A stretch of DNA of 64,000 nucleotides, from positions 1 to 64,000 of IMG/VR virus record IMGVR_UViG_3300044641_000885. One strand, written 5' to 3'. Under the pieces are notes generated by a model. It ran no database searches. It was not told the DNA's origin and saw only the letters and a program-made list of their open reading frames with translations. This document shows positions 1-64,000 of the stretch, piece after piece (the stretch's first letter is position 1; every line of letters begins with the position of its first letter). The DNA is from a virus. The translations under genes and the position numbers were made by a program.

Positions 1-1
1 A

Positions 2-307
2 TTAATCAAACTAAGCAATACTACAATCCCATCAAAGATTGATGATGAGTTCTTGATTAGTATTCTAGGAGGTACTGCTGACACTTCTAGAACTAAGAAT
101 AGAATAGCAGAACTTCGTCTTGCTATGATACCTGAGTATAATACTCACGGGGAGACAGCTTATGGACTGTTTAATGCTGTTACTAGATATACCAATCATT
201 CAGTAACGTATAAGGATTTAGATTCTAAACGTAAGGCATTGATGTTTGGTACGGCTGCTAGAATTAACGAAAATGCCTTAAACATTATCGAGGCTACTTA
301 CGCATAA
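2..307 (+). CDS. DUF932-family protein, C-terminal part (5' end outside window)
   Basis: The reading frame is open from base 2 to the stop at 307, so only the last ~101 residues are present and the start lies off the left edge. The tail reads as a DUF932 (phage/plasmid-like protein) C-terminus: a segment ending in GLFNAVTRYTNH, followed by a region on alkylated/charged residues and a final FGTAARINENAL helix, which resembles the family pattern of 'AYNAVTEYxDH ... WFGxGAxLKxxAL'. DUF932 proteins are common in phages and plasmids; their role is unknown. It is followed directly by a strong terminator. An internal TTG at 53 could be mistaken for a start, but the frame continues upstream without a stop. 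Confidence 0.7.
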   Translation, partial: LIKLSNTTIPSKIDDEFLISILGGTADTSRTKNRIAELRLAMIPEYNTHGETAYGLFNAVTRYTNHSVTYKDLDSKRKALMFGTAARINENALNIIEATYA

Positions 308-322
308 CTTACTTGGAACTGG

Positions 323-360
323 ACAACCTACTAAGAAGGTAGGTTGTTCTTTTCCTTTTT
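323..360 (+). terminator. Rho-independent terminator after the DUF932 gene
   Basis: A perfect 9-bp stem (ACAACCTAC at 323-331, GTAGGTTGT at 339-347) with a 7-nt loop is followed by a pyrimidine/T-rich run (TCTTTTCCTTTTT). It separates the DUF932 gene from the NinG-polymerase gene group. Confidence 0.8.
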
Positions 361-371
361 ATACAATCAAG

Positions 372-989
372 ATGTTAAACAGAACAAGTACAAAAGAAAA
401 AAAGATTCCTGTAAAGGGATTAGCCATAAAAGTTGAAAAAGTCTTAATTGAGACAATTTGCTCAGAATGTGGTAAAAAGAGACCTTATTCCAACAAATCC
501 AAGAAGTTATGTGCTGTTTGTGTGAAAAAATCACAAATAGTGAAACTAAAAGAAAGAAAGGCAAAGGTCAAAAAGAAGAAAGCCGAATCCATTGGTGTGT
601 TGACTAAGAAACTAGACCGTATTTTTAGCGTCTTTGTAAGATTATCAGGCACCAAAGAAGATGGCAGTTGTACTTGTTTTACTTGTAGCAAAGTTTTGCA
701 CTGGAGAGAGATACAATGTGGACATTTTCAGTCAAGAAGATTCTACTCAACTCGATTCCATGAGCTAAATTGCAAACCTCAATGTTATGGCTGTAATATA
801 GGTTTAAGTGGCAATCAATACACATTCGGAATAAACTTAGATAAACTACATGGTAAGGATACGGCTGACTCAATGGTCAGGAAATCCAAGGAAGTTAAAA
901 AGTTTACTAGCGAAGAAATGATGGAACTAATTGAACACTATGAGAAGGAAGTATCTGAAATAAGAAAACGATTAAACCTGTGGGAGTAA
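372..989 (+). CDS. NinG-like recombination protein (Lambda NinG/Rap family)
   Basis: 205 aa. Lambda NinG (Rap) is a structure-specific nuclease acting on recombination intermediates. The N-terminal part is very basic and has one CxxC pair (ICSECG) and a second (LCAVC), suggesting a zinc ribbon. The C-terminal half carries the NinG-type Cys/His cluster: CTCFTC, then WREIQCGHFQSRR, then NCKPQCYGCN. This matches the family's layout, where the His in CGHF and nearby Cys residues form a metal-bound HNH-like core. The ATG at 372 follows the upstream terminator closely, and the stop is 2 nt before the DNA polymerase ATG, so the two genes are likely co-transcribed. The fold assignment rests on motif pattern only. 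Confidence 0.75.
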   Translation: MLNRTSTKEKKIPVKGLAIKVEKVLIETICSECGKKRPYSNKSKKLCAVCVKKSQIVKLKERKAKVKKKKAESIGVLTKKLDRIFSVFVRLSGTKEDGSCTCFTCSKVLHWREIQCGHFQSRRFYSTRFHELNCKPQCYGCNIGLSGNQYTFGINLDKLHGKDTADSMVRKSKEVKKFTSEEMMELIEHYEKEVSEIRKRLNLWE

Positions 990-991
990 GT

Positions 992-2995
992 ATGATATAT
1001 TTTGTAACGGAAGATCAAGCCTTAAGGCAACAGATCAGAAATCACCCTATGAGGCGGATAGATACCTGTACTGTAGAAACGTGTATAGAGTCTATTAAAC
1101 AGATGGATGACGATTGTATTGGGTTTGACATAGAAACTCTGGGATTTGACCCATATACAGACCGTATTGTATGTATTCAGATAGGTAATGCTCGTGCTCA
1201 GTTTGTAATTGATACGGGAACAGTAGATATCCAACTCTTCAAAGAAATATTAGAGACTAGAACTCTTATAGGTCATAACCTAAAGTTTGACATTAGATTC
1301 CTTCTTCATCAGCGTATTATCCCTAGTAGGGTGTTTGATACTTTTCTTGCAGAGAAGACAACACACCTAGGTCTAGAATCCCATCGATGCTCTCTGGCTG
1401 AATGTACTGCCAGGTACTTAGGTTTAATTATGGATAAGACCGAAAGAGGTAAGATAGATGGAAAGTTTACTTACGAATTTATTATCTATAGTGCCACCGA
1501 TGTAGCTTACTTACATGAACTTAAGAAAATACAAGAGAAGAAAATTCAGGAACTTGGATGTGCTGTATCTATAGAACTCGACAATAAGTTCGTTATTGTT
1601 TTATCTTATATAGAGTACTGTGGGATGAAACTTGACGTAAGTAAATGGATGAATAGATTGGAGAGAATAAAACAAGAGTCAGACCATCATTTGTCTATCC
1701 TAGAAGACTTTGTTACCAAGAACTATAGGAAGTTTGTTGAAGAACAGATTGATATGTTCCAAACCAAAGTAAAGACTAAGATTAACTGGAACTCAGCTGC
1801 ACAAGTAATCAAACTGTTTACCTTAATGGGAGTAGATACTGAAGTTATCGTAGATGGTCAAGTAAAACACACTACAGAGAGCAGTCAACTAGTACCACAA
1901 ATTGATAAGTTCCCTATTCTCGACACATACATTAAGTATAAAGAATGTCAGAAGAATATTGGAACCTATGGAGAGAACTGGATTAAGATGATTAACCCTG
2001 TAAGTGGAAGAATTCACACTCAGTACAAACAACTAATGAATACTGGTCGTTTGTCTAGTGGCGGTAAAAACATAGCCACTAAAGAATCCTATCCAAACTT
2101 TCAAAACATTCCTAGTGATGAGGAAACTAGAAGTTGTTTTGTAGCAGAGGAAGGAAATGTACTTATTGGCTGTGACTATACGGGTCAAGAACAGATTGTC
2201 CTAGTAAATAAGTGTTTAGACGAAAACCTATTAGAATTTTATAGGAAAGATTTAGGTGATATGCATTCATTCGTGGCTTCTAAGATGTACGCAGAACTAG
2301 ATGGATTGCCGTTAGATGAAATCAAGAAAAAACACAAGGACAAAAGACAAGCGGCAAAAGTCGCAGGATTTGCCATCAACTATGGTGGTAGTGGTAAGGG
2401 TATTGCTGAACAATTAGGATTATCTTTAGAGCAGGGACAACATATATACGAGTCCTACTTTAATGCATTTCCCGGTTTAAAGAATTACTTTGAAGAAGCC
2501 AAGAAATTTGGTACTACAAATGGCTACGTTCTTATATCAGAAGTAACAGGTAAAAGGTCTTTTGTAGACAATTACAAAGATTACTTAGAATTAAAGAAGA
2601 AGCAAGACAATGCGTTTTGGGAAAAGTACAAGAAACATAAAAAATCAGACACTCCTACTTACAAAGAAATGAAGAAGGAAGTACAGATTGTTAGTCAAAA
2701 ACGAGGAGCTATTGAACGTATGTCATTGAACTATCCAATCCAAGGACAAAGTGCAGAGATAACCAAGTTATCCTGTGTGAACTTCTGGAACAAATATCTG
2801 ATTCCTCAGAACTTAGTATTTACTGTAAAATTTGTAAATACAATACATGACGAGAATCTAATAGAATGTCCAGAGTCACTATCTGTAAGCTGTGCAGAAG
2901 CATTAAAATCAGCAATGGAAGTAGCAGGTGACAAGTTCTGTAAAACAATACCGTTAAGAGCAGAACCATGTACAGCAACTTATTGGAAGAAGTAA
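992..2995 (+). CDS. Family A DNA polymerase with 3'-5' proofreading exonuclease domain
   Basis: 667 aa from the ATG at 992; an upstream in-frame GTG at 980 would overlap the NinG gene, so the ATG is preferred. This is the phage replicative polymerase. The N-terminal third is a DEDDy exonuclease: FDIET (D46, E48), GHNLKFD and YSATD with the Tyr/Asp pair. The C-terminal half has all three family A motifs. Motif A is DYTGQE (D395, E400). Motif B is the O-helix R452-xxx-K456-xxx-F460-xxx-YG465. Motif C is IHDE (H619, D620, E621). Phe460 at the nucleotide-selectivity position is the PolI-like form rather than Tyr. No 5'-nuclease domain is present, as is usual for phage enzymes. All catalytic residues look intact. 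Some crAss-like groups use family A and others family B. Confidence 0.95.
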   Translation: MIYFVTEDQALRQQIRNHPMRRIDTCTVETCIESIKQMDDDCIGFDIETLGFDPYTDRIVCIQIGNARAQFVIDTGTVDIQLFKEILETRTLIGHNLKFDIRFLLHQRIIPSRVFDTFLAEKTTHLGLESHRCSLAECTARYLGLIMDKTERGKIDGKFTYEFIIYSATDVAYLHELKKIQEKKIQELGCAVSIELDNKFVIVLSYIEYCGMKLDVSKWMNRLERIKQESDHHLSILEDFVTKNYRKFVEEQIDMFQTKVKTKINWNSAAQVIKLFTLMGVDTEVIVDGQVKHTTESSQLVPQIDKFPILDTYIKYKECQKNIGTYGENWIKMINPVSGRIHTQYKQLMNTGRLSSGGKNIATKESYPNFQNIPSDEETRSCFVAEEGNVLIGCDYTGQEQIVLVNKCLDENLLEFYRKDLGDMHSFVASKMYAELDGLPLDEIKKKHKDKRQAAKVAGFAINYGGSGKGIAEQLGLSLEQGQHIYESYFNAFPGLKNYFEEAKKFGTTNGYVLISEVTGKRSFVDNYKDYLELKKKQDNAFWEKYKKHKKSDTPTYKEMKKEVQIVSQKRGAIERMSLNYPIQGQSAEITKLSCVNFWNKYLIPQNLVFTVKFVNTIHDENLIECPESLSVSCAEALKSAMEVAGDKFCKTIPLRAEPCTATYWKK

Positions 2996-3019
2996 AACTA
3001 ACTAAAACAAAGAAAAATT

Positions 3020-3577
3020 ATGGGAGCAAGTTTAATTATAGTAAGTGGCACAGGAGCCACTATGCGTGAAGCGTATGCTGATGCAGTAGAGATTGCAGCC
3101 TACGAATATGGCAATGACCCTTACAATGGTACAATTACAACTACTAGTGGATGTATAGATGTTACTAAGGAGTTTCGTGAATCTGGCTTAGAGTTAGACG
3201 AGTATGCTGACGATATCTGTAACAAAAGTAAATTAAGCAAGTGGGGAAATGCACATGGCATCTGTGTTAGTGAACCTGTAGTCAATACCAACAAGATTAA
3301 ATCACAAGTAGAAACAACTCCACAGCGTGGTGCTAGAGCTTGGAAGACTGTTTATGTGGTACAAGACAATGCAGGTAATGCACTAGAGAGTAGGGCATTT
3401 CAAATTGATGCTATTAACATAGCTAGAGAGTATACGGAACGCACAAAGAACTCTAGCCAAGTAGTTATCCAAAAAGTCCTAGCTAACTCCTCTCCACTTG
3501 TCTCTAAGATAACTTACAAGAAATCAGACAAAGAGAAGAAAGGTTTGTATTACTTTATAGCATTAGCACCAGAATGA
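3020..3577 (+). CDS. Hypothetical phage protein, 185 aa
   Basis: Not recognised. The protein has a small Gly/Thr-rich N-terminus (SGTGATMREAYADAVEIAAYEYG) followed by a mixed alpha/beta region and a C-terminal half that repeats the same kind of layout: a beta segment (TVYVVQDNAG), a helix (DAINIAREYTERT) and a beta segment. The two halves could be two copies of a small alpha/beta domain, since both contain a long helix after a short strand-rich stretch. The stop overlaps the next start by 4 nt (ATGA), so it belongs to the same operon as the polymerase. Confidence 0.7.
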   Translation: MGASLIIVSGTGATMREAYADAVEIAAYEYGNDPYNGTITTTSGCIDVTKEFRESGLELDEYADDICNKSKLSKWGNAHGICVSEPVVNTNKIKSQVETTPQRGARAWKTVYVVQDNAGNALESRAFQIDAINIAREYTERTKNSSQVVIQKVLANSSPLVSKITYKKSDKEKKGLYYFIALAPE

Positions 3578-3831
3578 ATAGACTAGAGCATGAAGTAGAA
3601 AGGTTGGAATTAGCCAACCTTCTACTAAAAGACAAAAAGATTGTAGAAATCCGCTACTCAACCGAAGAAGAGATAAAGGAGATGGGTTGGCACGAAGCTT
3701 TCATCATATTTAGAACGGAAGACGGTGTAAGTTTTTACCCTAGCAGAGATCTTAAAGGTAATGAGGCAGGTGTTATCTTCTTACAAGAGCCAGTTTCTCT
3801 TAAAGGTCCACTACTGTTTCACGAATTCTAA
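3574..3831 (+). CDS. Hypothetical protein, 85 aa
   Basis: Not recognised. A short acidic helix (RLEHEVERLELANLLL) is followed by a beta-rich segment (KIVEIRYSTEEE, AFIIFRTEDGVSFYP). It overlaps the upstream gene by ATGA and its stop TAA overlaps the next ATG by one base (TAATG), which strongly suggests translational coupling on both sides. Confidence 0.65.
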   Translation: MNRLEHEVERLELANLLLKDKKIVEIRYSTEEEIKEMGWHEAFIIFRTEDGVSFYPSRDLKGNEAGVIFLQEPVSLKGPLLFHEF

Positions 3832-4469
3832 TGGCAAATCATTGTTATAACTACGCTACATTTCATGGAGATGAAGCAGGTGTAGTCAGACTGCACAAAA
3901 GATTACTTAAAATCTTATCTGAACAGGAGAGAGGTTACGGAGGTATTCACTTTGACATAAGCAACTACCATACTGTTTTATTTGGTAAACGTAACAACAA
4001 AGTAGATCCCTATGACAGCTTTGGTTCTAAATGGTTTGAATGTGAGTTTGAACTTAATTTCTTTGATGAGAAAGTTTGCAGTGTAACTCTTATGGGAGAT
4101 AGTGCCTGGAGTCCTATGACACCTCTATTCATAAAGATTTGTAAGAAATACGACTTACAATGTAATGGGAATTACGAGGAGTCAGGTATGGACTTTGCAG
4201 GAGAGTTCTCCATAGATGCTGAAGGCACTTGTGAGGTTGAAGAAACTACTTATCAAGAGTTCCAACAGAAGCACAATCCCGAATCTTATTGGGATACTGT
4301 AATTACTGATATCCAAGATGGTTACTGTGAGACCTTTGAAGCTGTACTAGAAAGATTTAACCCACATATCTGGGAACTTAATAAATCTGAGATAACAGAA
4401 CTTAGAACTTACTTTAACGATTACAAGGATTCTCTAGGAGAAATTAACAATGACCAAGAAACCATCTGA
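3831..4469 (+). CDS. Api92-like ferredoxin-fold protein (DUF1281 type)
   Basis: 212 aa. The start MANHCYNYATFHGDEA, the middle GDSAWSPMTPLFIKICKKYDL and the later YEESGMDFAGEF closely follow the pattern of the Api92/DUF1281 family: a MANxCxN start, a W-S-P-x-x-PL motif before a helix, and an EExGMDFAG strand. These proteins are widespread in phages and plasmids and have no established biochemical role. The TAATG junction and 20-nt overlap with the next gene place it in the replication operon. The C-terminal ~50 residues are acidic and probably an accessory helix. Confidence 0.7.
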   Translation: MANHCYNYATFHGDEAGVVRLHKRLLKILSEQERGYGGIHFDISNYHTVLFGKRNNKVDPYDSFGSKWFECEFELNFFDEKVCSVTLMGDSAWSPMTPLFIKICKKYDLQCNGNYEESGMDFAGEFSIDAEGTCEVEETTYQEFQQKHNPESYWDTVITDIQDGYCETFEAVLERFNPHIWELNKSEITELRTYFNDYKDSLGEINNDQETI

Positions 4470-4764
4470 AGCACAGATACTTAAAGATGTAAGAAGGGCC
4501 TACGTACTTGCGAAGGCCCTTAACATCCAGTATCAATACATACGAGAGTATGTAAATGTAGACATGTACAAAACTATAAGTACAGCCAAAGGCACTAACT
4601 CTTACTTTATCAAACAGATAGACCTAGCTTTTGGTCGTAAGAATGTTGAGAATCAGTTGGACTACGATGAACAGATGGCTTTTAAAATCCTTGAAGAACT
4701 AGAAGAACTAGAAAGGTCAGAGAAGTTAGAATTAATTGAACGTAAAAAGAAGAAAGATGATTAA
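4450..4764 (+). CDS. Hypothetical protein, 104 aa
   Basis: Not recognised. Predicted mostly helical: an N-terminal basic helix (QILKDVRRAYVLAKAL), a Tyr-rich middle, and a strongly charged C-terminal helix (EELEELERSEKLELIERKKKK). It overlaps the preceding gene by 20 nt and the following one by 8 nt, so it is part of a compact operon. The layout would suit a small adaptor or DNA-binding protein, but no diagnostic motif is visible. Confidence 0.6.
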   Translation: MTKKPSEAQILKDVRRAYVLAKALNIQYQYIREYVNVDMYKTISTAKGTNSYFIKQIDLAFGRKNVENQLDYDEQMAFKILEELEELERSEKLELIERKKKKDD

Positions 4765-5194
4765 CAGAGTTTATTTACCCGCACAACTGGTAAAGAAGAT
4801 TGATGGTACTAGTTACCTTAAAATAGATAGAGACCTACTACAAGAATACTATAGTGCTGTAATGAACAATGCCAACGAGGTAGATGTAGAAGTATGTATT
4901 ACTCGAATAGACAGTAAGAAAAGTTTACAACAACTTAGGTATTTTTATAGTGTAGTTGTTCCTATTATTAAGGCGGGATTAGAAGATCTGCAGGGAGAAA
5001 GTTTAACTAAAGAAGAAGTTATTATGTTCCTTAAAGATAAATTCTTCTACGAAGATGTCCCAACAAACAACACATACGTAAGACTACCTATGTCTTTATC
5101 TAAAGCAACTAAGGAAGAAACAAGTAAGTTTATTTCTAATGTAATTAATTTTGGAAATGACATATTAGGAGTACGTTTCCCAGAATCTAACTAA
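4757..5194 (+). CDS. NinB-like recombination mediator (putative)
   Basis: 145 aa from the ATG at 4757. An in-frame TTG at 4736 would add seven residues but is less likely, since the ATG overlaps the previous stop tightly. The middle reads SKKSLQQLRYFYSVVVPIIKAGL followed by LTKEEVIMFLKDKFF and a C-terminal helix (TSKFISNVINFG). This resembles NinB-like single-strand-binding/recombination proteins, which have an R-x-x-x-Q-x-R/Y-x-(F/W) helix, a helix with 'K-x-x-F' and a final helix leading to a short beta end. The call is supported by the NinG-like gene upstream in the same operon. The match is by pattern only, so it could be an unrelated protein of the same size. Confidence 0.5.
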   Translation: MINRVYLPAQLVKKIDGTSYLKIDRDLLQEYYSAVMNNANEVDVEVCITRIDSKKSLQQLRYFYSVVVPIIKAGLEDLQGESLTKEEVIMFLKDKFFYEDVPTNNTYVRLPMSLSKATKEETSKFISNVINFGNDILGVRFPESN

Positions 5195-5201
5195 ATTTAT
5201 T

Positions 5202-5588
5202 ATGAGTTTTGAAAAGAAAATAACAAAAGAAACCCCCCAAAAAGATACTGAAAGATACACCGACGAGATGCAAGCCTTAAGATACAATCAAGGTAAGTTA
5301 GAATGGTCATTGGTTGACTTTGACTCATTAGAAGGTCTAGTTAGAGTTTTAGAGTATGGGAAAAATAAATATGCACGGGATAACTGGAAGCTAGGTATGC
5401 CCGTAACTCAAGTTACCGAGAGTTTAATGAGGCATTTGTTTGCCTTTGCTAAAGGTGAGGATGTAGACCCTGAGTCAGGCTGTCGTCACATCTCACACGT
5501 ATTATGCAATGCAATGTTCTTAGAATACATCTTAAGAGAAAAACAACACTATGATGATAGGAAACCGAGTAACCCTAACGACTTATAA
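5202..5588 (+). CDS. MazG-type dATP/dGTP diphosphohydrolase (DUF5664/MazZ-like)
   Basis: 128 aa. The family hydrolyses purine dNTPs to dNMP plus pyrophosphate. The sequence has the hallmark start RYNQGKLEWSLVDFDSLEG, then VLEYGKNKYARDNWKLG, a helix with SLMRHLFAFAKGEDVDPESG, and CRHISHVLCNAMFLEYIL. The conserved E/D residues in the E-x-x-x-D type metal site and the final HxxH-like segment fit this all-alpha fold. Members of this family include MazZ, which helps make diaminopurine-containing phage DNA; nothing else from that pathway (PurZ) is visible here. The neighbouring dCMP deaminase suggests that this phage adjusts the host dNTP pool. Confidence 0.75.
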   Translation: MSFEKKITKETPQKDTERYTDEMQALRYNQGKLEWSLVDFDSLEGLVRVLEYGKNKYARDNWKLGMPVTQVTESLMRHLFAFAKGEDVDPESGCRHISHVLCNAMFLEYILREKQHYDDRKPSNPNDL

Positions 5589-5743
5589 TTTCTTCCGTAA
5601 GAAAAAAGGACAGAGAGATACTGTTTTTCTTTTTTTCTATCTCCTTCCACACTGTTCTTTGTCTAAAACAACATCCCAAGTAAAAGTAAACTTACACTTA
5701 GGTTGGTTGTTTTGGTCATTGACAATAACCATCCTAAAAGATT
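5589..5743 (+). other. 155-nt intergenic region with an imperfect hairpin
   Basis: This is the longest gap in the left replication operon. It starts with a T-rich tract (5622-5637) after a weak 4-bp stem (ACAG/CTGT), which may be a weak terminator. It then contains an inverted repeat (8-bp perfect arms at 5665-5672 and 5706-5713, extended with mismatches to about 15 bp). No TTG-N19-TAnnTTTG promoter is present. A 31-codon minus-strand frame (5637-5732) also lies here, but I do not have enough support to call it a gene. Confidence 0.45.
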
Positions 5744-6727
5744 ATGATACTAAACGAAGAATACCTAGAAAGTAGTGCAGTTAGTCAAAGCAGACTAAAA
5801 AAGCTACTATTACACCCACAAATGTATCTGAATGCTTATAGCAATTCAGAACTAGACGAACCCAAAGAAACTTCAGTTATAGGAGATGCAGTAGACTTAA
5901 TCTTAACTCAAGGCGATGACGTGTTCTATAATAGTTTCTATATTACAGATGCAGAAAGACCTACGGCACAGATGGGAGATTTTGTTTGGCATCTTTACAT
6001 CAACCGTAACGACTCTAATGCAGAACAAATAGCATATGATACTGTAGGCTTCAAGAGAGACAAAATAGAGAAGGTTCGTGAAAGGTTTGAGAAGGAGGGT
6101 AGAATGTACTATGAAGCTTTGTTAGAGTCTGAAGGTAAAAGCACTATCAGCACACAACAAATGGCTAAAATTAATGCAATCGTAGACAGTTTAAGAACAA
6201 ATCCTTTTACTGCAGAGTGGATTGTAGGTAATCAGGACATAGAACTACATAAACAAGTTGTGCTGAACTTTGAGTATCTTGGGGTACCATGCAAAGGTTT
6301 AGTAGATTTGATTGCCGTAGATCGCAAAAGATGCATCGTATATCCTATAGACATAAAGACAAGTTCATGTTCTACAGGGACATGGGCACATACTATGTTT
6401 TGGAAGTTCCGTTATGACATCCAAGCTGCCTTTTATACTTACGGAATTAAAAACGGTGGTCTATTAGATAAGTTTGGCTGTGATAAAGTACACCCTTTTA
6501 GGTTTATCGTAGAGAACCAAGACTTTCCTGGTAATCCATTAATCTATCAGATAGCTGACACAGTAGCACAAATAGGCTATACAGGTGGTACTATTGACGG
6601 CAGAGTTTATGAGGGCTTTCATCAAGCAGTAGAAAGATACAAATGGCACACTGAAAATGATTTGTGGCAGTATCCTATGCATGATTATGTAAACAACGGT
6701 GTAAGACAGATAGGTAATGCATTTTAA
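5744..6727 (+). CDS. PD-(D/E)XK exonuclease (RecE/RecB-like, DUF3799-type)
   Basis: 327 aa. Phage nucleases of this type chew DNA ends for recombination or process replication intermediates. The active site is clear: GLVDLIAVD with D188, then PIDIKTS with D203 and K205, and the following helix QAAFY (Q227) typical of lambda-exonuclease/RecB-like enzymes. The N-terminal SQSRLKKLLLHPQMYL and SVIGDAVD motifs resemble the entry region of this family, where 'S-x-S-x-L' precedes the first core helix. It sits next to NinB/NinG-like genes, giving a plausible recombination group. The start ATG at 5744 follows a non-coding gap; the stop overlaps the next frame by 11 nt. Confidence 0.85.
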   Translation: MILNEEYLESSAVSQSRLKKLLLHPQMYLNAYSNSELDEPKETSVIGDAVDLILTQGDDVFYNSFYITDAERPTAQMGDFVWHLYINRNDSNAEQIAYDTVGFKRDKIEKVRERFEKEGRMYYEALLESEGKSTISTQQMAKINAIVDSLRTNPFTAEWIVGNQDIELHKQVVLNFEYLGVPCKGLVDLIAVDRKRCIVYPIDIKTSSCSTGTWAHTMFWKFRYDIQAAFYTYGIKNGGLLDKFGCDKVHPFRFIVENQDFPGNPLIYQIADTVAQIGYTGGTIDGRVYEGFHQAVERYKWHTENDLWQYPMHDYVNNGVRQIGNAF

Positions 6728-7229
6728 TCCTGTAAACAACTCAGAAGGGTCAGGTAGACTTAATCACATGGTCATTAACAAACAAACCTTAACTAGTCAG
6801 TACTTGAGTGCACTTGTGTTTAATAATCAGGCATTACCTACACTTCGTAGCTTTGGTTTGATAAACGTTTATCTCGATGATTACGGACATAGCAAACGAC
6901 ACTCAGGAGATTGTCTGTTTTTCCTATTCAGTAATAAGAATAAACCCGACTATGATAGTTTCGAGAGAAAGATTGCAGACTTTGCATCGTTTCATGATTA
7001 TTATGAAGTACCTCAACCAGAAGATCTACAAAGGATGTATATATTTAAAGTACATCCTGCATACAGAAGAGACTTATTTAGCTTTAAGTATAATCGTTTG
7101 GATGAACTTAGTGAGCAGTTCTTTCGTGTGGTAGACCCTCAGATTAATGTTAGCGAGTTAAAGGTTGAACTAGATAAAGAGATTTATCGATTCAACAACT
7201 ACCTAGAAATAATAAAGGAGGGTTTATAG
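6717..7229 (+). CDS. Hypothetical protein, 170 aa
   Basis: Not recognised. The central part has a mixed alpha/beta character (LINVYLDDYGH, GDCLFFLFSNKNK, YIFKVHPAYRRDLFSFKYN) and the C-terminus is a charged helix. A second in-frame ATG at 6768 (giving MVINKQTLTSQYL) would avoid the overlap with the exonuclease gene and fits the conserved-looking part better; either start is possible. The stop codon lies inside the loop of a bidirectional terminator hairpin, so it is the last gene of its transcription unit. Confidence 0.65.
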   Translation: MHFNPVNNSEGSGRLNHMVINKQTLTSQYLSALVFNNQALPTLRSFGLINVYLDDYGHSKRHSGDCLFFLFSNKNKPDYDSFERKIADFASFHDYYEVPQPEDLQRMYIFKVHPAYRRDLFSFKYNRLDELSEQFFRVVDPQINVSELKVELDKEIYRFNNYLEIIKEGL

Positions 7230-7245
7230 CCCTCCTTTACTTTTA
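7214..7245. terminator. Bidirectional terminator between convergent genes
   Basis: A perfect 9-bp stem (AAAGGAGGG at 7214-7222 and CCCTCCTTT at 7230-7238) with a 7-nt loop. It is followed by a TTTACTTTT stretch on the + strand and by TTTATTATTT on the - strand. It lies at the convergence of the 6717-7229 and 7264-7575 genes. Confidence 0.8.
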
Positions 7246-7263
7246 ACTAAACTTAAACTACAG

Positions 7264-7575
7264 TCACAAAATCTCGTCAGAAATCTCCGACAAGTTACTT
7301 GGCACTGATATCTTTGACTCCTGTGGAATGTTCTCTACTTCTACCACTTCTTCAATAGGAGTTGCACTTAACTTACCTTCATCTGCAAGTCGTTCCATGA
7401 TGTTATTTTTTGCTTGTGTAGCCAATGCAAACGTCTCCATAAGAGTGTTCAATGGTACTTGGCTAATGGCAACAGTTTGTAAATCTACTACCTGCAATAA
7501 GGCTGCAAGTTCAGTTCCTTTAAGTGTAATTACCTCGTCAGGTTTCCAGTACACGGTTGATTGTTGGCTTTCCAT
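7264..7575 (-). CDS. Small acidic protein, only minus-strand gene in the left arm
   Basis: 103 aa, not recognised. The first half is structured (VYWKPDEVITLKGTELAALLQVVDLQTVAISQVPLNTLMETFALATQAKNNIMERLAD, read in pieces) with a helix-rich pattern; the last ~30 residues are acidic and Ser/Pro-rich and probably disordered. It has its own promoter (TATATTTG at 7602-7595 with TTG 20 bp further), which strongly supports a real gene even though it opposes its neighbours. The promoter is interlocked with that of the dCMP deaminase gene, so the two may be mutually exclusive. I see no helix-turn-helix. Confidence 0.75.
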   Translation of the reverse strand: MESQQSTVYWKPDEVITLKGTELAALLQVVDLQTVAISQVPLNTLMETFALATQAKNNIMERLADEGKLSATPIEEVVEVENIPQESKISVPSNLSEISDEIL

Positions 7576-7591
7576 AATTTTTATTATTATG

Positions 7592-7622
7592 TTTCAAATA
7601 TACTTCTAAGTTAATAACTTTG
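7592..7622 (+). promoter_or_regulatory. Promoter of the dCMP deaminase gene
   Basis: A TTTC -33-type element (7592-7595) is followed after 19 bp by TAACTTTG (7615-7622), which matches the Bacteroidota -7 consensus TAnnTTTG. Only 9 nt separate it from the ATG at 7632, so the mRNA would be nearly leaderless. Confidence 0.65.
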
Positions 7623-7625
7623 CAA
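7595..7625 (-). promoter_or_regulatory. Divergent promoter of the 7264-7575 gene
   Basis: On the minus strand TTG (7625-7623) is followed by 20 bp and TATATTTG (7602-7595), a full TAnnTTTG match. It overlaps the plus-strand promoter completely: each promoter's -33 element abuts or overlaps the other's -7 element. Confidence 0.75.
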
Positions 7626-7631
7626 ATTAAG

Positions 7632-8057
7632 ATGTCAAAACTAAGCCACCAAAACAAGAAAAATATGCTCTACATGGACATAGCTCACAGGGTAGCTAAA
7701 GAGTCCTATTGTAAACGTTTAGAGGTAGGTGCTGTTATAGTCAAGGATGGGAATATTATATCATTCGGATATAACGGAACCCCTAGCGGCATGCCTAACA
7801 AATGTGAAGAGAACGATGTAACTTTGAGCTACATTCTTCATGCTGAGTCTAACGCTATTACAAAGGCTTGTAAGAGCACCGTAAGTACATTGGGAGCAAG
7901 TATGTATATCACACACTCTTGTTGTCTTGAGTGTGCTAGATTAATCATACAAAGCGGTATCAAAGAAGTGTATTATGCAGAAGAATACAGATCACCCGCA
8001 GGACTTAACCTACTTAAGAATTGTAAAATAAAACTAACCAAACTAACCAAACTATAA
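7632..8057 (+). CDS. Deoxycytidylate (dCMP) deaminase
   Basis: 141 aa from the ATG at 7632; an upstream in-frame TTG at 7620 lies inside the promoter and is rejected. The enzyme converts dCMP to dUMP for dTTP synthesis. The zinc site is present: HAE (H70, E72 as proton shuttle) and CCLEC (C98, C101). The usual Pro in the PCxxC motif is replaced by Cys97, giving three Cys in five positions, which is unusual. The fold core VGAVIVKDGNIISFGYNGTP and the TLGASMYITHS strand fit the ComE/dCMP deaminase family. It starts a short unit with the GroES-like gene (2-nt spacing) and is driven by its own promoter. Confidence 0.85.
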   Translation: MSKLSHQNKKNMLYMDIAHRVAKESYCKRLEVGAVIVKDGNIISFGYNGTPSGMPNKCEENDVTLSYILHAESNAITKACKSTVSTLGASMYITHSCCLECARLIIQSGIKEVYYAEEYRSPAGLNLLKNCKIKLTKLTKL

Positions 8058-8059
8058 AC

Positions 8060-8344
8060 ATGAGCACATTTAAATTAAGAGGACACAGAGTATTACTTAC
8101 TCGTCCTGAGAGAAACGACCTTGGCTTACAACTGAGCAAGGAAATGCAAGAACAACTAATTATAGAAGAGCTTCAGAATATGAAGTCTTTACCTGTATTT
8201 GCAGTTGGAGATGAAGTAACAGACATTTACCCTGGAGACTTGGTACTTATTCCTACTTCTACTTTGATGCATGCAGAAGTAATTAAAGTAGACGACAAAG
8301 ATAGAATCATGGTAAGAGCCATGGATGTTGCAATCATTTGGTAA
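8060..8344 (+). CDS. GroES-like co-chaperonin (T4 gp31-type role, putative)
   Basis: 94 aa. The layout is that of a 10-kDa co-chaperonin: FKLRGHRVLLTRPE at the start (the family's first strand 'RxLVxRxE'), a region corresponding to the mobile loop (here helical/charged, DLGLQLSKEMQEQL), then AVGDEVTDIYPGDLVLIP (the typical 'VGxGDxVxxxKxGDxVLF' strands) and a final EVIKVDDKDRIMVRAMDVAIIW, which matches the family's last strands 'YLILRExDILAII'. Phage co-chaperonins team up with host GroEL to fold capsid proteins. The inserted helical segment differs from cellular GroES, so the call is tentative. Confidence 0.6.
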   Translation: MSTFKLRGHRVLLTRPERNDLGLQLSKEMQEQLIIEELQNMKSLPVFAVGDEVTDIYPGDLVLIPTSTLMHAEVIKVDDKDRIMVRAMDVAIIW

Positions 8345-8350
8345 AAAGAC

Positions 8351-8686
8351 ATGAATAAACTATTTTATTACTCAGAAGTAGAGAAGAGTTCTCACGAAGA
8401 TGAGATGGACATTACCCGCAAAAACGGATACTCTTTTAACATTGACATGGTTATGTTGACTTATCCTGATAAAGATGGATTAGCTATCGTCTTATCTAGT
8501 AATGCAGATAAGATGAACCCTATCGATTATCAATATAAGATTAATCCAGAGACAAAGCAGAAGGAGCCAGTAAAGATTACGAAGTTTGAAGTGACTAGTG
8601 AGCCCATCGTGCTTGTCTTAAAAGACCAAAGTGATATCCAAAGATTCTTAAAAGCTACGGGAGGTCCCGATAAGCTAGAAAGTTAA
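8351..8686 (+). CDS. Hypothetical protein, 111 aa
   Basis: Not recognised. It appears beta-rich (YSFNIDMVMLTYPDKDGLAIVL, KITKFEVTSEPIVLVL) with a final helix (SDIQRFLKAT). It follows the GroES-like gene by 6 nt and precedes a strong terminator, so it ends the dCMP deaminase unit. Confidence 0.65.
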   Translation: MNKLFYYSEVEKSSHEDEMDITRKNGYSFNIDMVMLTYPDKDGLAIVLSSNADKMNPIDYQYKINPETKQKEPVKITKFEVTSEPIVLVLKDQSDIQRFLKATGGPDKLES

Positions 8687-8706
8687 ACCATTTAAAATTA
8701 AATAGT

Positions 8707-8735
8707 AAAGGGGGCTTCGGTCCCCTTTTCTTTTA
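8707..8735 (+). terminator. Rho-independent terminator with UUCG tetraloop
   Basis: Stem AAAGGGG/CCCCTTT (8707-8713 with 8722-8728), extended inwards by a G-U pair and closed by a C(UUCG)G tetraloop, followed by TTTTCTTTT. It ends the 7632-8686 unit. Confidence 0.9.
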
Positions 8736-8748
8736 CTTATAGCTATGG

Positions 8749-8778
8749 TTTACTTTTTTATAGGTTAACTTATATTTG
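8749..8778 (+). promoter_or_regulatory. Promoter of the tail fibre gene
   Basis: TATATTTG (8771-8778) is a full TAnnTTTG -7 element; TTT stands 19 bp upstream (8749-8751) as a weak -33 element. It starts 21 bp after the preceding terminator stem-loop region and ends 8 nt before the ATG at 8787. Confidence 0.65.
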
Positions 8779-8786
8779 TACTAGTT

Positions 8787-11700
8787 ATGCCTAGTAATCC
8801 ACTGTTACCTCAAGAATTGTTGCTTTACATACAAGCATCAGCACAGAATGGTATTGTCCCACCAAGTCTACCTTCTGGATATGTATATGCAACTCCACCA
8901 ACAAGTGACGGGCATTTATACTTAAGAAGGTTTGATGCTGCTTATATTCAGACAGGAATCATTGACCCTAATCGTTTGGGAACAGGAGCTACAGGAGCAG
9001 GTAACCTTTACTTAGCTGACGATGGTACTTGGAAAGCAGTATCTACTGGAGGAGGTGGAGGAGATATGTATAAGTGTTTTCACCCCGACACAGAGTTATT
9101 AACTCTAAACGGCTGGAAAAAAATCACTGACATTTCATTTGATGATGAAGTAGCAACTCTTAATCAAGAGACAAAAGAGTTAGAATATCAAGTACCCAAT
9201 CACATATTTAAATACGAATATGACGGAGAACTATTAGGAAGAGAAACTAAGCAGTTGTCTTATTTGGTTACTCCTAACCATAGGATGTATGTAAGAAAAT
9301 GGTATGGAGGACAAAGAGGACTAGTTTGGTCTGAAGATTTTTATTGGGAAAGAGCCGATGAAGTTTCAGAAAAAATAAGATCGTTTCCAATAACAGCAAA
9401 GTGGATAGGAGTAAAAACAGAAACTAATCCGTTTGGGATTGATGATGATTTGTTTTTAGAATTTTTAGGTTGGTTTTTAGCCGAGGGTTGTGTAGTAGAA
9501 AGTAGAATTTATGTAACTCAGACAAAAAGCACAACACTTGCCGATTGTACTAAAGTTATGGTTGAGATGGCAAGAAGTTTAGAAAGAACTTTGCGTCATC
9601 ACCAAAACGCACACTTCAACTTTAGGCACTCAGAACTAGCAAAGTTTTTAAGTCAATTTGGAAAACACGCCCATAATAAATTTATTCCATCTTTCGTTAA
9701 GAATCTACCTCCAGAAAAGTTAATTTTATTTTATAGTGCCTACTACAAAGGAGACGGTCATCTAAATAGTAATAATATTACTACTGTATCAAAAAGAATG
9801 GCTGATGATTTACAAGAAATAATCTTAAAACTTGGAGGATACGCCACAATTACAAAATGCTCTCCTACAATTACTTCGTACGGTGTTCGAGACTTTTACA
9901 GACTAAATTGTAATTTCAATAACTTACAAGGAAGCACCGCTAAAAAAGACAATTATAAAATTGATTACAAAGGGTTCGTACATTGTGTAGAAGTAGATAA
10001 TTCTACTCTATATACAAGATTTAACGGAAAACCTGTATTTTTAGGAAACTCTACCTACGATGTAGACAATGACGGAGTAGTAGATAGTGCAGAGAGAACC
10101 GAAATTATAGTAAGGAACTCTACTGGTTCTACTCTAACTAAAGGTACAATTGTTTATTTAAGTGGAGCAACAGGAAACAGACCTAATGCCTTAAGAGCCC
10201 AAGCACATACTGAGGCTACTTCTTCAAAGACCATAGGTATGGTTGAAGCAGATATTCCGAATAACTCTGACGGATATGTTGCAACAAACGGAACTCTTCA
10301 CAACTTAGATACTTCGGCATTTACGGCTGGAGATGCTGTTTGGTTGTCTGCTACCACAGCAGGAGGAATAACAAGTACAATTCCAGCAGAACCCAATCAT
10401 ACAGTATTTATCGGGTATATTGCTAGAGCTCACCCTACCCAAGGTAGGATAGTTCTTCATATTCAAAACGGATATGAGTTAAATGAGTTGCACGGAGTTC
10501 AAATTTCCTCTGAGGCCAACAACGACCTTCTAGTTTATGAAACTTCAACTACTCTTTGGAAGAACAAAAGCATATCTACCATCTTCGGAGGTACTCCTTT
10601 GGTCTCAGTTCCTACCCTAGCACAAGTAACCACAGCAGGGAACACTACCACCAATGCGATTACTGTAGGAAATGCAACAACAAACAATTTAACAATTGAT
10701 GGTACAGGTTCGATATTAGTTACCTCAACTGCCTATGCCAACTCAGCAAGAATAGGAACAATTGGAGGATTTGACTTTTTATACGGTGCTTTTAGGGGGT
10801 TATTTATTGGTAACAACACCAATATGGGTAGGTGGGGAATTACTACAGTTAATGCACAAAGTTTACATATATGGCAACAAGCCAATAATCCAATAATTTT
10901 TGCGACAAATAATACAGAGGCAATGCGGATTGCCCCTAGTAATAATATCCTCATAGGCACTACTACCGATGCAGGATATAAGTTAGATGTTAATGGGACT
11001 TTAAGAACTACATCTAGTACTTATTTAGCTACCACCGCTGGTTTAGTGGGTATTGGAACAACGTCTCCCTCTGCTGCTCTTCATGTACAATCTGGTGCAG
11101 GAGGAAGAACTACTCTTGTATTCATAAGATCGATGAATTCTGCTGCTGAGCCAGCATTGCAATTTGCTAATAGCCTAGGTAACTTAGCTAAAATTGGCGG
11201 TATAAGCGGAGGAGGTTTGTATTTTGAAAATTCTACTACAGAGGTTATAAGGCTCTCCTCAACAGGAAATCTTCTCATAAACACAACCACAGATAGTGGC
11301 TATAAGTTAGATGTAAATGGTACTGCAAGAGTGCAGGGAAACGCACAATTCGGCACAGGTTTCTATTGGGATAACACGAATGCACGTTTGGGAATTGGTA
11401 CGACTAGTCCTGACAATAAAATAAGTGTTCTATCCATAGCAGGTGAGCAAACGATTATAAATATTGGTAAATCAAGTGTAGTCAATCAGGGAGTAAGCTC
11501 AATTTCATTTGGAGTAAATAATGGTACTTATAATAGCACAGGTCTGTTTAAGTATGAGGTAGGATTAGGTTTTGAAGGATTTGTATTTTCAACAGGTTCA
11601 ACTGCTAATTTGCTAACTATTAGAAATGATAGAGTTGGTATTGGCACATTATCACCTGGTGGAAGAACTGAAATTAGGACTACAAACGATAACGGGTTAT

Positions 11701-12950
11701 TATTGACTGCTAGTTCAGTAGACTCGACTTTTGGTCCTGTATTGGCTTTCCAAACAACAACAGGTTCAACAGGCATTGGTTCAGGTTCAGCTGATGTTAT
11801 AGTAAAAGGTCATAGAAGCGGATTACTTCGTTTTTCAAATAGAATTATTGGAAACACTTTAGACATAGCATCCACAGGCAATGTACTAATCGGAACCACT
11901 ACTGATGCTGGGTACAAGTTGGATGTGAATGGTACTGCTCAGCTAGGTAATAGTTCTATTACGGGTTTAAGCATATTGACATTGACTTCCTCATTTGGTA
12001 GTGTTGGATTAAGGGTTGGAGGAGGCGGAGCATTGCAAATAACGAGTGCGCTCACTGTGCTGGGAAGCAATGTGATAGTTTCTGATTATTTTTCAGGTGT
12101 TCGTATTCTTTTAGGAAATGGAAATGCAAGATTAGCCGCAAGTAATACAAGTTGGTTAGACGCACAAAACGTAAGTGGAACGTCAGCCGCAGGAAATTTG
12201 TCTGCAAATCTTGGAACATTTGGAACTACTTACGCTATAATTAATGCATCCGCACAAGTAGAAATAGCATCAACTACTCGTGGATTCCTACAACCACGCA
12301 TGACCAATGCTCAAGCAGTAGCAATTACTACGCCTGCAACTGGTCTTCAAGCATACGACACCACAAACAACAAAAACTTACTCTACAACGGAACTGCTTG
12401 GCAGAACATAGCAACTGAAAGTTGGGTAACAGCACAAGGCTATACCAATAACACAGGAACAGTAACTTCAGTAGCAACAGGTACAGGACTGACTGGAGGA
12501 ACAATTACTGGTAGTGGAACTATATCTCTAGCTAACACCGCTGTAACAGCAGGTGCTTATACAAACGCAAACATCACCGTAGACGCACAGGGAAGAATCA
12601 CCGCTGCTTCTAATGGAAGTGGAGGTGGGGGTTCTACAAGTACGATAAGTATAGGTGCTACTTCTAGTAGTAATGTGTACAGTTCTGCTTCAGTTGTTGG
12701 ACATATGAAGTTTGAGTATTGGTCAACTGATAACCCAGCCTCAGGTAAACAAGAGACAGGTGTTTTGTATGTTACTTACTACCCAGGTCCTATAGGCGGA
12801 TTTAACTATTGGCTAGATGTTCAAACAACAACCCCCGACAGTACTGCTCCTTTGAGTTTTACTATTACAGGAGGTCCCACCTTGGATATTAACATAACTA
12901 ACCCGAATCCATACGGTGTGGACATTACTTATAAAATTACTACTTTTTAA
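8787..12950 (+). CDS. Tail fibre protein interrupted by an intein
   Basis: 1387 aa precursor; removing the intein leaves 1062 aa. The N-terminus (PSNPLLPQELLLYIQ) and the Gly-rich linker before GDMYK resemble the virion-anchoring part of Bacteroidota phage fibres. The C-terminal extein carries many fibre-type beta repeats: three copies of an 18-residue GTTTDAGYKLDVNGT unit and several GIGTTSP units. The last 300 residues have the AVAITTPATGLQAYDTTNNK and GTVTSVATGTGLTGGTITGSGTI segments typical of these fibres, ending in a beta-rich receptor-binding-type domain. Unlike other structural genes it lies on the + strand with the early genes, but has its own host-type promoter. No tape-measure or chaperone domain is visible. 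Confidence 0.85.
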   Translation: MPSNPLLPQELLLYIQASAQNGIVPPSLPSGYVYATPPTSDGHLYLRRFDAAYIQTGIIDPNRLGTGATGAGNLYLADDGTWKAVSTGGGGGDMYKCFHPDTELLTLNGWKKITDISFDDEVATLNQETKELEYQVPNHIFKYEYDGELLGRETKQLSYLVTPNHRMYVRKWYGGQRGLVWSEDFYWERADEVSEKIRSFPITAKWIGVKTETNPFGIDDDLFLEFLGWFLAEGCVVESRIYVTQTKSTTLADCTKVMVEMARSLERTLRHHQNAHFNFRHSELAKFLSQFGKHAHNKFIPSFVKNLPPEKLILFYSAYYKGDGHLNSNNITTVSKRMADDLQEIILKLGGYATITKCSPTITSYGVRDFYRLNCNFNNLQGSTAKKDNYKIDYKGFVHCVEVDNSTLYTRFNGKPVFLGNSTYDVDNDGVVDSAERTEIIVRNSTGSTLTKGTIVYLSGATGNRPNALRAQAHTEATSSKTIGMVEADIPNNSDGYVATNGTLHNLDTSAFTAGDAVWLSATTAGGITSTIPAEPNHTVFIGYIARAHPTQGRIVLHIQNGYELNELHGVQISSEANNDLLVYETSTTLWKNKSISTIFGGTPLVSVPTLAQVTTAGNTTTNAITVGNATTNNLTIDGTGSILVTSTAYANSARIGTIGGFDFLYGAFRGLFIGNNTNMGRWGITTVNAQSLHIWQQANNPIIFATNNTEAMRIAPSNNILIGTTTDAGYKLDVNGTLRTTSSTYLATTAGLVGIGTTSPSAALHVQSGAGGRTTLVFIRSMNSAAEPALQFANSLGNLAKIGGISGGGLYFENSTTEVIRLSSTGNLLINTTTDSGYKLDVNGTARVQGNAQFGTGFYWDNTNARLGIGTTSPDNKISVLSIAGEQTIINIGKSSVVNQGVSSISFGVNNGTYNSTGLFKYEVGLGFEGFVFSTGSTANLLTIRNDRVGIGTLSPGGRTEIRTTNDNGLLLTASSVDSTFGPVLAFQTTTGSTGIGSGSADVIVKGHRSGLLRFSNRIIGNTLDIASTGNVLIGTTTDAGYKLDVNGTAQLGNSSITGLSILTLTSSFGSVGLRVGGGGALQITSALTVLGSNVIVSDYFSGVRILLGNGNARLAASNTSWLDAQNVSGTSAAGNLSANLGTFGTTYAIINASAQVEIASTTRGFLQPRMTNAQAVAITTPATGLQAYDTTNNKNLLYNGTAWQNIATESWVTAQGYTNNTGTVTSVATGTGLTGGTITGSGTISLANTAVTAGAYTNANITVDAQGRITAASNGSGGGGSTSTISIGATSSSNVYSSASVVGHMKFEYWSTDNPASGKQETGVLYVTYYPGPIGGFNYWLDVQTTTPDSTAPLSFTITGGPTLDINITNPNPYGVDITYKITTF
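9075..10049 (+). mobile_element. Intein with LAGLIDADG homing endonuclease, inside the tail fibre gene
   Basis: 325 residues, precursor positions 97-421. Splice start is Cys97 in MYK/CFHPDTELLTLNGW (block A). Block B TPNH has T162 and H165. Two LAGLIDADG-type helices are LGWFLAEG (227-234) and FYSAYYKGDGH (315-325). Block F is HCVEVDN, and block G is NGKPVFLGN ending in Asn421 before +1 Ser422. The penultimate residue is Gly instead of the common His, a known variant. All residues needed for splicing are present, so it is probably active. Joined exteins would read GGGGDMYK-STYDVDNDG, a natural fibre sequence. The insert's wording (many TTT, TTA, GAA codons) appears more AT-rich than the exteins, in line with a mobile element. 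Confidence 0.92.
10947..11000 (+). repeat. Fibre repeat unit 1 (GTTTDAGYKLDVNGT)
   Basis: Precursor residues 721-738, sequence ILIGTTTDAGYKLDVNGT. First of three near-identical copies. Confidence 0.85.
11271..11324 (+). repeat. Fibre repeat unit 2
   Basis: Precursor residues 829-846, LLINTTTDSGYKLDVNGT, differing from unit 1 at four positions. Confidence 0.85.
11883..11936 (+). repeat. Fibre repeat unit 3
   Basis: Precursor residues 1033-1050, VLIGTTTDAGYKLDVNGT, differing from unit 1 only in its first residue while the DNA carries many synonymous differences. Confidence 0.85.
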
Positions 12951-12960
12951 TTTTAAGCAT

Positions 12961-12968
12961 TATATTTG
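12961..12968 (+). promoter_or_regulatory. Possible promoter -7 element before the 12973 gene
   Basis: TATATTTG matches TAnnTTTG and lies 4 nt before the ATG at 12973, just after the tail fibre stop. No clear TTG -33 element stands 19-20 bp upstream, so this may be weak or accidental. Confidence 0.4.
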
Positions 12969-12972
12969 AAGT

Positions 12973-13251
12973 ATGATTAAGATTCAAGATGTCGTTGTAC
13001 CAACCAAAGGAACTGCAAAGTACTTCAATATTATTGCGTTAAACTTTCCAATGAATCCACCTTCTGTTACTTTTTACTGGCAGATATTCTCTGAAGTAGA
13101 AGATGAAGAAGAACAAGTTAAAGCTGGTAGCTCATTGATGGATGGTAACTTAACTATGAATGAAGAAGAGTATAACCTATGGGCTGCTGACGATAGCTAC
13201 GTAGTGAATTGGGCATTAGCACAACTTAACTTTGTAAAATCAATTAACTAA
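12973..13251 (+). CDS. Small tail-fibre companion protein, 92 aa (unknown function)
   Basis: Not recognised in function. It starts with a beta-rich part (IKIQDVVVPTKGTAKYFNIIALNF, PSVTFYWQIFS) and ends with LTMNEEEYNLWAADDSYVVNWALAQL. A 'L-x-M-x-x-x-x-Y-x-x-W...DD-Y-V-x-x-W' ending is common in small proteins encoded directly after fibre genes in Bacteroidota phages, so it probably helps fibre assembly or tail attachment. It is directly downstream of the fibre gene. Confidence 0.6.
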   Translation: MIKIQDVVVPTKGTAKYFNIIALNFPMNPPSVTFYWQIFSEVEDEEEQVKAGSSLMDGNLTMNEEEYNLWAADDSYVVNWALAQLNFVKSIN

Positions 13252-13270
13252 AATTAACTAAAATTAACTA
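13241..13270 (+). repeat. Three tandem 10-bp repeats (AAATTAACTA)
   Basis: Three successive copies (first one begins with C) span the stop codon of the 92 aa gene and the intergenic gap. Related AACTAA runs occur at 2994-3004 and 8031-8052, all at gene ends. Confidence 0.8.
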
Positions 13271-13275
13271 TTAAT

Positions 13276-13548
13276 ATGTCTATCAAAACAATCAACCTAA
13301 ACAATCCTTTAACCGACTTAGATGGTAAGGAGATTCCAGATTCCAACATTGGAAAGATCGTAGCTCAAATGCTTGTAACTGCAACTAAAGGAGATGCTCT
13401 CAAGTTTATGGCTTGGGCTCTTAAACTACATGCTGGTGAAAGTATTGAAATTGATCCTAGTGACTTGGAAACTCTCAAGAGTTTCATAAAAGAGCATGAA
13501 CAGTTGACTATTCTTTCTAAAGCACAAATTCTGCAGTGCATTGATTAA
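13276..13548 (+). CDS. Small phage protein, 90 aa (possible fibre or tail accessory)
   Basis: Function not recognised. The sequence runs LNNPLTDLDGKEIPDSNIGKIVAQMLVTATKGDALKFMAWALKLHAGE in pieces, then SIEIDPSDLETLKSFIKEH and a final helix. A short DLDGKE start, a helical middle and a 'D-x-x-D-L-x-x-L-K' ending is a familiar layout of small proteins placed near fibre genes in this type of phage. It ends the plus-strand arm, 52 nt before the terminator stem. Confidence 0.6.
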   Translation: MSIKTINLNNPLTDLDGKEIPDSNIGKIVAQMLVTATKGDALKFMAWALKLHAGESIEIDPSDLETLKSFIKEHEQLTILSKAQILQCID

Positions 13549-13600
13549 ATTTATCTAAGAGCCATAGTTAGTTTAGTATCTTCCTACGGTCACTGTTCTA

Positions 13601-13629
13601 ACCCTCACCAACTTGGTGGGGGTTTTTTT
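13601..13629 (+). terminator. Terminator closing the plus-strand arm
   Basis: Stem of ten pairs (13601-13610 with 13614-13623; one T-G wobble, loop ACT), followed by seven T residues. The T-run overlaps the end of the converging minus-strand gene. The reverse direction has no T-run, so it acts mainly on the + strand. Confidence 0.88.
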
Positions 13630-13909
13630 ATGCGTCGGGTAAATCTTTTAGATATAATACCTTTGGCTGATCTACGTGTTCTGTGAAGACAACCTGTAAG
13701 CCCTCTATAGAGAGTATCTTTACTTCAAAGATGATGTCTTCGGACACGTCGTCAATTAGCTTGAAGAGTTCTTTAATAAGAACTACATACTGTTCTTTAG
13801 TTAAAAGAATAGCATTAGGGTAGATACCCTTTTGTCTCTTTAACCCTGCATCTTTCTCAGACTCTAGGTAATAAGAATTGATTGCTTGTTGTACTTCATA
13901 TAAGTTCAT
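13628..13909 (-). CDS. Hypothetical protein, 93 aa, last gene of the late arm
   Basis: Not recognised. The N-terminal half is helical (YEVQQAINSYYLESEKDAG) and includes a segment LLTKEQYVVLIKELFKLIDD; the second half is beta-rich (IIFEVKILSIEGLQVVFTEH). It follows the secreted nuclease gene by 11 nt and is the promoter-distal gene of the lysis/signalling operon. There is no membrane segment or signal peptide. A nuclease inhibitor or modulator is conceivable from position alone, but nothing in the sequence shows it. Confidence 0.6.
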   Translation of the reverse strand: MNLYEVQQAINSYYLESEKDAGLKRQKGIYPNAILLTKEQYVVLIKELFKLIDDVSEDIIFEVKILSIEGLQVVFTEHVDQPKVLYLKDLPDA

Positions 13910-13920
13910 AACAGTAAATA

Positions 13921-14499
13921 TTACTGCACCTTATACTTAGTATAGTCTGTGGTATTAGGTGCTTCGTTTGCAAAATAATAGACTTCTTTCTTATTTCCAA
14001 ACTTTATGGTCTTATAAAAGGCAGTAGGTACAGTTGCACCTGTAGGTAACTTGACAGCTTTAGGGCCATAAATCACCCTTATCTCTACTTCTACTTTAGT
14101 TGTCTTAGCCAGCTCTCTCTCGTAAGCTTCCAGTAATCTCCAAGCACCTCTGTTAAGTTTCTCGTGTTGTAAGATACAATTCAAGTAAGAGAAGGTCTGC
14201 CACAGAGTTTCTCTAGTACAGTTAAAGTCAGCTGCTGGTGCACAATGTCCTTTGTCCCAAACATTTCCTTCATAATCCTTTCCGTCTGAGGTCTTTACAC
14301 TATCATTAGTGTAAAAGTCCATTCCTTTACGAGGATAAGAACCTGTAGGGCATTGTACCGTGTACCATACACGTTTAGGTTGTTGCAGAATCTCAGAATA
14401 AACACAAGAATAGATTGGTGTTTTGATAAACACGCTGTCTCTTTGAGCACTTAGAAAGGTGGTAACAAAGAGGAATAAGGATAAAGTAAAATTTCTCAT
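13921..14499 (-). CDS. Secreted DNA/RNA non-specific endonuclease (NucA family)
   Basis: 192 aa from the ATG at 14499. A longer frame starting at 14553 would place 18 residues before a classic signal peptide (MRNFTLSLFLFVTTFLSAQ), so the inner ATG is chosen. The enzyme cuts DNA and RNA non-specifically with one metal ion. The active-site motif DRGH appears as DKGH (D82-H85), followed by FSYLNCILQHEKLNRGAW with the Asn ligands N107 and N116, as in the NucA/EndoG fold. The enzyme would act in the periplasm or outside. It follows membrane and signalling genes in the lysis operon. It could degrade host DNA released on lysis or entering DNA of other phages. Confidence 0.85.
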   Translation of the reverse strand: MRNFTLSLFLFVTTFLSAQRDSVFIKTPIYSCVYSEILQQPKRVWYTVQCPTGSYPRKGMDFYTNDSVKTSDGKDYEGNVWDKGHCAPAADFNCTRETLWQTFSYLNCILQHEKLNRGAWRLLEAYERELAKTTKVEVEIRVIYGPKAVKLPTGATVPTAFYKTIKFGNKKEVYYFANEAPNTTDYTKYKVQ

Positions 14500-14512
14500 A
14501 CACAAATGTATG

Positions 14513-14662
14513 TTATAAATCCATTCTTTCCTTCTTAGCAAAATGCTGGTCAAAGAAAAAACTCAAACCAAAAGCTAGAATAATAATCATAGAAGCATTA
14601 AAGAAGCATACGATGTATACCTCTGCTACTTTTGCCCACTCTTGTATTGATAATAGTATCAT
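14513..14662 (-). CDS. 49-aa single-pass membrane protein
   Basis: A short gene. The frame starts with ATG at 14662, overlapping the stop of the upstream gene by ATGA (14659-14662), and ends 13 nt before the nuclease start. The protein begins with a short amphipathic part (MILLSIQEWAKVAEVY), then one hydrophobic helix (residues ~15-38: IVCFFNASMIIILAFGLSFFF) and a basic tail (AKKER). This gap would otherwise be unexplained. The stop/start overlap style is the same as in the two upstream genes, which is the main support. A small membrane partner of the neighbouring kinase/coiled-coil proteins, or an antiholin/pinholin-like protein, is possible. Confidence 0.7.
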   Translation of the reverse strand: MILLSIQEWAKVAEVYIVCFFNASMIIILAFGLSFFFDQHFAKKERMDL

Positions 14663-15216
14663 TTTCTTGAATCTTTAGAATCTGTTATATGTTTAACTCC
14701 CATTATTGTTCCAATAATAGAAAAACAGTTAGTTAGAATTATACCAAACATATTACTCCAGGTACTCTCAATGATCTTAGAGTCTAATCCTTTGCTTAAT
14801 ACGTAAAGATAAAGTACAGTTGTAAATATGCAGACAGCAGCTACAGCTCCTAACGCTACTTTTACTATCAATCCTATAAGTTCAAACTGAGTCTTCTTCT
14901 GAAGAGTCTCTAAATCATCTAGGGCTACTTCTCTTAACTTCTCAGACTCAGACAAAGCTCGTTTCAATTCAAGCATTAACTTCTCTTTCTCTGCTTGACT
15001 ATCTATTAGGTCTTTGTTCTGAGATTGTACTTGCTTAGTTACTTCTAGTCTTTTTCTACGAGTGTCTTGGTCTTTGGTCTTAGCCTCGTCTAAGTAGTCT
15101 TGAAAGTCTTTATCTTGAGTTTTTACTACTTTGAGTAAGTTTCCCTCTAATGCAATCTTCTTAGATTTGTAGAGGGAGACAAGAGAGCTTTCAATATCTT
15201 TACCAAAGGATATCAC
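14659..15216 (-). CDS. Coiled-coil membrane protein of the signalling operon, 185 aa
   Basis: Family not recognised. Residues ~1-110 are highly charged and helical, with heptad-like spacing over ~55-108 (QVQSQNKDLIDSQAEKEK, LKRALSESEKLREVALDDL), so a cytoplasmic coiled coil is likely. Two hydrophobic segments follow: ~113-140 (LIGLIVKVALGAVAAVCIFT) and ~154-174 (MFGIILTNCFSIIGTIMGV). The stop and start overlap both neighbours by ATGA. It lies directly after the response regulator, which has no output domain, so it is a candidate partner or effector. It does not look like a holin because of the long charged N-terminal half. Confidence 0.75.
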   Translation of the reverse strand: MISFGKDIESSLVSLYKSKKIALEGNLLKVVKTQDKDFQDYLDEAKTKDQDTRRKRLEVTKQVQSQNKDLIDSQAEKEKLMLELKRALSESEKLREVALDDLETLQKKTQFELIGLIVKVALGAVAAVCIFTTVLYLYVLSKGLDSKIIESTWSNMFGIILTNCFSIIGTIMGVKHITDSKDSRK

Positions 15217-15650
15217 TTATATATTTTAAAGGGAGCAGTTTTACTCTTATACCCGTCGTAGTCCTTACGGAAGGCTTCTAGTCTAGGTTCAATCTCGTCT
15301 GACTTAATTATCCAGAACTGAGCACCAACAGCTTTTGCTTTCTCTATCTCCTGTTTATCATCAGAAGAAGAAATAATCCCTATCACTACACCATTGCCGT
15401 ACTCAAAGTTAATCTTACGAATCAATTCTATGCCGTCAAAAGACGAACCTATAATATTAAGGTCAACAAATACACAGTCAGGCTTCTCTTCCACAGGGCC
15501 TTCTTGAAACCACTTCTTAAATAGTTTATCAGCTTCATCAGAAGAAGTTAAACTCTGTAAACTTAAAGTAATGTCTAACAGACTGCAAGAGTCTTCAAAC
15601 ACTAAGTGAAATAAGTCTTCATCGTCTACAAGTAATATTGAGTCTATCAT
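15213..15650 (-). CDS. Stand-alone response-regulator receiver domain
   Basis: 145 aa, a CheY-like receiver. The acid pocket is DDE at 9-11; the phosphoacceptor is D63 in CVFVDLNI; the switch residue lies in IISSS (94-96) and the conserved Lys is K116 in FWIIKS. It covers nearly the whole protein; only ~15 residues follow the last helix, so there is no DNA-binding or enzymatic output domain. It overlaps the kinase gene by ATGA and the coiled-coil gene by ATGA. Paired with the upstream kinase, it would receive phosphate and act by protein-protein contact. Confidence 0.9.
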   Translation of the reverse strand: MIDSILLVDDEDLFHLVFEDSCSLLDITLSLQSLTSSDEADKLFKKWFQEGPVEEKPDCVFVDLNIIGSSFDGIELIRKINFEYGNGVVIGIISSSDDKQEIEKAKAVGAQFWIIKSDEIEPRLEAFRKDYDGYKSKTAPFKIYK

Positions 15651-16840
15651 TTTATTTTTATCTTAAGTTTAGTTCCTGATTCTAGTTTCTCTGCAAATAC
15701 TTCAAACTTATGCTCTTCCATAATTGCAGTACATATATTTAGTCCAAGACCTGTTCCTGTTTCTTTCTGCCCTTCTTTTCTTTTATAGGGCTGAGACCAC
15801 TGGATTAAGTCTTCTTGAGACATTCCTCTACCGTTGTCTTGAAGGATTAGATAATCTCCCTCTACAAAGATACGCACTAACTTAGTACCTGAATCGTTGT
15901 ACTTGAGTCCGTTCCTAATAAGGTTGTCTACAGCTGTACAAAACAAAGACTCGTTAACTTCAATCTCTGGTAACTCTTCTATAACTACTTGTTTCTCGTA
16001 AGAGGTACTAGACAAGTAGCTGTGTAGAATATCTTTAAGGTTGTGTAACTTAAGTTCTAAGTGAGCATCTTGCTTAACTAGGTTAGTAAATTCTTTAACT
16101 CCATTATATACCTTTTGAGTATGAGTCAACCCTTCCTCTATCATTCTTAGCGGAGCGTCTATCTTTAACTCTTTAATCTGCTCTTCAGTCAGTCTTCTCT
16201 TTAAGGAAGAAAGTCCACGAGGAATGTAAGTGTTGATTCCTGAGTGCATGTCATGTCTTAAAATCTTTGCAGCGTGTTCTAAGTAAGAGTTTTTCTTAGC
16301 AATCTCTGCTTCAATCTTCTTCTTCTCAGTAATCTCAGTAGCAATTAAAAGGATTTTGTAAACCTCTCCATAGGGATCTTTGATAGGGTTAAAGTTCCCG
16401 TACAGCCAAACTCCATTACAGTTATACTCTCCTTGTTTAAAGTAACCTATCCTTAAGTGTGCCCAGAACTCCTTCCACTCTTTCATAGGAGAATCGTCTA
16501 CTTCTCTGTGACTTGTTATTTCTCCAAAGAGTTTCTTAAATTTATCGTTAGCATTAAGTATCTCTCCGTAAGTATCAAACTCTACCAGTATATTACTAGA
16601 GTTAATTGCATGAAAGGTAGCGTCAATGCTTTGAAACTTATACCTAGCCTTCCTGACAAACTCAATACAACCAAAGAAAAAGAATGGTAAGAAAGCTACC
16701 ACTAACCAAAACTCTAAGATTGCCTTTTCGTAATCTAAGAAGTTGTACTTTAGTACAACTGTAGACTTAGTATAAAGTAGACAAAGCATGAGTATGCCCG
16801 CTATCACTATACTTATTCTAGCTCTTGTGCTTAACTGCAT
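15647..16840 (-). CDS. Membrane sensor histidine kinase with PAS domain
   Basis: 397 aa. Two N-terminal membrane helices (~8-28 and ~43-63) are separated by a short loop, so almost no periplasmic sensor domain is present. A PAS domain covers ~68-178, ending in the PAC-type segment DPYGEVYKILLIATEITEKK. The phosphoacceptor helix has H196 in ILRHDMHSGINTYIPRGL, a non-standard H-box. The catalytic domain has the N-box DNLIRNGLKYND (305-316), the G1 box DNGRGM (335-340) and the G2 box GTGLGL (362-367). All ATP-binding features are intact, so it should be active. It is 3 nt downstream of a spanin-like gene, which places it within the lysis operon. I do not know of this arrangement in crAss-like phages. 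Confidence 0.93.
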   Translation of the reverse strand: MQLSTRARISIVIAGILMLCLLYTKSTVVLKYNFLDYEKAILEFWLVVAFLPFFFFGCIEFVRKARYKFQSIDATFHAINSSNILVEFDTYGEILNANDKFKKLFGEITSHREVDDSPMKEWKEFWAHLRIGYFKQGEYNCNGVWLYGNFNPIKDPYGEVYKILLIATEITEKKKIEAEIAKKNSYLEHAAKILRHDMHSGINTYIPRGLSSLKRRLTEEQIKELKIDAPLRMIEEGLTHTQKVYNGVKEFTNLVKQDAHLELKLHNLKDILHSYLSSTSYEKQVVIEELPEIEVNESLFCTAVDNLIRNGLKYNDSGTKLVRIFVEGDYLILQDNGRGMSQEDLIQWSQPYKRKEGQKETGTGLGLNICTAIMEEHKFEVFAEKLESGTKLKIKIK

Positions 16841-16843
16841 ACA

Positions 16844-17215
16844 TTATAAGATAAGACTAAAGATAGCAAGAATAGACATACCTAAGAATCCGTACTTGTA
16901 CATCTTCATCTCAAGGTTCTTGCGGTCTATCACACGATTAAGTCTAGTTACTTCTTTCTTTGACTCTTCTACCATAACCTGATAGTTAGGAACAATAGAA
17001 TCCCTATACAAATTAATTTGCTGACTGTCTAAATGAATTACGTTCTTAAGAACAACGACTCTCTCTCTGGCTTTGATACCTTTGAGGAATTCGTTATTCA
17101 ACTCCTTTAGCGGTAAGCTGTCTAGAGATTGTGAGTAAGAACTTTGTGCCGTCAATATCAGGCATAGTGTCAAGAGCAATCTGAATAGTATCATACTTGA
17201 GGTTGATTTTTTCAT
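16844..17215 (-). CDS. Exported spanin-like protein, overlaps the upstream spanin gene
   Basis: 123 aa from the ATG at 17215, which gives a regular signal peptide: basic MKKSTSS, hydrophobic core FRLLLTLCLILTAQ and a cleavage region near SSYSQ. A further ATG at 17233 adds six residues without improving this. The mature part is helical with coiled-coil character (YQVMVEESKKEVTRLNRVIDRKNLEM) and ends in a hydrophobic C-terminal helix (YGFLGMSILAIFSLIL). There is no lipobox Cys, so it is not a standard Rz1 lipoprotein. It overlaps the upstream gene out of frame by about 120 nt, as often seen for Rz/Rz1 pairs. Role inferred: membrane disruption at lysis. Confidence 0.6.
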   Translation of the reverse strand: MKKSTSSMILFRLLLTLCLILTAQSSYSQSLDSLPLKELNNEFLKGIKARERVVVLKNVIHLDSQQINLYRDSIVPNYQVMVEESKKEVTRLNRVIDRKNLEMKMYKYGFLGMSILAIFSLIL

Positions 17216-17414
17216 AGTAACTAAATTGTTCATGTTTAAGTGTAGATAAAGAATCTACCCTACTGAGGAAACTTTCGTTACGTTTTTCCATAGAGTCCAT
17301 GTAAGCCATAAATTTCTCTTCACTACCGCTACTTAAGCTTTGTCTTTCCCATAACAAAAAAGCTACTGTGATTAGTAGTAGCCCTATAACAATAACTTCA
17401 ATCTTGTTTTTCAT
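17094..17414 (-). CDS. Rz-like inner-membrane spanin (putative)
   Basis: 106 aa. One N-terminal membrane helix (IEVIVIGLLLITVAFLLW) is followed by a periplasmic helical segment with Met/Glu/Ser-rich coiled-coil character (KFMAYMDSMEKRNESFLSRVDSL) and a C-terminal tail (MPDIDGTKFLLTISRQL). This is the i-spanin layout. It starts 17 nt inside the end of the holin-like gene and its last ~120 nt encode the start of the next gene in another frame. The position between a holin and another exported coiled-coil protein supports the lysis role, while sequence similarity to known Rz is too weak to see by eye. Confidence 0.6.
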   Translation of the reverse strand: MKNKIEVIVIGLLLITVAFLLWERQSLSSGSEEKFMAYMDSMEKRNESFLSRVDSLSTLKHEQFSYYEKINLKYDTIQIALDTMPDIDGTKFLLTISRQLTAKGVE

Positions 17415-17817
17415 TTACTTTATGTTGGTCGATTTTATCTAAGATTAACTGCAGTAACTCATTCTTTATGAACCCTGCCCTAGCTGCGTTCTTGAGTGCA
17501 CTTATAAGCTGAAAGAGAATAAAGGGAGCACAGATAGTCTCACTTAGCCAGAAAGTACCTTCAAAGCCCTTCTCAATCATCAAGATACCTGTAAGCATAA
17601 ATACCCACACCATTAAAGTCTTAAGTACACTTAGTGCTTTGTGTGTTTTAAAGCCTTCCATCTTAGTTCCTGCCCATACCCCAAAGAATCCATCTATAAA
17701 CACAACAGCAACTACAGCTAAGTACTGTTCAGCATTATCTGCTCCTAGATTAAGGAAGTAAGTTCCTAAGAAAGCTAAGAGAGTTGTACCTGTGTATAAG
17801 AGGAAAGAGGTCTTCAT
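17398..17817 (-). CDS. Holin-like membrane protein (phage holin family 4-type)
   Basis: 139 aa with about four hydrophobic segments: LLYTGTTLLAFLGTYFL, YLAVVAVVFIDGFFGVWAG, ALSVLKTLMVWVFMLTGILM and ICAPFILFQLISALKN. The D-G-F-F-G-V-W-A-G motif after the second helix and the later charged tail (DKIDQHKVNEKQD) match the holin_4 family, where a 'D-x-x-x-G' motif is followed by K-x-x-x-x-S. Holins form lesions in the inner membrane and set lysis time. Its ATG overlaps the upstream stop by one base (TAATG). It is the first recognisable lysis gene of the operon. Confidence 0.8.
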   Translation of the reverse strand: MKTSFLLYTGTTLLAFLGTYFLNLGADNAEQYLAVVAVVFIDGFFGVWAGTKMEGFKTHKALSVLKTLMVWVFMLTGILMIEKGFEGTFWLSETICAPFILFQLISALKNAARAGFIKNELLQLILDKIDQHKVNEKQD

Positions 17818-18044
17818 TATTCAGTAGGTGGGAATGGGGGTGGAGGTGGTGGTGTGTATTCGCCTTGTGGTAGGTCAAAGAGCCACATATATGGTGTGCC
17901 TTCAAACTCTGCTTTGTCTTGCTCGGATGCAAAAAAGAACCAAACACCATTGATATCGGCAACGCAGTTGATGAATTGGTAAGGGTTGATAAACTGCCCT
18001 TGTACCTCATTGTATTGTTCGGGTGTTAGAATGTATCCTATCAT
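17817..18044 (-). CDS. Small proline-rich phage protein, 75 aa
   Basis: Not recognised. A short globular part (ILTPEQYNEVQGQFINPYQFINCVADINGVWFFF) ends in a poly-Pro tail (TPPPPPPFPPTE). It overlaps its neighbours by ATGA upstream and TAATG downstream. It lies between the tail-lectin gene and the holin and is probably a tail or lysis accessory. Confidence 0.6.
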   Translation of the reverse strand: MIGYILTPEQYNEVQGQFINPYQFINCVADINGVWFFFASEQDKAEFEGTPYMWLFDLPQGEYTPPPPPPFPPTE

Positions 18045-18235
18045 TGCAATTTTTCAATTTCTATTTTTACATCAGACAAATAATTCATTTGCGGCACATT
18101 GTCGTTTAATGATGCAATATTATACATTTGTTCAACTGCAAATTGTGCCGATAAAATTGTATTGTCGCATTCCCTACAATTAAAAGTAAATTGTTGAATT
18201 AACTCATTTGCCATTTCTTGTGGTGTCTTTGTCAT
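18041..18235 (-). CDS. Small protein, 64 aa
   Basis: Not recognised. The frame is open further upstream to 18349, but those residues are the antisense-like extension into the preceding gene; the ATG at 18235 gives a sensible start (MTKTPQEMANELIQQF) just after the upstream stop at 18247. It is helical with one Cys pair (NCRECDN) and reads like a small phage protein with an EMANELIxxF helix. The stop overlaps the next ATG (ATGA). Confidence 0.55.
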   Translation of the reverse strand: MTKTPQEMANELIQQFTFNCRECDNTILSAQFAVEQMYNIASLNDNVPQMNYLSDVKIEIEKLQ

Positions 18236-18246
18236 AGAATGCAAAA

Positions 18247-19065
18247 TTACACATTTCTGCTTAAAGTGGTTTGAAACGCTTGTACTGCGGTGTAAAAATT
18301 TGATGCTTGGGTGCTTGTTAGTCCATCGCCAATGGTGCTTATCGCACACTCTTTGTCATCAAATTCTGTGGCTGTACCATTGCTATTATAACATCCCAAA
18401 TATATTGCAGTAGTTGTTGCACCATTTGTTCCAAAACCTGCTTGAGAAGTTGGGGTAACTGCTGACCCGTTTTTGTAAAAATCTCTTGTTGTAGAGTTGG
18501 GGGCATTCGCAAGAAAAAAACCTTTTGAATCAGTAACTGTAAATTGACTTAATCCTTTTGTTGTGCTACCTATTAGATTAAAACCAATATCAAACCTTCT
18601 ACGAATAATTAACCTACAATACTCTGCCCCAGAATCGCTACCAATTGTTGAATTTTGTGCACTTCCTGATTGGGTTCTTGAATAATAGGACAAATGTATA
18701 TTGTTTGCGGCTAAAGAAGTACTTGGTACTAATTGGGTATCCATATACGCACTCGTTCCATTAGGCGTTACCCCCGTACTCGCAAAAGTCCAACCGCTTG
18801 TAAATGTACCCGTAAAACTTGAACTCTTTAAGTTCTGCGCACACGCAGCCGCACTTGCCCCAACCATTGGATAAACGGCCTTCATGGCAGACCAAATACC
18901 CGCACTTTTCATATCAAGTACAAGTTGATTGGTTGCGTTCTTTTCGGTTTCTGACAATGTTCCACCCGCAGTGGTAACGCGGTCAAAAAATGCTTGTGCA
19001 TCCGGGTCAAAGCCACCGCCACTACTAGGAGGTCTTCTATCTACCCCTATACCAATACCAATCAT
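18247..19065 (-). CDS. Tail lectin-like protein (concanavalin A/LamG-type fold)
   Basis: 272 aa. It starts with a short Gly/Pro linker (GVDRRPPSSGGGFDPDAQAFFDRV), then a helical segment (LSETEKNATNQLVLDMKSAGIWSAMKAVYPMVG) and a beta-sandwich-type domain with NLKSSSFTG, YMDTQL and HLSYYSRT. This layout (D-x-D-A-x-A-F start, 'LxxGLWxKxxAIYPxVGG', then a lectin-like jelly roll) is common in phage tail proteins that bind glycans. The codon choice (more CG-containing codons on the coding strand) looks different from the flanking genes, which suggests exchange of a host-range cassette. It overlaps the upstream gene by TAATG. Confidence 0.7.
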   Translation of the reverse strand: MIGIGIGVDRRPPSSGGGFDPDAQAFFDRVTTAGGTLSETEKNATNQLVLDMKSAGIWSAMKAVYPMVGASAAACAQNLKSSSFTGTFTSGWTFASTGVTPNGTSAYMDTQLVPSTSLAANNIHLSYYSRTQSGSAQNSTIGSDSGAEYCRLIIRRRFDIGFNLIGSTTKGLSQFTVTDSKGFFLANAPNSTTRDFYKNGSAVTPTSQAGFGTNGATTTAIYLGCYNSNGTATEFDDKECAISTIGDGLTSTQASNFYTAVQAFQTTLSRNV

Positions 19066-19367
19066 TACTTATAGGCAATTACACTACCTGAAGAGATAGC
19101 AAATCCTGTAATCACTCCTCCAGGAAGAAATGCTCCTTGCTTGAAGGTGACAGCACTCATACCATTGTTAGACAACTCAGAAGCACCATTGACAAGAAAT
19201 TCTGTGAATACAGTATCTTCTTGTACTACTAGTGCATTGTAGCGTACGTTTGATACAGTACCTGTGCCGTGGCGTTTAAAGCCTCCAGAGCCTACAGAAA
19301 GTCCAGTGTGTGCTGAAATCGCTCTCAAGCGTTTTCCTTGTTCGTTTACTTGTTGATAATTATCCAT
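19065..19367 (-). CDS. Small tail-associated protein, 100 aa, first gene of the lectin/lysis operon
   Basis: Not recognised by family. It begins with a helix (YQQVNEQGKRLRAIS) and continues with a small beta-rich domain (TVFTEFLVNG, AVTFKQGAFLPGGVITGFAISSGSVIAY). The beta part resembles small tip or adaptor domains placed before lectin-like tail proteins. Its promoter (19406-19435) is unusually clear, so it starts the operon that continues through lysis and signalling genes to 13628. Confidence 0.6.
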   Translation of the reverse strand: MDNYQQVNEQGKRLRAISAHTGLSVGSGGFKRHGTGTVSNVRYNALVVQEDTVFTEFLVNGASELSNNGMSAVTFKQGAFLPGGVITGFAISSGSVIAYK

Positions 19368-19405
19368 TTTCTTTCGTTATTAAAACCGACTTGCGTCCGA
19401 CATTA

Positions 19406-19435
19406 CAAATTTAACTTTATTTATAAATAAGTCAA
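19406..19435 (-). promoter_or_regulatory. Promoter of the lectin/lysis/signalling operon
   Basis: On the minus strand TTG (19435-19433, within TTGAC) is followed by exactly 19 bp and TAAATTTG (19413-19406), a full match to the Bacteroidota form TTG-N19-TAnnTTTG. A 38-nt leader leads to the ATG at 19367. No other such promoter is seen down to 13628. Confidence 0.85.
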
Positions 19436-19439
19436 GTAG

Positions 19440-22400
19440 TTAATCAGGGTCACTAAAAGAACTATCTTCTATGGGTTCTAGTTCTCTTAGTTGGCTTTTA
19501 AGAGTTCTTATCAAGTCTCTAGTGTATCTCTTTTCTCTACTTATAGATTCTTCGTAACTTTCACTCTTCTCAGCTTCAGGGATACTCATTCCAGGCATGG
19601 CTACTTTTAATAACTTATCTAGTACTTTACGTGACTCTTGTCCTTCCTTTGCTGCTATTTTCTTCTCTTCTTCGTAGTTACGGATGACATAGTTCTTGTC
19701 TTGCATTTCTACCTTAGCTAGTCGTCTTTCTGCCCACTCTAAAAGATTAGTTCTAAACTCTTGTATGTTCTCGGACTTCAAAGCAGTCAAGTCGCCAGCT
19801 TCGTACTTTTCTATATTCCCTAAGTCCCTAGCCAATAAGTCTTTTTGTAATTCTTGGATCTTTTTATCGTTCTGTACATAGTCTCCCAAAGGATCTTTGA
19901 GTCCAAGCATAGGACTTAATTTAAGTATGTCTTGTACACGTTTCTTAGGTTCGGTAAATGGCTTTAATCCTAGTTCTACTCCATAAACCTTAAGTAAAAC
20001 TGCTTGCCATCTCTGTAATCCTGCCGTTGGCTTTGGTGTATTTACCACACTCTTACCTCCTATACCACCTCTACGTTGTTCATAGTACTCTCCAAAAGGA
20101 TCTGTTACGTTTTTCCAATCAAATACAGCTTCATAGATTTGGTCATAGCTTCTCATCTGTTGTCCAAACACAGTATACAAGCCATGTTTAACTACACTAG
20201 ATACACCTTCTCTATCTTCCCCTGGTTTGTCTAGAGGTCTGCGGCAGAATGTCTTATAAATATAATTACTAGGAGCTAGTATAGGATGTAAGCTGATATA
20301 CTCGTCATAAGTACCCAATGCAATTAACGCAAGTAAGGATAGTACTTTATCTTCTCCGTCACCTCCTGATAGATTTGCAAGTACCATTCCAATCAAAGAG
20401 TAAGAAAGCAAATGTAACCCCAATGCATTGCCAGTATCTCTAACTATTCTTTCGTACTTTTCTTTCTCAAGGGCAGTACTTCCTAGATTAGTTCTTTCTC
20501 TATTAGATAAGTATTGAAGCTTCCGTGCGATTGCTTTACCTCCTGCCCTATAAAAACCTTCTTCTATGTTTCCAGTATATAAACTTAGTCTTTGTTTCCC
20601 GTAGTTTGTCTGTAGTAAAGGTTGTAACCACCTTTTCATACTAAAGACAAAAGACGTGAATATATTACCCTCATAGAAAGAACGAGTTCGTGTAAAGTAG
20701 TTACCCTGTGTACTAGTGTAGAGTTCGTGTATTTGGTCTCTTAAATACTGTTCTACTTGACGTAGCTTTTCTCTTTTTACCTTATTAGAATCTTCTAATG
20801 ACTTGATCTTTGTATCTTGTTTTTTAAGTAAGTCATTTAGAGCAATCTTTTGTGGGGTAGACAAGCGGTCATAGCTTGATACCTGTGCTGAGGATAAATA
20901 ATTGTTTAGGATTTGTTGGCGTTCTACTATCAAACTCCTCATAGCATTTTGCTCCAAACCAAACACACCGTCTTTAGGCACAAGCATACCATTTATTACA
21001 TCGTAAGCATCTTCTAATTTAATCTGTACTTCCTGCCCATTAACCATCATAGGTACGGTCATACGTGCCATCAATGCTTCGTAGATGGGAATTGTAGATG
21101 CCATCTCCGTATATCCAAATATCTGAGAACTAAAGTTGTTTAGATTTATGTACTTATAGATATTACGTTGGTGTACGTTACCAGCCATTGAAGTTGGATT
21201 TGCACTAGGTACAGCTCTAAAATACATTAGTTTTAATGCATAGTCATTGTACTTACGAGAACCATTCTCTAACTGCATTAAACTTCTGTGACTTTGCATT
21301 CCCCTCCACCAAGCCTTTAACAATTCCTTACGTGTAAGACCATACTTGTTCTTAGACAACATAATCTTTAAGAAGTTATTAAAGACGTTTTTAAACAGAC
21401 GCATAAAGTTAAATACCAATGCTCTAGTCTGTGTGAACCTAAACATTCGTCTAAATACCCTAGCGGCAATCTTTAGGTATTTGTTGTCTGGATTGCTTAC
21501 TTCACCTCCGTAAAAGAATCTGTTTACTTCGTTGTCAATAACTTGTAAGTCGTTCTTAGGAGTTTTTCCTTCTAGGGCTTCTCTAGCGGCAAAGATTGCA
21601 GGCATAGCTTTTTGTAAACCTTGGAACTCTGCAGCGTATACTCCATAATTAGCTAGAGATTGAGTCAACAGGTGGGATACTTGATTGACATTTACAGGTT
21701 GTTTGTATCTAGTTTTAATTAATTGTACTTTACGACCTTTACCACGACTCTCTGCGTTCTTATTAGCTTGGATAATACTACTGTCTACTTCATCTAAAGT
21801 TTCTCCAGGTAATCCTTCCTTCCACAATAGTTTAATACTGTCAAAGAAAGTATGGAATCTCTTTTTAATGTTTGTTTCAGTTACTCTTTCTTGACCACTT
21901 TTGACTGCGTTTGGTACTACATAACCTCTAAGTCTTTGACTTGCAGGGAGTTTTCTTTGAATGTCTTCATACAAACCTACCAAATCTCCTACCAACGCTT
22001 TGTCTTCATTGTTTAACTTTTCGTAGTCTGGGTTATTATATTTACCGTCAGTAGTTTCTTTGGGTCTTAAATCCCCTAAGAAGTTATAGTCTTTGTTTTT
22101 GTACTCGTCTCTTACCCTAGGGATAGTCCACTCAAAGCTAGGATTCTCTTGTCTAATATATTTAGAGTCAGAAGGAATGGTCTTAGTCCAAATATATATA
22201 GGGCGTTCTGTTACATCTTCAAACTCTTCTCCCGAATCTTTATCAAATCTTTTGCGTACTATGCTAATGTGATTGGCTTTATACCAGTCAGTGTCAAGCA
22301 TACGTTTATTGACTTCATTAGAATAAAGAACACTATAGTAAGCATCTATTAAATTCTTTCTGTAGATAGCAGATTTAAGGTCTGTTAAAGTTTGAGCTGT

Positions 22401-25400
22401 AGGCAACTCGTCTAATGCACTAGGGTCTGAAAAGATACCAACGTCTAAATGGTTGCCATCAGTTTCAATAAAGTGGTCTGCCATCTTTTCAGCCTTGGTT
22501 TGCATTTCTGCAAGTAAAACTGTCTCAGTAGCGAGTTGACCTCTAATGTTTCTCTTGACACTTTCTACTACTTCGTAGTAATAGTCTGTCTTCTCTTTTG
22601 TTTGTAGTGCAAACAATCTTTTGAACAATCCTTTTAACAGAAGTTTATCTGCATCTGTCATGTTACGATTCTGGTCTGCAGCATCCTTTAAATCTTCTAT
22701 CTCATTTTCAATCTCACGGATAGTTTCACTTAACCCTAACTCAACTGCCGAACCTACTATAACTCCATCTTGGTCTCTATAACCTTTAACTGCATTAAAC
22801 AACCTAGTATATGCATCGTTAATCTCTGGGCTCTCTCCATATTTAAGAAAGACTGCCTTAATCTTATCAGCAATAGTTTGTTGTAACTCAAAAAACTGAG
22901 GATCTATTTCTATTCTAGTGTTGCCCTTGAGCCAAGTAGCTAAGTTGTTTTGTGCTTCTACTAGATTTTCTTTTTCTTCAAACAACTTACTTTGGAGTGC
23001 AGTTGTGTTTTGACCTAAAGCTTCTGCATCTGCTAAGTCTGTTTCTAGAATACCAATACGAGTCTTAACCTGCTTTACAGCATCTTTACGACTTTGCTTT
23101 TCTATGTTAAACCTCTTAAGTACTGCTTCAGGAATAGTAAACTCAACAACATCAAGTTCTTTTCTTCTCTGCTTATAAGATATAATAGATTCAGCAATAT
23201 CCCTTTCTTTTGAGCCTATGGGTTTTTCTGACCCGTCCTCATTAAATATAGAACCTAATCTCTCGTATTGTCTTCTGAGGTCTCCACGTACCTTACGATC
23301 TTCTTCTGTAGAGTCAACGTCTCCAAATACGTCTATGTGTTCTTTTATCTCGTCTAGTAAGGCGGCTCTAGCTTCACGAGCTTCTTCACTTAAAAGCGAT
23401 TCTGCCTGATAATACTCATCCGTGTATCTACCTACTGCATACTTTTCTTGGAAATCTCCCAATGCTTTTTCCGCTGCTAGTATATCAGCTTCAACTCCTG
23501 CCTTTTCTGCTACTTCTAAGTTATGCTGAAGGTCAAGCAAATCAGAGTAGAACTCAGCTTCTTTAAATTTAGTGTTATAGGCTAACTGTTTTACTTTAGT
23601 TCTTCTTCCTTGCTCGTCATAATAGATCATATCTACCTCACGAGTTAACCCTTGGTAATGTTTATCTACAGTACTAAAGGCACTTACATTCCCTCTTTGT
23701 TTGTTTCTAGCTTCTACACGACGTTCAATGGCTTCTGCTCGTGTAGTTGTATCTATACTTGAGTTCTCTGCTTCTGTTAAATGGACATCTAAGAACTGTT
23801 TAAGTACTTGAACTACAGGGCTGCCAGAACTCGTAGCCATACCCATGTATACATTCCACATAGTTGCTCCTTCATATGAAGGGTCCATACCTCTTTGTAG
23901 AAGTATTTGTATGTTCTGTGTAGTTGGCACCCAAGACAAAAAGTACTTTAAGTTTTGAATGTCTGACTCTAGGTTTTTTATCTTTTTAGCTTCATTGTTA
24001 GCTTGTGCATCTAGTAACAAAGCTTCTTTAGCAGCAAGTTCTTGATTAAGTTGACTGTCTGAAGCTTGTAGCTTTTTACTAATTAATCTAAAAGGTTCTG
24101 CAAGCTGAGAAGCTACGGGAATAATAATAGCTTTTTGAGCAGCAGTACGTAAGTTAGTACTATTGTTTTGTATTCTTTCTAACTTGGTCTGTAACTCTTT
24201 AACAACTACATCATAGTTTTCTATCTGTCTTCTGCGTTCCTGTAAGAATTCTGCCTTACCAGTTGGGTCTAACGCCAATTGGTCTTTAGTTACATTCATT
24301 ACAAGTTCAGGCATCAACAAGCTATTAAAGCTTTCTACTTGCTCGTTGATTAAGTCCGATAGGTTTTTAGCGTAGTTAAACAAACGTATAGCCTCTACAT
24401 CTGACATCTGGCTTAGATTGTCCTCTGTTGTTTTGACTGTTGTTTGAATCCGTTTAAGTATGTTCTCTAATGCATCTATATAACTTACAGTAGAGTTAAT
24501 AGTATCTGCTACTCCAGCACTAGATATATTGCCAAGCTTTTGTTTAATTCTTTCAATAGAGCCAAAGCGTGGATCTATCTCTGATAAAGCTTGAGACATC
24601 TGTGCCCAACTAGAACTGTTTAAACTCTCTCGTACATAGTTTTGAAACTTACTTAAATCTATTGAAGGAGGCGTTACTGTGGCACTACTATAGGGAGCAT
24701 TGAATCTTAGTTGATGTTCTCCTGCCAGTTCAGGCATATCTTCTAAACTTTCTAAGTAATCAAAGTACTCGTTTAAAGTAACATCTAAGTCACTTAAAGA
24801 TACGTTGGTAAACTGACCCTTTAAGAATCTTTTTATAGTTGCAACAAGTCTTCCTAGTAAGCCAGTATTCTTAGCTTTCTGTTCTGCCTCTTGGAGTGTT
24901 TCTCTAAAATAAGGATTAGATAGATACTCACTTACAAACTCTTCAGTATTCTTAAATCCGTAGTTATTCTGAAGTAAAGGAAAGTTACTTCTATATTGGG
25001 ATAAATACCTATCCATCTCTTGAGAGAATTGTATCTCTGCAGGAGTTTGAGGGTTAGTCAAAGCGTGGATAGTGTATGCGTGTAATGTCTCGTGGATAAG
25101 TTCCTTAACGAAACTTTTACTATTAAAGTCAGATGAAACCGTCTTACCTACGTATACCGTATTGGTTTTAGGGTCATAGAAAGATCTTTGATACTCGTCT
25201 GCTACAGTAGCATCATCAAACACTACCAACTTTAAAGTTGGATTAATCCTAAGTAAGCTACTAAGTCTGGTTAAGATTTCCTTTTGGAAGTTCTCTGTCT
25301 CCCCGCTATTAACAACTCCGTCAATAAGTTCTTTTAACTGTGCGTTAGAAAAGTCTTGCACGCTGTTGACTATCAAAGAAGGGAACTTTACTTTGTTTAA

Positions 25401-25880
25401 GTATGCTTTACTTACAGGCTTTAAAGTCTTTTCAGATATAGCTGGTTTAACTGATAAATAGTATTTACCATCACGGGTTACTACCTCACTTGTGATTAAA
25501 TCATACTTAGGGTTTAGATTAATCTCTTCGTGGATAAACTCAAAGGCATTGGGATTTGTATATCCTATGTTCAAGTATCCAAGAGAAGCTACCTCTTCTA
25601 TTTGTTCTGCTGACCTAATCTCTTGGTCAGTCATATTCAATCTAAGATGTTTGTTAATCTCCTGTATGCTAGGCTCTCCTACAAAGTTTAACTTAGGACT
25701 ATATCCTAGTTGTCGCTTTGTCCAGTCAAAACCAAACTCTGTTTTAAATGTATTTGTAGTCAGTGCCTCATAAATACTTTTACCTTGTGCAGGTGGAAAG
25801 AATGAAGTCAACTGATAGTATGCAGGACTTGTAACTTGAAGACCTGACAGAGGGGATTTTATGGTAGCAAAACAAGACAT
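19440..25880 (-). CDS. Giant virion protein with HExxH metallopeptidase-like site
   Basis: 2146 aa. An HExxH zinc site is at H263-E264-T-L-H267 (LIHETLHAYT), and a possible third ligand lies in the NTEEFVSEYL segment ~45 residues later, which gives a gluzincin-like pattern. Most of residues 400-1250 are helical and coiled-coil-like. The region ~1450-1650 has Arg/Trp-rich helices. A hydrophobic segment lies near ~1820-1870 (LLSYSLIGMVLANLSG, VLSLLALIALG), and the C-terminus is charged. The size and position fit the giant ejection or cargo proteins of crAss-like phages. It has its own promoter, and the gene order places it after the RNA polymerase. The peptidase could mature virion proteins or open the cell wall during entry; that is inference. 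Confidence 0.75.
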   Translation of the reverse strand: MSCFATIKSPLSGLQVTSPAYYQLTSFFPPAQGKSIYEALTTNTFKTEFGFDWTKRQLGYSPKLNFVGEPSIQEINKHLRLNMTDQEIRSAEQIEEVASLGYLNIGYTNPNAFEFIHEEINLNPKYDLITSEVVTRDGKYYLSVKPAISEKTLKPVSKAYLNKVKFPSLIVNSVQDFSNAQLKELIDGVVNSGETENFQKEILTRLSSLLRINPTLKLVVFDDATVADEYQRSFYDPKTNTVYVGKTVSSDFNSKSFVKELIHETLHAYTIHALTNPQTPAEIQFSQEMDRYLSQYRSNFPLLQNNYGFKNTEEFVSEYLSNPYFRETLQEAEQKAKNTGLLGRLVATIKRFLKGQFTNVSLSDLDVTLNEYFDYLESLEDMPELAGEHQLRFNAPYSSATVTPPSIDLSKFQNYVRESLNSSSWAQMSQALSEIDPRFGSIERIKQKLGNISSAGVADTINSTVSYIDALENILKRIQTTVKTTEDNLSQMSDVEAIRLFNYAKNLSDLINEQVESFNSLLMPELVMNVTKDQLALDPTGKAEFLQERRRQIENYDVVVKELQTKLERIQNNSTNLRTAAQKAIIIPVASQLAEPFRLISKKLQASDSQLNQELAAKEALLLDAQANNEAKKIKNLESDIQNLKYFLSWVPTTQNIQILLQRGMDPSYEGATMWNVYMGMATSSGSPVVQVLKQFLDVHLTEAENSSIDTTTRAEAIERRVEARNKQRGNVSAFSTVDKHYQGLTREVDMIYYDEQGRRTKVKQLAYNTKFKEAEFYSDLLDLQHNLEVAEKAGVEADILAAEKALGDFQEKYAVGRYTDEYYQAESLLSEEAREARAALLDEIKEHIDVFGDVDSTEEDRKVRGDLRRQYERLGSIFNEDGSEKPIGSKERDIAESIISYKQRRKELDVVEFTIPEAVLKRFNIEKQSRKDAVKQVKTRIGILETDLADAEALGQNTTALQSKLFEEKENLVEAQNNLATWLKGNTRIEIDPQFFELQQTIADKIKAVFLKYGESPEINDAYTRLFNAVKGYRDQDGVIVGSAVELGLSETIREIENEIEDLKDAADQNRNMTDADKLLLKGLFKRLFALQTKEKTDYYYEVVESVKRNIRGQLATETVLLAEMQTKAEKMADHFIETDGNHLDVGIFSDPSALDELPTAQTLTDLKSAIYRKNLIDAYYSVLYSNEVNKRMLDTDWYKANHISIVRKRFDKDSGEEFEDVTERPIYIWTKTIPSDSKYIRQENPSFEWTIPRVRDEYKNKDYNFLGDLRPKETTDGKYNNPDYEKLNNEDKALVGDLVGLYEDIQRKLPASQRLRGYVVPNAVKSGQERVTETNIKKRFHTFFDSIKLLWKEGLPGETLDEVDSSIIQANKNAESRGKGRKVQLIKTRYKQPVNVNQVSHLLTQSLANYGVYAAEFQGLQKAMPAIFAAREALEGKTPKNDLQVIDNEVNRFFYGGEVSNPDNKYLKIAARVFRRMFRFTQTRALVFNFMRLFKNVFNNFLKIMLSKNKYGLTRKELLKAWWRGMQSHRSLMQLENGSRKYNDYALKLMYFRAVPSANPTSMAGNVHQRNIYKYINLNNFSSQIFGYTEMASTIPIYEALMARMTVPMMVNGQEVQIKLEDAYDVINGMLVPKDGVFGLEQNAMRSLIVERQQILNNYLSSAQVSSYDRLSTPQKIALNDLLKKQDTKIKSLEDSNKVKREKLRQVEQYLRDQIHELYTSTQGNYFTRTRSFYEGNIFTSFVFSMKRWLQPLLQTNYGKQRLSLYTGNIEEGFYRAGGKAIARKLQYLSNRERTNLGSTALEKEKYERIVRDTGNALGLHLLSYSLIGMVLANLSGGDGEDKVLSLLALIALGTYDEYISLHPILAPSNYIYKTFCRRPLDKPGEDREGVSSVVKHGLYTVFGQQMRSYDQIYEAVFDWKNVTDPFGEYYEQRRGGIGGKSVVNTPKPTAGLQRWQAVLLKVYGVELGLKPFTEPKKRVQDILKLSPMLGLKDPLGDYVQNDKKIQELQKDLLARDLGNIEKYEAGDLTALKSENIQEFRTNLLEWAERRLAKVEMQDKNYVIRNYEEEKKIAAKEGQESRKVLDKLLKVAMPGMSIPEAEKSESYEESISREKRYTRDLIRTLKSQLRELEPIEDSSFSDPD

Positions 25881-25886
25881 TATTTA

Positions 25887-25916
25887 CAAATTTAATCTAT
25901 TTAAGAACTAAATCAA
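25887..25916 (-). promoter_or_regulatory. Promoter of the 2146 aa virion gene
   Basis: TTG (25916-25914) is followed by 19 bp and TAAATTTG (25894-25887) on the minus strand. It overlaps the stop codon of the upstream gene, and only 6 nt separate the -7 element from the ATG at 25880, so the transcript is likely leaderless. Confidence 0.82.
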
Positions 25917-26524
25917 GGTACTTCACAACTCACCTCTTCAAAGCTAATGCTATTGAGGTCTGGAGTATCTGGGGCACTTGTTTTATCTAGAGACAAAGTA
26001 AGCTGTAGAGGCTGCTGTCTTAAAGGAGCTTCGTATACTTGAGTATTAGGTATCTGAACAGATGTTTCCATTACTTCAAATAAACTATCCTCTAAGTCGT
26101 TTAACTCCTGTAAAGCTAAAGCGGCATCGTCTTTGTAAAAACCTTCAGGTCTATAACTCACAGGTAACTCAAAAGCTTCTTGTAAAGATACTTCTTCAAA
26201 CTTAACTTGATATGCGGCCAATAACTTAGGTGTAATGTATACTTGGATAGCAGCACCATCCGTATAACTACGACCTCCAAAAACAACTCCAAATAACTTT
26301 CTTGGTATGTTTAACTCATTAGATATAGCAACTGCCGTACTGTCTGCAATACTACGTACTTTCTTAACTGTATTCATACTAGCATCCCTAGAGTTTACTG
26401 GGAGAAATATCTCTCCTGTACCCAGTAGTTTAAATGCATTATTTTTTGTCTTAGCAATTGTAACTGCCTTGGGAGTTATCTGACTGCTAATTTCTCTAGC
26501 TGATATTTTACATGCTTGTGCCAT
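25913..26524 (-). CDS. Hypothetical protein between RNA polymerase and 2146 aa genes
   Basis: 203 aa, not recognised. The first 130 residues are mixed alpha/beta (TVKKVRSIADSTAVAISNELNI, LFGVVFGGRSYTDGAAIQVYITPKLLAAY). The last ~70 residues are acidic and Pro-rich (ELNDLEDSLFEVME, KTSAPDTPDLN), so probably extended. Its start (MAQACKIS) resembles the starts of the flanking giants (MNACSIKG, MSCFATIK), each with a Cys near the N-terminus. It follows the RNA polymerase stop by 4 nt. A virion-packaged partner of the polymerase is a fair guess from position. Confidence 0.65.
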   Translation of the reverse strand: MAQACKISAREISSQITPKAVTIAKTKNNAFKLLGTGEIFLPVNSRDASMNTVKKVRSIADSTAVAISNELNIPRKLFGVVFGGRSYTDGAAIQVYITPKLLAAYQVKFEEVSLQEAFELPVSYRPEGFYKDDAALALQELNDLEDSLFEVMETSVQIPNTQVYEAPLRQQPLQLTLSLDKTSAPDTPDLNSISFEEVSCEVP

Positions 26525-26528
26525 AGTC

Positions 26529-29500
26529 TTATCCGCAAGGATTTATATTAGGTAAGTTATTAATATCGTTTTGGTTAGGATTTGTAGATGGTTGAGTAGT
26601 AGCCGCATTAACAAACTCTCTAAATCCTGCTATGTCTTTTTGACTTCCTAATACGTGTATTTGTGCTGGATTAAATGCAATATATTCTAAAGCATCTTGG
26701 TGTTGTTGCATTTTAGATAAACCACCTTTTCCTACTACAGAATCATATCCTTTAGATTTTATTTGTTTTATTTCTTCTTTATATATATTATCAGTAAGAT
26801 TTTTAGCTTTGTATGAATTCTTAAAATTAACTAATGCTAGATAAACATCATCATCAGAAAAGTAAGAAGCATATACAGGATCAGAAGTTAAAAATATACC
26901 TTCTCTATTTGTTTTGAAAGTGATATTATCCTTACTTAAATAAGTTCCATGATAAACAATATCCTTTACTTTACTATCTGGAAAGATAGTATCTAAGTAT
27001 GCACTGTATTGTTGAGGTGTGCCTATTGATGCAAGTTCGGGGGTAGAATCAAATAGTTCTGATACTCCTTCTTTAACATTAGTAGATGGCTCCATCCTCT
27101 CAGGTGAGTATACACTACGTTCTATTGCAATCAAACTCTTAATGGCCGAGTCTTGTAACCTCATGGTTTTTAACTTCTCTGGGTTTGTTCTAGCTAAGAA
27201 GTCGATGCTTGTAGTTATAGGGGATAGTGTAGTACTAAACATCTTAGTAGAGTATCTTACGAGAGTCAAATAGGACTTGAACTTTTGCGGCTCTTCCTTC
27301 CTCATTGTCTCTAGCTCATTGTAAGACTTTGTTGTGTAGTCTATATAAGCTTCATGAGGTACGATACTAGATACATTGTCCGTGTTGAAGTGACCTCCGT
27401 ATTGCATAAAAGATCCCAATGCCAAATCAGTAAAGAACTCTTTTATCTCAGCAATAGGACTGTTTAGTCCTTCTAAGAATGCAGTCCTATATAACTTGTT
27501 GGTCTCCGACATAACGACACTCTTTAACTTAAAGTTTATCTCACCAGTATTACTTGTCTCTGGATACAAGTTCTGTACTAGATAATTATTCCTTAAATCA
27601 GGATTACTGATTATACCCTCAAAACGTTTTGCAAGGTTGTTAGAAGTGGTCTTTTGCATTAGACCGTCTTTACCTCTATAGTATTCTAACAAATTGCCAT
27701 TTTCGTTACTAGCTGTTTTTTGGGTATAGTTAAAGATTAGATTTGTCTTTAACCTTTTAATAGCCTTCATACGAAGTTCTTGACCTGTTATATCATTCTT
27801 AGTTAAGAAAGTATTTATAGTCTCATGAACTTCCACAGAGTCAGACAATGGATATATTTGACCCATAACCTCTTGTACAAATCCGCTTACATTAAACTGC
27901 GCCAATGCAGATTGATTAAACATAAAGTCAATTGCCTCTGCGTTAAAGTATTCTTTTAATCCTCCCTCTTTGGCAACCGTCTCCGTACTTTGGAATGAAG
28001 TTCTATAATTCGTAGTATTAAAGTCAGTAATGCTAGTCAACTCCCTCAACCCACTTTGCTGTGCTACAACTACACCAAACTGTAATAAATAAGCAATATC
28101 CCTCATTGCCTTCTCTTCACCAGTCAATGTCTCATTAGGATTAAAATTAGTAATGTATTGATTCAAAGTAGGTACACCCATCATCGCTTCAATATACATA
28201 GCTAGCTTTTTCTTAGATCCTTTGATGTTAGCTGCTTTAATTTCTTTGTCTATACCTGCAACAAACTTTTCGAGCTTTACATTTCCTGAAGTCTGAACTC
28301 GGTTTTTAATAAGAGACATAATAGCTGAGTTCTTACTGACGTATAAGTTCTCCATCTTCTTATGTATCTCTGCTCTGTTAGCCATGCTTAGAGCTAGTTT
28401 AATTACATCTGAGTTGATGAAGTCCAATACATCTTTTACAGGAGTACCTGCAAGAATCATAGCATGTGCCAATGGACTAGTCTCTTGGTTTAAACCTAAA
28501 AGAATAATCCAATCTTCGTTTGCAATGTCGACGTGTCCGTTTACAAACTCACTCAATACTTTAGAGATACGATTCGTTCCATCTGCGTCTTTCTTGCCTC
28601 CAAGCATTATCTGACCGTCAGCATTTCTGTTGGCCTTAAAGTAATAGGCATTAAACAAACTAGAAGTATACTTTAGTCCTGCCCTTTGGAATTCTTTCTG
28701 TAGAGTATTAATCTTAGCGTCAATACCCAATGCATCTTTAGATAGGATATTTTCCAAGAAAATTCTCCAAGATGTTCTAGGATTAAACACATCTGTAGAA
28801 CTAATCTTCTTTCCAGGTTTAGTATACTGGGTAAGAATGCTGTTGTTGTTTGGAGTAGTTAAAGAATCATACAACTCTCCTGTCTTTAGAATGGATTTTA
28901 AACTATCTACAAGTCCATTGCCTAATGCTTTTTTATAGTCGTCAACTACGGCAATTTCATTTCTTATATCTTTTATGTCATTGCGTACTTCTGCTAAAAT
29001 AAACAAAGCCTCCATAGGGTTTTCTCTATCTAGTTTTGCAAGTTCTGCAAACTTTCTAGCTATTAGTTTCTTTTCTTTTCTAATATCTAACAAAGTCTCT
29101 GACTCTTCTTGACCTACAATCTCATTAACCAGCAACTCCTTAATGCCTTCGATTGCTTCGTCAATCTCCTCGTTGAGTATGTTTATCTCATCTTTGATGT
29201 CTTTGCGTTGTTCGTAGATAGGATTCTCACTCATCTCTGCACGCATCTCTTTTTGAATAGCTTTTAACCTAGAGAGACTTATCTTAAGTTCTTTTTGACG
29301 AGACAACTCGCTGGTATAGTCTTCTACGTCAAACTCTTTTTTAATTACTTCTCCCGACTCTGATAAGGCCGTCATAAAGAAAGTCAACTTATCAATGTCG
29401 TAGTCACCTCCTGTTTTAGTTACTATCTGTGCAGGAAGAATCATTACTGCACCTGCAGACTCATCAAGAAACTCCCGAACAATAGCATACTCCATAGAAG

Positions 29501-32500
29501 AAAATCCTTGTACTGGAATACGTACACCAACCATAGTTAATTTGTCCTTGTGAAGTTCTTTCCAACTATTAGCCGTTTCCGTAGAAGAAGTAAGAATACT
29601 ATTTAATACCTGTAAAGAGCCGACCTTCTTACCCTCGTAAGTCAAGTTAAGTAGTCCTGCATGTTTCTTAGGGTTAAATGCAATCTTAACCTCCATAGGA
29701 TTTGTTTCTCCTGTAGTGGGGTTGAGGGTATAAAACTTTAAGTCGTTCGCTCCAAACTGTTCTAACTGTTGTTGAGTAGGGTTAGCAAATCGGATTCTCT
29801 CAAATCCAGTACCAGCTACTTGGATAAAGCTTTCTCCAAATATCTTTTGAGAAATAACTTTGTTGTTGAAAATGTTTAATATAAGAGCCTCTACCTCATC
29901 TCTGTCTTTGTTCGCATCCAAAGGATTTACAAAGTTACCTTGCTCATCTACCTTAATAAAGTTACGTAGTCCTTCAGAAACTTCTTTCTCCTCGAATTGT
30001 TCTGCAACATATCTAGCCAACTGAAGTTGATTAATACCATCAATCTGTCCGTTAGTTCTAGTTATACCTAACTTCTTTTCTAGTTTGATAACTTCAAACT
30101 GTACCAAGTTGTTTAAGTTATTAGTGAACTCATTGTACAATCCTGAGATACGTTCCTGGGTGTCAAGACTAAAGTCTCCAGAGAGTTCTCCAAACTCGTA
30201 GAAGTCTCCAAAGATTAACTTCATCATCTGAGTTGCAAGTGTACTTTCATCCTTATACTTAGGAGCTTGATATTGCTGTTCTCTTAAGTTTTCTATATGG
30301 AGTGTAGTAACTAAACTGTCGTCTATGTTTTGTTTTACTTCTAAGTACTCTACTCCGTTACGTGTTACCTTTTCGTAATAATCGCTTGGTTCAGCATTGT
30401 CAGACATCTTAGAGCCAGACTTGAATGTATAATAGTTTACTTGCGTATTATACATGGCTATCATTTGCTTTTCCATTTGTCTCCCTTCTACTACACTAGG
30501 TATCATAGGTATTAGAGAAAACTTATGTAATGCTACTTGTTTTGGGTCTCTCTCTGTAGGTCCAAAGTGTCCTAGCTTCAAAGGAGGAAAAGGAGTCAAA
30601 CCAGTAGTGTTAATTAACTTGGTCTTTTCTGATATTAATTCTTGTGCATTAGCAGGGTTGCCCTTTAGTGCAACATTAATTTCTGCAATACGTACTTGCT
30701 GTTGGTAAGCCTTCTCTTGTTTAGTACTGTCCCATCTACCTATACTTATTAAATAATTTCTATAAAAGTCAAGTGTAACTACACCTTGAGCATCTGCTTC
30801 CTTAGGGTTGTTTACGTAAGCGTCAAACTCGGACTTCTCTTCTTCTGAGAGTATATCCCAATTACCACTATCGTAAACCTTTTTGTAGGTTTCAAAATCA
30901 CTCTTACTAAAACTAAGTACATCCTTATAGATTACAGTACGGATAACAGGATTAAACTTATTCTCAACTCCTGTGTAAGCTATACTAATAGCATCTTGTC
31001 CTGTATCGGTATCAAAGAAGTCTTGTAAGGCACTATCCCAGAATACTGGACTACCAGGTGATGCTGAAAATGCAGGTCTCTTAAACAACTCTCTATAGTC
31101 TGCCTTAACATTAAAGTTAGACATATCACCAATAAAGAACTTCAAGAACTCTACGTTATTAATAAAAGCATTCTTCAGCATTACTTGTGCTAAGTACTGA
31201 AGATTCTGACTTGTAATTGTAGGAGGTGTTTTTCTGTCGGCAGCTGGAAGTAACTGAGCATTAATCATATTTAATTTACTTAAATATGATGCAGTTTGTG
31301 CAAGACGTGTACTGTAGTCTACTGTATAACCCTGAGAATTTACAGGAGTTGACATAATATCTACCAACTCTCTAGTGAATAACTCACCTTGAGTTGCAAA
31401 GTAAGTACTTAAAGATTGTGGCAAAGCTGCTACAGCCTTATGGTAACCTGCTATTAGTTCTTCTTTTGTGGTAGCTTTTGTAATCTCTTCTACAATCTCA
31501 TTGGGAAGAATGTCATTAAAAATAAATAGATTCTTAGCGTTTTTATTATAAGTAGTTTTTGCTACACCCTCACCAGCTTCAATTGCATTAGATATCCTTG
31601 TGACTTCTGAAACTAAGTAGTTCTTAAACGTAGCCACCAACTCAGGTTCTATAGGCACTTCTTCCGTGGGAGATTTAAGAAGATTTACATTGATAGGTAC
31701 ATAAATCTTCTCTGCTAGAATAGGGTTAGAGAAACTTGTGCTTAAAGAAGAAGTCTTATCTCCAAAGCGCATATTCTCTAATTCTGTAGATTGGAAGAAA
31801 CTTACAAAGTCTTGGATAATTTTATCTCCAGGATGTAAATTGGTTGTATGACCTCCGTAGTTATCAGAGTCAAAGTCTTTAAGTTCTAAACCTCCAAAGT
31901 CAGTTACATTGATTGTACGTGGACCTGTAGTCTTGTCTACGACTTTAGTATAACTACTTAATGGATTCTTTTCTATCTCTGCCTTAGTTAATGGCAATCC
32001 AAACAAACGGTTTAACCAAATAGATCCTAGTATGTCTGGATTCTTTCTATAGTCAAAACGAGCATAGGCAGGTTGGCTTATTAGTTCTTCGTAGTTCTTA
32101 GCTTTGTTTACTGCGGAAGCTTGCTGAGTCATAAAAGACCAAGGGGAACGTATGAACTTTTTCTTCTGCTCTGCCGTTGTATACGCTGTAGGTCTAGATG
32201 CTACGTCAAAGTTTGAAAAGAACTTAGTAAAAGGATTTAACTCTGTCTCCTTCTTCTGTAAATAAGAAGTAGCTTGTTGTAGACTGTAAGTTACAACTTT
32301 ACTATTGACTGCCTTTTTAAGAGCTTGAGATATACTGCTTACGTCAATTCTCCAATCCTTAAACGGAGCTGTCTGTGTACCTGCAAGTCTTGCTTCGATA
32401 TAACTCTCAAACAAAGGTTCTTGAAGTGAAGACACCTCGTAACCTCTGTCTTTAATGTATTTAAGTGCCTCTTCTTTAGTTGTAGAAAAGGCGATAATCT

Positions 32501-34202
32501 TTTCAAACAAGTCGTCAGCTTCTGCAAGCTCTGTTGGACTCATACTTGCTTGTCCTGTCTTAGTAATATCTAAAGTTCTAGATATCTGTCTACCATTGGG
32601 AAATGTACGTACGTCAGTGCCGATGATATAAGTAAGAGGTTTATAAATCTTAATCTGATCTGCAGGGTTTAAGTTAGCATTAATCGCAGCAGTTACACGT
32701 AACTTTTGGAAGATGGTTGTTAACTGTGAAAGGTTATCAACTATAAACTTTGTAGTTAAGTCTCTGTTGTTGGGGTTTAGGTAATCTTGATTGGTTAATC
32801 CTAGTCCAATGTCTTGTAGAAAAGTTAACAAAGCCGACAAGCGGTTGTCTGTCATATACAAGTTCATGTCACTTTTCTTAGCTAACCCAGAAGCTATGTT
32901 CTTAAAAGTTTGTTCGTAGTCTTTAACTAACGCATCTACGTTTAAGTATTGTTCTCCACTCTCGTCTATAAGTTTATACTTTGGCCTATACAAAAAGTAC
33001 TGTGCATCATATTGACCTAGAATATTGCGTACGTTCTGAAATCCTTTTTTCTGCAACGTAGTTGCAATCATTCCATTATCCTTAATCGAGATATCAATTA
33101 CGTTAGAAACTACCTCAGGATTGCTTAGAATACCTTTAAAGGCAGATACTAACACCATCTTCTTGACATCTTTGGTAGATCCTTTAACTCTAGGGTCTGG
33201 CATATCTTGAAGTAAGTAGTTAAACTGAGGATACTGCTTAGAAAGATTGAGCATAATGTCATACATCTCCGTGTAAGTAGTCTTACCTGACAATGCATTA
33301 CTTAGGATTTTCCAGTTCTTTAAGAAATCTCCACTCTTTGGAAGTCCCAATAAATTACCTTCTAGTTGAATAGCATTACCACTACGTACTAATCCCCCCT
33401 CTACCTCATTAGACAGTGAGTTTCTATACGAAGGTAAACCTGTTACTAAGGCAATAACAGCACTACCTGCTCTTTGGATTTGTGACTTTTCTTTTGTCTT
33501 CCAATCCTCACTATCCTCGTTCTTTGACTCTAAATCTTCAACCCCTACAATACCTTCTTGAGAAGAATACCAATCTACAAACAAATCAAAGTTCTGAAGA
33601 ACTTTTTCTAAGTTTACAATCTTTACAATATCTCCCTCAAAGGTTTTGTTTTCTTGGAATCTTGATAGTATCTCGTTTCTCTTATCAGTCAAAGCGGTAA
33701 ATACTGAGTACCAGTTTTTACCGTAACCTAATAGGAACTGAAATGTATCGTAAATCTCTTGTGCTTCTTCTGGTGCATAATGTATAGGAGTTACATTCCC
33801 GTCAATCTCAGCTTCTAAGAAGTTGATAGCCATACTACTAGGAGTATTGATAGCCGCTTTGGTACGTTCTTGTAATTCCCTAACACGTTGCTTTTGTTTC
33901 TCTACGTAGTCAACTACCTGATCAACAGAATATCTACCCTCGGCATCAGCAACATACTGGCTCTTAAAATTAACAAAGAAAGTCCGAGCTACTAACTCTA
34001 GTGCAGTCTTTCTATTACCTTCTGTAATTGGATGTGCAAGTAAAGCTTCATACAGAGGATTGTCAATTACCTCGTCTTCAACTTTAATCTTATCCAAAGG
34101 TTGTTCATTGTTCTGTGTCCATACATAGGCCACAGCTGAAGGGTCTAGAAACTCTAAGTATTCTTTCTCGTAATTAGTACCTTTAATGCTACAAGCGTTC
34201 AT
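26529..34202 (-). CDS. Virion RNA polymerase with C-terminal ADP-ribosyltransferase-like domain
   Basis: 2557 aa. The catalytic metal loop is D1600-Y-D1602-I-D1604 in TKTGGDYDIDKLTFF, preceded by R1561-IPVQGFSSME. In crAss-like phages this pairing (RIPxQ, then SDFDIDK) marks the single-chain two-barrel RNA polymerase carried in the virion; in Cellulophaga phage phi14:2 the homologue transcribes early genes. The central Asp-x-Asp-x-Asp is intact (Tyr instead of Phe). The C-terminal ~140 residues form a separate domain with VYHGT (H2418), GIFLTSDPVYASYF and LEYIAFNPAQI (E2506), the H-Y-E pattern of ART-PolyVal-like ADP-ribosyltransferases. The 2470 aa gene ends 2 nt upstream, and no promoter lies between them, so they are co-expressed. 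Confidence 0.88.
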   Translation of the reverse strand: MNACSIKGTNYEKEYLEFLDPSAVAYVWTQNNEQPLDKIKVEDEVIDNPLYEALLAHPITEGNRKTALELVARTFFVNFKSQYVADAEGRYSVDQVVDYVEKQKQRVRELQERTKAAINTPSSMAINFLEAEIDGNVTPIHYAPEEAQEIYDTFQFLLGYGKNWYSVFTALTDKRNEILSRFQENKTFEGDIVKIVNLEKVLQNFDLFVDWYSSQEGIVGVEDLESKNEDSEDWKTKEKSQIQRAGSAVIALVTGLPSYRNSLSNEVEGGLVRSGNAIQLEGNLLGLPKSGDFLKNWKILSNALSGKTTYTEMYDIMLNLSKQYPQFNYLLQDMPDPRVKGSTKDVKKMVLVSAFKGILSNPEVVSNVIDISIKDNGMIATTLQKKGFQNVRNILGQYDAQYFLYRPKYKLIDESGEQYLNVDALVKDYEQTFKNIASGLAKKSDMNLYMTDNRLSALLTFLQDIGLGLTNQDYLNPNNRDLTTKFIVDNLSQLTTIFQKLRVTAAINANLNPADQIKIYKPLTYIIGTDVRTFPNGRQISRTLDITKTGQASMSPTELAEADDLFEKIIAFSTTKEEALKYIKDRGYEVSSLQEPLFESYIEARLAGTQTAPFKDWRIDVSSISQALKKAVNSKVVTYSLQQATSYLQKKETELNPFTKFFSNFDVASRPTAYTTAEQKKKFIRSPWSFMTQQASAVNKAKNYEELISQPAYARFDYRKNPDILGSIWLNRLFGLPLTKAEIEKNPLSSYTKVVDKTTGPRTINVTDFGGLELKDFDSDNYGGHTTNLHPGDKIIQDFVSFFQSTELENMRFGDKTSSLSTSFSNPILAEKIYVPINVNLLKSPTEEVPIEPELVATFKNYLVSEVTRISNAIEAGEGVAKTTYNKNAKNLFIFNDILPNEIVEEITKATTKEELIAGYHKAVAALPQSLSTYFATQGELFTRELVDIMSTPVNSQGYTVDYSTRLAQTASYLSKLNMINAQLLPAADRKTPPTITSQNLQYLAQVMLKNAFINNVEFLKFFIGDMSNFNVKADYRELFKRPAFSASPGSPVFWDSALQDFFDTDTGQDAISIAYTGVENKFNPVIRTVIYKDVLSFSKSDFETYKKVYDSGNWDILSEEEKSEFDAYVNNPKEADAQGVVTLDFYRNYLISIGRWDSTKQEKAYQQQVRIAEINVALKGNPANAQELISEKTKLINTTGLTPFPPLKLGHFGPTERDPKQVALHKFSLIPMIPSVVEGRQMEKQMIAMYNTQVNYYTFKSGSKMSDNAEPSDYYEKVTRNGVEYLEVKQNIDDSLVTTLHIENLREQQYQAPKYKDESTLATQMMKLIFGDFYEFGELSGDFSLDTQERISGLYNEFTNNLNNLVQFEVIKLEKKLGITRTNGQIDGINQLQLARYVAEQFEEKEVSEGLRNFIKVDEQGNFVNPLDANKDRDEVEALILNIFNNKVISQKIFGESFIQVAGTGFERIRFANPTQQQLEQFGANDLKFYTLNPTTGETNPMEVKIAFNPKKHAGLLNLTYEGKKVGSLQVLNSILTSSTETANSWKELHKDKLTMVGVRIPVQGFSSMEYAIVREFLDESAGAVMILPAQIVTKTGGDYDIDKLTFFMTALSESGEVIKKEFDVEDYTSELSRQKELKISLSRLKAIQKEMRAEMSENPIYEQRKDIKDEINILNEEIDEAIEGIKELLVNEIVGQEESETLLDIRKEKKLIARKFAELAKLDRENPMEALFILAEVRNDIKDIRNEIAVVDDYKKALGNGLVDSLKSILKTGELYDSLTTPNNNSILTQYTKPGKKISSTDVFNPRTSWRIFLENILSKDALGIDAKINTLQKEFQRAGLKYTSSLFNAYYFKANRNADGQIMLGGKKDADGTNRISKVLSEFVNGHVDIANEDWIILLGLNQETSPLAHAMILAGTPVKDVLDFINSDVIKLALSMANRAEIHKKMENLYVSKNSAIMSLIKNRVQTSGNVKLEKFVAGIDKEIKAANIKGSKKKLAMYIEAMMGVPTLNQYITNFNPNETLTGEEKAMRDIAYLLQFGVVVAQQSGLRELTSITDFNTTNYRTSFQSTETVAKEGGLKEYFNAEAIDFMFNQSALAQFNVSGFVQEVMGQIYPLSDSVEVHETINTFLTKNDITGQELRMKAIKRLKTNLIFNYTQKTASNENGNLLEYYRGKDGLMQKTTSNNLAKRFEGIISNPDLRNNYLVQNLYPETSNTGEINFKLKSVVMSETNKLYRTAFLEGLNSPIAEIKEFFTDLALGSFMQYGGHFNTDNVSSIVPHEAYIDYTTKSYNELETMRKEEPQKFKSYLTLVRYSTKMFSTTLSPITTSIDFLARTNPEKLKTMRLQDSAIKSLIAIERSVYSPERMEPSTNVKEGVSELFDSTPELASIGTPQQYSAYLDTIFPDSKVKDIVYHGTYLSKDNITFKTNREGIFLTSDPVYASYFSDDDVYLALVNFKNSYKAKNLTDNIYKEEIKQIKSKGYDSVVGKGGLSKMQQHQDALEYIAFNPAQIHVLGSQKDIAGFREFVNAATTQPSTNPNQNDINNLPNINPCG

Positions 34203-34204
34203 CT

Positions 34205-37200
34205 TTATGTGCAGGGTTTAGGATTAATACTATCTGCGGTTTTATCTCCGTTTCCTAAGCCAGTTCTACCCAGCTCAGAGTTAATATCAATGCCTAGCGA
34301 AGATAACACATTTAATGTGCTTTGTGAATTTGCTCCTCCTAGTTCAGGTATATTTTCTGTAATAGCATCTATACTAGTAGGTTGTTCTAGTGCAGCTAGT
34401 TCTGCATCGTATTTAGCGTTGATCTTATCGTTATACAATTTTTCAAGAGGTTTTATATGATTTTCATACAACATTTCTTTACCTTTCTCAAAACCGCCTG
34501 GTGAAGTAAGAGCAGCTCTAACATTTAAAAAAACAAACCCAGTATCATAAGGGTCTTTCCCAATCCAATCTTTAACAGCTTTTGTAAGTTCTTCTTTGTT
34601 TTTTGCTTGTTTAAATCCATTAATACCTTTGCTTAACTCTTCTTGTCTTCTTCTTTCTACGTCAGCTTTAGCATCTGTAAGTTGTATAGCAGCAGGTTGA
34701 ACAGCTACTTGCTCTTGAGGAGTATTTGTTCTTGCGTTAATCTGCTTGATGACTTGGAAGTCATAACCTAAACTAATAATGGTATCTGAGATAGGGCTCT
34801 TATGCTTCTCTATAACAGGTGCTTTGTTAGATGCTAGAGTTAATCCTTTTATTGTTATAACTCCTGGCTTAACAAATAAGCTTCCTTCGTTTTCGTTTAA
34901 GTAGTTATGTATAGCTAAGAAAGTCTTACTATCGTACTTACTAAACTTTGGATTCTTACCATTCCACATAGATTTGATAAACCATCCATTAGTAGCAAAC
35001 CCCGTAATAGGAGTCCACTCACCCTCAGACTCTGCTCCAGTACCTGTGCCTGTTGATTTATATACTAGGAAATGTTCTCCTCCTGCAAATACATCTACGA
35101 TTCTACGGCCTGATACTTCTGCACGGAAACTACCAATAGTCCAAGGTGCACTTTCGTTATCAAGTTTTTGTCCCAAGTCAAATAGTTTCTGAGTCTCTGC
35201 ATTTACTAAGGATGCTGAACCACTTGAGCCATCTATCTTTTGATTTATCCAAGGATTAAATATACTTGGTTTGTCTTGTGCGTCTTGTGTAACTACTACT
35301 TCTACATTACTACCTACTGTTTTAGGGTTGTTTTGTACTCCAGGTATCTGTGGTGCTTTAGGTTGCCTAGATGTATCAGGGATACTACTCTCTTCATACT
35401 CTGAGGCAAATGCTAGAATGTTGATTGTTTTAGGAGACAAATCAAAGTCTTCACTAAGTATAGAGTAAGTCGATTGTTGGGTGCTCCATTTAGATACTGC
35501 CGAAGGGTATCTAGGATTCATCAAGTACATGCTATCAGTAAACTTCTGCAGTGTGTTAAACTTCTTGTTCTTGAAGTCAATGATGTGAGTGTTGCCTTCC
35601 GTATCTACCGCTACAATATCCATCGCCCCTGCTACTCCGAAGTATCCTGTAGCATCTTTTTCTTCTTGAGTAAACTCACGATGTACAATTAAACCTTCTG
35701 TAAATACTTTCCATCCCTTGTCTTCAAATTCTTTTGCTACTGATTGCATTTCCGCTACCAAAGCATCAAACTGTTCTTGAGTTACTTCTAACTCATAGCC
35801 CTGCTTGTCTCTTAGAGGTTTGTTCATCTGACGTACTTCTTTTAAGTAATCGTCAAGTTTTTTAACTGGTTTACCTCCTAAGATGTCACGACCTAATATA
35901 TCGACGAAGTTTCCTACAGCTGCACCCATCTCCATGTTACGTACGCTGTCTTCTGTATTTACTTTCTTTTCTCCAAGTACTCTTTGAACAAAAGCCGACT
36001 GACGTTCATATCTATTGCCGTTAATTACATAACCTTCCTTGCTAGGATCACCTATGGCTTTTGACTCTGTAATCAGTTTTTCTAACGCAGCCACTGTGTT
36101 TGCTTGAGTTTTCTCAGTAGGCATTGCTATTTGTTCTTTTACTTTAACTGCTTCTTTCTGAACACTAGCAGTAGGATAGGCTAGAGTAGGAATGATGTCA
36201 GAGTTATTGAACTCTATCACATATCCAGAGTTCTGTTGAATTGTTTGTTCAGGATTATTTGGATCTTCAATAGTCTTTATTTCTTGGGCATAAGGAATAC
36301 TTACCAAAGACACTTCGTGCTTTACTCTGCCTCCTACTAGTATTTGTTTTCTCAAAGAGTCAAACTGTTGGTCGACTGGGGTAGGGTTTGCTTTCCCTTT
36401 AGATGTAGGTAGGTATAAAAACAAACTGCTCTTACCATTACTGTCTTTGTTACCCTCAGTGTCAAACTTTTGAATTTTACCCGACTCATCGATAGTAGCA
36501 AATACCAATGTATTAATAGCACTGAAAGTAATAGGGTTAGAACCAATCTTAGGGTAAACTAAACCGTTTATCTTGTCCTTAGTAGGATCGGCTTGTAACC
36601 ACAAGTTTGTTGTAGTTACACTTCCGTCAGATTCTATGACACTCTTACCATTTTTAACTAAAAGTAACAACTTACCCTCTTTGAATTGCACTACGGCTTC
36701 TCCAAACTTACGACCATCTGCCATTTGTACAGATACCTTACGGCCTCGATTTAATGCCATCAATTCCTCTATGGTAGCGTTCTCTTTAATCTTGTCCACT
36801 TGACTTACATCAGCAACTGATACTTTGTCTATCATCTGTGTAGAGAAGATATAGTCTCTTACACTAGCCTTCATAAAGGTTACAGGGATTAATCTCTTAA
36901 ACTTCTCATAGAGTTCTACCATTTTCTCATCAGACAAAGTGGGAGTAGATTGTATCTCGTTGAATATGTCTTCTATCTCTCTGAGAACTTCTGTGCCTAA
37001 CACCTCTTCAATTACAGTAAACATATCGACAAGTACTGGCTTAGTCTTGGAAGGTTCTTTAGTAATTGATTTGATAATCTTTTCTTGTGCTTGAAAGTAA
37101 GGATTGTTACCTTTTGCCTCAAAGAAAAGAGGAGAGGTAGAACTCACATTAGATGTCTGTGCAAGGGTAGACTTCTGTTCTTCAGTAACTGCAGGTTCTA

Positions 37201-40200
37201 AAGTAACCGCAGGTTCTACAATAGGAAGTACAACTACCTCAGTTACAACTTCTTCTGGAACTGTTGCATCTATTGTTGTCTCCACTACTGCCTCTATAGG
37301 AGTTACTCCTAAGTTAACTTGAGTTGCTTTATCTGCCTTACCAATAAACTTACTTGTAAAATCCCCTACGATGTCAAGCATGTCAAACATGTGAGTACCT
37401 GTATCTTCCATTATAGGCATACCTTTACCTACAGTATCCATTAGGTTTAATGTCTCTTGGATGTTTTCTGCAGATTCACCAGCGGCTTGCATTACTGCAG
37501 CCATCTTAGCTTTAGCAGAGTCAAGTGATGCTGAGTTTGCCACATCTACGAGTAAACCATTTATTAGTTTGGTTCTAGCATTGCTGTATTCCTGTTGATC
37601 AACAAAAGTCCCTAAGATAGAACTACCTGTAAAATCTATTGGACTTTCCTCTAACTGCTTAATGCTTTCTTCAAACGCAACAGTTACATCTTCAGGCAAT
37701 AACTCAGGGGCAGTAAATGTTACTCCTGCTTCTTCTATAGTTACTTCTTCTCTAGTCTCAACTTGCTCTTGGGTAGCTTTAACATCGCTAATGTATTTGT
37801 TTATCTTGTCGGCATTCTGAGCAACAAACTCTATGAATCTAAACTTATCGTAAAAGATTTCTTGTTCAAATGCTTGGTCGCCTGTCAGCAATCTAGAGAC
37901 AGCTTGAAACTTCATAGCAACATTATCCATTAAGGACTCTTGCTGTTCGATACTAACATTACCTTTAGCAATCGTATTTAAAACCGCCTCGTTTAAGATA
38001 GTGTTTATCTTTTCCTTACGTTCTGTTAAATCGTCATGCTCGTTCTTAATAACTGCTAGAACCTCAGTAAGTTCTTCAAACTGCTCTTCACTTAAATCCT
38101 TCAAAGAACTATAACGTTTGATTGGATCTGTCTCTTCTTCTCCTTCTTTCTCTGCTTCTAGTGTACTTGCAGTTTTAGTTTTAGCGTTAAGGTTCTCAAG
38201 AAAGTTTTCTATTACCGCCTCTGAGTCTTTGTCTAGGTTTTCTAAGTGTCGGTCTAAATCTCCACTTAAAAACATGTACAACTCTTTACCTCTATCAGGA
38301 CTCATCATTGCCTGAACTAAAGAATCTTCTAGTTCTTCTATTGTATCAAAACCTCCGATAGAAGTCGCGGGTACTTTATTCTCTAATTGATCTACAATAG
38401 GGTTGTAAGTTCCATCCTCAAATGCTCTCTCTTGTGCTACAACTCTATCAGTTTTAATCTGTGCTAGATTGTCTCTATATCTTCTTAAACTTTCTACAAA
38501 GTATTCAGGTCTTTGATTTACACGAGCCTCTGCTGTCAACTGTTCTATCTGAGCTGACATGTTTTCTAGATTCTCAGAATCTAATCCTCTAGATAAATTA
38601 ACTTTATTGTCTATATTTTTATCTAGAACTGCTTTCTTATCAGCAGCAGTCATCTGACCATAAAAGTCAGATCTTTCTTTATAGTTATTAATTGTTCTAC
38701 TTGCTTCCTCTGCCTGATTAATTAAATCTTCTCTTTGAGCTTCTGTGTATTGAGTAGCACCAGCATCTGCAAGTTTCTTTTCTATGTCTTGCTTCTTTAA
38801 TACTTTTTCAAAGTAGTCAAACTGCATAATAGGGTCACTCATCAAATCATCCAAAGTTTCAATCTCCTTGTTAGTTTGAAAGTTTCTTAGATTCTTGATT
38901 CCGTTTTGTTGCTCTATAGTTTCTAACTCTTGAATCTTAGCAATAGCAACAGAGGCTTGCTGTGGAGTAAGGTTGCCTGCTTTTAGTTCAGTATTAATTT
39001 TATTTTTATAATACTGACTATTCATCATAATATCAAACAACTGCCCTGTCTTACGATTCTTTTCGTAGTTTGATACTTGTGTCCCTAAACCAATTGGAGG
39101 TCCTAGGAATGCACCAGAGAAAGCATTTACGATGTCTTGGGTTTCTAGTTCTCTAGGAGCTTCTCCTTTCATTGCTGCCACACCCATATGATTGTCAGCA
39201 AAGTAGTTCATTAGTTCAGCCGTTACTTCTTCAAGACCTTCTTCTATTCCTCTTTTAGCTACGAATCTAGCACCTGCACCAAGCTTACCTAAGTTTGATA
39301 ATGATTGAGTTGCTAAGTAGTCTAGAGTCTTGCCAGAAAATGTCTTTCCAAAAACATCTCCATACAAGGTTCTATACTGTTGCAAACTACCTGTCCACTT
39401 GTTCTTGTTGAAACCTTTTACTTCGAAGTCATCTAAGTACTTCATATCAGGAAATATGTTCTCTGTAATGACTTCTATTCCAGTAGTCAAAGCAGCAATA
39501 GTGTGGGCTTTCCCTCTAGCGTCTTTAATTCCCTTTTGATATAACTCGTTGTAAGTAGCTGCAAACTGTTGTGGATATACTAAGGCTCCCATAGACATTG
39601 CACTTGGTATTCTGTCTGCCAATGCTCTTACTAAGCCATTACTACTCTGAGATACAGTAGACCTTAGTGCTTGTCCGTAACTACCTGTAGCTGTTAATAC
39701 TTTATTAAATTGTCCAGCTCTTTGAGCACTCATCAACCCCCTAGCAGTTAAACTGTTGAGACTGGACTTCAATGCTCTACCTCCTAAACCTGTAACTCCT
39801 GCACCTCCATATACGGTTGCTATCACCAACGGTGTTGTCTCTGCACCTGTATATAACAAAGATGTTGGTTGAAACTTCTGATTGCCTTCATCATCTACAA
39901 AATAAAAGTCCATTCCTGTTTGGAACTCCCCTTTATTATTCTGTATATCAAAGTTTATCAACTCTCTAGGAGAGACGTAATTACTTATACGTCTACTTGT
40001 AGTTGCTAACCCATCCCAACCTGTAACTATACCTAAGCCTTCAGTTATATTACTTCCTAATTTAACAACCGCAGAACTTAAATACCCAGCAGTCTTAGCT
40101 GCAACAGCCATTCCTTTCTCTAAACCATTTAGTTCTCCTGAGTAGTATAACTTACTTTCTTTGAGAATTGCCTCTTGCTCCTCTAGATAAGAACCTGCAA

Positions 40201-41617
40201 AGTTTTTAATAGACGCATCTTTCTTCATAGCATCATAGCTATAAACTTCGTTTGTCTTACCTATTAACTTTTGATATACTTCTAGTTCCTTCTTAGAGGA
40301 ATTAAACTGCTGTTCTACTTTCTTGTATTCCTCAGGACTTAAGTTTGCTTTCTTACTAGTGTTGATTAAATCCTCTTGTTTGCGAACCACCGTAAGAGCT
40401 GCACTACTTAATTGGTTACTTATAGATTCCCCCAATTGTTGGTAGGCATTTATAATATGATTACGTGTATTATCATATCTGTTCTCAGCGATTGCTTCTC
40501 CTACAGTTAAAGTTGTATTCTGTTCAAACCTTTGAAGTGCTTGTTCATTTAATACTTTTTCTCCTCCTAATTCTAAATCTTCAGGAGTCAAAGGACGATT
40601 TAAATATTTGTCTGGATATGCTTGTCTGATGAGTGGACCAAGTACTAGGTCAGTTATACCTCCAAGTGCTACCTGCTTCTTTAAATAATCATCTACGTTT
40701 GTAGATTGAGAGATTTCAGTTATTAATTGCTGAGCACGTTGTCCTCCTGCAATATTAAATACTTTATTCTGATAAGTCTTATCTAAAGACTCCTTAAGTT
40801 TAACTAACTCTGCCTTTCTACCAGCATTTACATCTGCCCCAGAGGCAGCAAGGTTCATAGCTGCTCCTTGAGGCAATTGACTTAATTGCTGTGGAGTGTA
40901 CGTGTATCCTAATTGATTTAACTCTTTGTCTATCTGTGCATCTAACGCTTTCTTAGATTCTTGTATCTCATTAAGGTCGTCGCTATTACTTAAAAACCTA
41001 CTAGCAGTAGCTTGTAAATTTGCATAACGACTACTTGCAGTAGCCTTTTGCTGTGCAATAGCTTCTGGTGTTAAATTGTAAGTATCTGCAGTAGCAAAAC
41101 CTTTATTCAACAGTTTAGCTACTTGCTCTGATGCAGCACTAATCTGAGAGTTTTTATCTGTAATACCCCAAGTGTTTTTTGTTAATTCTCCTCCATATAT
41201 TTTTAGAGGATTAGTTACATTCTTAGTGTGAATGTCTAACTCCTCTTGTGGAGTTAAAAAAAACTTCTGGTCGTATACAGTACTAAGTTTCTTCTGAGGT
41301 GCAGGAGCCACATTGCCTGCGGCATCTAAAGCTTCTGGGTTAGGTATATTTCTTTTGTATTCCCCACTCTGAATCATAGCTGCCAATGATTTGTTAGAGG
41401 GAACAGGTTTTGGTGGAGCTACTGTAGGTGTAGTTTTAGGTACAGGAGCAGCTGCAGTACCCATTGACTGATATACACCTAACGTACTGTTAGCGTAAAA
41501 ATTAGTCCTTACTGCAGCAACTTGACTATCAAGTTCATTACCCACACTAAATGCTTTGTCAGCACTTACACCTTTGGACATAAGTCCTATTGCCTTTACG
41601 GTACCTGGAGAAAACAT
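34205..41617 (-). CDS. Giant virion protein with embedded PD-(D/E)XK nuclease site
   Basis: 2470 aa. The N-terminal ~100 residues are Pro/Ala-rich. Gly/Ala-rich hydrophobic segments around ~500-650 (TPLVIATVYGGAGVTGLGG, LSSAVVKLGSNITEG) and the IEEGLEEVTAELMNYFAD segment near ~790 are typical of ejection proteins that contact membranes. Residues ~900-1500 are acidic coiled coil. Around 1915-2020 lies a nuclease-like core: VRNMEMGAAVGNFVDILG, then GVAGAMD (D2000) and HIIDFKNKK (D2014, K2016), matching the RecB/Cas4-type PD-(D/E)XK site. The C-terminal part is charged and ends in SINPKPCT. The protein probably enters the cell with DNA and the RNA polymerase; cutting host DNA or processing ends are possible roles. 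Confidence 0.72.
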   Translation of the reverse strand: MFSPGTVKAIGLMSKGVSADKAFSVGNELDSQVAAVRTNFYANSTLGVYQSMGTAAAPVPKTTPTVAPPKPVPSNKSLAAMIQSGEYKRNIPNPEALDAAGNVAPAPQKKLSTVYDQKFFLTPQEELDIHTKNVTNPLKIYGGELTKNTWGITDKNSQISAASEQVAKLLNKGFATADTYNLTPEAIAQQKATASSRYANLQATASRFLSNSDDLNEIQESKKALDAQIDKELNQLGYTYTPQQLSQLPQGAAMNLAASGADVNAGRKAELVKLKESLDKTYQNKVFNIAGGQRAQQLITEISQSTNVDDYLKKQVALGGITDLVLGPLIRQAYPDKYLNRPLTPEDLELGGEKVLNEQALQRFEQNTTLTVGEAIAENRYDNTRNHIINAYQQLGESISNQLSSAALTVVRKQEDLINTSKKANLSPEEYKKVEQQFNSSKKELEVYQKLIGKTNEVYSYDAMKKDASIKNFAGSYLEEQEAILKESKLYYSGELNGLEKGMAVAAKTAGYLSSAVVKLGSNITEGLGIVTGWDGLATTSRRISNYVSPRELINFDIQNNKGEFQTGMDFYFVDDEGNQKFQPTSLLYTGAETTPLVIATVYGGAGVTGLGGRALKSSLNSLTARGLMSAQRAGQFNKVLTATGSYGQALRSTVSQSSNGLVRALADRIPSAMSMGALVYPQQFAATYNELYQKGIKDARGKAHTIAALTTGIEVITENIFPDMKYLDDFEVKGFNKNKWTGSLQQYRTLYGDVFGKTFSGKTLDYLATQSLSNLGKLGAGARFVAKRGIEEGLEEVTAELMNYFADNHMGVAAMKGEAPRELETQDIVNAFSGAFLGPPIGLGTQVSNYEKNRKTGQLFDIMMNSQYYKNKINTELKAGNLTPQQASVAIAKIQELETIEQQNGIKNLRNFQTNKEIETLDDLMSDPIMQFDYFEKVLKKQDIEKKLADAGATQYTEAQREDLINQAEEASRTINNYKERSDFYGQMTAADKKAVLDKNIDNKVNLSRGLDSENLENMSAQIEQLTAEARVNQRPEYFVESLRRYRDNLAQIKTDRVVAQERAFEDGTYNPIVDQLENKVPATSIGGFDTIEELEDSLVQAMMSPDRGKELYMFLSGDLDRHLENLDKDSEAVIENFLENLNAKTKTASTLEAEKEGEEETDPIKRYSSLKDLSEEQFEELTEVLAVIKNEHDDLTERKEKINTILNEAVLNTIAKGNVSIEQQESLMDNVAMKFQAVSRLLTGDQAFEQEIFYDKFRFIEFVAQNADKINKYISDVKATQEQVETREEVTIEEAGVTFTAPELLPEDVTVAFEESIKQLEESPIDFTGSSILGTFVDQQEYSNARTKLINGLLVDVANSASLDSAKAKMAAVMQAAGESAENIQETLNLMDTVGKGMPIMEDTGTHMFDMLDIVGDFTSKFIGKADKATQVNLGVTPIEAVVETTIDATVPEEVVTEVVVLPIVEPAVTLEPAVTEEQKSTLAQTSNVSSTSPLFFEAKGNNPYFQAQEKIIKSITKEPSKTKPVLVDMFTVIEEVLGTEVLREIEDIFNEIQSTPTLSDEKMVELYEKFKRLIPVTFMKASVRDYIFSTQMIDKVSVADVSQVDKIKENATIEELMALNRGRKVSVQMADGRKFGEAVVQFKEGKLLLLVKNGKSVIESDGSVTTTNLWLQADPTKDKINGLVYPKIGSNPITFSAINTLVFATIDESGKIQKFDTEGNKDSNGKSSLFLYLPTSKGKANPTPVDQQFDSLRKQILVGGRVKHEVSLVSIPYAQEIKTIEDPNNPEQTIQQNSGYVIEFNNSDIIPTLAYPTASVQKEAVKVKEQIAMPTEKTQANTVAALEKLITESKAIGDPSKEGYVINGNRYERQSAFVQRVLGEKKVNTEDSVRNMEMGAAVGNFVDILGRDILGGKPVKKLDDYLKEVRQMNKPLRDKQGYELEVTQEQFDALVAEMQSVAKEFEDKGWKVFTEGLIVHREFTQEEKDATGYFGVAGAMDIVAVDTEGNTHIIDFKNKKFNTLQKFTDSMYLMNPRYPSAVSKWSTQQSTYSILSEDFDLSPKTINILAFASEYEESSIPDTSRQPKAPQIPGVQNNPKTVGSNVEVVVTQDAQDKPSIFNPWINQKIDGSSGSASLVNAETQKLFDLGQKLDNESAPWTIGSFRAEVSGRRIVDVFAGGEHFLVYKSTGTGTGAESEGEWTPITGFATNGWFIKSMWNGKNPKFSKYDSKTFLAIHNYLNENEGSLFVKPGVITIKGLTLASNKAPVIEKHKSPISDTIISLGYDFQVIKQINARTNTPQEQVAVQPAAIQLTDAKADVERRRQEELSKGINGFKQAKNKEELTKAVKDWIGKDPYDTGFVFLNVRAALTSPGGFEKGKEMLYENHIKPLEKLYNDKINAKYDAELAALEQPTSIDAITENIPELGGANSQSTLNVLSSLGIDINSELGRTGLGNGDKTADSINPKPCT

Positions 41618-41632
41618 GTTTTATATTTAAAA

Positions 41633-43294
41633 TTATTTACTTAGCTTCTCTTCCATTGCATCCTGCACTAACTTATCAATTTCAGCTTTAGGCTTATTAG
41701 GATAGATAGCTTTAAATCCAGCTTCTATTTCAGCTTTTGTCTTGGCTGCTTTTTGTTCTGGAGTTTCTTTTGCTGCAGTTGCTTTAGGAGCATTTCTTTG
41801 TAATACCTCAATTGTATTGCCACTCGCCATTACGTCAAAGATAGAACGAGTCAACAAGTCACTTGCAGATGTTTCTACTCTACCAAGTCCAGAAGAACGA
41901 TTTAATACAATCTTACTGTTTGTTGCCCCTCTAATAGCTGAATCATAAAATGCTTTAAGACTAGCCAACTCGGTAACATACTTGTTCTTATTAACTGCAC
42001 TTAACTTCTTGGGGTCGATGTTATTGATTTGTGTAATAACATCGTCAATCTGTTGCTGTGGCGTTTTGGCAGGATCCAACTTAAAGTCTTTACTAAGTAA
42101 ATTTGGAACCCCTTTAAGAATACCTAAACTTGAAGTACTTGCTACGTTGTAGTTTTCAATGTCATTCTCTACGGTAGCAGTTAATCTATCTTGTGCTCCT
42201 TCAGCATTAATCTGACTAATTTTATTTCTATGCTCTAGTCCAATAAGGAATACTTTGTCTTCCTTTAAGTCAACCTTTGTATTCTCATAGGCTAGCTTTT
42301 TAGAGAAACCTGTTAAGAATCTTTTTGTAAACAAGTCAGTGTACTCACCTGCATCAAACTCATCAGGATTCATTTCAATGTTTGTCTTGGTAGCGTTGAT
42401 TACTGACTCTTGACTTTCTATAATGTTTTGAAGCTGACGGATACTTTCTTTTTGTGCTTCTGTCCTTTGGTTAGGAGGTATTGATTCTAAAGAAGACAAA
42501 CCACCGAGTGCCTCTCTACGAGTTGTCTCTGCTAGTATCTTTTCCTGTTTGTTGTGTCCTACCCATACTTGATATGCAGCTCCATCACCCATTCTATACA
42601 TTTCAGCTTGTGCATGAATCTGTAGTTGGCGTTGTTCTGCTGGAGTCATTCCAAGCATTGCTCTCTCATAAATGTCTTGTTGGCGTTTACGAGTATACTC
42701 AACCTCTTTTAAGTATCCTTGCGGACCTTGTTCAATACGTTCAAACGTCTCTGCAGGAACTTCTTTTTCTGCATCAGCTAATTTCTTACTGATGTCTATG
42801 TACTGCTCGTAAGATTTATTTTGAACAATCTCAGTATCCAAACCTCCATTCTGAATGTAGTCTTGTGCATCTTGCATGTATACAAGATCATTATCAGAAT
42901 TACGTTTATCCTTAGCCATACCACTCAACTCTTTGGTACGTCGTTGATACTCCATACCATTCTTTAGAGCTATCTTAATGTACTTATCATTCTCTAGTGG
43001 TTTGCCTATGTTCATTACAGCTTCTACGTTGTTAATGTTTGCAAAGTCAAGTCCTGCGTTTTCGTTCACGTTCTTTACAAACTTACCCATCTCTTGGTCA
43101 AAGTACTTAAGTGCATTCTCGTTAACAATGGTACCACGTAACTGCTGATACTTATCTACCTCTTGCTTAATCTTTTGTCGGCCTTCATCGTACATCTCTT
43201 GCTTCTTTAAAGCAACTTTGATTAAGTCCTCTGCTGGTAGGGGACTTATATAATCATGAGAGACAAATCTGGTATGTTGTGCTGAAATAGCCAT
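41633..43294 (-). CDS. Virion cargo-like helical protein, 553 aa
   Basis: Almost entirely helical and charged. The N-terminus (HTRFVSHDYISPLPAEDLIKVALKKQEMYDEGRQKIKQ, read in pieces) follows a pattern seen in internal virion proteins of crAss-like phages: a short 'PxPxxxLxK' segment, then a 'K-x-x-x-YDxG' helix. Middle parts hold TEIVQNKSYEQYIDISKKLADAE-type helices; the C-terminus is Lys/Ala-rich (ETPEQKAAKTKAEIEAGFKA). It lies between the Thr-rich 958 aa protein and the 2470 aa giant protein with short gaps (7 and 15 nt). It has no catalytic motif that I can see, and probably packs inside the head or tail barrel. Confidence 0.65.
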   Translation of the reverse strand: MAISAQHTRFVSHDYISPLPAEDLIKVALKKQEMYDEGRQKIKQEVDKYQQLRGTIVNENALKYFDQEMGKFVKNVNENAGLDFANINNVEAVMNIGKPLENDKYIKIALKNGMEYQRRTKELSGMAKDKRNSDNDLVYMQDAQDYIQNGGLDTEIVQNKSYEQYIDISKKLADAEKEVPAETFERIEQGPQGYLKEVEYTRKRQQDIYERAMLGMTPAEQRQLQIHAQAEMYRMGDGAAYQVWVGHNKQEKILAETTRREALGGLSSLESIPPNQRTEAQKESIRQLQNIIESQESVINATKTNIEMNPDEFDAGEYTDLFTKRFLTGFSKKLAYENTKVDLKEDKVFLIGLEHRNKISQINAEGAQDRLTATVENDIENYNVASTSSLGILKGVPNLLSKDFKLDPAKTPQQQIDDVITQINNIDPKKLSAVNKNKYVTELASLKAFYDSAIRGATNSKIVLNRSSGLGRVETSASDLLTRSIFDVMASGNTIEVLQRNAPKATAAKETPEQKAAKTKAEIEAGFKAIYPNKPKAEIDKLVQDAMEEKLSK

Positions 43295-43301
43295 AGTTTA
43301 G

Positions 43302-46178
43302 TTATTTAGATTCTTCTGTAGTTGTAGTACTTGTAGTACTTGTAGTGCCTGTAGTAGCTGTGGTACTTTTTTTACTTTTGTCTTGTACTTGATTGTTGAA
43401 CAACATCTCCCCCAAGTCTACTAAACTTGTAACAGTATCTGGCTTTACAGTAATAGCTCCCGTCTTACCGTCTACTTTATAATTCCTTACAAAGTTATTA
43501 ATATACAATGCCTTACGATTCTCTTCTTGATTGTACATTTCACGTTTCTTAGCAGCAGAGTCAATCAATGCTTGACGCTGTGATGTAACAGCATCGTCAG
43601 CCTGTGCAATCAAAGTATTGTATACTTTATCTAAAGACTGCATGTCATATACATCTTCCTGCCAACGTGCTTGTGCATTGTATTGATCAGTAGCTGCTCT
43701 CTGTTGTGCATCAAAGTTTTGTTTCTCTGAGTAGATTCTTTGCTTTCCTCCTAAGGTTGCAAGTAATGCTGCGTTTGGATCTGCACCTGCATTAATAGCC
43801 GCCATATAAGAATTGTCAATATCTTGTAACTGTGGTTGTATATTCAATGTTTGAGGCATCAAGTATGGAGCTGTATAGTCCATAGGTTGATATGCAAACA
43901 TCTGTGCCGAAGCCATACCATACAATTCAGGTGCAAGTTGAGGGAAGTCAAAAGGAGCTTTTATGTATTCTCCTCCTGGACTCTCTTTAATTTTTTTATT
44001 CCAATCACCTCCCTCATCTCCAGTCTTAACACCCTCCTTTGGCTTTAAAGGTTTAATAGGTTCTTCATCTTCAAAGGCACTAATCTGACCGATAGTTGTA
44101 TTACCACCCCATCTATCCACAGGAGAGATAGGAAGTCCCATCCATTGGTGATCTTGTAATCCTTCGGGAGCTACTCTATACCCTTTTAGTAATTCGGGTT
44201 TAGATTTTTTAACTGCAGCAAATGCCTTGTAAGACGCTTGGTAGTTTTCTGTGTAGTCGTGGTTAATCTCCGCATTCTCCAAAGTATAGATAGGATTACC
44301 TTTAGAGTCTTTACTTAATTTAGGTTGTTCTTTTAACCAAGGAATAAATGTAGATGCTTTACCTGCTTTTACATCTGCCGCATACTGAGGAGATTCTACG
44401 TAGTCTTTAAATAACTTAGCCGTTTTAGCTTGAGCCATATTATCAAAAGCTCCCTTATCTAAAGCAGGATCAAACAAGTCTCCTTCTTTGCCAATGACTT
44501 TAAAGTAGTTTCTCATAGCTACCAAAGAGCTATTCCCTGACTCCATTACATCGACTAATTCTTCTGCACTACCTACTGATAAGTTTTTATTTTTTAACTG
44601 AGCCTGATAAGCAGACAAAAGGGTAGGTGTCAACTCTTCGTAGTGCTCGTTAAGACGGTTACGTACTAAGTTAAATACATCTCCTCCGTATTGGTCTCTA
44701 TAAGATTTACCTTTAAATTCTCCTTGACCCTCTACGTAATAACTTCTACCACTGGCTGTTTTCTTTCTGTAGATAGAATTCTCATCGGCTCCATTACCTT
44801 TACTTACAGTTCCTGCACTAGTAACATCTGCCTGAGTAGCTCCTGCTTTAGCAGCCGTGTTATTAGATTGCTGTAGCTGGTTATTAGTACTGTTTAAATC
44901 TTGGTCTCCAAATAAAGTTTGATTCTTAACAAACTCTTTTGCTTGTTCTGGAGTTAATACCGAAGGAACTGCAGGTGCTGCAGAAGTAGTGGCACTAGGC
45001 ATAACTGCAGAACCTGTATTTGGTTTTGCTTCCGTAGCTTTCTTTGCAATCTCAGCAGTTTTTTCCGCTGTATCTAACTTCTGCAAATGTTTAGTTAAGG
45101 CGTCTGCCTCTGCTGACTTAGCTTCTAACTCTACATCCCCTTGCATATACTCAGGAATAGTATTTAAAGTTGCACTTTGGTTAGAGTATCCAGGGTTATT
45201 AAACATACCTTGGTTTAGGTAGTACTGTTGTTGTTGTTCGGGAGTCAACACGGCAGGTGCATTAGGACCAAAGGTCGGAGCTCGGTTTACATTAATTAAA
45301 CCTGCTTGCCCTTTTCTCATACTTTGTGTTTCTGCTTCTCCATTAGAGTTGCCGTTCTTGGCTTGTTGTATACCAAATAACTCTTGCAACTTTTTCATGT
45401 TCCTATCCATCATGATTTGTGCAGTATCTCTGTCAACTGCTTTTGCATGTGGATTCTCCAAAGTCTCTCGGTACTTTGTTATATCATAACTCTTTGCCAT
45501 TTGGGCAAAAGTTTTACTTGTACCAGGAACTTTTAAGTAGTCAGAAAATACAATAGTGCCCTGAGGCAGTACAAACTTTTCTCCACCCGAATGGTGCTTC
45601 TTACCACCTACTACGTAACTGTCTAGATTTGGAAGCATAAACATTTCACCTCTTTCTAGCTCAGCTTCCTCTGCCCCTGTCTGTGTGCCTGTACGCACTT
45701 CAGCACCGTGCTTAGCAAAAATTACAGATTGACTTCCAGGTCTTGCCATGTTTTCATACTCATTAGGCATATACCTAGCTTGGTCATTTAAATTCTGAAC
45801 TCTTTCAGTTAAGTCCATACGACCTTTAGCGTCATCTTGTACTCCTTTAATGTTAGATACTGCACCTACTCCTGCTCTTACATAGTTCCTCCAATCTCTT
45901 GGAGGTGTGATAGTTGGTGCTTCCTCTTGTGCTACTTCTGCCTTCTCATCAATGTTAACTGCCATAAACCCTTCAGGGTTTTCTCTAGTTACATTGGGAG
46001 TTTGCTGAGGGGTAGAGTAGTCATAAGGACTAGATCTATAGTTTAACTCCTTTTCTATACTTTGAGTTAAGTCAGGAATACCCAACATATCTGTTGGATT
46101 TTTAACTATAGGGTCAGTCTGATACTTCCTAAAAAGTGCCGTCTTTAAACCTTTAACTCTATTTTTACCAGTATTCAT
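43302..46178 (-). CDS. Virion cargo-type protein, 958 aa, with HSGGE/LPQGT module
   Basis: The N-terminal ~280 residues contain a module found in many Bacteroidota phage internal proteins: an ELERGEMFMLP strand, VGGKKHHSGGEKFVLPQGTIVFSDYL, TFAQMAK and a helix rich in D/R. The central part is low-complexity and Gln/Asn/Ala-rich (QQQQYYLNQG, QLQQSNN). A more structured segment follows (SGRSYYVEGQGEFKGKSYRDQYGGDVF). The C-terminal ~120 residues are helical (AATDQYNAQARWQEDVYDMQ) with a Thr/Ser-rich end made by a ~9-bp tandem repeat. It starts its own unit from the 46237-46266 promoter. No enzyme motif is visible. Confidence 0.65.
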   Translation of the reverse strand: MNTGKNRVKGLKTALFRKYQTDPIVKNPTDMLGIPDLTQSIEKELNYRSSPYDYSTPQQTPNVTRENPEGFMAVNIDEKAEVAQEEAPTITPPRDWRNYVRAGVGAVSNIKGVQDDAKGRMDLTERVQNLNDQARYMPNEYENMARPGSQSVIFAKHGAEVRTGTQTGAEEAELERGEMFMLPNLDSYVVGGKKHHSGGEKFVLPQGTIVFSDYLKVPGTSKTFAQMAKSYDITKYRETLENPHAKAVDRDTAQIMMDRNMKKLQELFGIQQAKNGNSNGEAETQSMRKGQAGLINVNRAPTFGPNAPAVLTPEQQQQYYLNQGMFNNPGYSNQSATLNTIPEYMQGDVELEAKSAEADALTKHLQKLDTAEKTAEIAKKATEAKPNTGSAVMPSATTSAAPAVPSVLTPEQAKEFVKNQTLFGDQDLNSTNNQLQQSNNTAAKAGATQADVTSAGTVSKGNGADENSIYRKKTASGRSYYVEGQGEFKGKSYRDQYGGDVFNLVRNRLNEHYEELTPTLLSAYQAQLKNKNLSVGSAEELVDVMESGNSSLVAMRNYFKVIGKEGDLFDPALDKGAFDNMAQAKTAKLFKDYVESPQYAADVKAGKASTFIPWLKEQPKLSKDSKGNPIYTLENAEINHDYTENYQASYKAFAAVKKSKPELLKGYRVAPEGLQDHQWMGLPISPVDRWGGNTTIGQISAFEDEEPIKPLKPKEGVKTGDEGGDWNKKIKESPGGEYIKAPFDFPQLAPELYGMASAQMFAYQPMDYTAPYLMPQTLNIQPQLQDIDNSYMAAINAGADPNAALLATLGGKQRIYSEKQNFDAQQRAATDQYNAQARWQEDVYDMQSLDKVYNTLIAQADDAVTSQRQALIDSAAKKREMYNQEENRKALYINNFVRNYKVDGKTGAITVKPDTVTSLVDLGEMLFNNQVQDKSKKSTTATTGTTSTTSTTTTEESK
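43315..43368 (-). repeat. Short tandem repeat coding a Thr/Ser-rich tail
   Basis: Repeated TGTAGTACT-like units on the + strand (7-9 bp period, imperfect) translate on the minus strand to a TTATTGTTSTTSTTTT stretch near the C-terminus of the 958 aa protein. Confidence 0.6.
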
Positions 46179-46236
46179 TAACTTTAATTATTATTAACTT
46201 TATTAATTATAATATTTATATTTAAAAGTCTAAATA

Positions 46237-46266
46237 CAAATATAATTGATTAAGGAGAAAAAGCAA
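46237..46266 (-). promoter_or_regulatory. Promoter of the giant cargo/RNA polymerase operon
   Basis: TTG (46266-46264) is followed by 19 bp and TATATTTG (46244-46237) on the minus strand. A very AT-rich 58-nt leader leads to the ATG at 46178. This promoter could serve genes down to the RNA polymerase (26529). Confidence 0.85.
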
Positions 46267-46274
46267 GTAATTAC

Positions 46275-46430
46275 TTAGCCCTGACCTCTTGAGAGCTTCT
46301 TGTAGTTTCTACTTTGTTTTAACTTAGAAGTTCTTGTCTTTGCATGAACTCCTGGTCTGTTGACCTTAGGTTTTTCTTTAAACAAATTAGAAGTAGAAGT
46401 ACTTTTAGATTTTGCTGCTTTAGTTGCCAT
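46275..46430 (-). CDS. Small basic protein, 51 aa (RPGVHAKT module)
   Basis: A short gene. It starts with ATG at 46430 (22 nt after the previous stop) and ends at 46275, just before the next promoter. The protein is very basic: MATKAAKSK, a Ser/Thr stretch, then KPKVNRPGVHAKTRTSKLK and NYKKLSRGQG. A module of the form 'RPG(V/I)HxKTxTSKxKxSxNYKKxxRGQG' is, from memory, frequent in small Bacteroidota phage proteins near virion genes. The charge suggests DNA binding or packaging inside the head. It fills an otherwise empty gap in the late operon. Confidence 0.75.
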   Translation of the reverse strand: MATKAAKSKSTSTSNLFKEKPKVNRPGVHAKTRTSKLKQSRNYKKLSRGQG

Positions 46431-46452
46431 GTTGTTGTATATTAGTAAGTTA

Positions 46453-48408
46453 TCACCATTTAATTTTGTTGGCCCAAAACGCCGCTGAAGATTTACCTTT
46501 AGCTATATTCTTTGCGTGACGTGCTTTAAAAGATGCTGCACGCTTAGTATTAGTTCTGTCTCCTGTTACACCTGCTTGTCCAAAACGAATCAACTTGTAG
46601 TTGCCTCCAACCTTAGTAACTACTGCATGACTCTTGCCTCCACTCGTAGTTCTTTTAGGTTGGTCTACACCACTAAATCCCATCTTCTTGTACCGGTCTG
46701 GAAATTGTCCACCCTTCTTCATGTAATACATGTCTTTGAGTGTACCTCCACTTTCAAACTTCTTAACCTCTTGATTGAATATCTCCTTCTTTAAGTTAGT
46801 GGGTTGCATTGCTACTTGTCCTGTATTAGGATCTACTGCCTCTGTAAAAGTGTTAGACTTTAACATAGGTTTAGCAGAAGGAGAGTCAAACATCATACGA
46901 CCTGTTTGGTCTGCATATGAGTTAGGGTTAGAAGACTTGTAGTAATCGTATACAGCGTTTCTAGTCGGCAAGTCAGCTTTAGTAACTCCTGATTGATTTA
47001 GTTTTTGAATCTGTTGATTGTAATACTGTTCAAATTTAGGATCGTTACCATCTGCTGCGTAGGTATCTATAACCTTTGCTCCTAATGCCATGTATTTTTT
47101 AGAATACATATTTTTAGTATTACCTCCTGTTTTGTAAGCTAATAAAGGAGACAACAGCATATGTTGCCCTGCATGACTAAATTGATGTTGTGCACCTTTA
47201 CTTACTCCGCTACCAACTAAATTGCCTGCAGCACTTCCTGCTTTAGTTCTTCCAACAGCAGTTGCTCCTCTACCTATAACTCCTTCAGAGATGTTACCAG
47301 CCTTACCTCTCAAAGCGGCCAATGCTGCTGTTTTACCTGCAGCTGATACTCCTTCTGTATAATTACCTGCAGAAACTTCACCTGCCGCATTTGCTGCTCC
47401 TGAAACTAAACTAGCCCCAATACTTAGTGGGTTTATTAAATCTACTGCTTTACCTACTGAGGACTGCATTACCTTTTCAGTAACTGCCTTGCTACTAGCT
47501 AAGTTGCTAGCCATATTAGTTGCACCTACAGCCGCTGCTCCAGCAGTTCCAATATCAAATAAATCAGTTACAACATTTCTATCACTGCTTGCGTTCAAGT
47601 AAGTACCAAAGCCTTCCATGTAATCCCCTATGTTTTGCATAGACACATCACCAGACTTAATTTTATTAAATGCAGCTTTACTTGTTTGTGTACTCGTAGG
47701 TACAAAAGAAGCAGCACGTGCCTGTTGATTAGCTTGAGACTGTCCAACAACCTCATCCATTACTTGTTGGGAATCTGTCTTAGGAGCAGGACTACTTAGA
47801 CCTAATGCTCTTCCTGCCTTTCTTACATTACCTTTTACTCTATCTAAAAAAGAACGTTTTCTTCTTATAGTCAAAGGTTCCATTCTTTCTATGTCGGTAG
47901 GTACTTCTTCTTTAGGGGCATTAGCAAATGCTGAGGCTTTAGAGAAATCAAATCCTGCTGTACCTGCATTCATATTAGGCATACCTGTAGGACTAAATCC
48001 TCCTACTTGCATTTTGTAACCATACTTAGAAGCAGTTGCTTTGGCTTGACCTACATTGCCATTAGCTGCAGCCATGAATCTAGCACGTGCAATATCTGCT
48101 GGCATCTTACCACCACTTTGCATTTTTGCCATCATAGCTTCTTGAAGTACTGATTGTCCTATAGCAGTTTGAGGCATTAACCCACCCTCCTGCATATTAG
48201 ACTGTATTTTAGCTTGAACGTAACTAGGTAAAGCCTCAAAGCCAGGATTGTTTATACCACCCTCAGCCATGTTTCTTTTAATCTTACGTTCTTGTTTAAG
48301 CATCTCTGCAGTGGGCTTTTTTCCAGAACCTTTGTTGTCCCTGATATTATCCCAAAGTCCGCGTTGAGAGTAAGAACCATCAGCCCGTTTTATCATTTGC
48401 TTTTTCAT
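46453..48408 (-). CDS. Virion cargo-like protein with repeated [MFY]xxGG motifs, 651 aa
   Basis: The N-terminal 140 residues hold four MxxGG motifs at 47-51 (MAEGG), 72-76 (MQEGG), 96-100 (MQSGG) and 133-137 (MQVGG), spaced 24-37 residues apart; further ones lie downstream (YKTGG, FESGG, MKKGG). The centre is Ala/Gly-rich and hydrophobic (FDIGTAGAAAVGATNMASNLASS, LVGSGVSKGAQHQ), like a membrane-active or pore part. The C-terminus is a basic module ending in SFKARHAKNIAKGKSSAAFWANKIKW, which resembles the 'SFxARH...AxYWAxKxxW' motif of several phage internal proteins (DUF5872-like). It overlaps the upstream gene by ATGA. It may be cleaved or docked through the GG motifs. Confidence 0.65.
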   Translation of the reverse strand: MKKQMIKRADGSYSQRGLWDNIRDNKGSGKKPTAEMLKQERKIKRNMAEGGINNPGFEALPSYVQAKIQSNMQEGGLMPQTAIGQSVLQEAMMAKMQSGGKMPADIARARFMAAANGNVGQAKATASKYGYKMQVGGFSPTGMPNMNAGTAGFDFSKASAFANAPKEEVPTDIERMEPLTIRRKRSFLDRVKGNVRKAGRALGLSSPAPKTDSQQVMDEVVGQSQANQQARAASFVPTSTQTSKAAFNKIKSGDVSMQNIGDYMEGFGTYLNASSDRNVVTDLFDIGTAGAAAVGATNMASNLASSKAVTEKVMQSSVGKAVDLINPLSIGASLVSGAANAAGEVSAGNYTEGVSAAGKTAALAALRGKAGNISEGVIGRGATAVGRTKAGSAAGNLVGSGVSKGAQHQFSHAGQHMLLSPLLAYKTGGNTKNMYSKKYMALGAKVIDTYAADGNDPKFEQYYNQQIQKLNQSGVTKADLPTRNAVYDYYKSSNPNSYADQTGRMMFDSPSAKPMLKSNTFTEAVDPNTGQVAMQPTNLKKEIFNQEVKKFESGGTLKDMYYMKKGGQFPDRYKKMGFSGVDQPKRTTSGGKSHAVVTKVGGNYKLIRFGQAGVTGDRTNTKRAASFKARHAKNIAKGKSSAAFWANKIKW

Positions 48409-49820
48409 TTTTTCTTTTTCTTCTTATAAGTATCTTTTAAACTTACAGGACTAATACTAGCTACTACTGTCCCGTTGACTCCTGGTATAGACATGCCTCC
48501 CATTTGCATTACTTTGGCAGCCTCCATAAAGTTGTCAAGACTATACTCTACATCCTCCTCCTCAAAATCATCTACCATTTGCTTTGCAATTTGTTTTCTA
48601 TTGTTTTTATCTTTAACTCTTCTTAAGATATCAGCAATACCTTCCACCATCTCCTCGTCATTCTTTTCTTCACCTTCCTCATCTTCGATTTCTCCTCCTT
48701 CTTCAAAGGCATTCATATAACTTAATCCTATGTTATAGTTGCCAGGTTGATTTGCTTGTTTTGAGTAACTACCACTAAGATTTATATTTCTACCAAGATC
48801 TAAATTGGCTCCTACGTTGTATCCCTGAACTGCTTGATTTTCTGCTTGAATGTTGCCAGAAATGTTAAGACGGTCTTTAAGTAGATTCAAGGAGGCTTCA
48901 CCTTCGTAGGTCATTCCTGTTTTAGGATTATACTGTCCTTCGACATTATATCTTAAAGGACCTACCTGCCCTTGTATGCCTAAGTTAGCATCTACATTGG
49001 CTTGTAGTTGTAGTGGGTCAAGACCCTTAAGAGTAACTGCGTCTTTACCCTTGAACTCTGTGCCTCCGTAAACAGATAATATTTCTGGAAGTACTTGAGT
49101 ATTAAAGTTTAACTGATTCAATATTTCTGAGTCAGACATTCTTCTACTTACACTAAGGTTACTATCCTTACTTCTTAAGTTTAGTGTTTGACTGTTGGGG
49201 CTTACTCTTATACTTCCCTTAGGTAGATTTTTACTGTAAGATAAATTGTTAAGTAAGTTCTCACTAGCGTTAGTGTCAAAGGGATTGTAAGAGCCACTGT
49301 AGTTTAAATTACCTAACTCTGAGGGTAAAGCTACTCTGGAACTAAGATTGATTCCACTGCTTTTAATAGCTTCTAATACTTGAGGAGACAAATCGCCAAC
49401 ATTCTTTGTAGCGTCCATTTGCCTTAAGTATTGGTTTTGTATATCTTTTAGATCTGTGTCTAGGGACACGCCTTTAGGTATAACTTTAGACCTTTGGGTG
49501 TCTTTAGCCATGTACTCGTTTAATCTCTTTTGATAATCTACACCTCCCTGTTGAAACTTCTTAGTTTCGTAAACAGATTTATCGTTAGGAAAAGTATAAT
49601 CTTTTCCTGGCTGCATGACTTTTGTAGTACCACTTTGCATACCAATACCCATTATAGGAGAGTTAAAGTAATCACTCTCTCCTTTGGGGCCTTTCATAGT
49701 AATGTTGTTTGAGGGAACTACTACATCTCCGTCTTGATACCACATGCCCTTAGCGTTGACAGGAGTTTTACCTCCTACCTTATACTTAGCCTTGTAGTGT
49801 TCAAATAAAGATGACTTCAT
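48405..49820 (-). CDS. Virion cargo-like protein with outer-membrane-barrel-like strands, 471 aa
   Basis: N-terminal [MFY]xxGG motifs at 13-17 (YKVGG) and 89-93 (FQQGG) flank a small beta domain with MQPGKDYTFPNDKSVYE. Residues ~270-372 show alternating polar/hydrophobic strands that often end in aromatic residues (GPLRYNVEGQYNPKTGMTYEGEASLNLL, LDLGRNINLSGSYSKQ, NYNIGLSYMNAF), as in outer-membrane beta-barrels. Two more motifs, FEEGG (372-376) and MQMGG (438-442), frame an acidic stretch. The C-terminus is Lys-rich. A virion protein that forms a channel in the host outer membrane during entry is an attractive but unproved idea. Overlaps the upstream stop by one base and the next start by ATGA. 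Confidence 0.6.
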   Translation of the reverse strand: MKSSLFEHYKAKYKVGGKTPVNAKGMWYQDGDVVVPSNNITMKGPKGESDYFNSPIMGIGMQSGTTKVMQPGKDYTFPNDKSVYETKKFQQGGVDYQKRLNEYMAKDTQRSKVIPKGVSLDTDLKDIQNQYLRQMDATKNVGDLSPQVLEAIKSSGINLSSRVALPSELGNLNYSGSYNPFDTNASENLLNNLSYSKNLPKGSIRVSPNSQTLNLRSKDSNLSVSRRMSDSEILNQLNFNTQVLPEILSVYGGTEFKGKDAVTLKGLDPLQLQANVDANLGIQGQVGPLRYNVEGQYNPKTGMTYEGEASLNLLKDRLNISGNIQAENQAVQGYNVGANLDLGRNINLSGSYSKQANQPGNYNIGLSYMNAFEEGGEIEDEEGEEKNDEEMVEGIADILRRVKDKNNRKQIAKQMVDDFEEEDVEYSLDNFMEAAKVMQMGGMSIPGVNGTVVASISPVSLKDTYKKKKKK

Positions 49821-50059
49821 TACTTCTTCATTTTAGACAATGTCTTTGCAAGTTGTGCTCGCTTTACTGTAGTAGAAGAAAAACTCTCTTTATTAGCAAG
49901 TACTTTATTTCTAAAAGCAGCCGTAGACATACCTGCTCTTTTAGCTTGTGCAGTAAATGAACCTGGCTTCTTAATAGCATCTTTAATCCAGCTACCACCT
50001 TTCTTCATCTTTATGCCCGACTTAGCATAATAAAGTTCCTGTAGTTTTGAGTTATTCAT
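49820..50059 (-). CDS. Small basic virion-associated protein, 79 aa
   Basis: The protein has one MKKGG motif (18-22) directly followed by SWIKDAIKKPGSFTAQAKRAGMSTAAFRNKVLANKES and a basic helix (KRAQLAKTLSKMKK). A 'WI-x-x-A-I-x-K-P-G-x-(F/L)' segment followed by 'K-R-A-G-M-S' and a helix is, from memory, a recurring small module in phage internal proteins. It looks like a DNA-binding or cargo-targeting piece. It is the first of the GG-motif genes after the Dps-like gene, with a 13-nt gap. Confidence 0.65.
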   Translation of the reverse strand: MNNSKLQELYYAKSGIKMKKGGSWIKDAIKKPGSFTAQAKRAGMSTAAFRNKVLANKESFSSTTVKRAQLAKTLSKMKK

Positions 50060-50072
50060 CGTATTTAAGCAA

Positions 50073-50450
50073 TTAACTTAGTGTAAGCAAATATAATGTC
50101 TTATTGATTAAAGCGATTAACTCATCTATAAGATTTTGTACATCAGTTCTATCCATACCAAACACAGTTCTATTCTTCTTCATGTAGTCTTTAAACTGCT
50201 TTAGGTGCGTCTCAGGATTCATGTAATCAGAAGCAGGGATTTTAAAGTTTAATCTTTTGCCAATACATCCAAAGTACACTTCTGCTATCTCATCGGTAAG
50301 TTCTAGAACTCCCTCGTAATACTTTTGTAACGTATTATGTTGAGCATACGAAGTAGTTTGAAAATGTGCAATATGCATCATATCTCTAGATTGAAACATC
50401 TGTCCTAAAACCACTTCGGGTTTCATAGAACTTATCAATTCTGGTGTCAT
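50073..50450 (-). CDS. Ferritin/Dps-like phage protein (DUF5856-type)
   Basis: 125 aa, helical. The segment MFQSRDMMHIAHFQTTSYAQHNTLQKYYEGVLELTDEIAEVYFG, read in pieces, matches DUF5856 proteins of phages, in which a first helix 'H-x-x-H-x-Q-T-x-S-x-x-x-H-x-x-L-x-x-Y-Y' resembles the ferroxidase helix of Dps (His/His and a short acidic second helix). The last helix (NLIDELIALINKTLYLL) also fits. Dps-like proteins bind DNA and handle iron or peroxide, but the role of the phage family is unknown. The start overlaps the muzzle-like gene stop by ATGA, so it is part of the virion operon. Confidence 0.6.
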   Translation of the reverse strand: MTPELISSMKPEVVLGQMFQSRDMMHIAHFQTTSYAQHNTLQKYYEGVLELTDEIAEVYFGCIGKRLNFKIPASDYMNPETHLKQFKDYMKKNRTVFGMDRTDVQNLIDELIALINKTLYLLTLS

Positions 50451-53400
50451 GTTATTGAGTTATTTATTTGGGTTAGTTGTAAATTGTTAATGAACTTGTA
50501 ACGGTTAAACTTATCTTGAATTAATCTTACTTTACAGAAAGTAGCTCTAATCTTTTGCTTACCCATATTGTAAGTAGTATAGATAACTGCCTTAGGATTC
50601 ACCACTTTGTCTATTGGATAAGTAGTTCTAACATCTTCCCAATCTGTGCTAAATAAGTTTTGAAAGTTCTTTTTATTGTTAGTAGCATCCCAAAATCCAT
50701 TAAAGCTATTCTTGTGGTCTCTCTTGCTTAATAATACCTCTAGACCTACTCCTGATACTCTAGGATAAATAAGTCGCTGACGTGCGTTATTAGAGAGTTG
50801 TGGAACTAAATTAACAATACCAGACACTTGCTCCTTGTTATAAATGATTGCTTTTGTAAAGTTAGGAGTGTTCTTATCACTATTAGAACCTAGAGAATAG
50901 TATTCAGTACGATTGTAGTACTTGTGTACATCTTGAAAGTAGGTTACTGAGTTTACAGTTGCTGAGTTAGGCGCACTGTTTACGGCAAACTCTATAATGT
51001 AAGGATAGAATTGATTATAGTAAGTTTGATATGTTAAAGGAGACAAGTTGTGATTCCAAGTTGATGTCTTTGTAACTGTCTGGAAGTGGTCGATAAAAGA
51101 TACGTAATTGTTTGGAATGAATGAGTGGAATGAAATCCAAGTCTTCGTTAAAACATTGTAACTCATTGTCCAAGACTTATTCTCAAAGTACGTCAAATCT
51201 CCCAACTCAATCTCAACATCATTGTAATACAGCTTTTTGTTGAGGTAAGTTATATCATCTATGTATTGGACTTTAATTTTGTAATCAAGTTTAGTTACAA
51301 ACACACGATGATATCTCTCATCCCATCCCATTGCAATACCAATTCCTTTAAAGGTATTATCAACAGGGAACTCAGGAATGTCTTTAATAATCTGGAAAGG
51401 AAGGTTTTCTTTGAACCAGTTCATAGAAGCTTTGTTTGAAATCTCCTCTATACCGTCACTACCCCCTACTTTATAAATGTGGCCTCTACGTGCATCTACC
51501 CAAAACCCTCCATGAGTTGTCTTAACAAATGCCTTATGCTGTGTACCTAAGTATCCTACATCTGAAGTGGAGAGTTCAATTGGCTTTTGTTTAAACATAC
51601 TAGCATCTCCAATCTCCATTGAGATAGGATTGTTGCTATCCAAAGTGATGATAGAGTTGTAAAGTTTTGTGTTGTTTTCAAAACGTGCATAAACTTTAAC
51701 GTTCTCAATACCATTCAAAGCAATAAGTTTTCCTGTGCTCTTAGGAAAGTCATAGAAGTTAGCCCTTCTAAAGTTTAACCACGGATCACCCTTGCCGTAA
51801 ATATTACCTTGGTCAGAATAAATTACACGGTTAAACAAATCTGTCTCACAATACAACTCAGGATAATTCTCATTGTATGGGAAGTTAGGATTGATTTTGT
51901 TTTGAATAGAATACCCTGGATTGTAATAATAGAAGTTGTCATATTTAATTGGTACGTTTACTTCTTGCAACCATTGGTCAGGAATCTCTCCAAGTTCTTT
52001 AGCTCCATAGAAATTCTCTTCTCTTTCGTTTCTACCATGACGGAAGTCTACGTTAACATCTGATTCTACAAAGAATACAGGAATGCCGTAAGAGAATAAG
52101 TATACTTTACCCTTGTAGTAGAAATAGCTTTTATTAGGTGCTGTAAAGGTTACGTCATCATCCAAGAAGACAAAGGGTCTAGTGCCACCTAATAAATCAG
52201 ATACAGTATCTAGTAGAGCTGCTTTAGGTAAATTTAATACAGCAGCCATTGCTATCTCTCCCGCACCTTTAGCGTCTCCCATGTAGGCAATAGCTGCGGC
52301 AATAATTCCAACCGCTGCCATCTCAACAATGAGAGTTGCCAACTGATCTTGTAATACTTGTACTACGTCTATTGTATTAGAGTTAAATCCATAGAAATAT
52401 GTAGGGTATCCTAAGTTAGGAAACAAGTAATAGTTAATAGGAATGTCGTCTGGCTTACCTGCTAAGTTTTGACGGAAGAAAGACTGCTTACGTTTAAGTG
52501 CAAATGCATTGATAAAAGTATCTCCACCAAAAGCAGGGTAAAACGTTTCTATTTGACGAGCGTTTCCTGATTGGTCTGTAGTTATATCTACTGAGTAACC
52601 CGTTGACATATAACTTAGGTTTGTCAAAGGACCGTATTGACTCGGTCTGTAGTCTTTAATAGAACCGTAGTATGCTCTTGTAGTACGAGAGTCGTTTACA
52701 TCTGTAGCGTTGTCTACTGAATCCTCGCTAGAGATATATCTTGAGTTGTCAATTAAGTCGCTGTGGTGGTGATCAAACTCTCCATTTAGAGACAAGTAAA
52801 CACTAGTCTCACGGAATCTGTTGTGGAAGGGTTTTTCTCCCTGTCCAAAGGTCAAGATTTCACTAGGGGCATAATTTCCAAACTGAACTCTTCTGCGTTT
52901 ATGTCCTGCATTAGCAATAGTTCTATAGCCATTATATTTACCTACTCCGTTATACTGCCAAGCTAAGTTAATCTTTGGTACAAACTTTTCAATTAACTGT
53001 ACAAACATAGCCTGATCATTAAACAAGTTTGAAGTATCCAAGGTGTAATCTTTGATATTCAACAGGGTAGATAGTAAACCAGAAACTTGACTTACCCGTG
53101 CAGTAAAGAGTTTAATTTTACTATGTTCTTCTACTTCTACAAAGTGGCCTCTAACTTTACCTATCTCTACTGTCTCTAGTTTTAACTCAGAACCTATTCT
53201 AGGGTAAGAGAAGTGTGTGTCAGGAGAGTGGAAGGTAAATCGTTTGTGCTTGTAACTTAACGTATTAGAAGTGACAAATCCATTATGAGAGAATTCATTT
53301 AAATCTCCTCCCAAAGCTTCTCTTCTATCCTGTTTATTATACCAATCACTACTTGTTCTTAAGTATGGATCTGATACTACAGAATCTCCTCTCCAGTTAA

Positions 53401-56044
53401 TGTCGTTAAATGGATAGTTAGGGTAGTAGTATTCTTTCTCTCCGTTGTTACTTCTAAAGTAACCTACGTCATATAGAAGACCTTTTGCTACTACAGACTT
53501 GTGTCCTACTCTTGATGCATATACTATCTCGTATCCACATATTAAATCTTTTGCTAAGTAAGGACTTTCTGGAGCTGATGTATTCTCAATAGACAACGTG
53601 TTGAGTAGGTCATTAAATACTCCTGCGTCTACTCTTACTCCTATGGGAAATACGTTGGTCTGTTGGTCAAAATTCGGGAATAAAGAACCTGAGTTATGTA
53701 AACCATCATGAATGTGGCTGATGTTAGAGTCAGGGAATTTATGAAATCTAATCGGTGTACCTGCCAATGCATTACCCCAAGCATCAGTATCCCATATCTG
53801 TTCGTTACATGGATACATTTCTTTTGACTCCCAATATGCAAACTCTCCTCGTTTATCATTTAAGATAGCACAAGAGAACTGTTTTTCCAACTCTGTAGGT
53901 TGTACTGGTGTTACAGTAGTGCCGACTCCTGCAGTATTATACACTTCCCACTTTGGTTTAGCCAAAGGTGCATCTAAACAATCTCCTTCTTCTATGAAGT
54001 TATCTCCGCTTGAGGTAGGAATAGAAGTTGTGTCTCCAGGTACTACGTCTTTTGCACGACCTGGAATATGATATACTTCAGTATACTTACCTGTCTTTAG
54101 TTTAAACTTAATACCAAAAGCATACACCTCATCTCTTTGGTAGGTACGAAATACACAAGCTACTTCAGGGTTTGAGTAATCCCACTTGTCTCCAAATGGC
54201 ATCTTTACTGTTTCCCATTGTAATCTTAACTTATTAGCAAAAGGTTGGAAGTTGTATTGAGCCTCTTTTTCTAAATCTGCCAATAATAAAATGTCGTTTT
54301 GACTTTCTACGATACCTGCTGTTTTATAGTATGGAGTACGTACTAATGGCTCTAGGCTAGACTGAGTAGTTTTAACTTCCCCAGTATAGATAATAACATC
54401 TTGTAAGAACTGTTTATCTACACGATACTTTCCTACTAACTGGTAAGTAGTTGTAACTCCTTGTACTGTCTCTGCTACTACTAAGTTAAAATAATCAAAG
54501 ATGTTTACCTTGTGGTCTATCTGAACTGTAATAGCATTGTTAGTAACGTAGTCGATAAGATTTGTAAGTTTCTTTTCGAAGATTGGAATAGGTTGACTAA
54601 AGTCAAAATAGTCAGTTAACTCTACACCTGCATCATCTGTGTATGCTATTGCAAATTGGTACGTACCTGCCTTTAATTGTCCTCCTGTACCTACACGGAT
54701 AGGAGTTACTTTAGGGTGGCAGGTATCAGGAAATATCTTTAACTCCCCACAACTCTTTTTAGTTACTAGCTTTTTTCCTCCACAGTCTTGACTCTCTCCA
54801 CAAGCATCTCTGTTAAGTGGTCTTTCAAGAGACAAATAACGAGGGGGATTCTTCTTATCTACAAAGTATACTCTAGTTTCACACTGATCTACTCTATATG
54901 TCGCATAGATAGGATGCTCAATGTCAAAGTTCAAACAACAATTAGAGGGAGAAGGATCTAAACAAGGGTTACAGTTTCCTGTAGAATAGATATTCTCGTA
55001 AGCAACTACAACATCTACCCCTGGAGTGCCTCTGTAAATAACTCTCCAACTATCTTTAAGCATATTGAAAGACCCATACCCTTCAAAGGTGTTGTTAGGA
55101 TTTTCTATACTTACTATGTTTCCGTTACAATCTGTGTACTCAATTACTACTTGACCTGTAGAACTTCCAGGAGGAACTGTAGGATTAATAGTTTGAAGAG
55201 TTACAGTGTAACAATCTTGACAACAATCTGCACAGCATTCATCTATCAAGACTGCATCGTAATCACAACAAGACTTTTCTGTAACTAAAGATGTACAGGG
55301 AAAAGTATCAAACCCTGCTGAACTAGCATTTGGATGCTGAAAAGGATTTACTCTAGGACTAGAACCGTCTCCTAACTCATTAGACCAATCTATTGTAGCA
55401 ATGCGGTCATAACATACTACATTGACTCTACTAGCCAAATAAGTAGGTGACATAGAAGCATCTGGAGTATAACCGTTATCTGCATACCAATCTGCTACCG
55501 TGGTAAATACTAACGAACTTGTATTGCCTTGTACTCTATTGCCGTTACAATCTACGTAGTAATAATTATAATTAGTAATAAAAGCAGGCTCTTCACCTGC
55601 AGCATTGTTAATAGATTCGTAGATAATACCATAAATACAATTAGGATTTGCTGAAGTTGAGGTGTTCTTAACTTTAGTCACAGTAGAACTTAAAACCTTA
55701 CCCCCAACACAACCGCAGTCGGTTTCAACTTCTTCACTAGTAATGCAGTCTAAACCATTGTTTGTAATTACTCCTATCTCTCCTTTACCGTCTGGTCCTA
55801 CTAGGAAGACAACAACACGGTTCTGTTCTATAATATTTAAGAGTCCTACGATCCTATAGCCAGCTTTAAACGAGCTAAAGTCCACGCAGACTTGGTTAGA
55901 CATTTCATTTGTATAGGTAAATGTATTACCATCATGGGACTGAATATTAGCATTCAATGCCCAAGTCAACTGATTTCCTTGAACCTGCCAGTTGACCGAG
56001 TCTAAGTTTAGACCGTTGGTATTTTGATTACCCTTGAACTCCAT
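50447..56044 (-). CDS. Muzzle-like tail protein, 1865 aa, with Cys-rich N-terminal insertion
   Basis: This is probably the large protein closing the tail of crAss-like phages. The N-terminus reads WALNANIQSHDGNTFTYTNEMSNQVCVDF, then GYRIVGLLNIIEQNRVVVFLV and GEIGVI; the pattern 'ALNA-x-I-x-(S/T)-x-DGN-x-F...NExGN' plus 'GYxxVG' is typical of that family. The core resumes at HPIYATYRVDQCETRVYFVDKKNPPRYLSL (~377-407). In between lies an insertion with two 'DCNGN' beta domains (166, 306) and a dense Cys cluster (259, 260, 270, 271, 274, 275, 278). The rest is beta-rich and Tyr/Asn-rich, with one Ala/Gly-rich hydrophobic stretch (IVEMAAVGIIAAAIAYMGDAKGAGEIAMAAVL). It lies after ring-like genes and before cargo genes, as in crAss-like genomes. 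Confidence 0.7.
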   Translation of the reverse strand: MEFKGNQNTNGLNLDSVNWQVQGNQLTWALNANIQSHDGNTFTYTNEMSNQVCVDFSSFKAGYRIVGLLNIIEQNRVVVFLVGPDGKGEIGVITNNGLDCITSEEVETDCGCVGGKVLSSTVTKVKNTSTSANPNCIYGIIYESINNAAGEEPAFITNYNYYYVDCNGNRVQGNTSSLVFTTVADWYADNGYTPDASMSPTYLASRVNVVCYDRIATIDWSNELGDGSSPRVNPFQHPNASSAGFDTFPCTSLVTEKSCCDYDAVLIDECCADCCQDCYTVTLQTINPTVPPGSSTGQVVIEYTDCNGNIVSIENPNNTFEGYGSFNMLKDSWRVIYRGTPGVDVVVAYENIYSTGNCNPCLDPSPSNCCLNFDIEHPIYATYRVDQCETRVYFVDKKNPPRYLSLERPLNRDACGESQDCGGKKLVTKKSCGELKIFPDTCHPKVTPIRVGTGGQLKAGTYQFAIAYTDDAGVELTDYFDFSQPIPIFEKKLTNLIDYVTNNAITVQIDHKVNIFDYFNLVVAETVQGVTTTYQLVGKYRVDKQFLQDVIIYTGEVKTTQSSLEPLVRTPYYKTAGIVESQNDILLLADLEKEAQYNFQPFANKLRLQWETVKMPFGDKWDYSNPEVACVFRTYQRDEVYAFGIKFKLKTGKYTEVYHIPGRAKDVVPGDTTSIPTSSGDNFIEEGDCLDAPLAKPKWEVYNTAGVGTTVTPVQPTELEKQFSCAILNDKRGEFAYWESKEMYPCNEQIWDTDAWGNALAGTPIRFHKFPDSNISHIHDGLHNSGSLFPNFDQQTNVFPIGVRVDAGVFNDLLNTLSIENTSAPESPYLAKDLICGYEIVYASRVGHKSVVAKGLLYDVGYFRSNNGEKEYYYPNYPFNDINWRGDSVVSDPYLRTSSDWYNKQDRREALGGDLNEFSHNGFVTSNTLSYKHKRFTFHSPDTHFSYPRIGSELKLETVEIGKVRGHFVEVEEHSKIKLFTARVSQVSGLLSTLLNIKDYTLDTSNLFNDQAMFVQLIEKFVPKINLAWQYNGVGKYNGYRTIANAGHKRRRVQFGNYAPSEILTFGQGEKPFHNRFRETSVYLSLNGEFDHHHSDLIDNSRYISSEDSVDNATDVNDSRTTRAYYGSIKDYRPSQYGPLTNLSYMSTGYSVDITTDQSGNARQIETFYPAFGGDTFINAFALKRKQSFFRQNLAGKPDDIPINYYLFPNLGYPTYFYGFNSNTIDVVQVLQDQLATLIVEMAAVGIIAAAIAYMGDAKGAGEIAMAAVLNLPKAALLDTVSDLLGGTRPFVFLDDDVTFTAPNKSYFYYKGKVYLFSYGIPVFFVESDVNVDFRHGRNEREENFYGAKELGEIPDQWLQEVNVPIKYDNFYYYNPGYSIQNKINPNFPYNENYPELYCETDLFNRVIYSDQGNIYGKGDPWLNFRRANFYDFPKSTGKLIALNGIENVKVYARFENNTKLYNSIITLDSNNPISMEIGDASMFKQKPIELSTSDVGYLGTQHKAFVKTTHGGFWVDARRGHIYKVGGSDGIEEISNKASMNWFKENLPFQIIKDIPEFPVDNTFKGIGIAMGWDERYHRVFVTKLDYKIKVQYIDDITYLNKKLYYNDVEIELGDLTYFENKSWTMSYNVLTKTWISFHSFIPNNYVSFIDHFQTVTKTSTWNHNLSPLTYQTYYNQFYPYIIEFAVNSAPNSATVNSVTYFQDVHKYYNRTEYYSLGSNSDKNTPNFTKAIIYNKEQVSGIVNLVPQLSNNARQRLIYPRVSGVGLEVLLSKRDHKNSFNGFWDATNNKKNFQNLFSTDWEDVRTTYPIDKVVNPKAVIYTTYNMGKQKIRATFCKVRLIQDKFNRYKFINNLQLTQINNSIT

Positions 56045-56046
56045 TG

Positions 56047-56877
56047 TTAACCTATATGAAATTTACTAAAACGATTACGTGTGCGAACAATACTATCAGC
56101 GATTTGCTGTTTAGTCTTGCTCATGAGTATATTGTAGGCAGCCTGAAGTTTTTCTAACTGCTCTCTTTTATAGTATTGAAGTTTGGCCTCTACTTGCTTG
56201 CTAGACTCATCCATTACAGAGTGCCACATTTGCTCGAAGAACTTATACTTTAAGTAAGACTTAACATACTCTTCTACCTCCATTACTTCTGGAATCATAA
56301 CCATTCCATAGTCGTCTACAGGTCTAGAAAAGTATTTAACATATAAACAACCTTCTTGGAAAGTAGCAGATATCTTTTTGTGTTGATTAATCTTGATAAT
56401 GTCAGTACTGCTTACCTTAAGGTTTTGACAATTCTCAGTGCAAAGTGACGTGGAGTCAAAGTAGACCCTAATCCACTTGGGATGCTTGAGCATAATCCTA
56501 AAGCCAGGCATAGGAATAGTAATCCGTTCAAACATCTCCACGCTTGACTCTGTGCTACATCCATCTACTTGGATGTCTTTATACCAAGTACCAATAACAG
56601 AACTAACTGCTGAATCCCAAAATACATCTGAAGAATAAGACAACACGTAGTCTAGTAAATAGAAGTCATAAGGCATCTCACTCTTATAATCTTCGATGCG
56701 TACTACCGCTTCCTCAGGCCTCAATGCAAGTACATTAAGTTTACGTAGTGCTTGGTCTACAAAAGTCGGAATAAGAACTTCACTTACGGCACCTGCCTCA
56801 AAGTAAGTTTTCAACTCTTGTTTAACCTCCGCAACTAGAGGCTCAGATGTTATGTATTTATAGTTATTGTACTTCAT
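56047..56877 (-). CDS. Ring/adaptor-like tail protein, 276 aa (putative)
   Basis: The protein starts with EVKQELKTYFEAGAVSEVLIPTFVDQALRKLNVLALR, a helix-turn layout found in tail ring or adaptor proteins of podoviruses, and has a mixed middle (DFYLLDYVLSYSSDVFW, MPGFRIMLKHPKWIRVYF). The C-terminal ~90 residues form long helices (VEEYVKSYLKYKFFEQMWHSVMDESSKQVEAKLQYYKREQLEKLQAAY, in pieces). It is 2 nt from the muzzle-like gene and overlaps the upstream gene by 14 nt. Position right before the muzzle-like protein supports a tail ring, but exact identity (R-number) is unknown. Confidence 0.6.
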   Translation of the reverse strand: MKYNNYKYITSEPLVAEVKQELKTYFEAGAVSEVLIPTFVDQALRKLNVLALRPEEAVVRIEDYKSEMPYDFYLLDYVLSYSSDVFWDSAVSSVIGTWYKDIQVDGCSTESSVEMFERITIPMPGFRIMLKHPKWIRVYFDSTSLCTENCQNLKVSSTDIIKINQHKKISATFQEGCLYVKYFSRPVDDYGMVMIPEVMEVEEYVKSYLKYKFFEQMWHSVMDESSKQVEAKLQYYKREQLEKLQAAYNILMSKTKQQIADSIVRTRNRFSKFHIG

Positions 56878-57316
56878 CGTTAATTACTTTAGTGGCTAAA
56901 AGCTGACGATTAGATCGACTTAATAGAAAATTATAGAATCCAAACTCAGTATTCTTCCTTTCGTACAAGTAAAAGAATAGTCTGTACATCATACCATCTG
57001 AATGAAAGTTCTTAAAAGTGGTATATACACCATCTTTATGGTAACGACCCCAATCAATTTTACGAACGAGTTTTGTAGGAGTTACTTTAACTAAACTTAA
57101 AATACCTAGTTTAGGAAACCTTACGGCATATCTACCTGTAATAGCTTTGTCTACTACCTTTTCGTTGACTTTAAGAATAATCTTTGTATACATCTCATAT
57201 GAGATATCAATACGACCAGTAGTCTTTACAAACTTATCGTAAGTAGCTCTACTAGTCGGATTTACATCTGACCTAATAGATTTTCTAGTATTAAGGCTGG
57301 TCATCTTCGTTATCAC
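56864..57316 (-). CDS. Virion assembly protein, 150 aa (function unknown)
   Basis: Not recognised. A basic alpha/beta protein: TYDKFVKTTGRIDISYEMYTKIILKVNEKVVDKAITGRYAVRFPKLGILSLVK in pieces, then DWGRYHKDGVYTTFKNFHSDGMMYRLFFYLYERKNTEFGFYNF. The last part, 'G-x-x-Y-R-L-x-W-x-(R/K)', resembles small conserved proteins next to tail genes in Bacteroidota phages, where it is only known as structural. It overlaps both neighbours (26 and 14 nt). Confidence 0.6.
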   Translation of the reverse strand: MITKMTSLNTRKSIRSDVNPTSRATYDKFVKTTGRIDISYEMYTKIILKVNEKVVDKAITGRYAVRFPKLGILSLVKVTPTKLVRKIDWGRYHKDGVYTTFKNFHSDGMMYRLFFYLYERKNTEFGFYNFLLSRSNRQLLATKVINDEVQ

Positions 57317-57920
57317 TATGAGGTTCAGGAAGCATTTTATGGTAGTTTACCAAACTTTGGTTTGTAGTTTCAAACAAAGCATCTAACAGATACTCAGGAA
57401 ACTTAAACTCCATATCATACATAGACATACAAGGTGCAGGATTAACAGGCTCTGTAAAATATGCATACATGTTTACTGCTTCTACGTCAGGGTTCAACAC
57501 ATAGAGATATCCATTACGGATAGTATAATAAGATCTGTTTGTTTTTACTCTTAGACGTGTGTGGTTAATAAAGTCCCTAATAGTTGTAGGAAAAATCTCT
57601 TCCGAGTTAGAGGTGTTGAATACACCCTGGATAAAGTAAGAGTATAGTCCCTCTTCAATTTTAGGAAGTTTTTTGCGAGTTCTTCGGATATCACACTTTA
57701 AGTCACACTCAGCTCCAGGAGCTTCTATTAAGTGGATACATTCATAAGCACTGTAGACGTTGTCAGAGGTTAGTAACTTTCTAAGGTTAATTTCTCTTCT
57801 AAGTAAAGCACTTGCCTTGGTCTTTAAAGTGTTGTATATAAATCTATCGGACACCAAGTCATCATCACTAATAAACTTATTAGAAACTTTAATTCTAGAT
57901 ATTACATCTGATATAGTCAT
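57291..57920 (-). CDS. Structural/tail connector-like protein, 209 aa
   Basis: The protein starts SDVISRIKVSNKFISDDDLVSDRFIYNTLKTKASALLRREINLRKLLTSDN in pieces, followed by CIHLIEAPGAECDLKCDIRRTRKKLPKIEEGLYSYFIQGVFN, a beta part with GYLYVLNPDVEAVNMYAYFTEPV, and a final helical region (FPEYLLDALFETTNQ). The N-terminal helix-turn-helix arrangement with an extended Cys-containing segment is found in small tail connector or stopper-like proteins near ring genes of related phages. It is the first gene after a strong terminator and its own promoter, so it begins the tail unit. Confidence 0.6.
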   Translation of the reverse strand: MTISDVISRIKVSNKFISDDDLVSDRFIYNTLKTKASALLRREINLRKLLTSDNVYSAYECIHLIEAPGAECDLKCDIRRTRKKLPKIEEGLYSYFIQGVFNTSNSEEIFPTTIRDFINHTRLRVKTNRSYYTIRNGYLYVLNPDVEAVNMYAYFTEPVNPAPCMSMYDMEFKFPEYLLDALFETTNQSLVNYHKMLPEPHSDNEDDQP

Positions 57921-57937
57921 TAGCTTACCTTTTAATA

Positions 57938-57968
57938 CAAATATAATTTAATCCATTACGATTGTCAA
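57938..57968 (-). promoter_or_regulatory. Promoter of the tail/muzzle operon
   Basis: On the minus strand TTGACAAT begins at 57968; TTG is separated by 20 bp from TATATTTG (57945-57938). It lies between the upstream terminator and the ATG at 57920, with a 17-nt leader. Confidence 0.85.
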
Positions 57969-57982
57969 TTAATTTTACTTAA

Positions 57983-58009
57983 ACCAAAAGAGCCTAGTTG
58001 CCTAGGCTC
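57983..58009 (-). terminator. Terminator between virion-fibre and tail units
   Basis: Perfect 8-bp stem GAGCCTAG/CTAGGCTC (58009-57990) with a GCAA loop, followed on the minus strand by TTTTGGTTT. Confidence 0.85.
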
Positions 58010-58058
58010 CGTTTGGATGTTTGACAGACAACCAACCAAATTACTGCCAAGTTCTTTA

Positions 58059-59981
58059 TTATGGTAGAACCGTATAAGAGAGACCTCCTAATAAGATTTC
58101 TACGTTTGACCCAGAGGCACTGTATACTACACTACCTGCGGGATATGTGGGATAAGGAATCAGTCTAAGTTGACCTGATGAATCAAGGGAAACCATTGCA
58201 TCGTGAGAAGCACTTGGCTCGGTGTATGGAGCAGTAGCACGTACCAATACTCTTGCGTAGAAGTATACTGTAGAGGTAGGTCTAATCGCTGCGGGTGCAA
58301 CTGCAATGTCAACTGCAGCTCCACTACTTAAACTAAAACTACCTGTTGATACCAATCTGATATTACCATTTAAGGTTACCATATCTCCATGTTTAACACC
58401 CATCAAGTATCCACTACCAGGTGAGGTAGGGAATGTAGCAGAATTTAAGTTACTTGCTCCTGCAACAGCTGATGCGGTAAAGTTATACCTAGTAGCTGCA
58501 GCACCTGCTACTGACAAGTTGTAATTTACATTTCCTGCAGTTGTAGTAGGAGTAATAGTAACAGTAGAGTCAGTGCTAGTAAGAGTTACCAACTGATTGA
58601 TATTTCTATTTACCCAGTTTGTTCCATTGTAGTAAAGAACGTGAGGATTTGAAGGAGTAGTTATTACTACATCTCCCAAAGCATCTATAGAACAAGAAGC
58701 CAAAGAAGCACATGTAAATGTAGCTCCAGCTGCCAAAGAAACAATTTTAGAACCGCAGCCTGCTGTAGTTACAGTAAAGTCACCAGAGTAAGTAGTTTTC
58801 TCTGCGTTTAGTACAGTAACAATACGTTGCAACTGCGTTTGAATGCTTGCTCCTGTATTTGTAAAGCTGTAAGGTGCTGAACCAAAACATCCTACCCAGT
58901 TAAGAGCAAGTGTATCTGTCTTTATGTAGGCAGGAATTGCAGTAACTGTAGTGTCTACTGAGCATACTTTAGTAGTCAAGTAACTGATAGTAGCATGGGC
59001 TGAATCAGAACCAGTACCTCCCAAAGCTGTAAGGCAGTTTGCACTATTGTTAAATCTAACTGTACTTCCCAAGAAAGTAGTGATTGTACTTACGTTAGAG
59101 TTTGTTGAAGTAATGCTTGCACTCAATCCTGTGGTGATTGAACACATGTTATCTACTACCCAATCAAACCAAGTACCAATAGAAGCACTAGAGGAAGGTT
59201 GAGCAGTCATAGTACAAGACCCTGGAACTGTAACTCCTGTAATTGTAATTCCCCCTGAACCACTTGCAATAGCACAAATCTTACTGCCGTACTCAGTTAA
59301 GATAGCTCCAAGAGTAGATACTCCAGAAGTCAAACCTGTAACACAAGCAGGAACAGTAAACGTAGGAGTCTCTACCGCTTTGACTCTTGTATTCAAAGCA
59401 CATAAAGCAGCACTAGCACTCTCAGCAAATCCTTGAGCTGTTGTAATAGCAGAACCAGTAGATTCTAAGTTACCACCGCTTCTGAGACAACTGTAGTTGA
59501 ATCCACTGTACAACAGACCACTTGGAGTTAAGTTACACAATCTATCATGCAGATTCTTTATGGCTGCATCCATTGTGTAAGTAGTATCTATCAAAGCGGA
59601 TAGTGTAGCTACAGCTATTGTTAGGTTATTGGCAGGAGCAGTTCCTCCTAAAGAAGTACCTGCAATAGTCAAACTATCGCCAACTGCATAACCGCTTCCT
59701 GGGTTTACCAAGGAGACAATGTACGAAGTTGAAGAAGGCCCTCTAGTCACACTAAAGGTAGCTCCCGAACCAGCACCTCCTGTAGCTGCTACAACGACTG
59801 TAACAGCAGGTGTAATAGCCACAGCAGTACCAGAACTAGTAAAGGTGTTGATAGGACCTAAAGAACAGAATAAACTTGTTCCAGAATAAGTAATACACTT
59901 TCCAAAGTTGGTCGACAAACAACCTACTTCGGCACAAGGGTCAATTGTATTTACACCGTAGCAATCAGCACATGTAGTCAT
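58059..59981 (-). CDS. Virion fibre-like protein, 640 aa
   Basis: A Cys-containing N-terminal anchor (CADCYGVNTIDPCAEVGC, then GKCITYSGTSLFC) is followed by a small beta domain with GATFSVTRGPSSTSYIVSLVNPGSGYAVGDSLTI, a form often seen in phage fibres. The centre repeats helix-turn units ending in 'VD(N/T)xxC' (e.g. LCNLTPSG, VCSVDTTV, NMCSITTG). The C-terminal ~150 residues form a beta-sandwich-like domain (GDMVTLNGNIRLVSTGSFSL, VYFYARVLVRA). The arrangement resembles head or tail fibre proteins with a shared anchor, repeats and a receptor-binding tip. The strong terminator behind it suggests high expression. It is a second candidate receptor-binding protein besides the 8787-12950 fibre. Confidence 0.65.
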   Translation of the reverse strand: MTTCADCYGVNTIDPCAEVGCLSTNFGKCITYSGTSLFCSLGPINTFTSSGTAVAITPAVTVVVAATGGAGSGATFSVTRGPSSTSYIVSLVNPGSGYAVGDSLTIAGTSLGGTAPANNLTIAVATLSALIDTTYTMDAAIKNLHDRLCNLTPSGLLYSGFNYSCLRSGGNLESTGSAITTAQGFAESASAALCALNTRVKAVETPTFTVPACVTGLTSGVSTLGAILTEYGSKICAIASGSGGITITGVTVPGSCTMTAQPSSSASIGTWFDWVVDNMCSITTGLSASITSTNSNVSTITTFLGSTVRFNNSANCLTALGGTGSDSAHATISYLTTKVCSVDTTVTAIPAYIKTDTLALNWVGCFGSAPYSFTNTGASIQTQLQRIVTVLNAEKTTYSGDFTVTTAGCGSKIVSLAAGATFTCASLASCSIDALGDVVITTPSNPHVLYYNGTNWVNRNINQLVTLTSTDSTVTITPTTTAGNVNYNLSVAGAAATRYNFTASAVAGASNLNSATFPTSPGSGYLMGVKHGDMVTLNGNIRLVSTGSFSLSSGAAVDIAVAPAAIRPTSTVYFYARVLVRATAPYTEPSASHDAMVSLDSSGQLRLIPYPTYPAGSVVYSASGSNVEILLGGLSYTVLP

Positions 59982-59992
59982 TTTTTATATAT

Positions 59993-60541
59993 TTAAGGGC
60001 AGCAAGAACAAATTTTAGTTATCATAACCTGTAACAATCCTCTCAAGGTAGTAATACCACCTGCAGGTACACAGGGCTCTGTCAAGATACATTGGCCATT
60101 TACACTCAACCAAGTCTTGAAGTCTTGGTCTAAAGGCAAATCAAGCCAAAATACGTTACCACTGTCTGTAGTAACATTCTCATTCTTTAAGTAGTTAACT
60201 TGTTTTTGTAAGGCGCATACAACATTTAATAGCTGTACAACTACTTCACTTTGAACATATCTAGTATCGTTAACTTCGTATGTAGTAAGAGAAGCAGTAT
60301 TAACCAAACCAAGACCACAAGATGAGTTAGCACTATCAAGCGCAGTTTTGCTAATACCGATTTTTCCAATAATGTCTTTAAGATTATCATCAAATAAATG
60401 AATAACGTCATTCAGATAAGGAGTACAAGTAAACTCTTTATCAATAGGACCATCTGTAGTAGGAGTCCCAGTATATTTAACACACTTAGATGGAATTATC
60501 TCCACACAGTTGTTAGGTTCGCAACAAGGTTTATGTGCCAT
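59993..60541 (-). CDS. Virion protein sharing the fibre anchor motif, 182 aa
   Basis: Function unknown. The N-terminus (KPCCEPNNCVEIIPSKCVKYTGTP) resembles that of the 640 aa protein in its Cys spacing and the KC(V/I)xY(S/T)G motif. The next part holds a helix (LNDVIHLFDDNLKDIIGKI) and a segment with YVQSEVVVQLLNVVCALQKQVNYL, which has coiled-coil character. The C-terminus (LPLDQDFKTWLSVNGQCIL, ICSCCP) is again Cys-rich. It lies 11 nt upstream of the fibre-like gene. A shorter relative or partner that docks at the same virion site is likely. Confidence 0.6.
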   Translation of the reverse strand: MAHKPCCEPNNCVEIIPSKCVKYTGTPTTDGPIDKEFTCTPYLNDVIHLFDDNLKDIIGKIGISKTALDSANSSCGLGLVNTASLTTYEVNDTRYVQSEVVVQLLNVVCALQKQVNYLKNENVTTDSGNVFWLDLPLDQDFKTWLSVNGQCILTEPCVPAGGITTLRGLLQVMITKICSCCP

Positions 60542-60551
60542 TTGTTTCTAG

Positions 60552-60740
60552 TTATAGTTTTATTTTAAGGTTAGCGTTGACAGTACAGTCTAAACAATGA
60601 GTAATCTTAAGGTATCTTGAATACTTTCTTGACTTCTTGTAATAAGGAGCAGTAAGATACTTCATGTGTTGCATCTCTTTAATTGCCGCCTTAGCAAGTT
60701 TTTGCTTAACAGTCAAGTTCAAATCTTCTAAGTAAGTCAT
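60552..60740 (-). CDS. Small basic protein, 62 aa
   Basis: Starts at the ATG at 60740 inside the end of the upstream gene (35-nt overlap); a longer frame to 60791 would begin inside that gene without support. Helical and basic: LEDLNLTVKQKLAKAAIKEMQHMKYL, then YKKSRKYSRYLKITHCLDC. Not recognised. Confidence 0.55.
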   Translation of the reverse strand: MTYLEDLNLTVKQKLAKAAIKEMQHMKYLTAPYYKKSRKYSRYLKITHCLDCTVNANLKIKL

Positions 60741-61215
60741 TAGCTTTAATGTAAAGTTCAGTTGCTTTTTCAGGGTTGCATAAATCAGCATTGGCTTCTG
60801 CTCCCCTAATTAAGAAGTCAACACGGTCAAGGTAATAAAGAATTTTTTCGTCTTCGCAGTCTTGAGCATACTTAGCCCATTGTACTGCAAGTCTACAGTC
60901 AATCTTACAAGTACGTAAGTGATATCTAGTACAAGTTCCTACGTCAGGACATACGGCTAAGTTAAGTGTGTATACACCGTCAGGAAGATCTGTAAATGCT
61001 TCAGTCTCACTAGTAGTAAATCCAAATGAGTAGGAATTGAAGATGTTAACTTCTCCCACTACAAATGCAAATTCAAACGGAGTATCATATCCTGGAACAT
61101 AAATTTGTAGGTTTGCTGAGTCAGGTGCAGTTGGATACACTGAAGTATCTAACACCGACAAATAGGCACAGTCTTTTGCCTTAAACACTTCGATATTTCT
61201 CTGTAAGTTTGCCAT
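60706..61215 (-). CDS. Virion-associated protein, 169 aa (function unknown)
   Basis: The N-terminal ~100 residues are beta-rich (YLSVLDTSVYP, FEFAFVVGEVNIFNSYSFGF, LPDGVYTLNLAVCP) and look like an immunoglobulin-like or adaptor domain. The C-terminal ~65 residues are helical with several Cys (RTCKIDCRLAVQWAKYAQDCEDEK). A 'LPDGvYtlxLxVCP...kxCxLxCkL' form, a beta domain followed by a helical Cys-containing part, is a frequent small structural protein in these phages. It overlaps the next gene and lies between two terminators and the fibre-like genes. Confidence 0.6.
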   Translation of the reverse strand: MANLQRNIEVFKAKDCAYLSVLDTSVYPTAPDSANLQIYVPGYDTPFEFAFVVGEVNIFNSYSFGFTTSETEAFTDLPDGVYTLNLAVCPDVGTCTRYHLRTCKIDCRLAVQWAKYAQDCEDEKILYYLDRVDFLIRGAEANADLCNPEKATELYIKANDLLRRFELDC

Positions 61216-61218
61216 AGT

Positions 61219-61243
61219 TTAAAAAGGGGTGGTTTCCCACCCC
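61219..61243 (-). terminator. Terminator after the 61250-61699 gene
   Basis: Perfect 7-bp stem GGGGTGG/CCACCCC (61243-61237 with 61232-61226), GAAA loop on the minus strand, followed by five T residues. It lies only ~10 nt before the next ATG (61215), so downstream genes must rely on read-through. Confidence 0.9.
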
Positions 61244-61249
61244 ATTAAA

Positions 61250-61699
61250 TTACATGATTGCAAATCCAATAGTTACAACTCCAGTGTTTGCAACAACACC
61301 ACCAAGAGTTACAGTACAAGAACCAGCCACAATACCATCAGTTTGTACTGCCAACACACCAGAACCTGTTGTGTCATTTACAGTAGCAAGAATGATAGAG
61401 TCTGCCTTAATAAAACTATTGTTGAACGTGAATGAAGAAGCTGCACCTGCACCAATAGTAGCACTTACAGTTACGATGTCACCAGCAGGCTGATTCAAAG
61501 TTACTGCAGTAGTAATACTACCTGATTGAGTTACAACAGCCTTACTTAAAGTTACGTACTTTACGCAACAGGTAGGACTCTTCAACAAGTTAACTACGAA
61601 CTTCTCTAAAGAAGCCCCTGGGACAGCACCTGCTGCAATACTTTTGTTAGTAACTGCAGTCACGTACGTACCCATCTTTAAAATAATGTCTTTTCCCAT
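61250..61699 (-). CDS. Virion decoration/fibre-type beta protein, 149 aa (putative)
   Basis: The N-terminal third is helical (VTNKSIAAGAVPGASLEKFVVNLL) with one Cys pair (TCCVKY). The rest is beta-rich and Ala/Thr/Val/Gly-rich (ITTAVTLNQPAGDIVTVSATIGAGAAS, SGVLAVQTDGIVAGSCTVTLGG) like small Ig-like decoration proteins. It lies between two strong terminators, as do highly produced head proteins. Function otherwise unknown. Confidence 0.55.
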   Translation of the reverse strand: MGKDIILKMGTYVTAVTNKSIAAGAVPGASLEKFVVNLLKSPTCCVKYVTLSKAVVTQSGSITTAVTLNQPAGDIVTVSATIGAGAASSFTFNNSFIKADSIILATVNDTTGSGVLAVQTDGIVAGSCTVTLGGVVANTGVVTIGFAIM

Positions 61700-61719
61700 T
61701 TTGTGTTTTTGTTAAAAAG

Positions 61720-61747
61720 TTAAAAAAAGGGGGAGTATCAGTCCCCC
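61720..61747 (-). terminator. Terminator after the 467 aa virion protein gene
   Basis: 5-bp G/C stem (GGGGG/CCCCC at 61747-61743 and 61733-61729), loop of nine, followed on the minus strand by seven T residues. It lies 11 nt after the stop at 61758. Confidence 0.88.
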
Positions 61748-61757
61748 AAATTAAATG

Positions 61758-63161
61758 TTAGGCAGCGAAGTAATTAAAGAATGCCAACACGTTAGCAGTT
61801 CCAATAACACCATTTGAAGTTTCATTTGCAGTGTCTACCATAACCAAAATCTCATGGCTATTAGTTGACTTCTTCTCAAATCCTACTGGAGAATCATCCA
61901 AGAATTTGATAGACAACACGTTGTACAACAAAGAGCTGTTTACATACAAGAATTGGTTTACATCTTCGTTGTAAATAGGATTCCAGTAGTACACAGACTC
62001 AGCAACGTTTGGCAAGTTGTTACGGAAGAAGTGACGCTCCAATTCAGCCATAGCAGAACCTTGACCAATTGCATAACGAATGTTCTGAGTGGTAGTGATG
62101 TACCAAGGAGTTACTACATCGTTGATGTCAAAGTCTTGGGTGCTGAATGGACCTTTGTGTACGTTAGCTTGGAATTTAACCAAGTTAAATACGTAAGGAA
62201 CTGCATCAGGAACACAAGCGTTTCCGAAAGCATCCAAAGCTTTACCTTCCAACTTGATACCACAAGTAGTTACTGAACCTGCAGATACCAACTGCTTCTC
62301 CCAAATAACACCGTTGAAGCTAGGCATATCAGCTACGTTAGCAATCAAAGGAGTTGCAATTTCAAACATAGTGTTTCCAGTAGTGTTTGCATCGTCAGCA
62401 CCGTCAGCATCAGCAGTCAAAGTGATAGTACCATAAGTTCCTGCAGGGTAGTAAGGCTGCAAAGTAGAAGTGATGTAAGTTGCAGCTGCACCAGTACCGA
62501 AACTATCAGGAACTGTCAAAGTGTATTTGTAGGTAGGAGCAGAACCTTTGAATACATGAGTAGCAGTTACGTACTTGCTCAACAAAGGATGAGCATTAAC
62601 TTTAGCCACCATCTCATTAATGTAATCGTAGCAGTTCAATGCATCACAACCACCACCACACTCTGTGCAAGATACAGTTTTAACACGAACTGACTCTTGG
62701 ATCAAAGGTTGGAATACACCTTTAGACCAGTACTCGTCAATCTTCAAAGTCAAAGTGTACTCTTCATCACAAGAAAAAGAAGGGCCTTTGAAATCGTTAA
62801 CTTCGTCAAAACCAATGTAAGTGATTTGCTGTCTTGCAGCAGTTGCGTCAGCAGCTACATAAGACACTTGAGATACTTTACCCTTCTTAATTACGGGAGA
62901 TTTAAAGCTTCCGAATTTAGTAGCAGGGAAAGAAGTACCAGTACCCATAGCCAACACAATCTCTTTGAAAGGTTGAGTAGCTGAAGGAGTAGGAGCACCT
63001 GAAGCATAAGCTACAGACTGATAACCAACCAATCTATCAGTACCTGATACATAGGTAGGAGTAAATACGCCGAAGATACGAGCACCTAGTGCATCGAATC
63101 CGTTTCCAGTTGTAACGTATTTGTTAGTAGGAACAAATACTTGTGTAAAATCGTAGTTCAT
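61758..63161 (-). CDS. Abundant virion protein candidate, 467 aa (possibly major capsid protein)
   Basis: I cannot assign the fold by eye. The length is close to that of crAss-like major capsid proteins (about 490 aa) and the gene is followed by a strong terminator, so it may be produced in large amounts. The protein is beta-rich and Ala/Thr/Gly-rich, with a Cys cluster (CTECGGGCDALNC, middle) followed by a helix YDYINEMVAKVNAHPLL. The end contains VYYWNPIYNEDVNQFLYVNSSLLYNVLSIKFL and STNSHEILVMVDTAN. It could instead be a tail or head-surface protein; the Cys cluster is unusual for a capsid protein. Confidence 0.55.
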   Translation of the reverse strand: MNYDFTQVFVPTNKYVTTGNGFDALGARIFGVFTPTYVSGTDRLVGYQSVAYASGAPTPSATQPFKEIVLAMGTGTSFPATKFGSFKSPVIKKGKVSQVSYVAADATAARQQITYIGFDEVNDFKGPSFSCDEEYTLTLKIDEYWSKGVFQPLIQESVRVKTVSCTECGGGCDALNCYDYINEMVAKVNAHPLLSKYVTATHVFKGSAPTYKYTLTVPDSFGTGAAATYITSTLQPYYPAGTYGTITLTADADGADDANTTGNTMFEIATPLIANVADMPSFNGVIWEKQLVSAGSVTTCGIKLEGKALDAFGNACVPDAVPYVFNLVKFQANVHKGPFSTQDFDINDVVTPWYITTTQNIRYAIGQGSAMAELERHFFRNNLPNVAESVYYWNPIYNEDVNQFLYVNSSLLYNVLSIKFLDDSPVGFEKKSTNSHEILVMVDTANETSNGVIGTANVLAFFNYFAA

Positions 63162-63173
63162 TTTGTTTTTTTA

Positions 63174-63890
63174 TTATTCTGTTGTTTTAACATATCTATC
63201 CTCTGCAAAGGCGGCTTGTGCCTGGTTATCAGTTGACTGTGCGGCAAACTTACTAGCTAAGTCTAAAATGTCTGACTTAGCATAATAAGGCAACTCACAA
63301 TCTTGATTTACTGAGTCAGTACCGTCAATCTTAATATACCCTTCCGAGTCTATTGATTTAGGATACCTCAAGTAAGTCAAATAGACATACTCTAGTTCAA
63401 ACGATCCATCGGTGTATACGATGATGTTATCTTGGCCTATTGTAGCAAATGTAGATCTCCATTCATAGGAGGGGCTAAAGTTTGCATCAAAGTACAAAGT
63501 TGATAAATCGTTTTGTCTGATTAAATCTACTGTTAAACCTGCATTACAATCCTGCTTACTCGCTGCTGTGTGTGACATTACATAGAACATGTAATCTGGC
63601 ACCTGCTTTAAGTCTGCTTTGTAACCTTTATAAAGAACGTCATTTGTTTCTTGTAATGTCAAGGATTGATTGTCCACCTTAAGGGTCTGCAAATCATCTA
63701 TGCGTTTCCTCGTGGCTTCATATCCATCCTTGTATATGTTATTCTCCCCTATCTTGGTTTTAATCCAAGAGAGCTGGGCTTGGTTTAAGTATACTAAAAT
63801 ATCTTCCAAAGGGACTAACACGTTGTCTTGTCTGTCCATTTTATTTAAGCTTAACTTAAACTCGTATACCAACTCTTGTACTGGGATCAT
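63174..63890 (-). CDS. Structural protein of the head-tail region, 238 aa (ring/connector-like)
   Basis: The protein starts with VQELVYEFKLSLNKMDRQDNVLVPLEDILVYLNQAQLSWI, a pattern seen in head-tail connector or ring proteins of podoviruses with an N-terminal helix bundle ('E-x-x-x-x-F...L-N-x-A-x-x-x-x-V/I'). The middle contains YMFYVMSHTAASKQDCN and the last part is mixed, ending in LDLASKFAAQSTDNQAQAAF. It lies 12 nt upstream of the 467 aa gene and begins just after a partial gene at the right edge. Exact role unknown. Confidence 0.6.
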   Translation of the reverse strand: MIPVQELVYEFKLSLNKMDRQDNVLVPLEDILVYLNQAQLSWIKTKIGENNIYKDGYEATRKRIDDLQTLKVDNQSLTLQETNDVLYKGYKADLKQVPDYMFYVMSHTAASKQDCNAGLTVDLIRQNDLSTLYFDANFSPSYEWRSTFATIGQDNIIVYTDGSFELEYVYLTYLRYPKSIDSEGYIKIDGTDSVNQDCELPYYAKSDILDLASKFAAQSTDNQAQAAFAEDRYVKTTE

Positions 63891-63891
63891 A

Positions 63892-64000
63892 TTATATTGT
63901 TGTGAACTTCAATTTTGCTTTTAACTTGTCCTTAAAGGAATCAAATACCTCTGAGTTCTTTGGGTCTGCCAAGTAGAGTTCAAACTCTTCAATTGACTTA
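63892..64000 (-). CDS. C-terminal end of a gene running off the right edge
   Basis: An open frame ends at TAA (63894-63892), 1 nt before the next ATG (63890). Only the last ~35 residues are visible: a helix IEEFELYLADPKNSEVF and a basic end DKLKAKLKF. Not recognised. Confidence 0.6.
   Translation of the reverse strand, partial: KSIEEFELYLADPKNSEVFDSFKDKLKAKLKFTTI

Follow-up and report, generated by a model that had tools for sequence, protein, structure and literature searches.

A virus-borne HK-RR-COIL operon, partly linked to lysis genes, and its possible role in lysis timing

Several described systems resemble parts of the locus reported here. Bacterial two-component systems with a single-domain, CheY-like regulator are encoded by overlapping genes and combine a kinase carrying H, N, G1 and G2 boxes with a receiver carrying the DD, D, S and K residues; in these families, phosphate passes from histidine to aspartate and a bare receiver delivers its output by contact. 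Class II holins have two transmembrane (TM) helices, with both ends inside. In T4 lysis inhibition (holin T, antiholins RI and RIII), lysis timing is set at the membrane by an outside signal, to our knowledge with no kinase involved. Two papers describe direct binding of the T4 antiholins to the holin (PMC11413866, PMC8385771). In the Clostridioides phage phiCDHM1, a phage histidine kinase gene immediately follows the lysis genes; the published account reports no phage response regulator, places the agr genes on the anti-sense strand and proposes a host origin for them (PMC3901668). A receiver-fold protein also exists in jumbo phages, the divergent receiver cREC, which is reported never to accompany histidine kinases (PMC7824862). 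Searches of open-access papers gave no account of phages carrying a complete two-component system as a dedicated unit, in agreement with the initial annotation of this DNA, which knew of no phage system of this make-up.

The window, i.e. the whole stretch of 64,000 nucleotides analysed here, comes from a 68-kb phage record. Downstream of a holin gene, it carries an operon of overlapped genes encoding a sensor histidine kinase (HK), a receiver-only response regulator (RR) and a coiled-coil membrane protein (COIL). This observation is confirmed, and all ORFs of the initial annotation were found where it had placed them (Table 1). The ATGA overlaps that it had claimed are present at HK/RR and at COIL/49-aa protein, but the RR/COIL overlap is GTGA, with a GTG start. 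By contrast with CheY-like bacterial systems, the cassette occurs almost only in viral contigs and, contig ends apart, always includes a coiled-coil membrane protein of no known family.

Table 1 Features of the operon and its surroundings in the window.
Feature	Position	Strand	Evidence
Holin	17398..17817	-	Phage_holin_4_1 / PHROG 199
106-aa protein, N-terminal TM helix	17094..17414	-	No family above cut-off
129-aa protein, signal-like N-terminus, hydrophobic C-terminus	16844..17233	-	Sequence by eye; no family above cut-off
Sensor histidine kinase (HK), 397 aa, two TM helices + PAS + DHp with H196 + ATP-binding domain	15647..16840	-	Pfam, alignment, AlphaFold model
Receiver-only response regulator (RR), 145 aa, phospho-acceptor D63	15213..15650	-	Pfam, alignment
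COIL, 185 aa, cytoplasmic coiled coil then C-terminal TM hairpin, GTG start, proposed output	14659..15216	-	Hydrophobicity, structure model
49-aa single-TM protein, directly after COIL	14513..14662	-	ORF list
Secreted DNA/RNA non-specific nuclease, ORF open from 14553	13921..14499	-	Endonuclease_NS
93-aa ORF, last of operon	13628..13909	-	ORF list
Terminator-like hairpin between convergent gene blocks	13600..13624	.	Sequence

The kinase and the receiver belong to ordinary bacterial families. HK matches HATPase_c (Pfam, 2.3e-12), its PAS domain falls under the Pfam cut-off (PAS_9, E 0.014), and its AlphaFold model has the architecture TM-TM-PAS-DHp-CA with a mean pLDDT of 88. Among solved structures, the HK family profile picks up PAS and kinase chains; the PAS domain resembles those of the aerotaxis receptor and NifL, which bind FAD, and this likeness is a lead to redox sensing. 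In RR, Response_reg (3.5e-8) is the sole Pfam domain, which bears out the initial description of a receiver lacking a DNA-binding domain; complete RRs measure 143-166 aa and are thus not of the classical transcriptional type. Among homologues with the residue aligned, HK H196 is invariant (94/94), as are N306 and N310 (95/95), D335, G337 and G339 (94/94) and G364 and G366 (94/94), so that the phospho-accepting histidine and the N, G1 and G2 boxes are all present. Likewise, D9, D10 and D63 (92/92), S94 (91/91) and K116 (89/89) of RR are invariant, providing the acidic pair, phospho-acceptor aspartate, S/T and K of a receiver. Selection is purifying (median dN/dS 0.07-0.125), and these data support the initial claim that the phosphorylation and ATP-binding residues are intact and the genes not decayed. 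HK and RR distances are correlated (r = 0.85), a value expected of linked genes anyway. Sensors, whose classes were assigned by the position of the RHD motif, vary between loci; RR and the second TM helix (TM2) of COIL do not. TM helices are predicted in 85 of 90 complete kinases and, because the other five have none, a membrane signal cannot be general. A tblastn search with HK returned one weak match (92 residues at 33%), and one with RR returned none.

The COIL protein has two TM helices, according to both hydrophobicity and the structure model, with the coiled coil ahead of the TM hairpin. Its family is recognised by none of the four family libraries used: no Pfam match passes the cut-off, and PHROGs and NCBIfam give none at all. 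Searches by tblastn gave no match with three different queries. A fold search of the PDB returned generic helical proteins alone, none at E 0.001, and BFVD yielded one true relative, a 41% identical uncharacterised protein of an uncultured Caudovirales phage. Neither fold search retrieved a holin or channel, and no homology to a known holin family was detected in Pfam, PHROGs, NCBIfam or the fold searches. COIL resembles class II holins in its two TM helices and in the polar face of TM2 (p about 0.014, tested on one sequence), but differs from them by the long coiled coil before the hairpin and by the absence of a sequence or fold match to a holin.

To define the spread of the cassette, we counted COIL-encoding stretches: at least 596 in viral contigs, as opposed to one match in 84,980 bacterial and archaeal species genomes, and no match in plasmids. 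These counts agree with the initial view that the genes are no decayed host fragment, and indicate a unit borne by viruses. The lone cellular match (L105) is a complete cassette with a flanking protein also found in two viral loci (L152 and L155), and may therefore come from a phage contig that was binned with a bacterium. Of 172 loci, 158 have the full set of three genes and the other 14 are cut by contig ends; an RR scan gave 66 new loci, 64 of which are equally complete, both others lying at contig ends. As the 172 loci contain overlapping stretches of the same contigs, 120 were counted as distinct, with different core-gene DNA. Gene order and strand are constant in all 108 distinct complete loci, and the commonest intergenic spacing is -4. 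Surrounding genes, called by greedy ORF choice, are mostly unrelated and differ from one phage group to another, 74% of 3003 locus pairs having no flanking protein in common. A terminase search matched 13 of 51 records, the window's own not among them, supporting phage nature for those 13 only. The initial annotation had named the coiled-coil membrane protein as one possible contact of the receiver, in agreement with our finding that COIL was not found apart from HK-RR except at contig ends, which makes it the natural output.

We then examined the neighbours of the cassette in the window. The holin call is supported by Phage_holin_4_1 (Pfam, 4.6e-5) and by the PHROG 199 holin family (3.9e-5). 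The nuclease ORF (Endonuclease_NS, 1e-23 in Pfam) lies within the range covered by the initial annotation, which passed over it; its start is likely at 14499, because this gives a signal-peptide-like N-terminus. On the other side of the cassette, the "spanin-like" label given to the 106-aa and 129-aa proteins is unsupported and we rejected this pair, because neither has a Pfam or PHROGs family above cut-off and no lipobox was seen by eye in the 129-aa protein. Endolysins were likewise not recognised among the 35 window ORFs given family searches, a subset of the total. One of the ORFs (5202-5588) hits two PHROGs annotated "endolysin; inhibits RNA polymerase" (4.2e-22 and 1.5e-13); with a top match to dATP/dGTP pyrophosphohydrolase (4.7e-37), its sequence reads as the latter enzyme. 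The 49-aa protein, with relatives in 13 of the 120 distinct loci, has weak PHROGs matches alone, to function-unknown families (best E 0.019), and neither it nor COIL, which has no PHROG match, was recognised there as a homologue of antiholins RI or RIII. None of five window proteins matched a PADLOC defence model at E 0.1, and for these five we rejected a defence-system reading. A promoter scan gave 10 sites, fewer than in shuffled sequences (17.6). In a DNA search of 50,697 phage records, the nuclease was the only match, in four records; this match, the sole basis for a host assignment, suggests a Flavobacterium-like host.

Is the cassette generally associated with lysis genes? A lysis-type gene lies within 5 kb in 64 of the 120 loci and 8 of the 23 phage groups, a locus count repeated by profile searches from verified seeds; none was seen at this distance in 56 loci, among them 19 of the 36 whose flanks are long on either side, nor in 15 groups. 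Contig-level searches used 50 contigs, picked from 66 of at least 15 kb after dropping near-duplicates by eye. In the main test, which left out ORFs above 400 aa, a lysis-type ORF lay no more than 3 kb from COIL in 21 of 38 contigs, against an expectation of 7.7 (p<1e-4); with the longer ORFs included, the figures were 21 of 42 and 8.6. The excess remains when each phage group has a single vote (p=0.003 at 3 kb, p=0.03 at 5 kb), but groups with any close case are not in excess, either at 3 kb (8/14, 5.7 expected, p=0.12) or at 5 kb (also 8/14, 7.4 expected, p=0.48). The nearby genes represent several unrelated families (holin 4_1, GH24, GH19, Amidase_2, M15_3 and phrog_3000); families f1 and f33 are single-linkage clusters, with Pfam and PHROGs run on representatives, phrog_181 was looked at and left out of the counts, and a PF13539 profile search of the contig set gave nothing above cut-off. 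The nearest lysis gene is on the same strand in 61 of 64 cases, only slightly more often than flanking ORFs in general (84%). In one set of loci (L041-L043), lysozyme, HK, RR, COIL and endolysin genes are consecutive, with opposite-strand ORFs on either side and no holin candidate besides COIL. The initial annotation had placed the module in a lysis operon and made its proposal depend on lysis-gene company and on conservation of H196 and D63: both residues are conserved and the excess spans unrelated lysis families, but in most groups no such gene was seen within 5 kb, and 15 of the 38 contigs carrying a recognised one have it at over 5 kb from COIL, up to 158 kb away. We conclude that the link to lysis is real but partial.

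The frequent position of the cassette beside lysis genes suggests that the moment of host lysis may depend on a signal which these viruses read. On balance, we regard it as probable that the cassette is a phosphorelay specific to viruses, whose output is a membrane protein and whose role is most likely to set lysis timing; that the phage senses a signal for this purpose is our leading interpretation rather than a result. HK would use its TM hairpin to monitor the state of the membrane, PAS-type domains adding a cytoplasmic signal in most of these phages, and would autophosphorylate on H196 and pass the phosphate to D63 of RR. With no DNA-binding domain, RR is expected to act by contact; its most likely partner is COIL, whose TM hairpin would change state when RR engages the cytoplasmic coiled coil. 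The host membrane would thus be controlled late in infection, the most likely effect being to set when holin and endolysin act, and the cassette may in this respect work similarly to T4 lysis inhibition.

The same phosphorelay, with COIL as output, could instead control envelope or proton-motive-force maintenance, or superinfection exclusion. COIL is indeed a membrane protein that matches no lysis family, most phage groups show no lysis gene within 5 kb, and the adjoining secreted nuclease of the window could attack incoming DNA; the excess of unrelated lysis-type families near the cassette, the uninterrupted L041-L043 run and the lack of a defence-model match make this unlikely. That the cassette is a functional passenger, found beside lysis genes only because the end of a late operon is a permissive insertion site, would fit the changing neighbours, the group-level count of any close case and the fact that ends of late blocks are common places for extra genes, but an excess that persists at 3 kb with one vote per group and a cassette set between two peptidoglycan hydrolase genes in L041-L043 speak against it; we consider it quite improbable. 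Decayed or recently captured host two-component genes, a reading prompted by the ordinary bacterial families of HK and RR, are rejected as highly improbable given the invariant motifs, low dN/dS, constant three-gene order and near absence from species genomes.

Within the lysis-timing reading, COIL might itself be a phosphorylation-gated holin, phosphorylated RR docking on the coiled coil and opening, or holding shut, the polar-faced TM hairpin. We offer this tentatively, as rather doubtful. If true, two-component signalling with interchangeable sensors would govern lysis in a large set of phages that are as yet uncultured; COIL would be the sole holin of groups such as L041-L043, and the window phage, L055 and L159 would use it beside a classical holin. 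COIL is a newly named protein family, part of a nearly virus-only phosphorelay that joins swappable sensors to a frozen membrane output in hundreds of viral contig stretches. Such a phosphorelay would add a layer of signal transduction to the end of infection, and what a phage senses before killing its cell would become directly testable.

The cassette, which comprises the sensor histidine kinase (HK), the receiver-only response regulator (RR) and the coiled-coil membrane protein with two transmembrane (TM) segments (COIL), lies at the end of a minus-strand block in a virus record of 68,465 bases, 64,000 of which are covered by the window. The window also encodes a DNA polymerase, NinG, exonuclease VIII, a dCMP deaminase and virion structural proteins. 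The HK and RR genes overlap by ATGA, as do COIL and the 49-aa gene, and RR and COIL overlap by GTGA. The nuclease gene shares 71% DNA identity over 218 bases with a gene of Flavobacterium phage immuto, and its product could remove host DNA when the cell lyses or degrade DNA that is coming in. Elsewhere, the fibre-like protein bears an intein-like insertion, delimited by eye at about residues 95-375, and a homing intein is supported by its LAGLIDADG_3 domain (residues 313-370, E 2.9e-7), while the three giant proteins had no PHROG match at E 0.001.

Features of the window, with the minus-strand operon in transcription order
Feature	Position	Strand	Remark
Holin	17398-17817	-	First in the listed order
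106-aa protein		-	TM or signal-like segments; between holin and HK
129-aa protein		-	TM or signal-like segments; follows the 106-aa protein, before HK
HK	15647-16840	-	
RR	15213-15650	-	Bare receiver
COIL	14659-15216	-	
49-aa single-TM protein		-	Directly after COIL
Secreted DNA/RNA non-specific nuclease	13921-14499	-	Operon end, after the 49-aa gene
93-aa ORF		-	After the nuclease
Terminator-like hairpin	13600-13624		After the 93-aa ORF
Fibre-like protein (1387 aa)	8787-12950	+	
Giant protein (2146 aa)	19440-25880	-	
Giant protein (2557 aa)	26529-34202	-	
Giant protein (2470 aa)	34205-41617	-	

The initial annotation had described a phosphorelay within a lysis operon, downstream of a holin and two spanin-like genes. 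Apart from the spanin assignment, which is unsupported, this observation was confirmed, and its extent is broader than a reader of the sequence alone could know. The three genes are inherited together: all are present in 158 of 172 loci, and in the other 14 the absent gene would fall past the contig end. Among 120 distinct loci, differing in core-gene DNA, 108 hold all three genes, invariably (108/108) in the order HK-RR-COIL on a single strand. The commonest spacing is -4, for HK-RR (52 loci) as for RR-COIL (54 loci); some loci have wider spacing, with other ORFs separating RR from COIL. One such intervening protein (L031, L033, L034, L148 and L161) measures about 165 aa, is predicted to have two or three TM helices and belongs to a family present in 7 loci (family 41). 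A scan started from RR yielded 66 new loci, 64 complete and two cut at the contig end, bringing the distinct full-length RR genes over both locus sets to 146. A comparison of the 78 loci that have 10 or more flanking genes found no flanking protein in common in 2233 of 3003 pairs (74%), and joining loci at three or more shared hits gave 23 phage groups, the biggest with 23 and 17 loci.

The HK and COIL scans gave 56 and 51 viral loci, respectively. Scanning viral contigs with a COIL alignment returned at least 596 confirmed stretches, and the best 80 loci among them were retained. Run on 84,980 species genomes, the same alignment found a single relative; its locus, on a 16.8-kb contig from an uncultured bin, has a full cassette and one flanking protein common to two viral loci. 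Neither 72,556 plasmid records, searched with one query, nor 50,697 phage records, searched with three, gave a COIL match. Since the contig scans use short peptide patterns, distant relatives may be missed. The contigs tested (n = 50) measure 15.6 to 322 kb; of 51 records searched for the terminase domain PF03237, 13 gave a match, and the window's own was not among them.

The predicted HK model (mean pLDDT 88) comprises two long N-terminal helices about 7 residues apart, a PAS domain, a two-helix DHp and an ATP-binding domain, and the profile of the family hits PAS domains and kinases of solved structure. The window RR is a receiver domain alone, 69-90% identical to 23 other representatives. 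The motifs are intact and the catalytic residues of the cassette show no variation; median dN/dS is 0.125 for HK (236 pairs), 0.070 for RR (244 pairs) and 0.087 for COIL (90 pairs). The kinase input varies. Sorted by the position of the phospho-accepting motif, the 96 kinase sequences comprise 16 that reach it by residue 110, so that the TM part alone precedes it, 51 with space for roughly one PAS, and 16 and 7 with space for more; in the other 6, a contig edge cuts the gene or the motif is absent. At least one N-terminal TM helix is predicted in 85 of 90 complete kinases, and at least two in 72. This TM hairpin, common to most and the sole input part in 16, suggests a membrane-borne signal for these kinases. 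An input that varies while the output side stays frozen is the pattern expected from a shared effector step. In L086, L096, L136 and L141, two kinase genes stand in tandem, or nearly so, upstream of a single RR-COIL pair, as though one output received two inputs.

COIL had no hit over the Pfam cut-off and no match in PHROGs, NCBIfam or PADLOC, and is filed as a new protein family. In its predicted model (mean pLDDT 82), a helix of 107 residues continues into a second one, which makes up a TM hairpin; with a pTM of 0.36, the arrangement of these parts is unreliable. Identity to the window copy drops to 43%. The second TM helix has a mean conservation of 0.92, versus 0.52-0.69 in the rest of the protein, and carries five invariant polar residues along one face (p about 0.014).

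We mapped lysis-type families (PG_binding_1, GH19, Amidase_2, holin 4_1, GH24 lysozyme, Peptidase_M15_3 and phrog_3000) in 50 contigs. Although of unknown function by name, phrog_3000 was included because its members also hit PHROG 33083 (endolysin) and, in locus L042, are joined to a peptidoglycan-binding domain. At least one lysis-type ORF of up to 400 aa occurred in 38 contigs, lying within 1, 3 and 5 kb of COIL in 11, 21 and 23 of them, versus 3.8, 7.7 and 11.1 expected under uniform placement. Giving each phage group a single vote leaves the excess in place (p = 0.003 at 3 kb, p = 0.03 at 5 kb); the count of groups with any close case shows no excess (p = 0.12 and p = 0.48, respectively). 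A lysis-type gene lies within 5 kb in 64 of 120 distinct loci, representing 8 of 23 groups; in 59 of these 64 it is no further than 1.5 kb away, and in 61 it shares the cassette strand, against a baseline of 84% for all flanking ORFs within 1.5 kb. Where both flanks are long (n = 36), 17 loci have such a gene within 5 kb and 19 have none. The nearby enzyme families change from group to group, as a functional link would leave them. The proposal that the phosphorelay times lysis is plausible and partly supported, by the excess of lysis-type genes near COIL, but 15 of 23 groups had none within 5 kb; this absence is weak evidence, since annotation of lysis genes is poor in phages of this kind.

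Loci L041, L042 and L043 are the most telling: the run GH24 lysozyme-HK-RR-COIL-endolysin is flanked on both sides by called ORFs on the opposite strand, and COIL is its sole holin candidate. The L042 endolysin combines peptidoglycan-binding and phrog_3000-type domains. A holin may lie elsewhere in these contigs, although a PF05105 search of two of the three (G011 and G012) gave no match. Locus L055 reads 2-TM protein-HK-RR-COIL-small TM protein-phrog_3000-type gene-holin. Upstream of the kinase, L050 (715-855) and L055 (3247-3390) encode o-spanin-like lipoproteins of 46-47 aa, with lipoboxes recognised by eye (LAAC, LASC). Members of another family (family 4; L048, L139, L148, L159, L162, L170 and others) are 330-464 aa long, with a coil and roughly four predicted TM helices, and lie close to the holin or COIL; the one in L159 exceeded no Pfam cut-off and hit no PHROG at E below 0.05.

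Searches of open-access papers turned up no HK-RR-COIL-type cassette. T4 lysis inhibition is among the nearest described systems. In another, the agr genes of phiCDHM1 place a kinase after lysis genes, but the regulator is absent (PMC3901668); the jumbo-phage cREC domain, unlike the cassette RR, is said never to occur alongside kinases (PMC7824862); in a paper on deep-sea viruses, two-component pathways are counted as part of host metabolism (PMC5513705); and passages of a 2026 phage-communication review describe no comparable system (PMC13389391).

Histidine kinases transfer phosphate from a histidine to an aspartate of the receiver, and a bare receiver acts by contact. Here, RR would contact COIL, whose coil may relay the state to the TM hairpin, with an effect on lysis timing as the putative outcome. 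HK and RR are filed as two-component proteins, and the whole cassette as a new form of two-component signalling found almost only in viruses.
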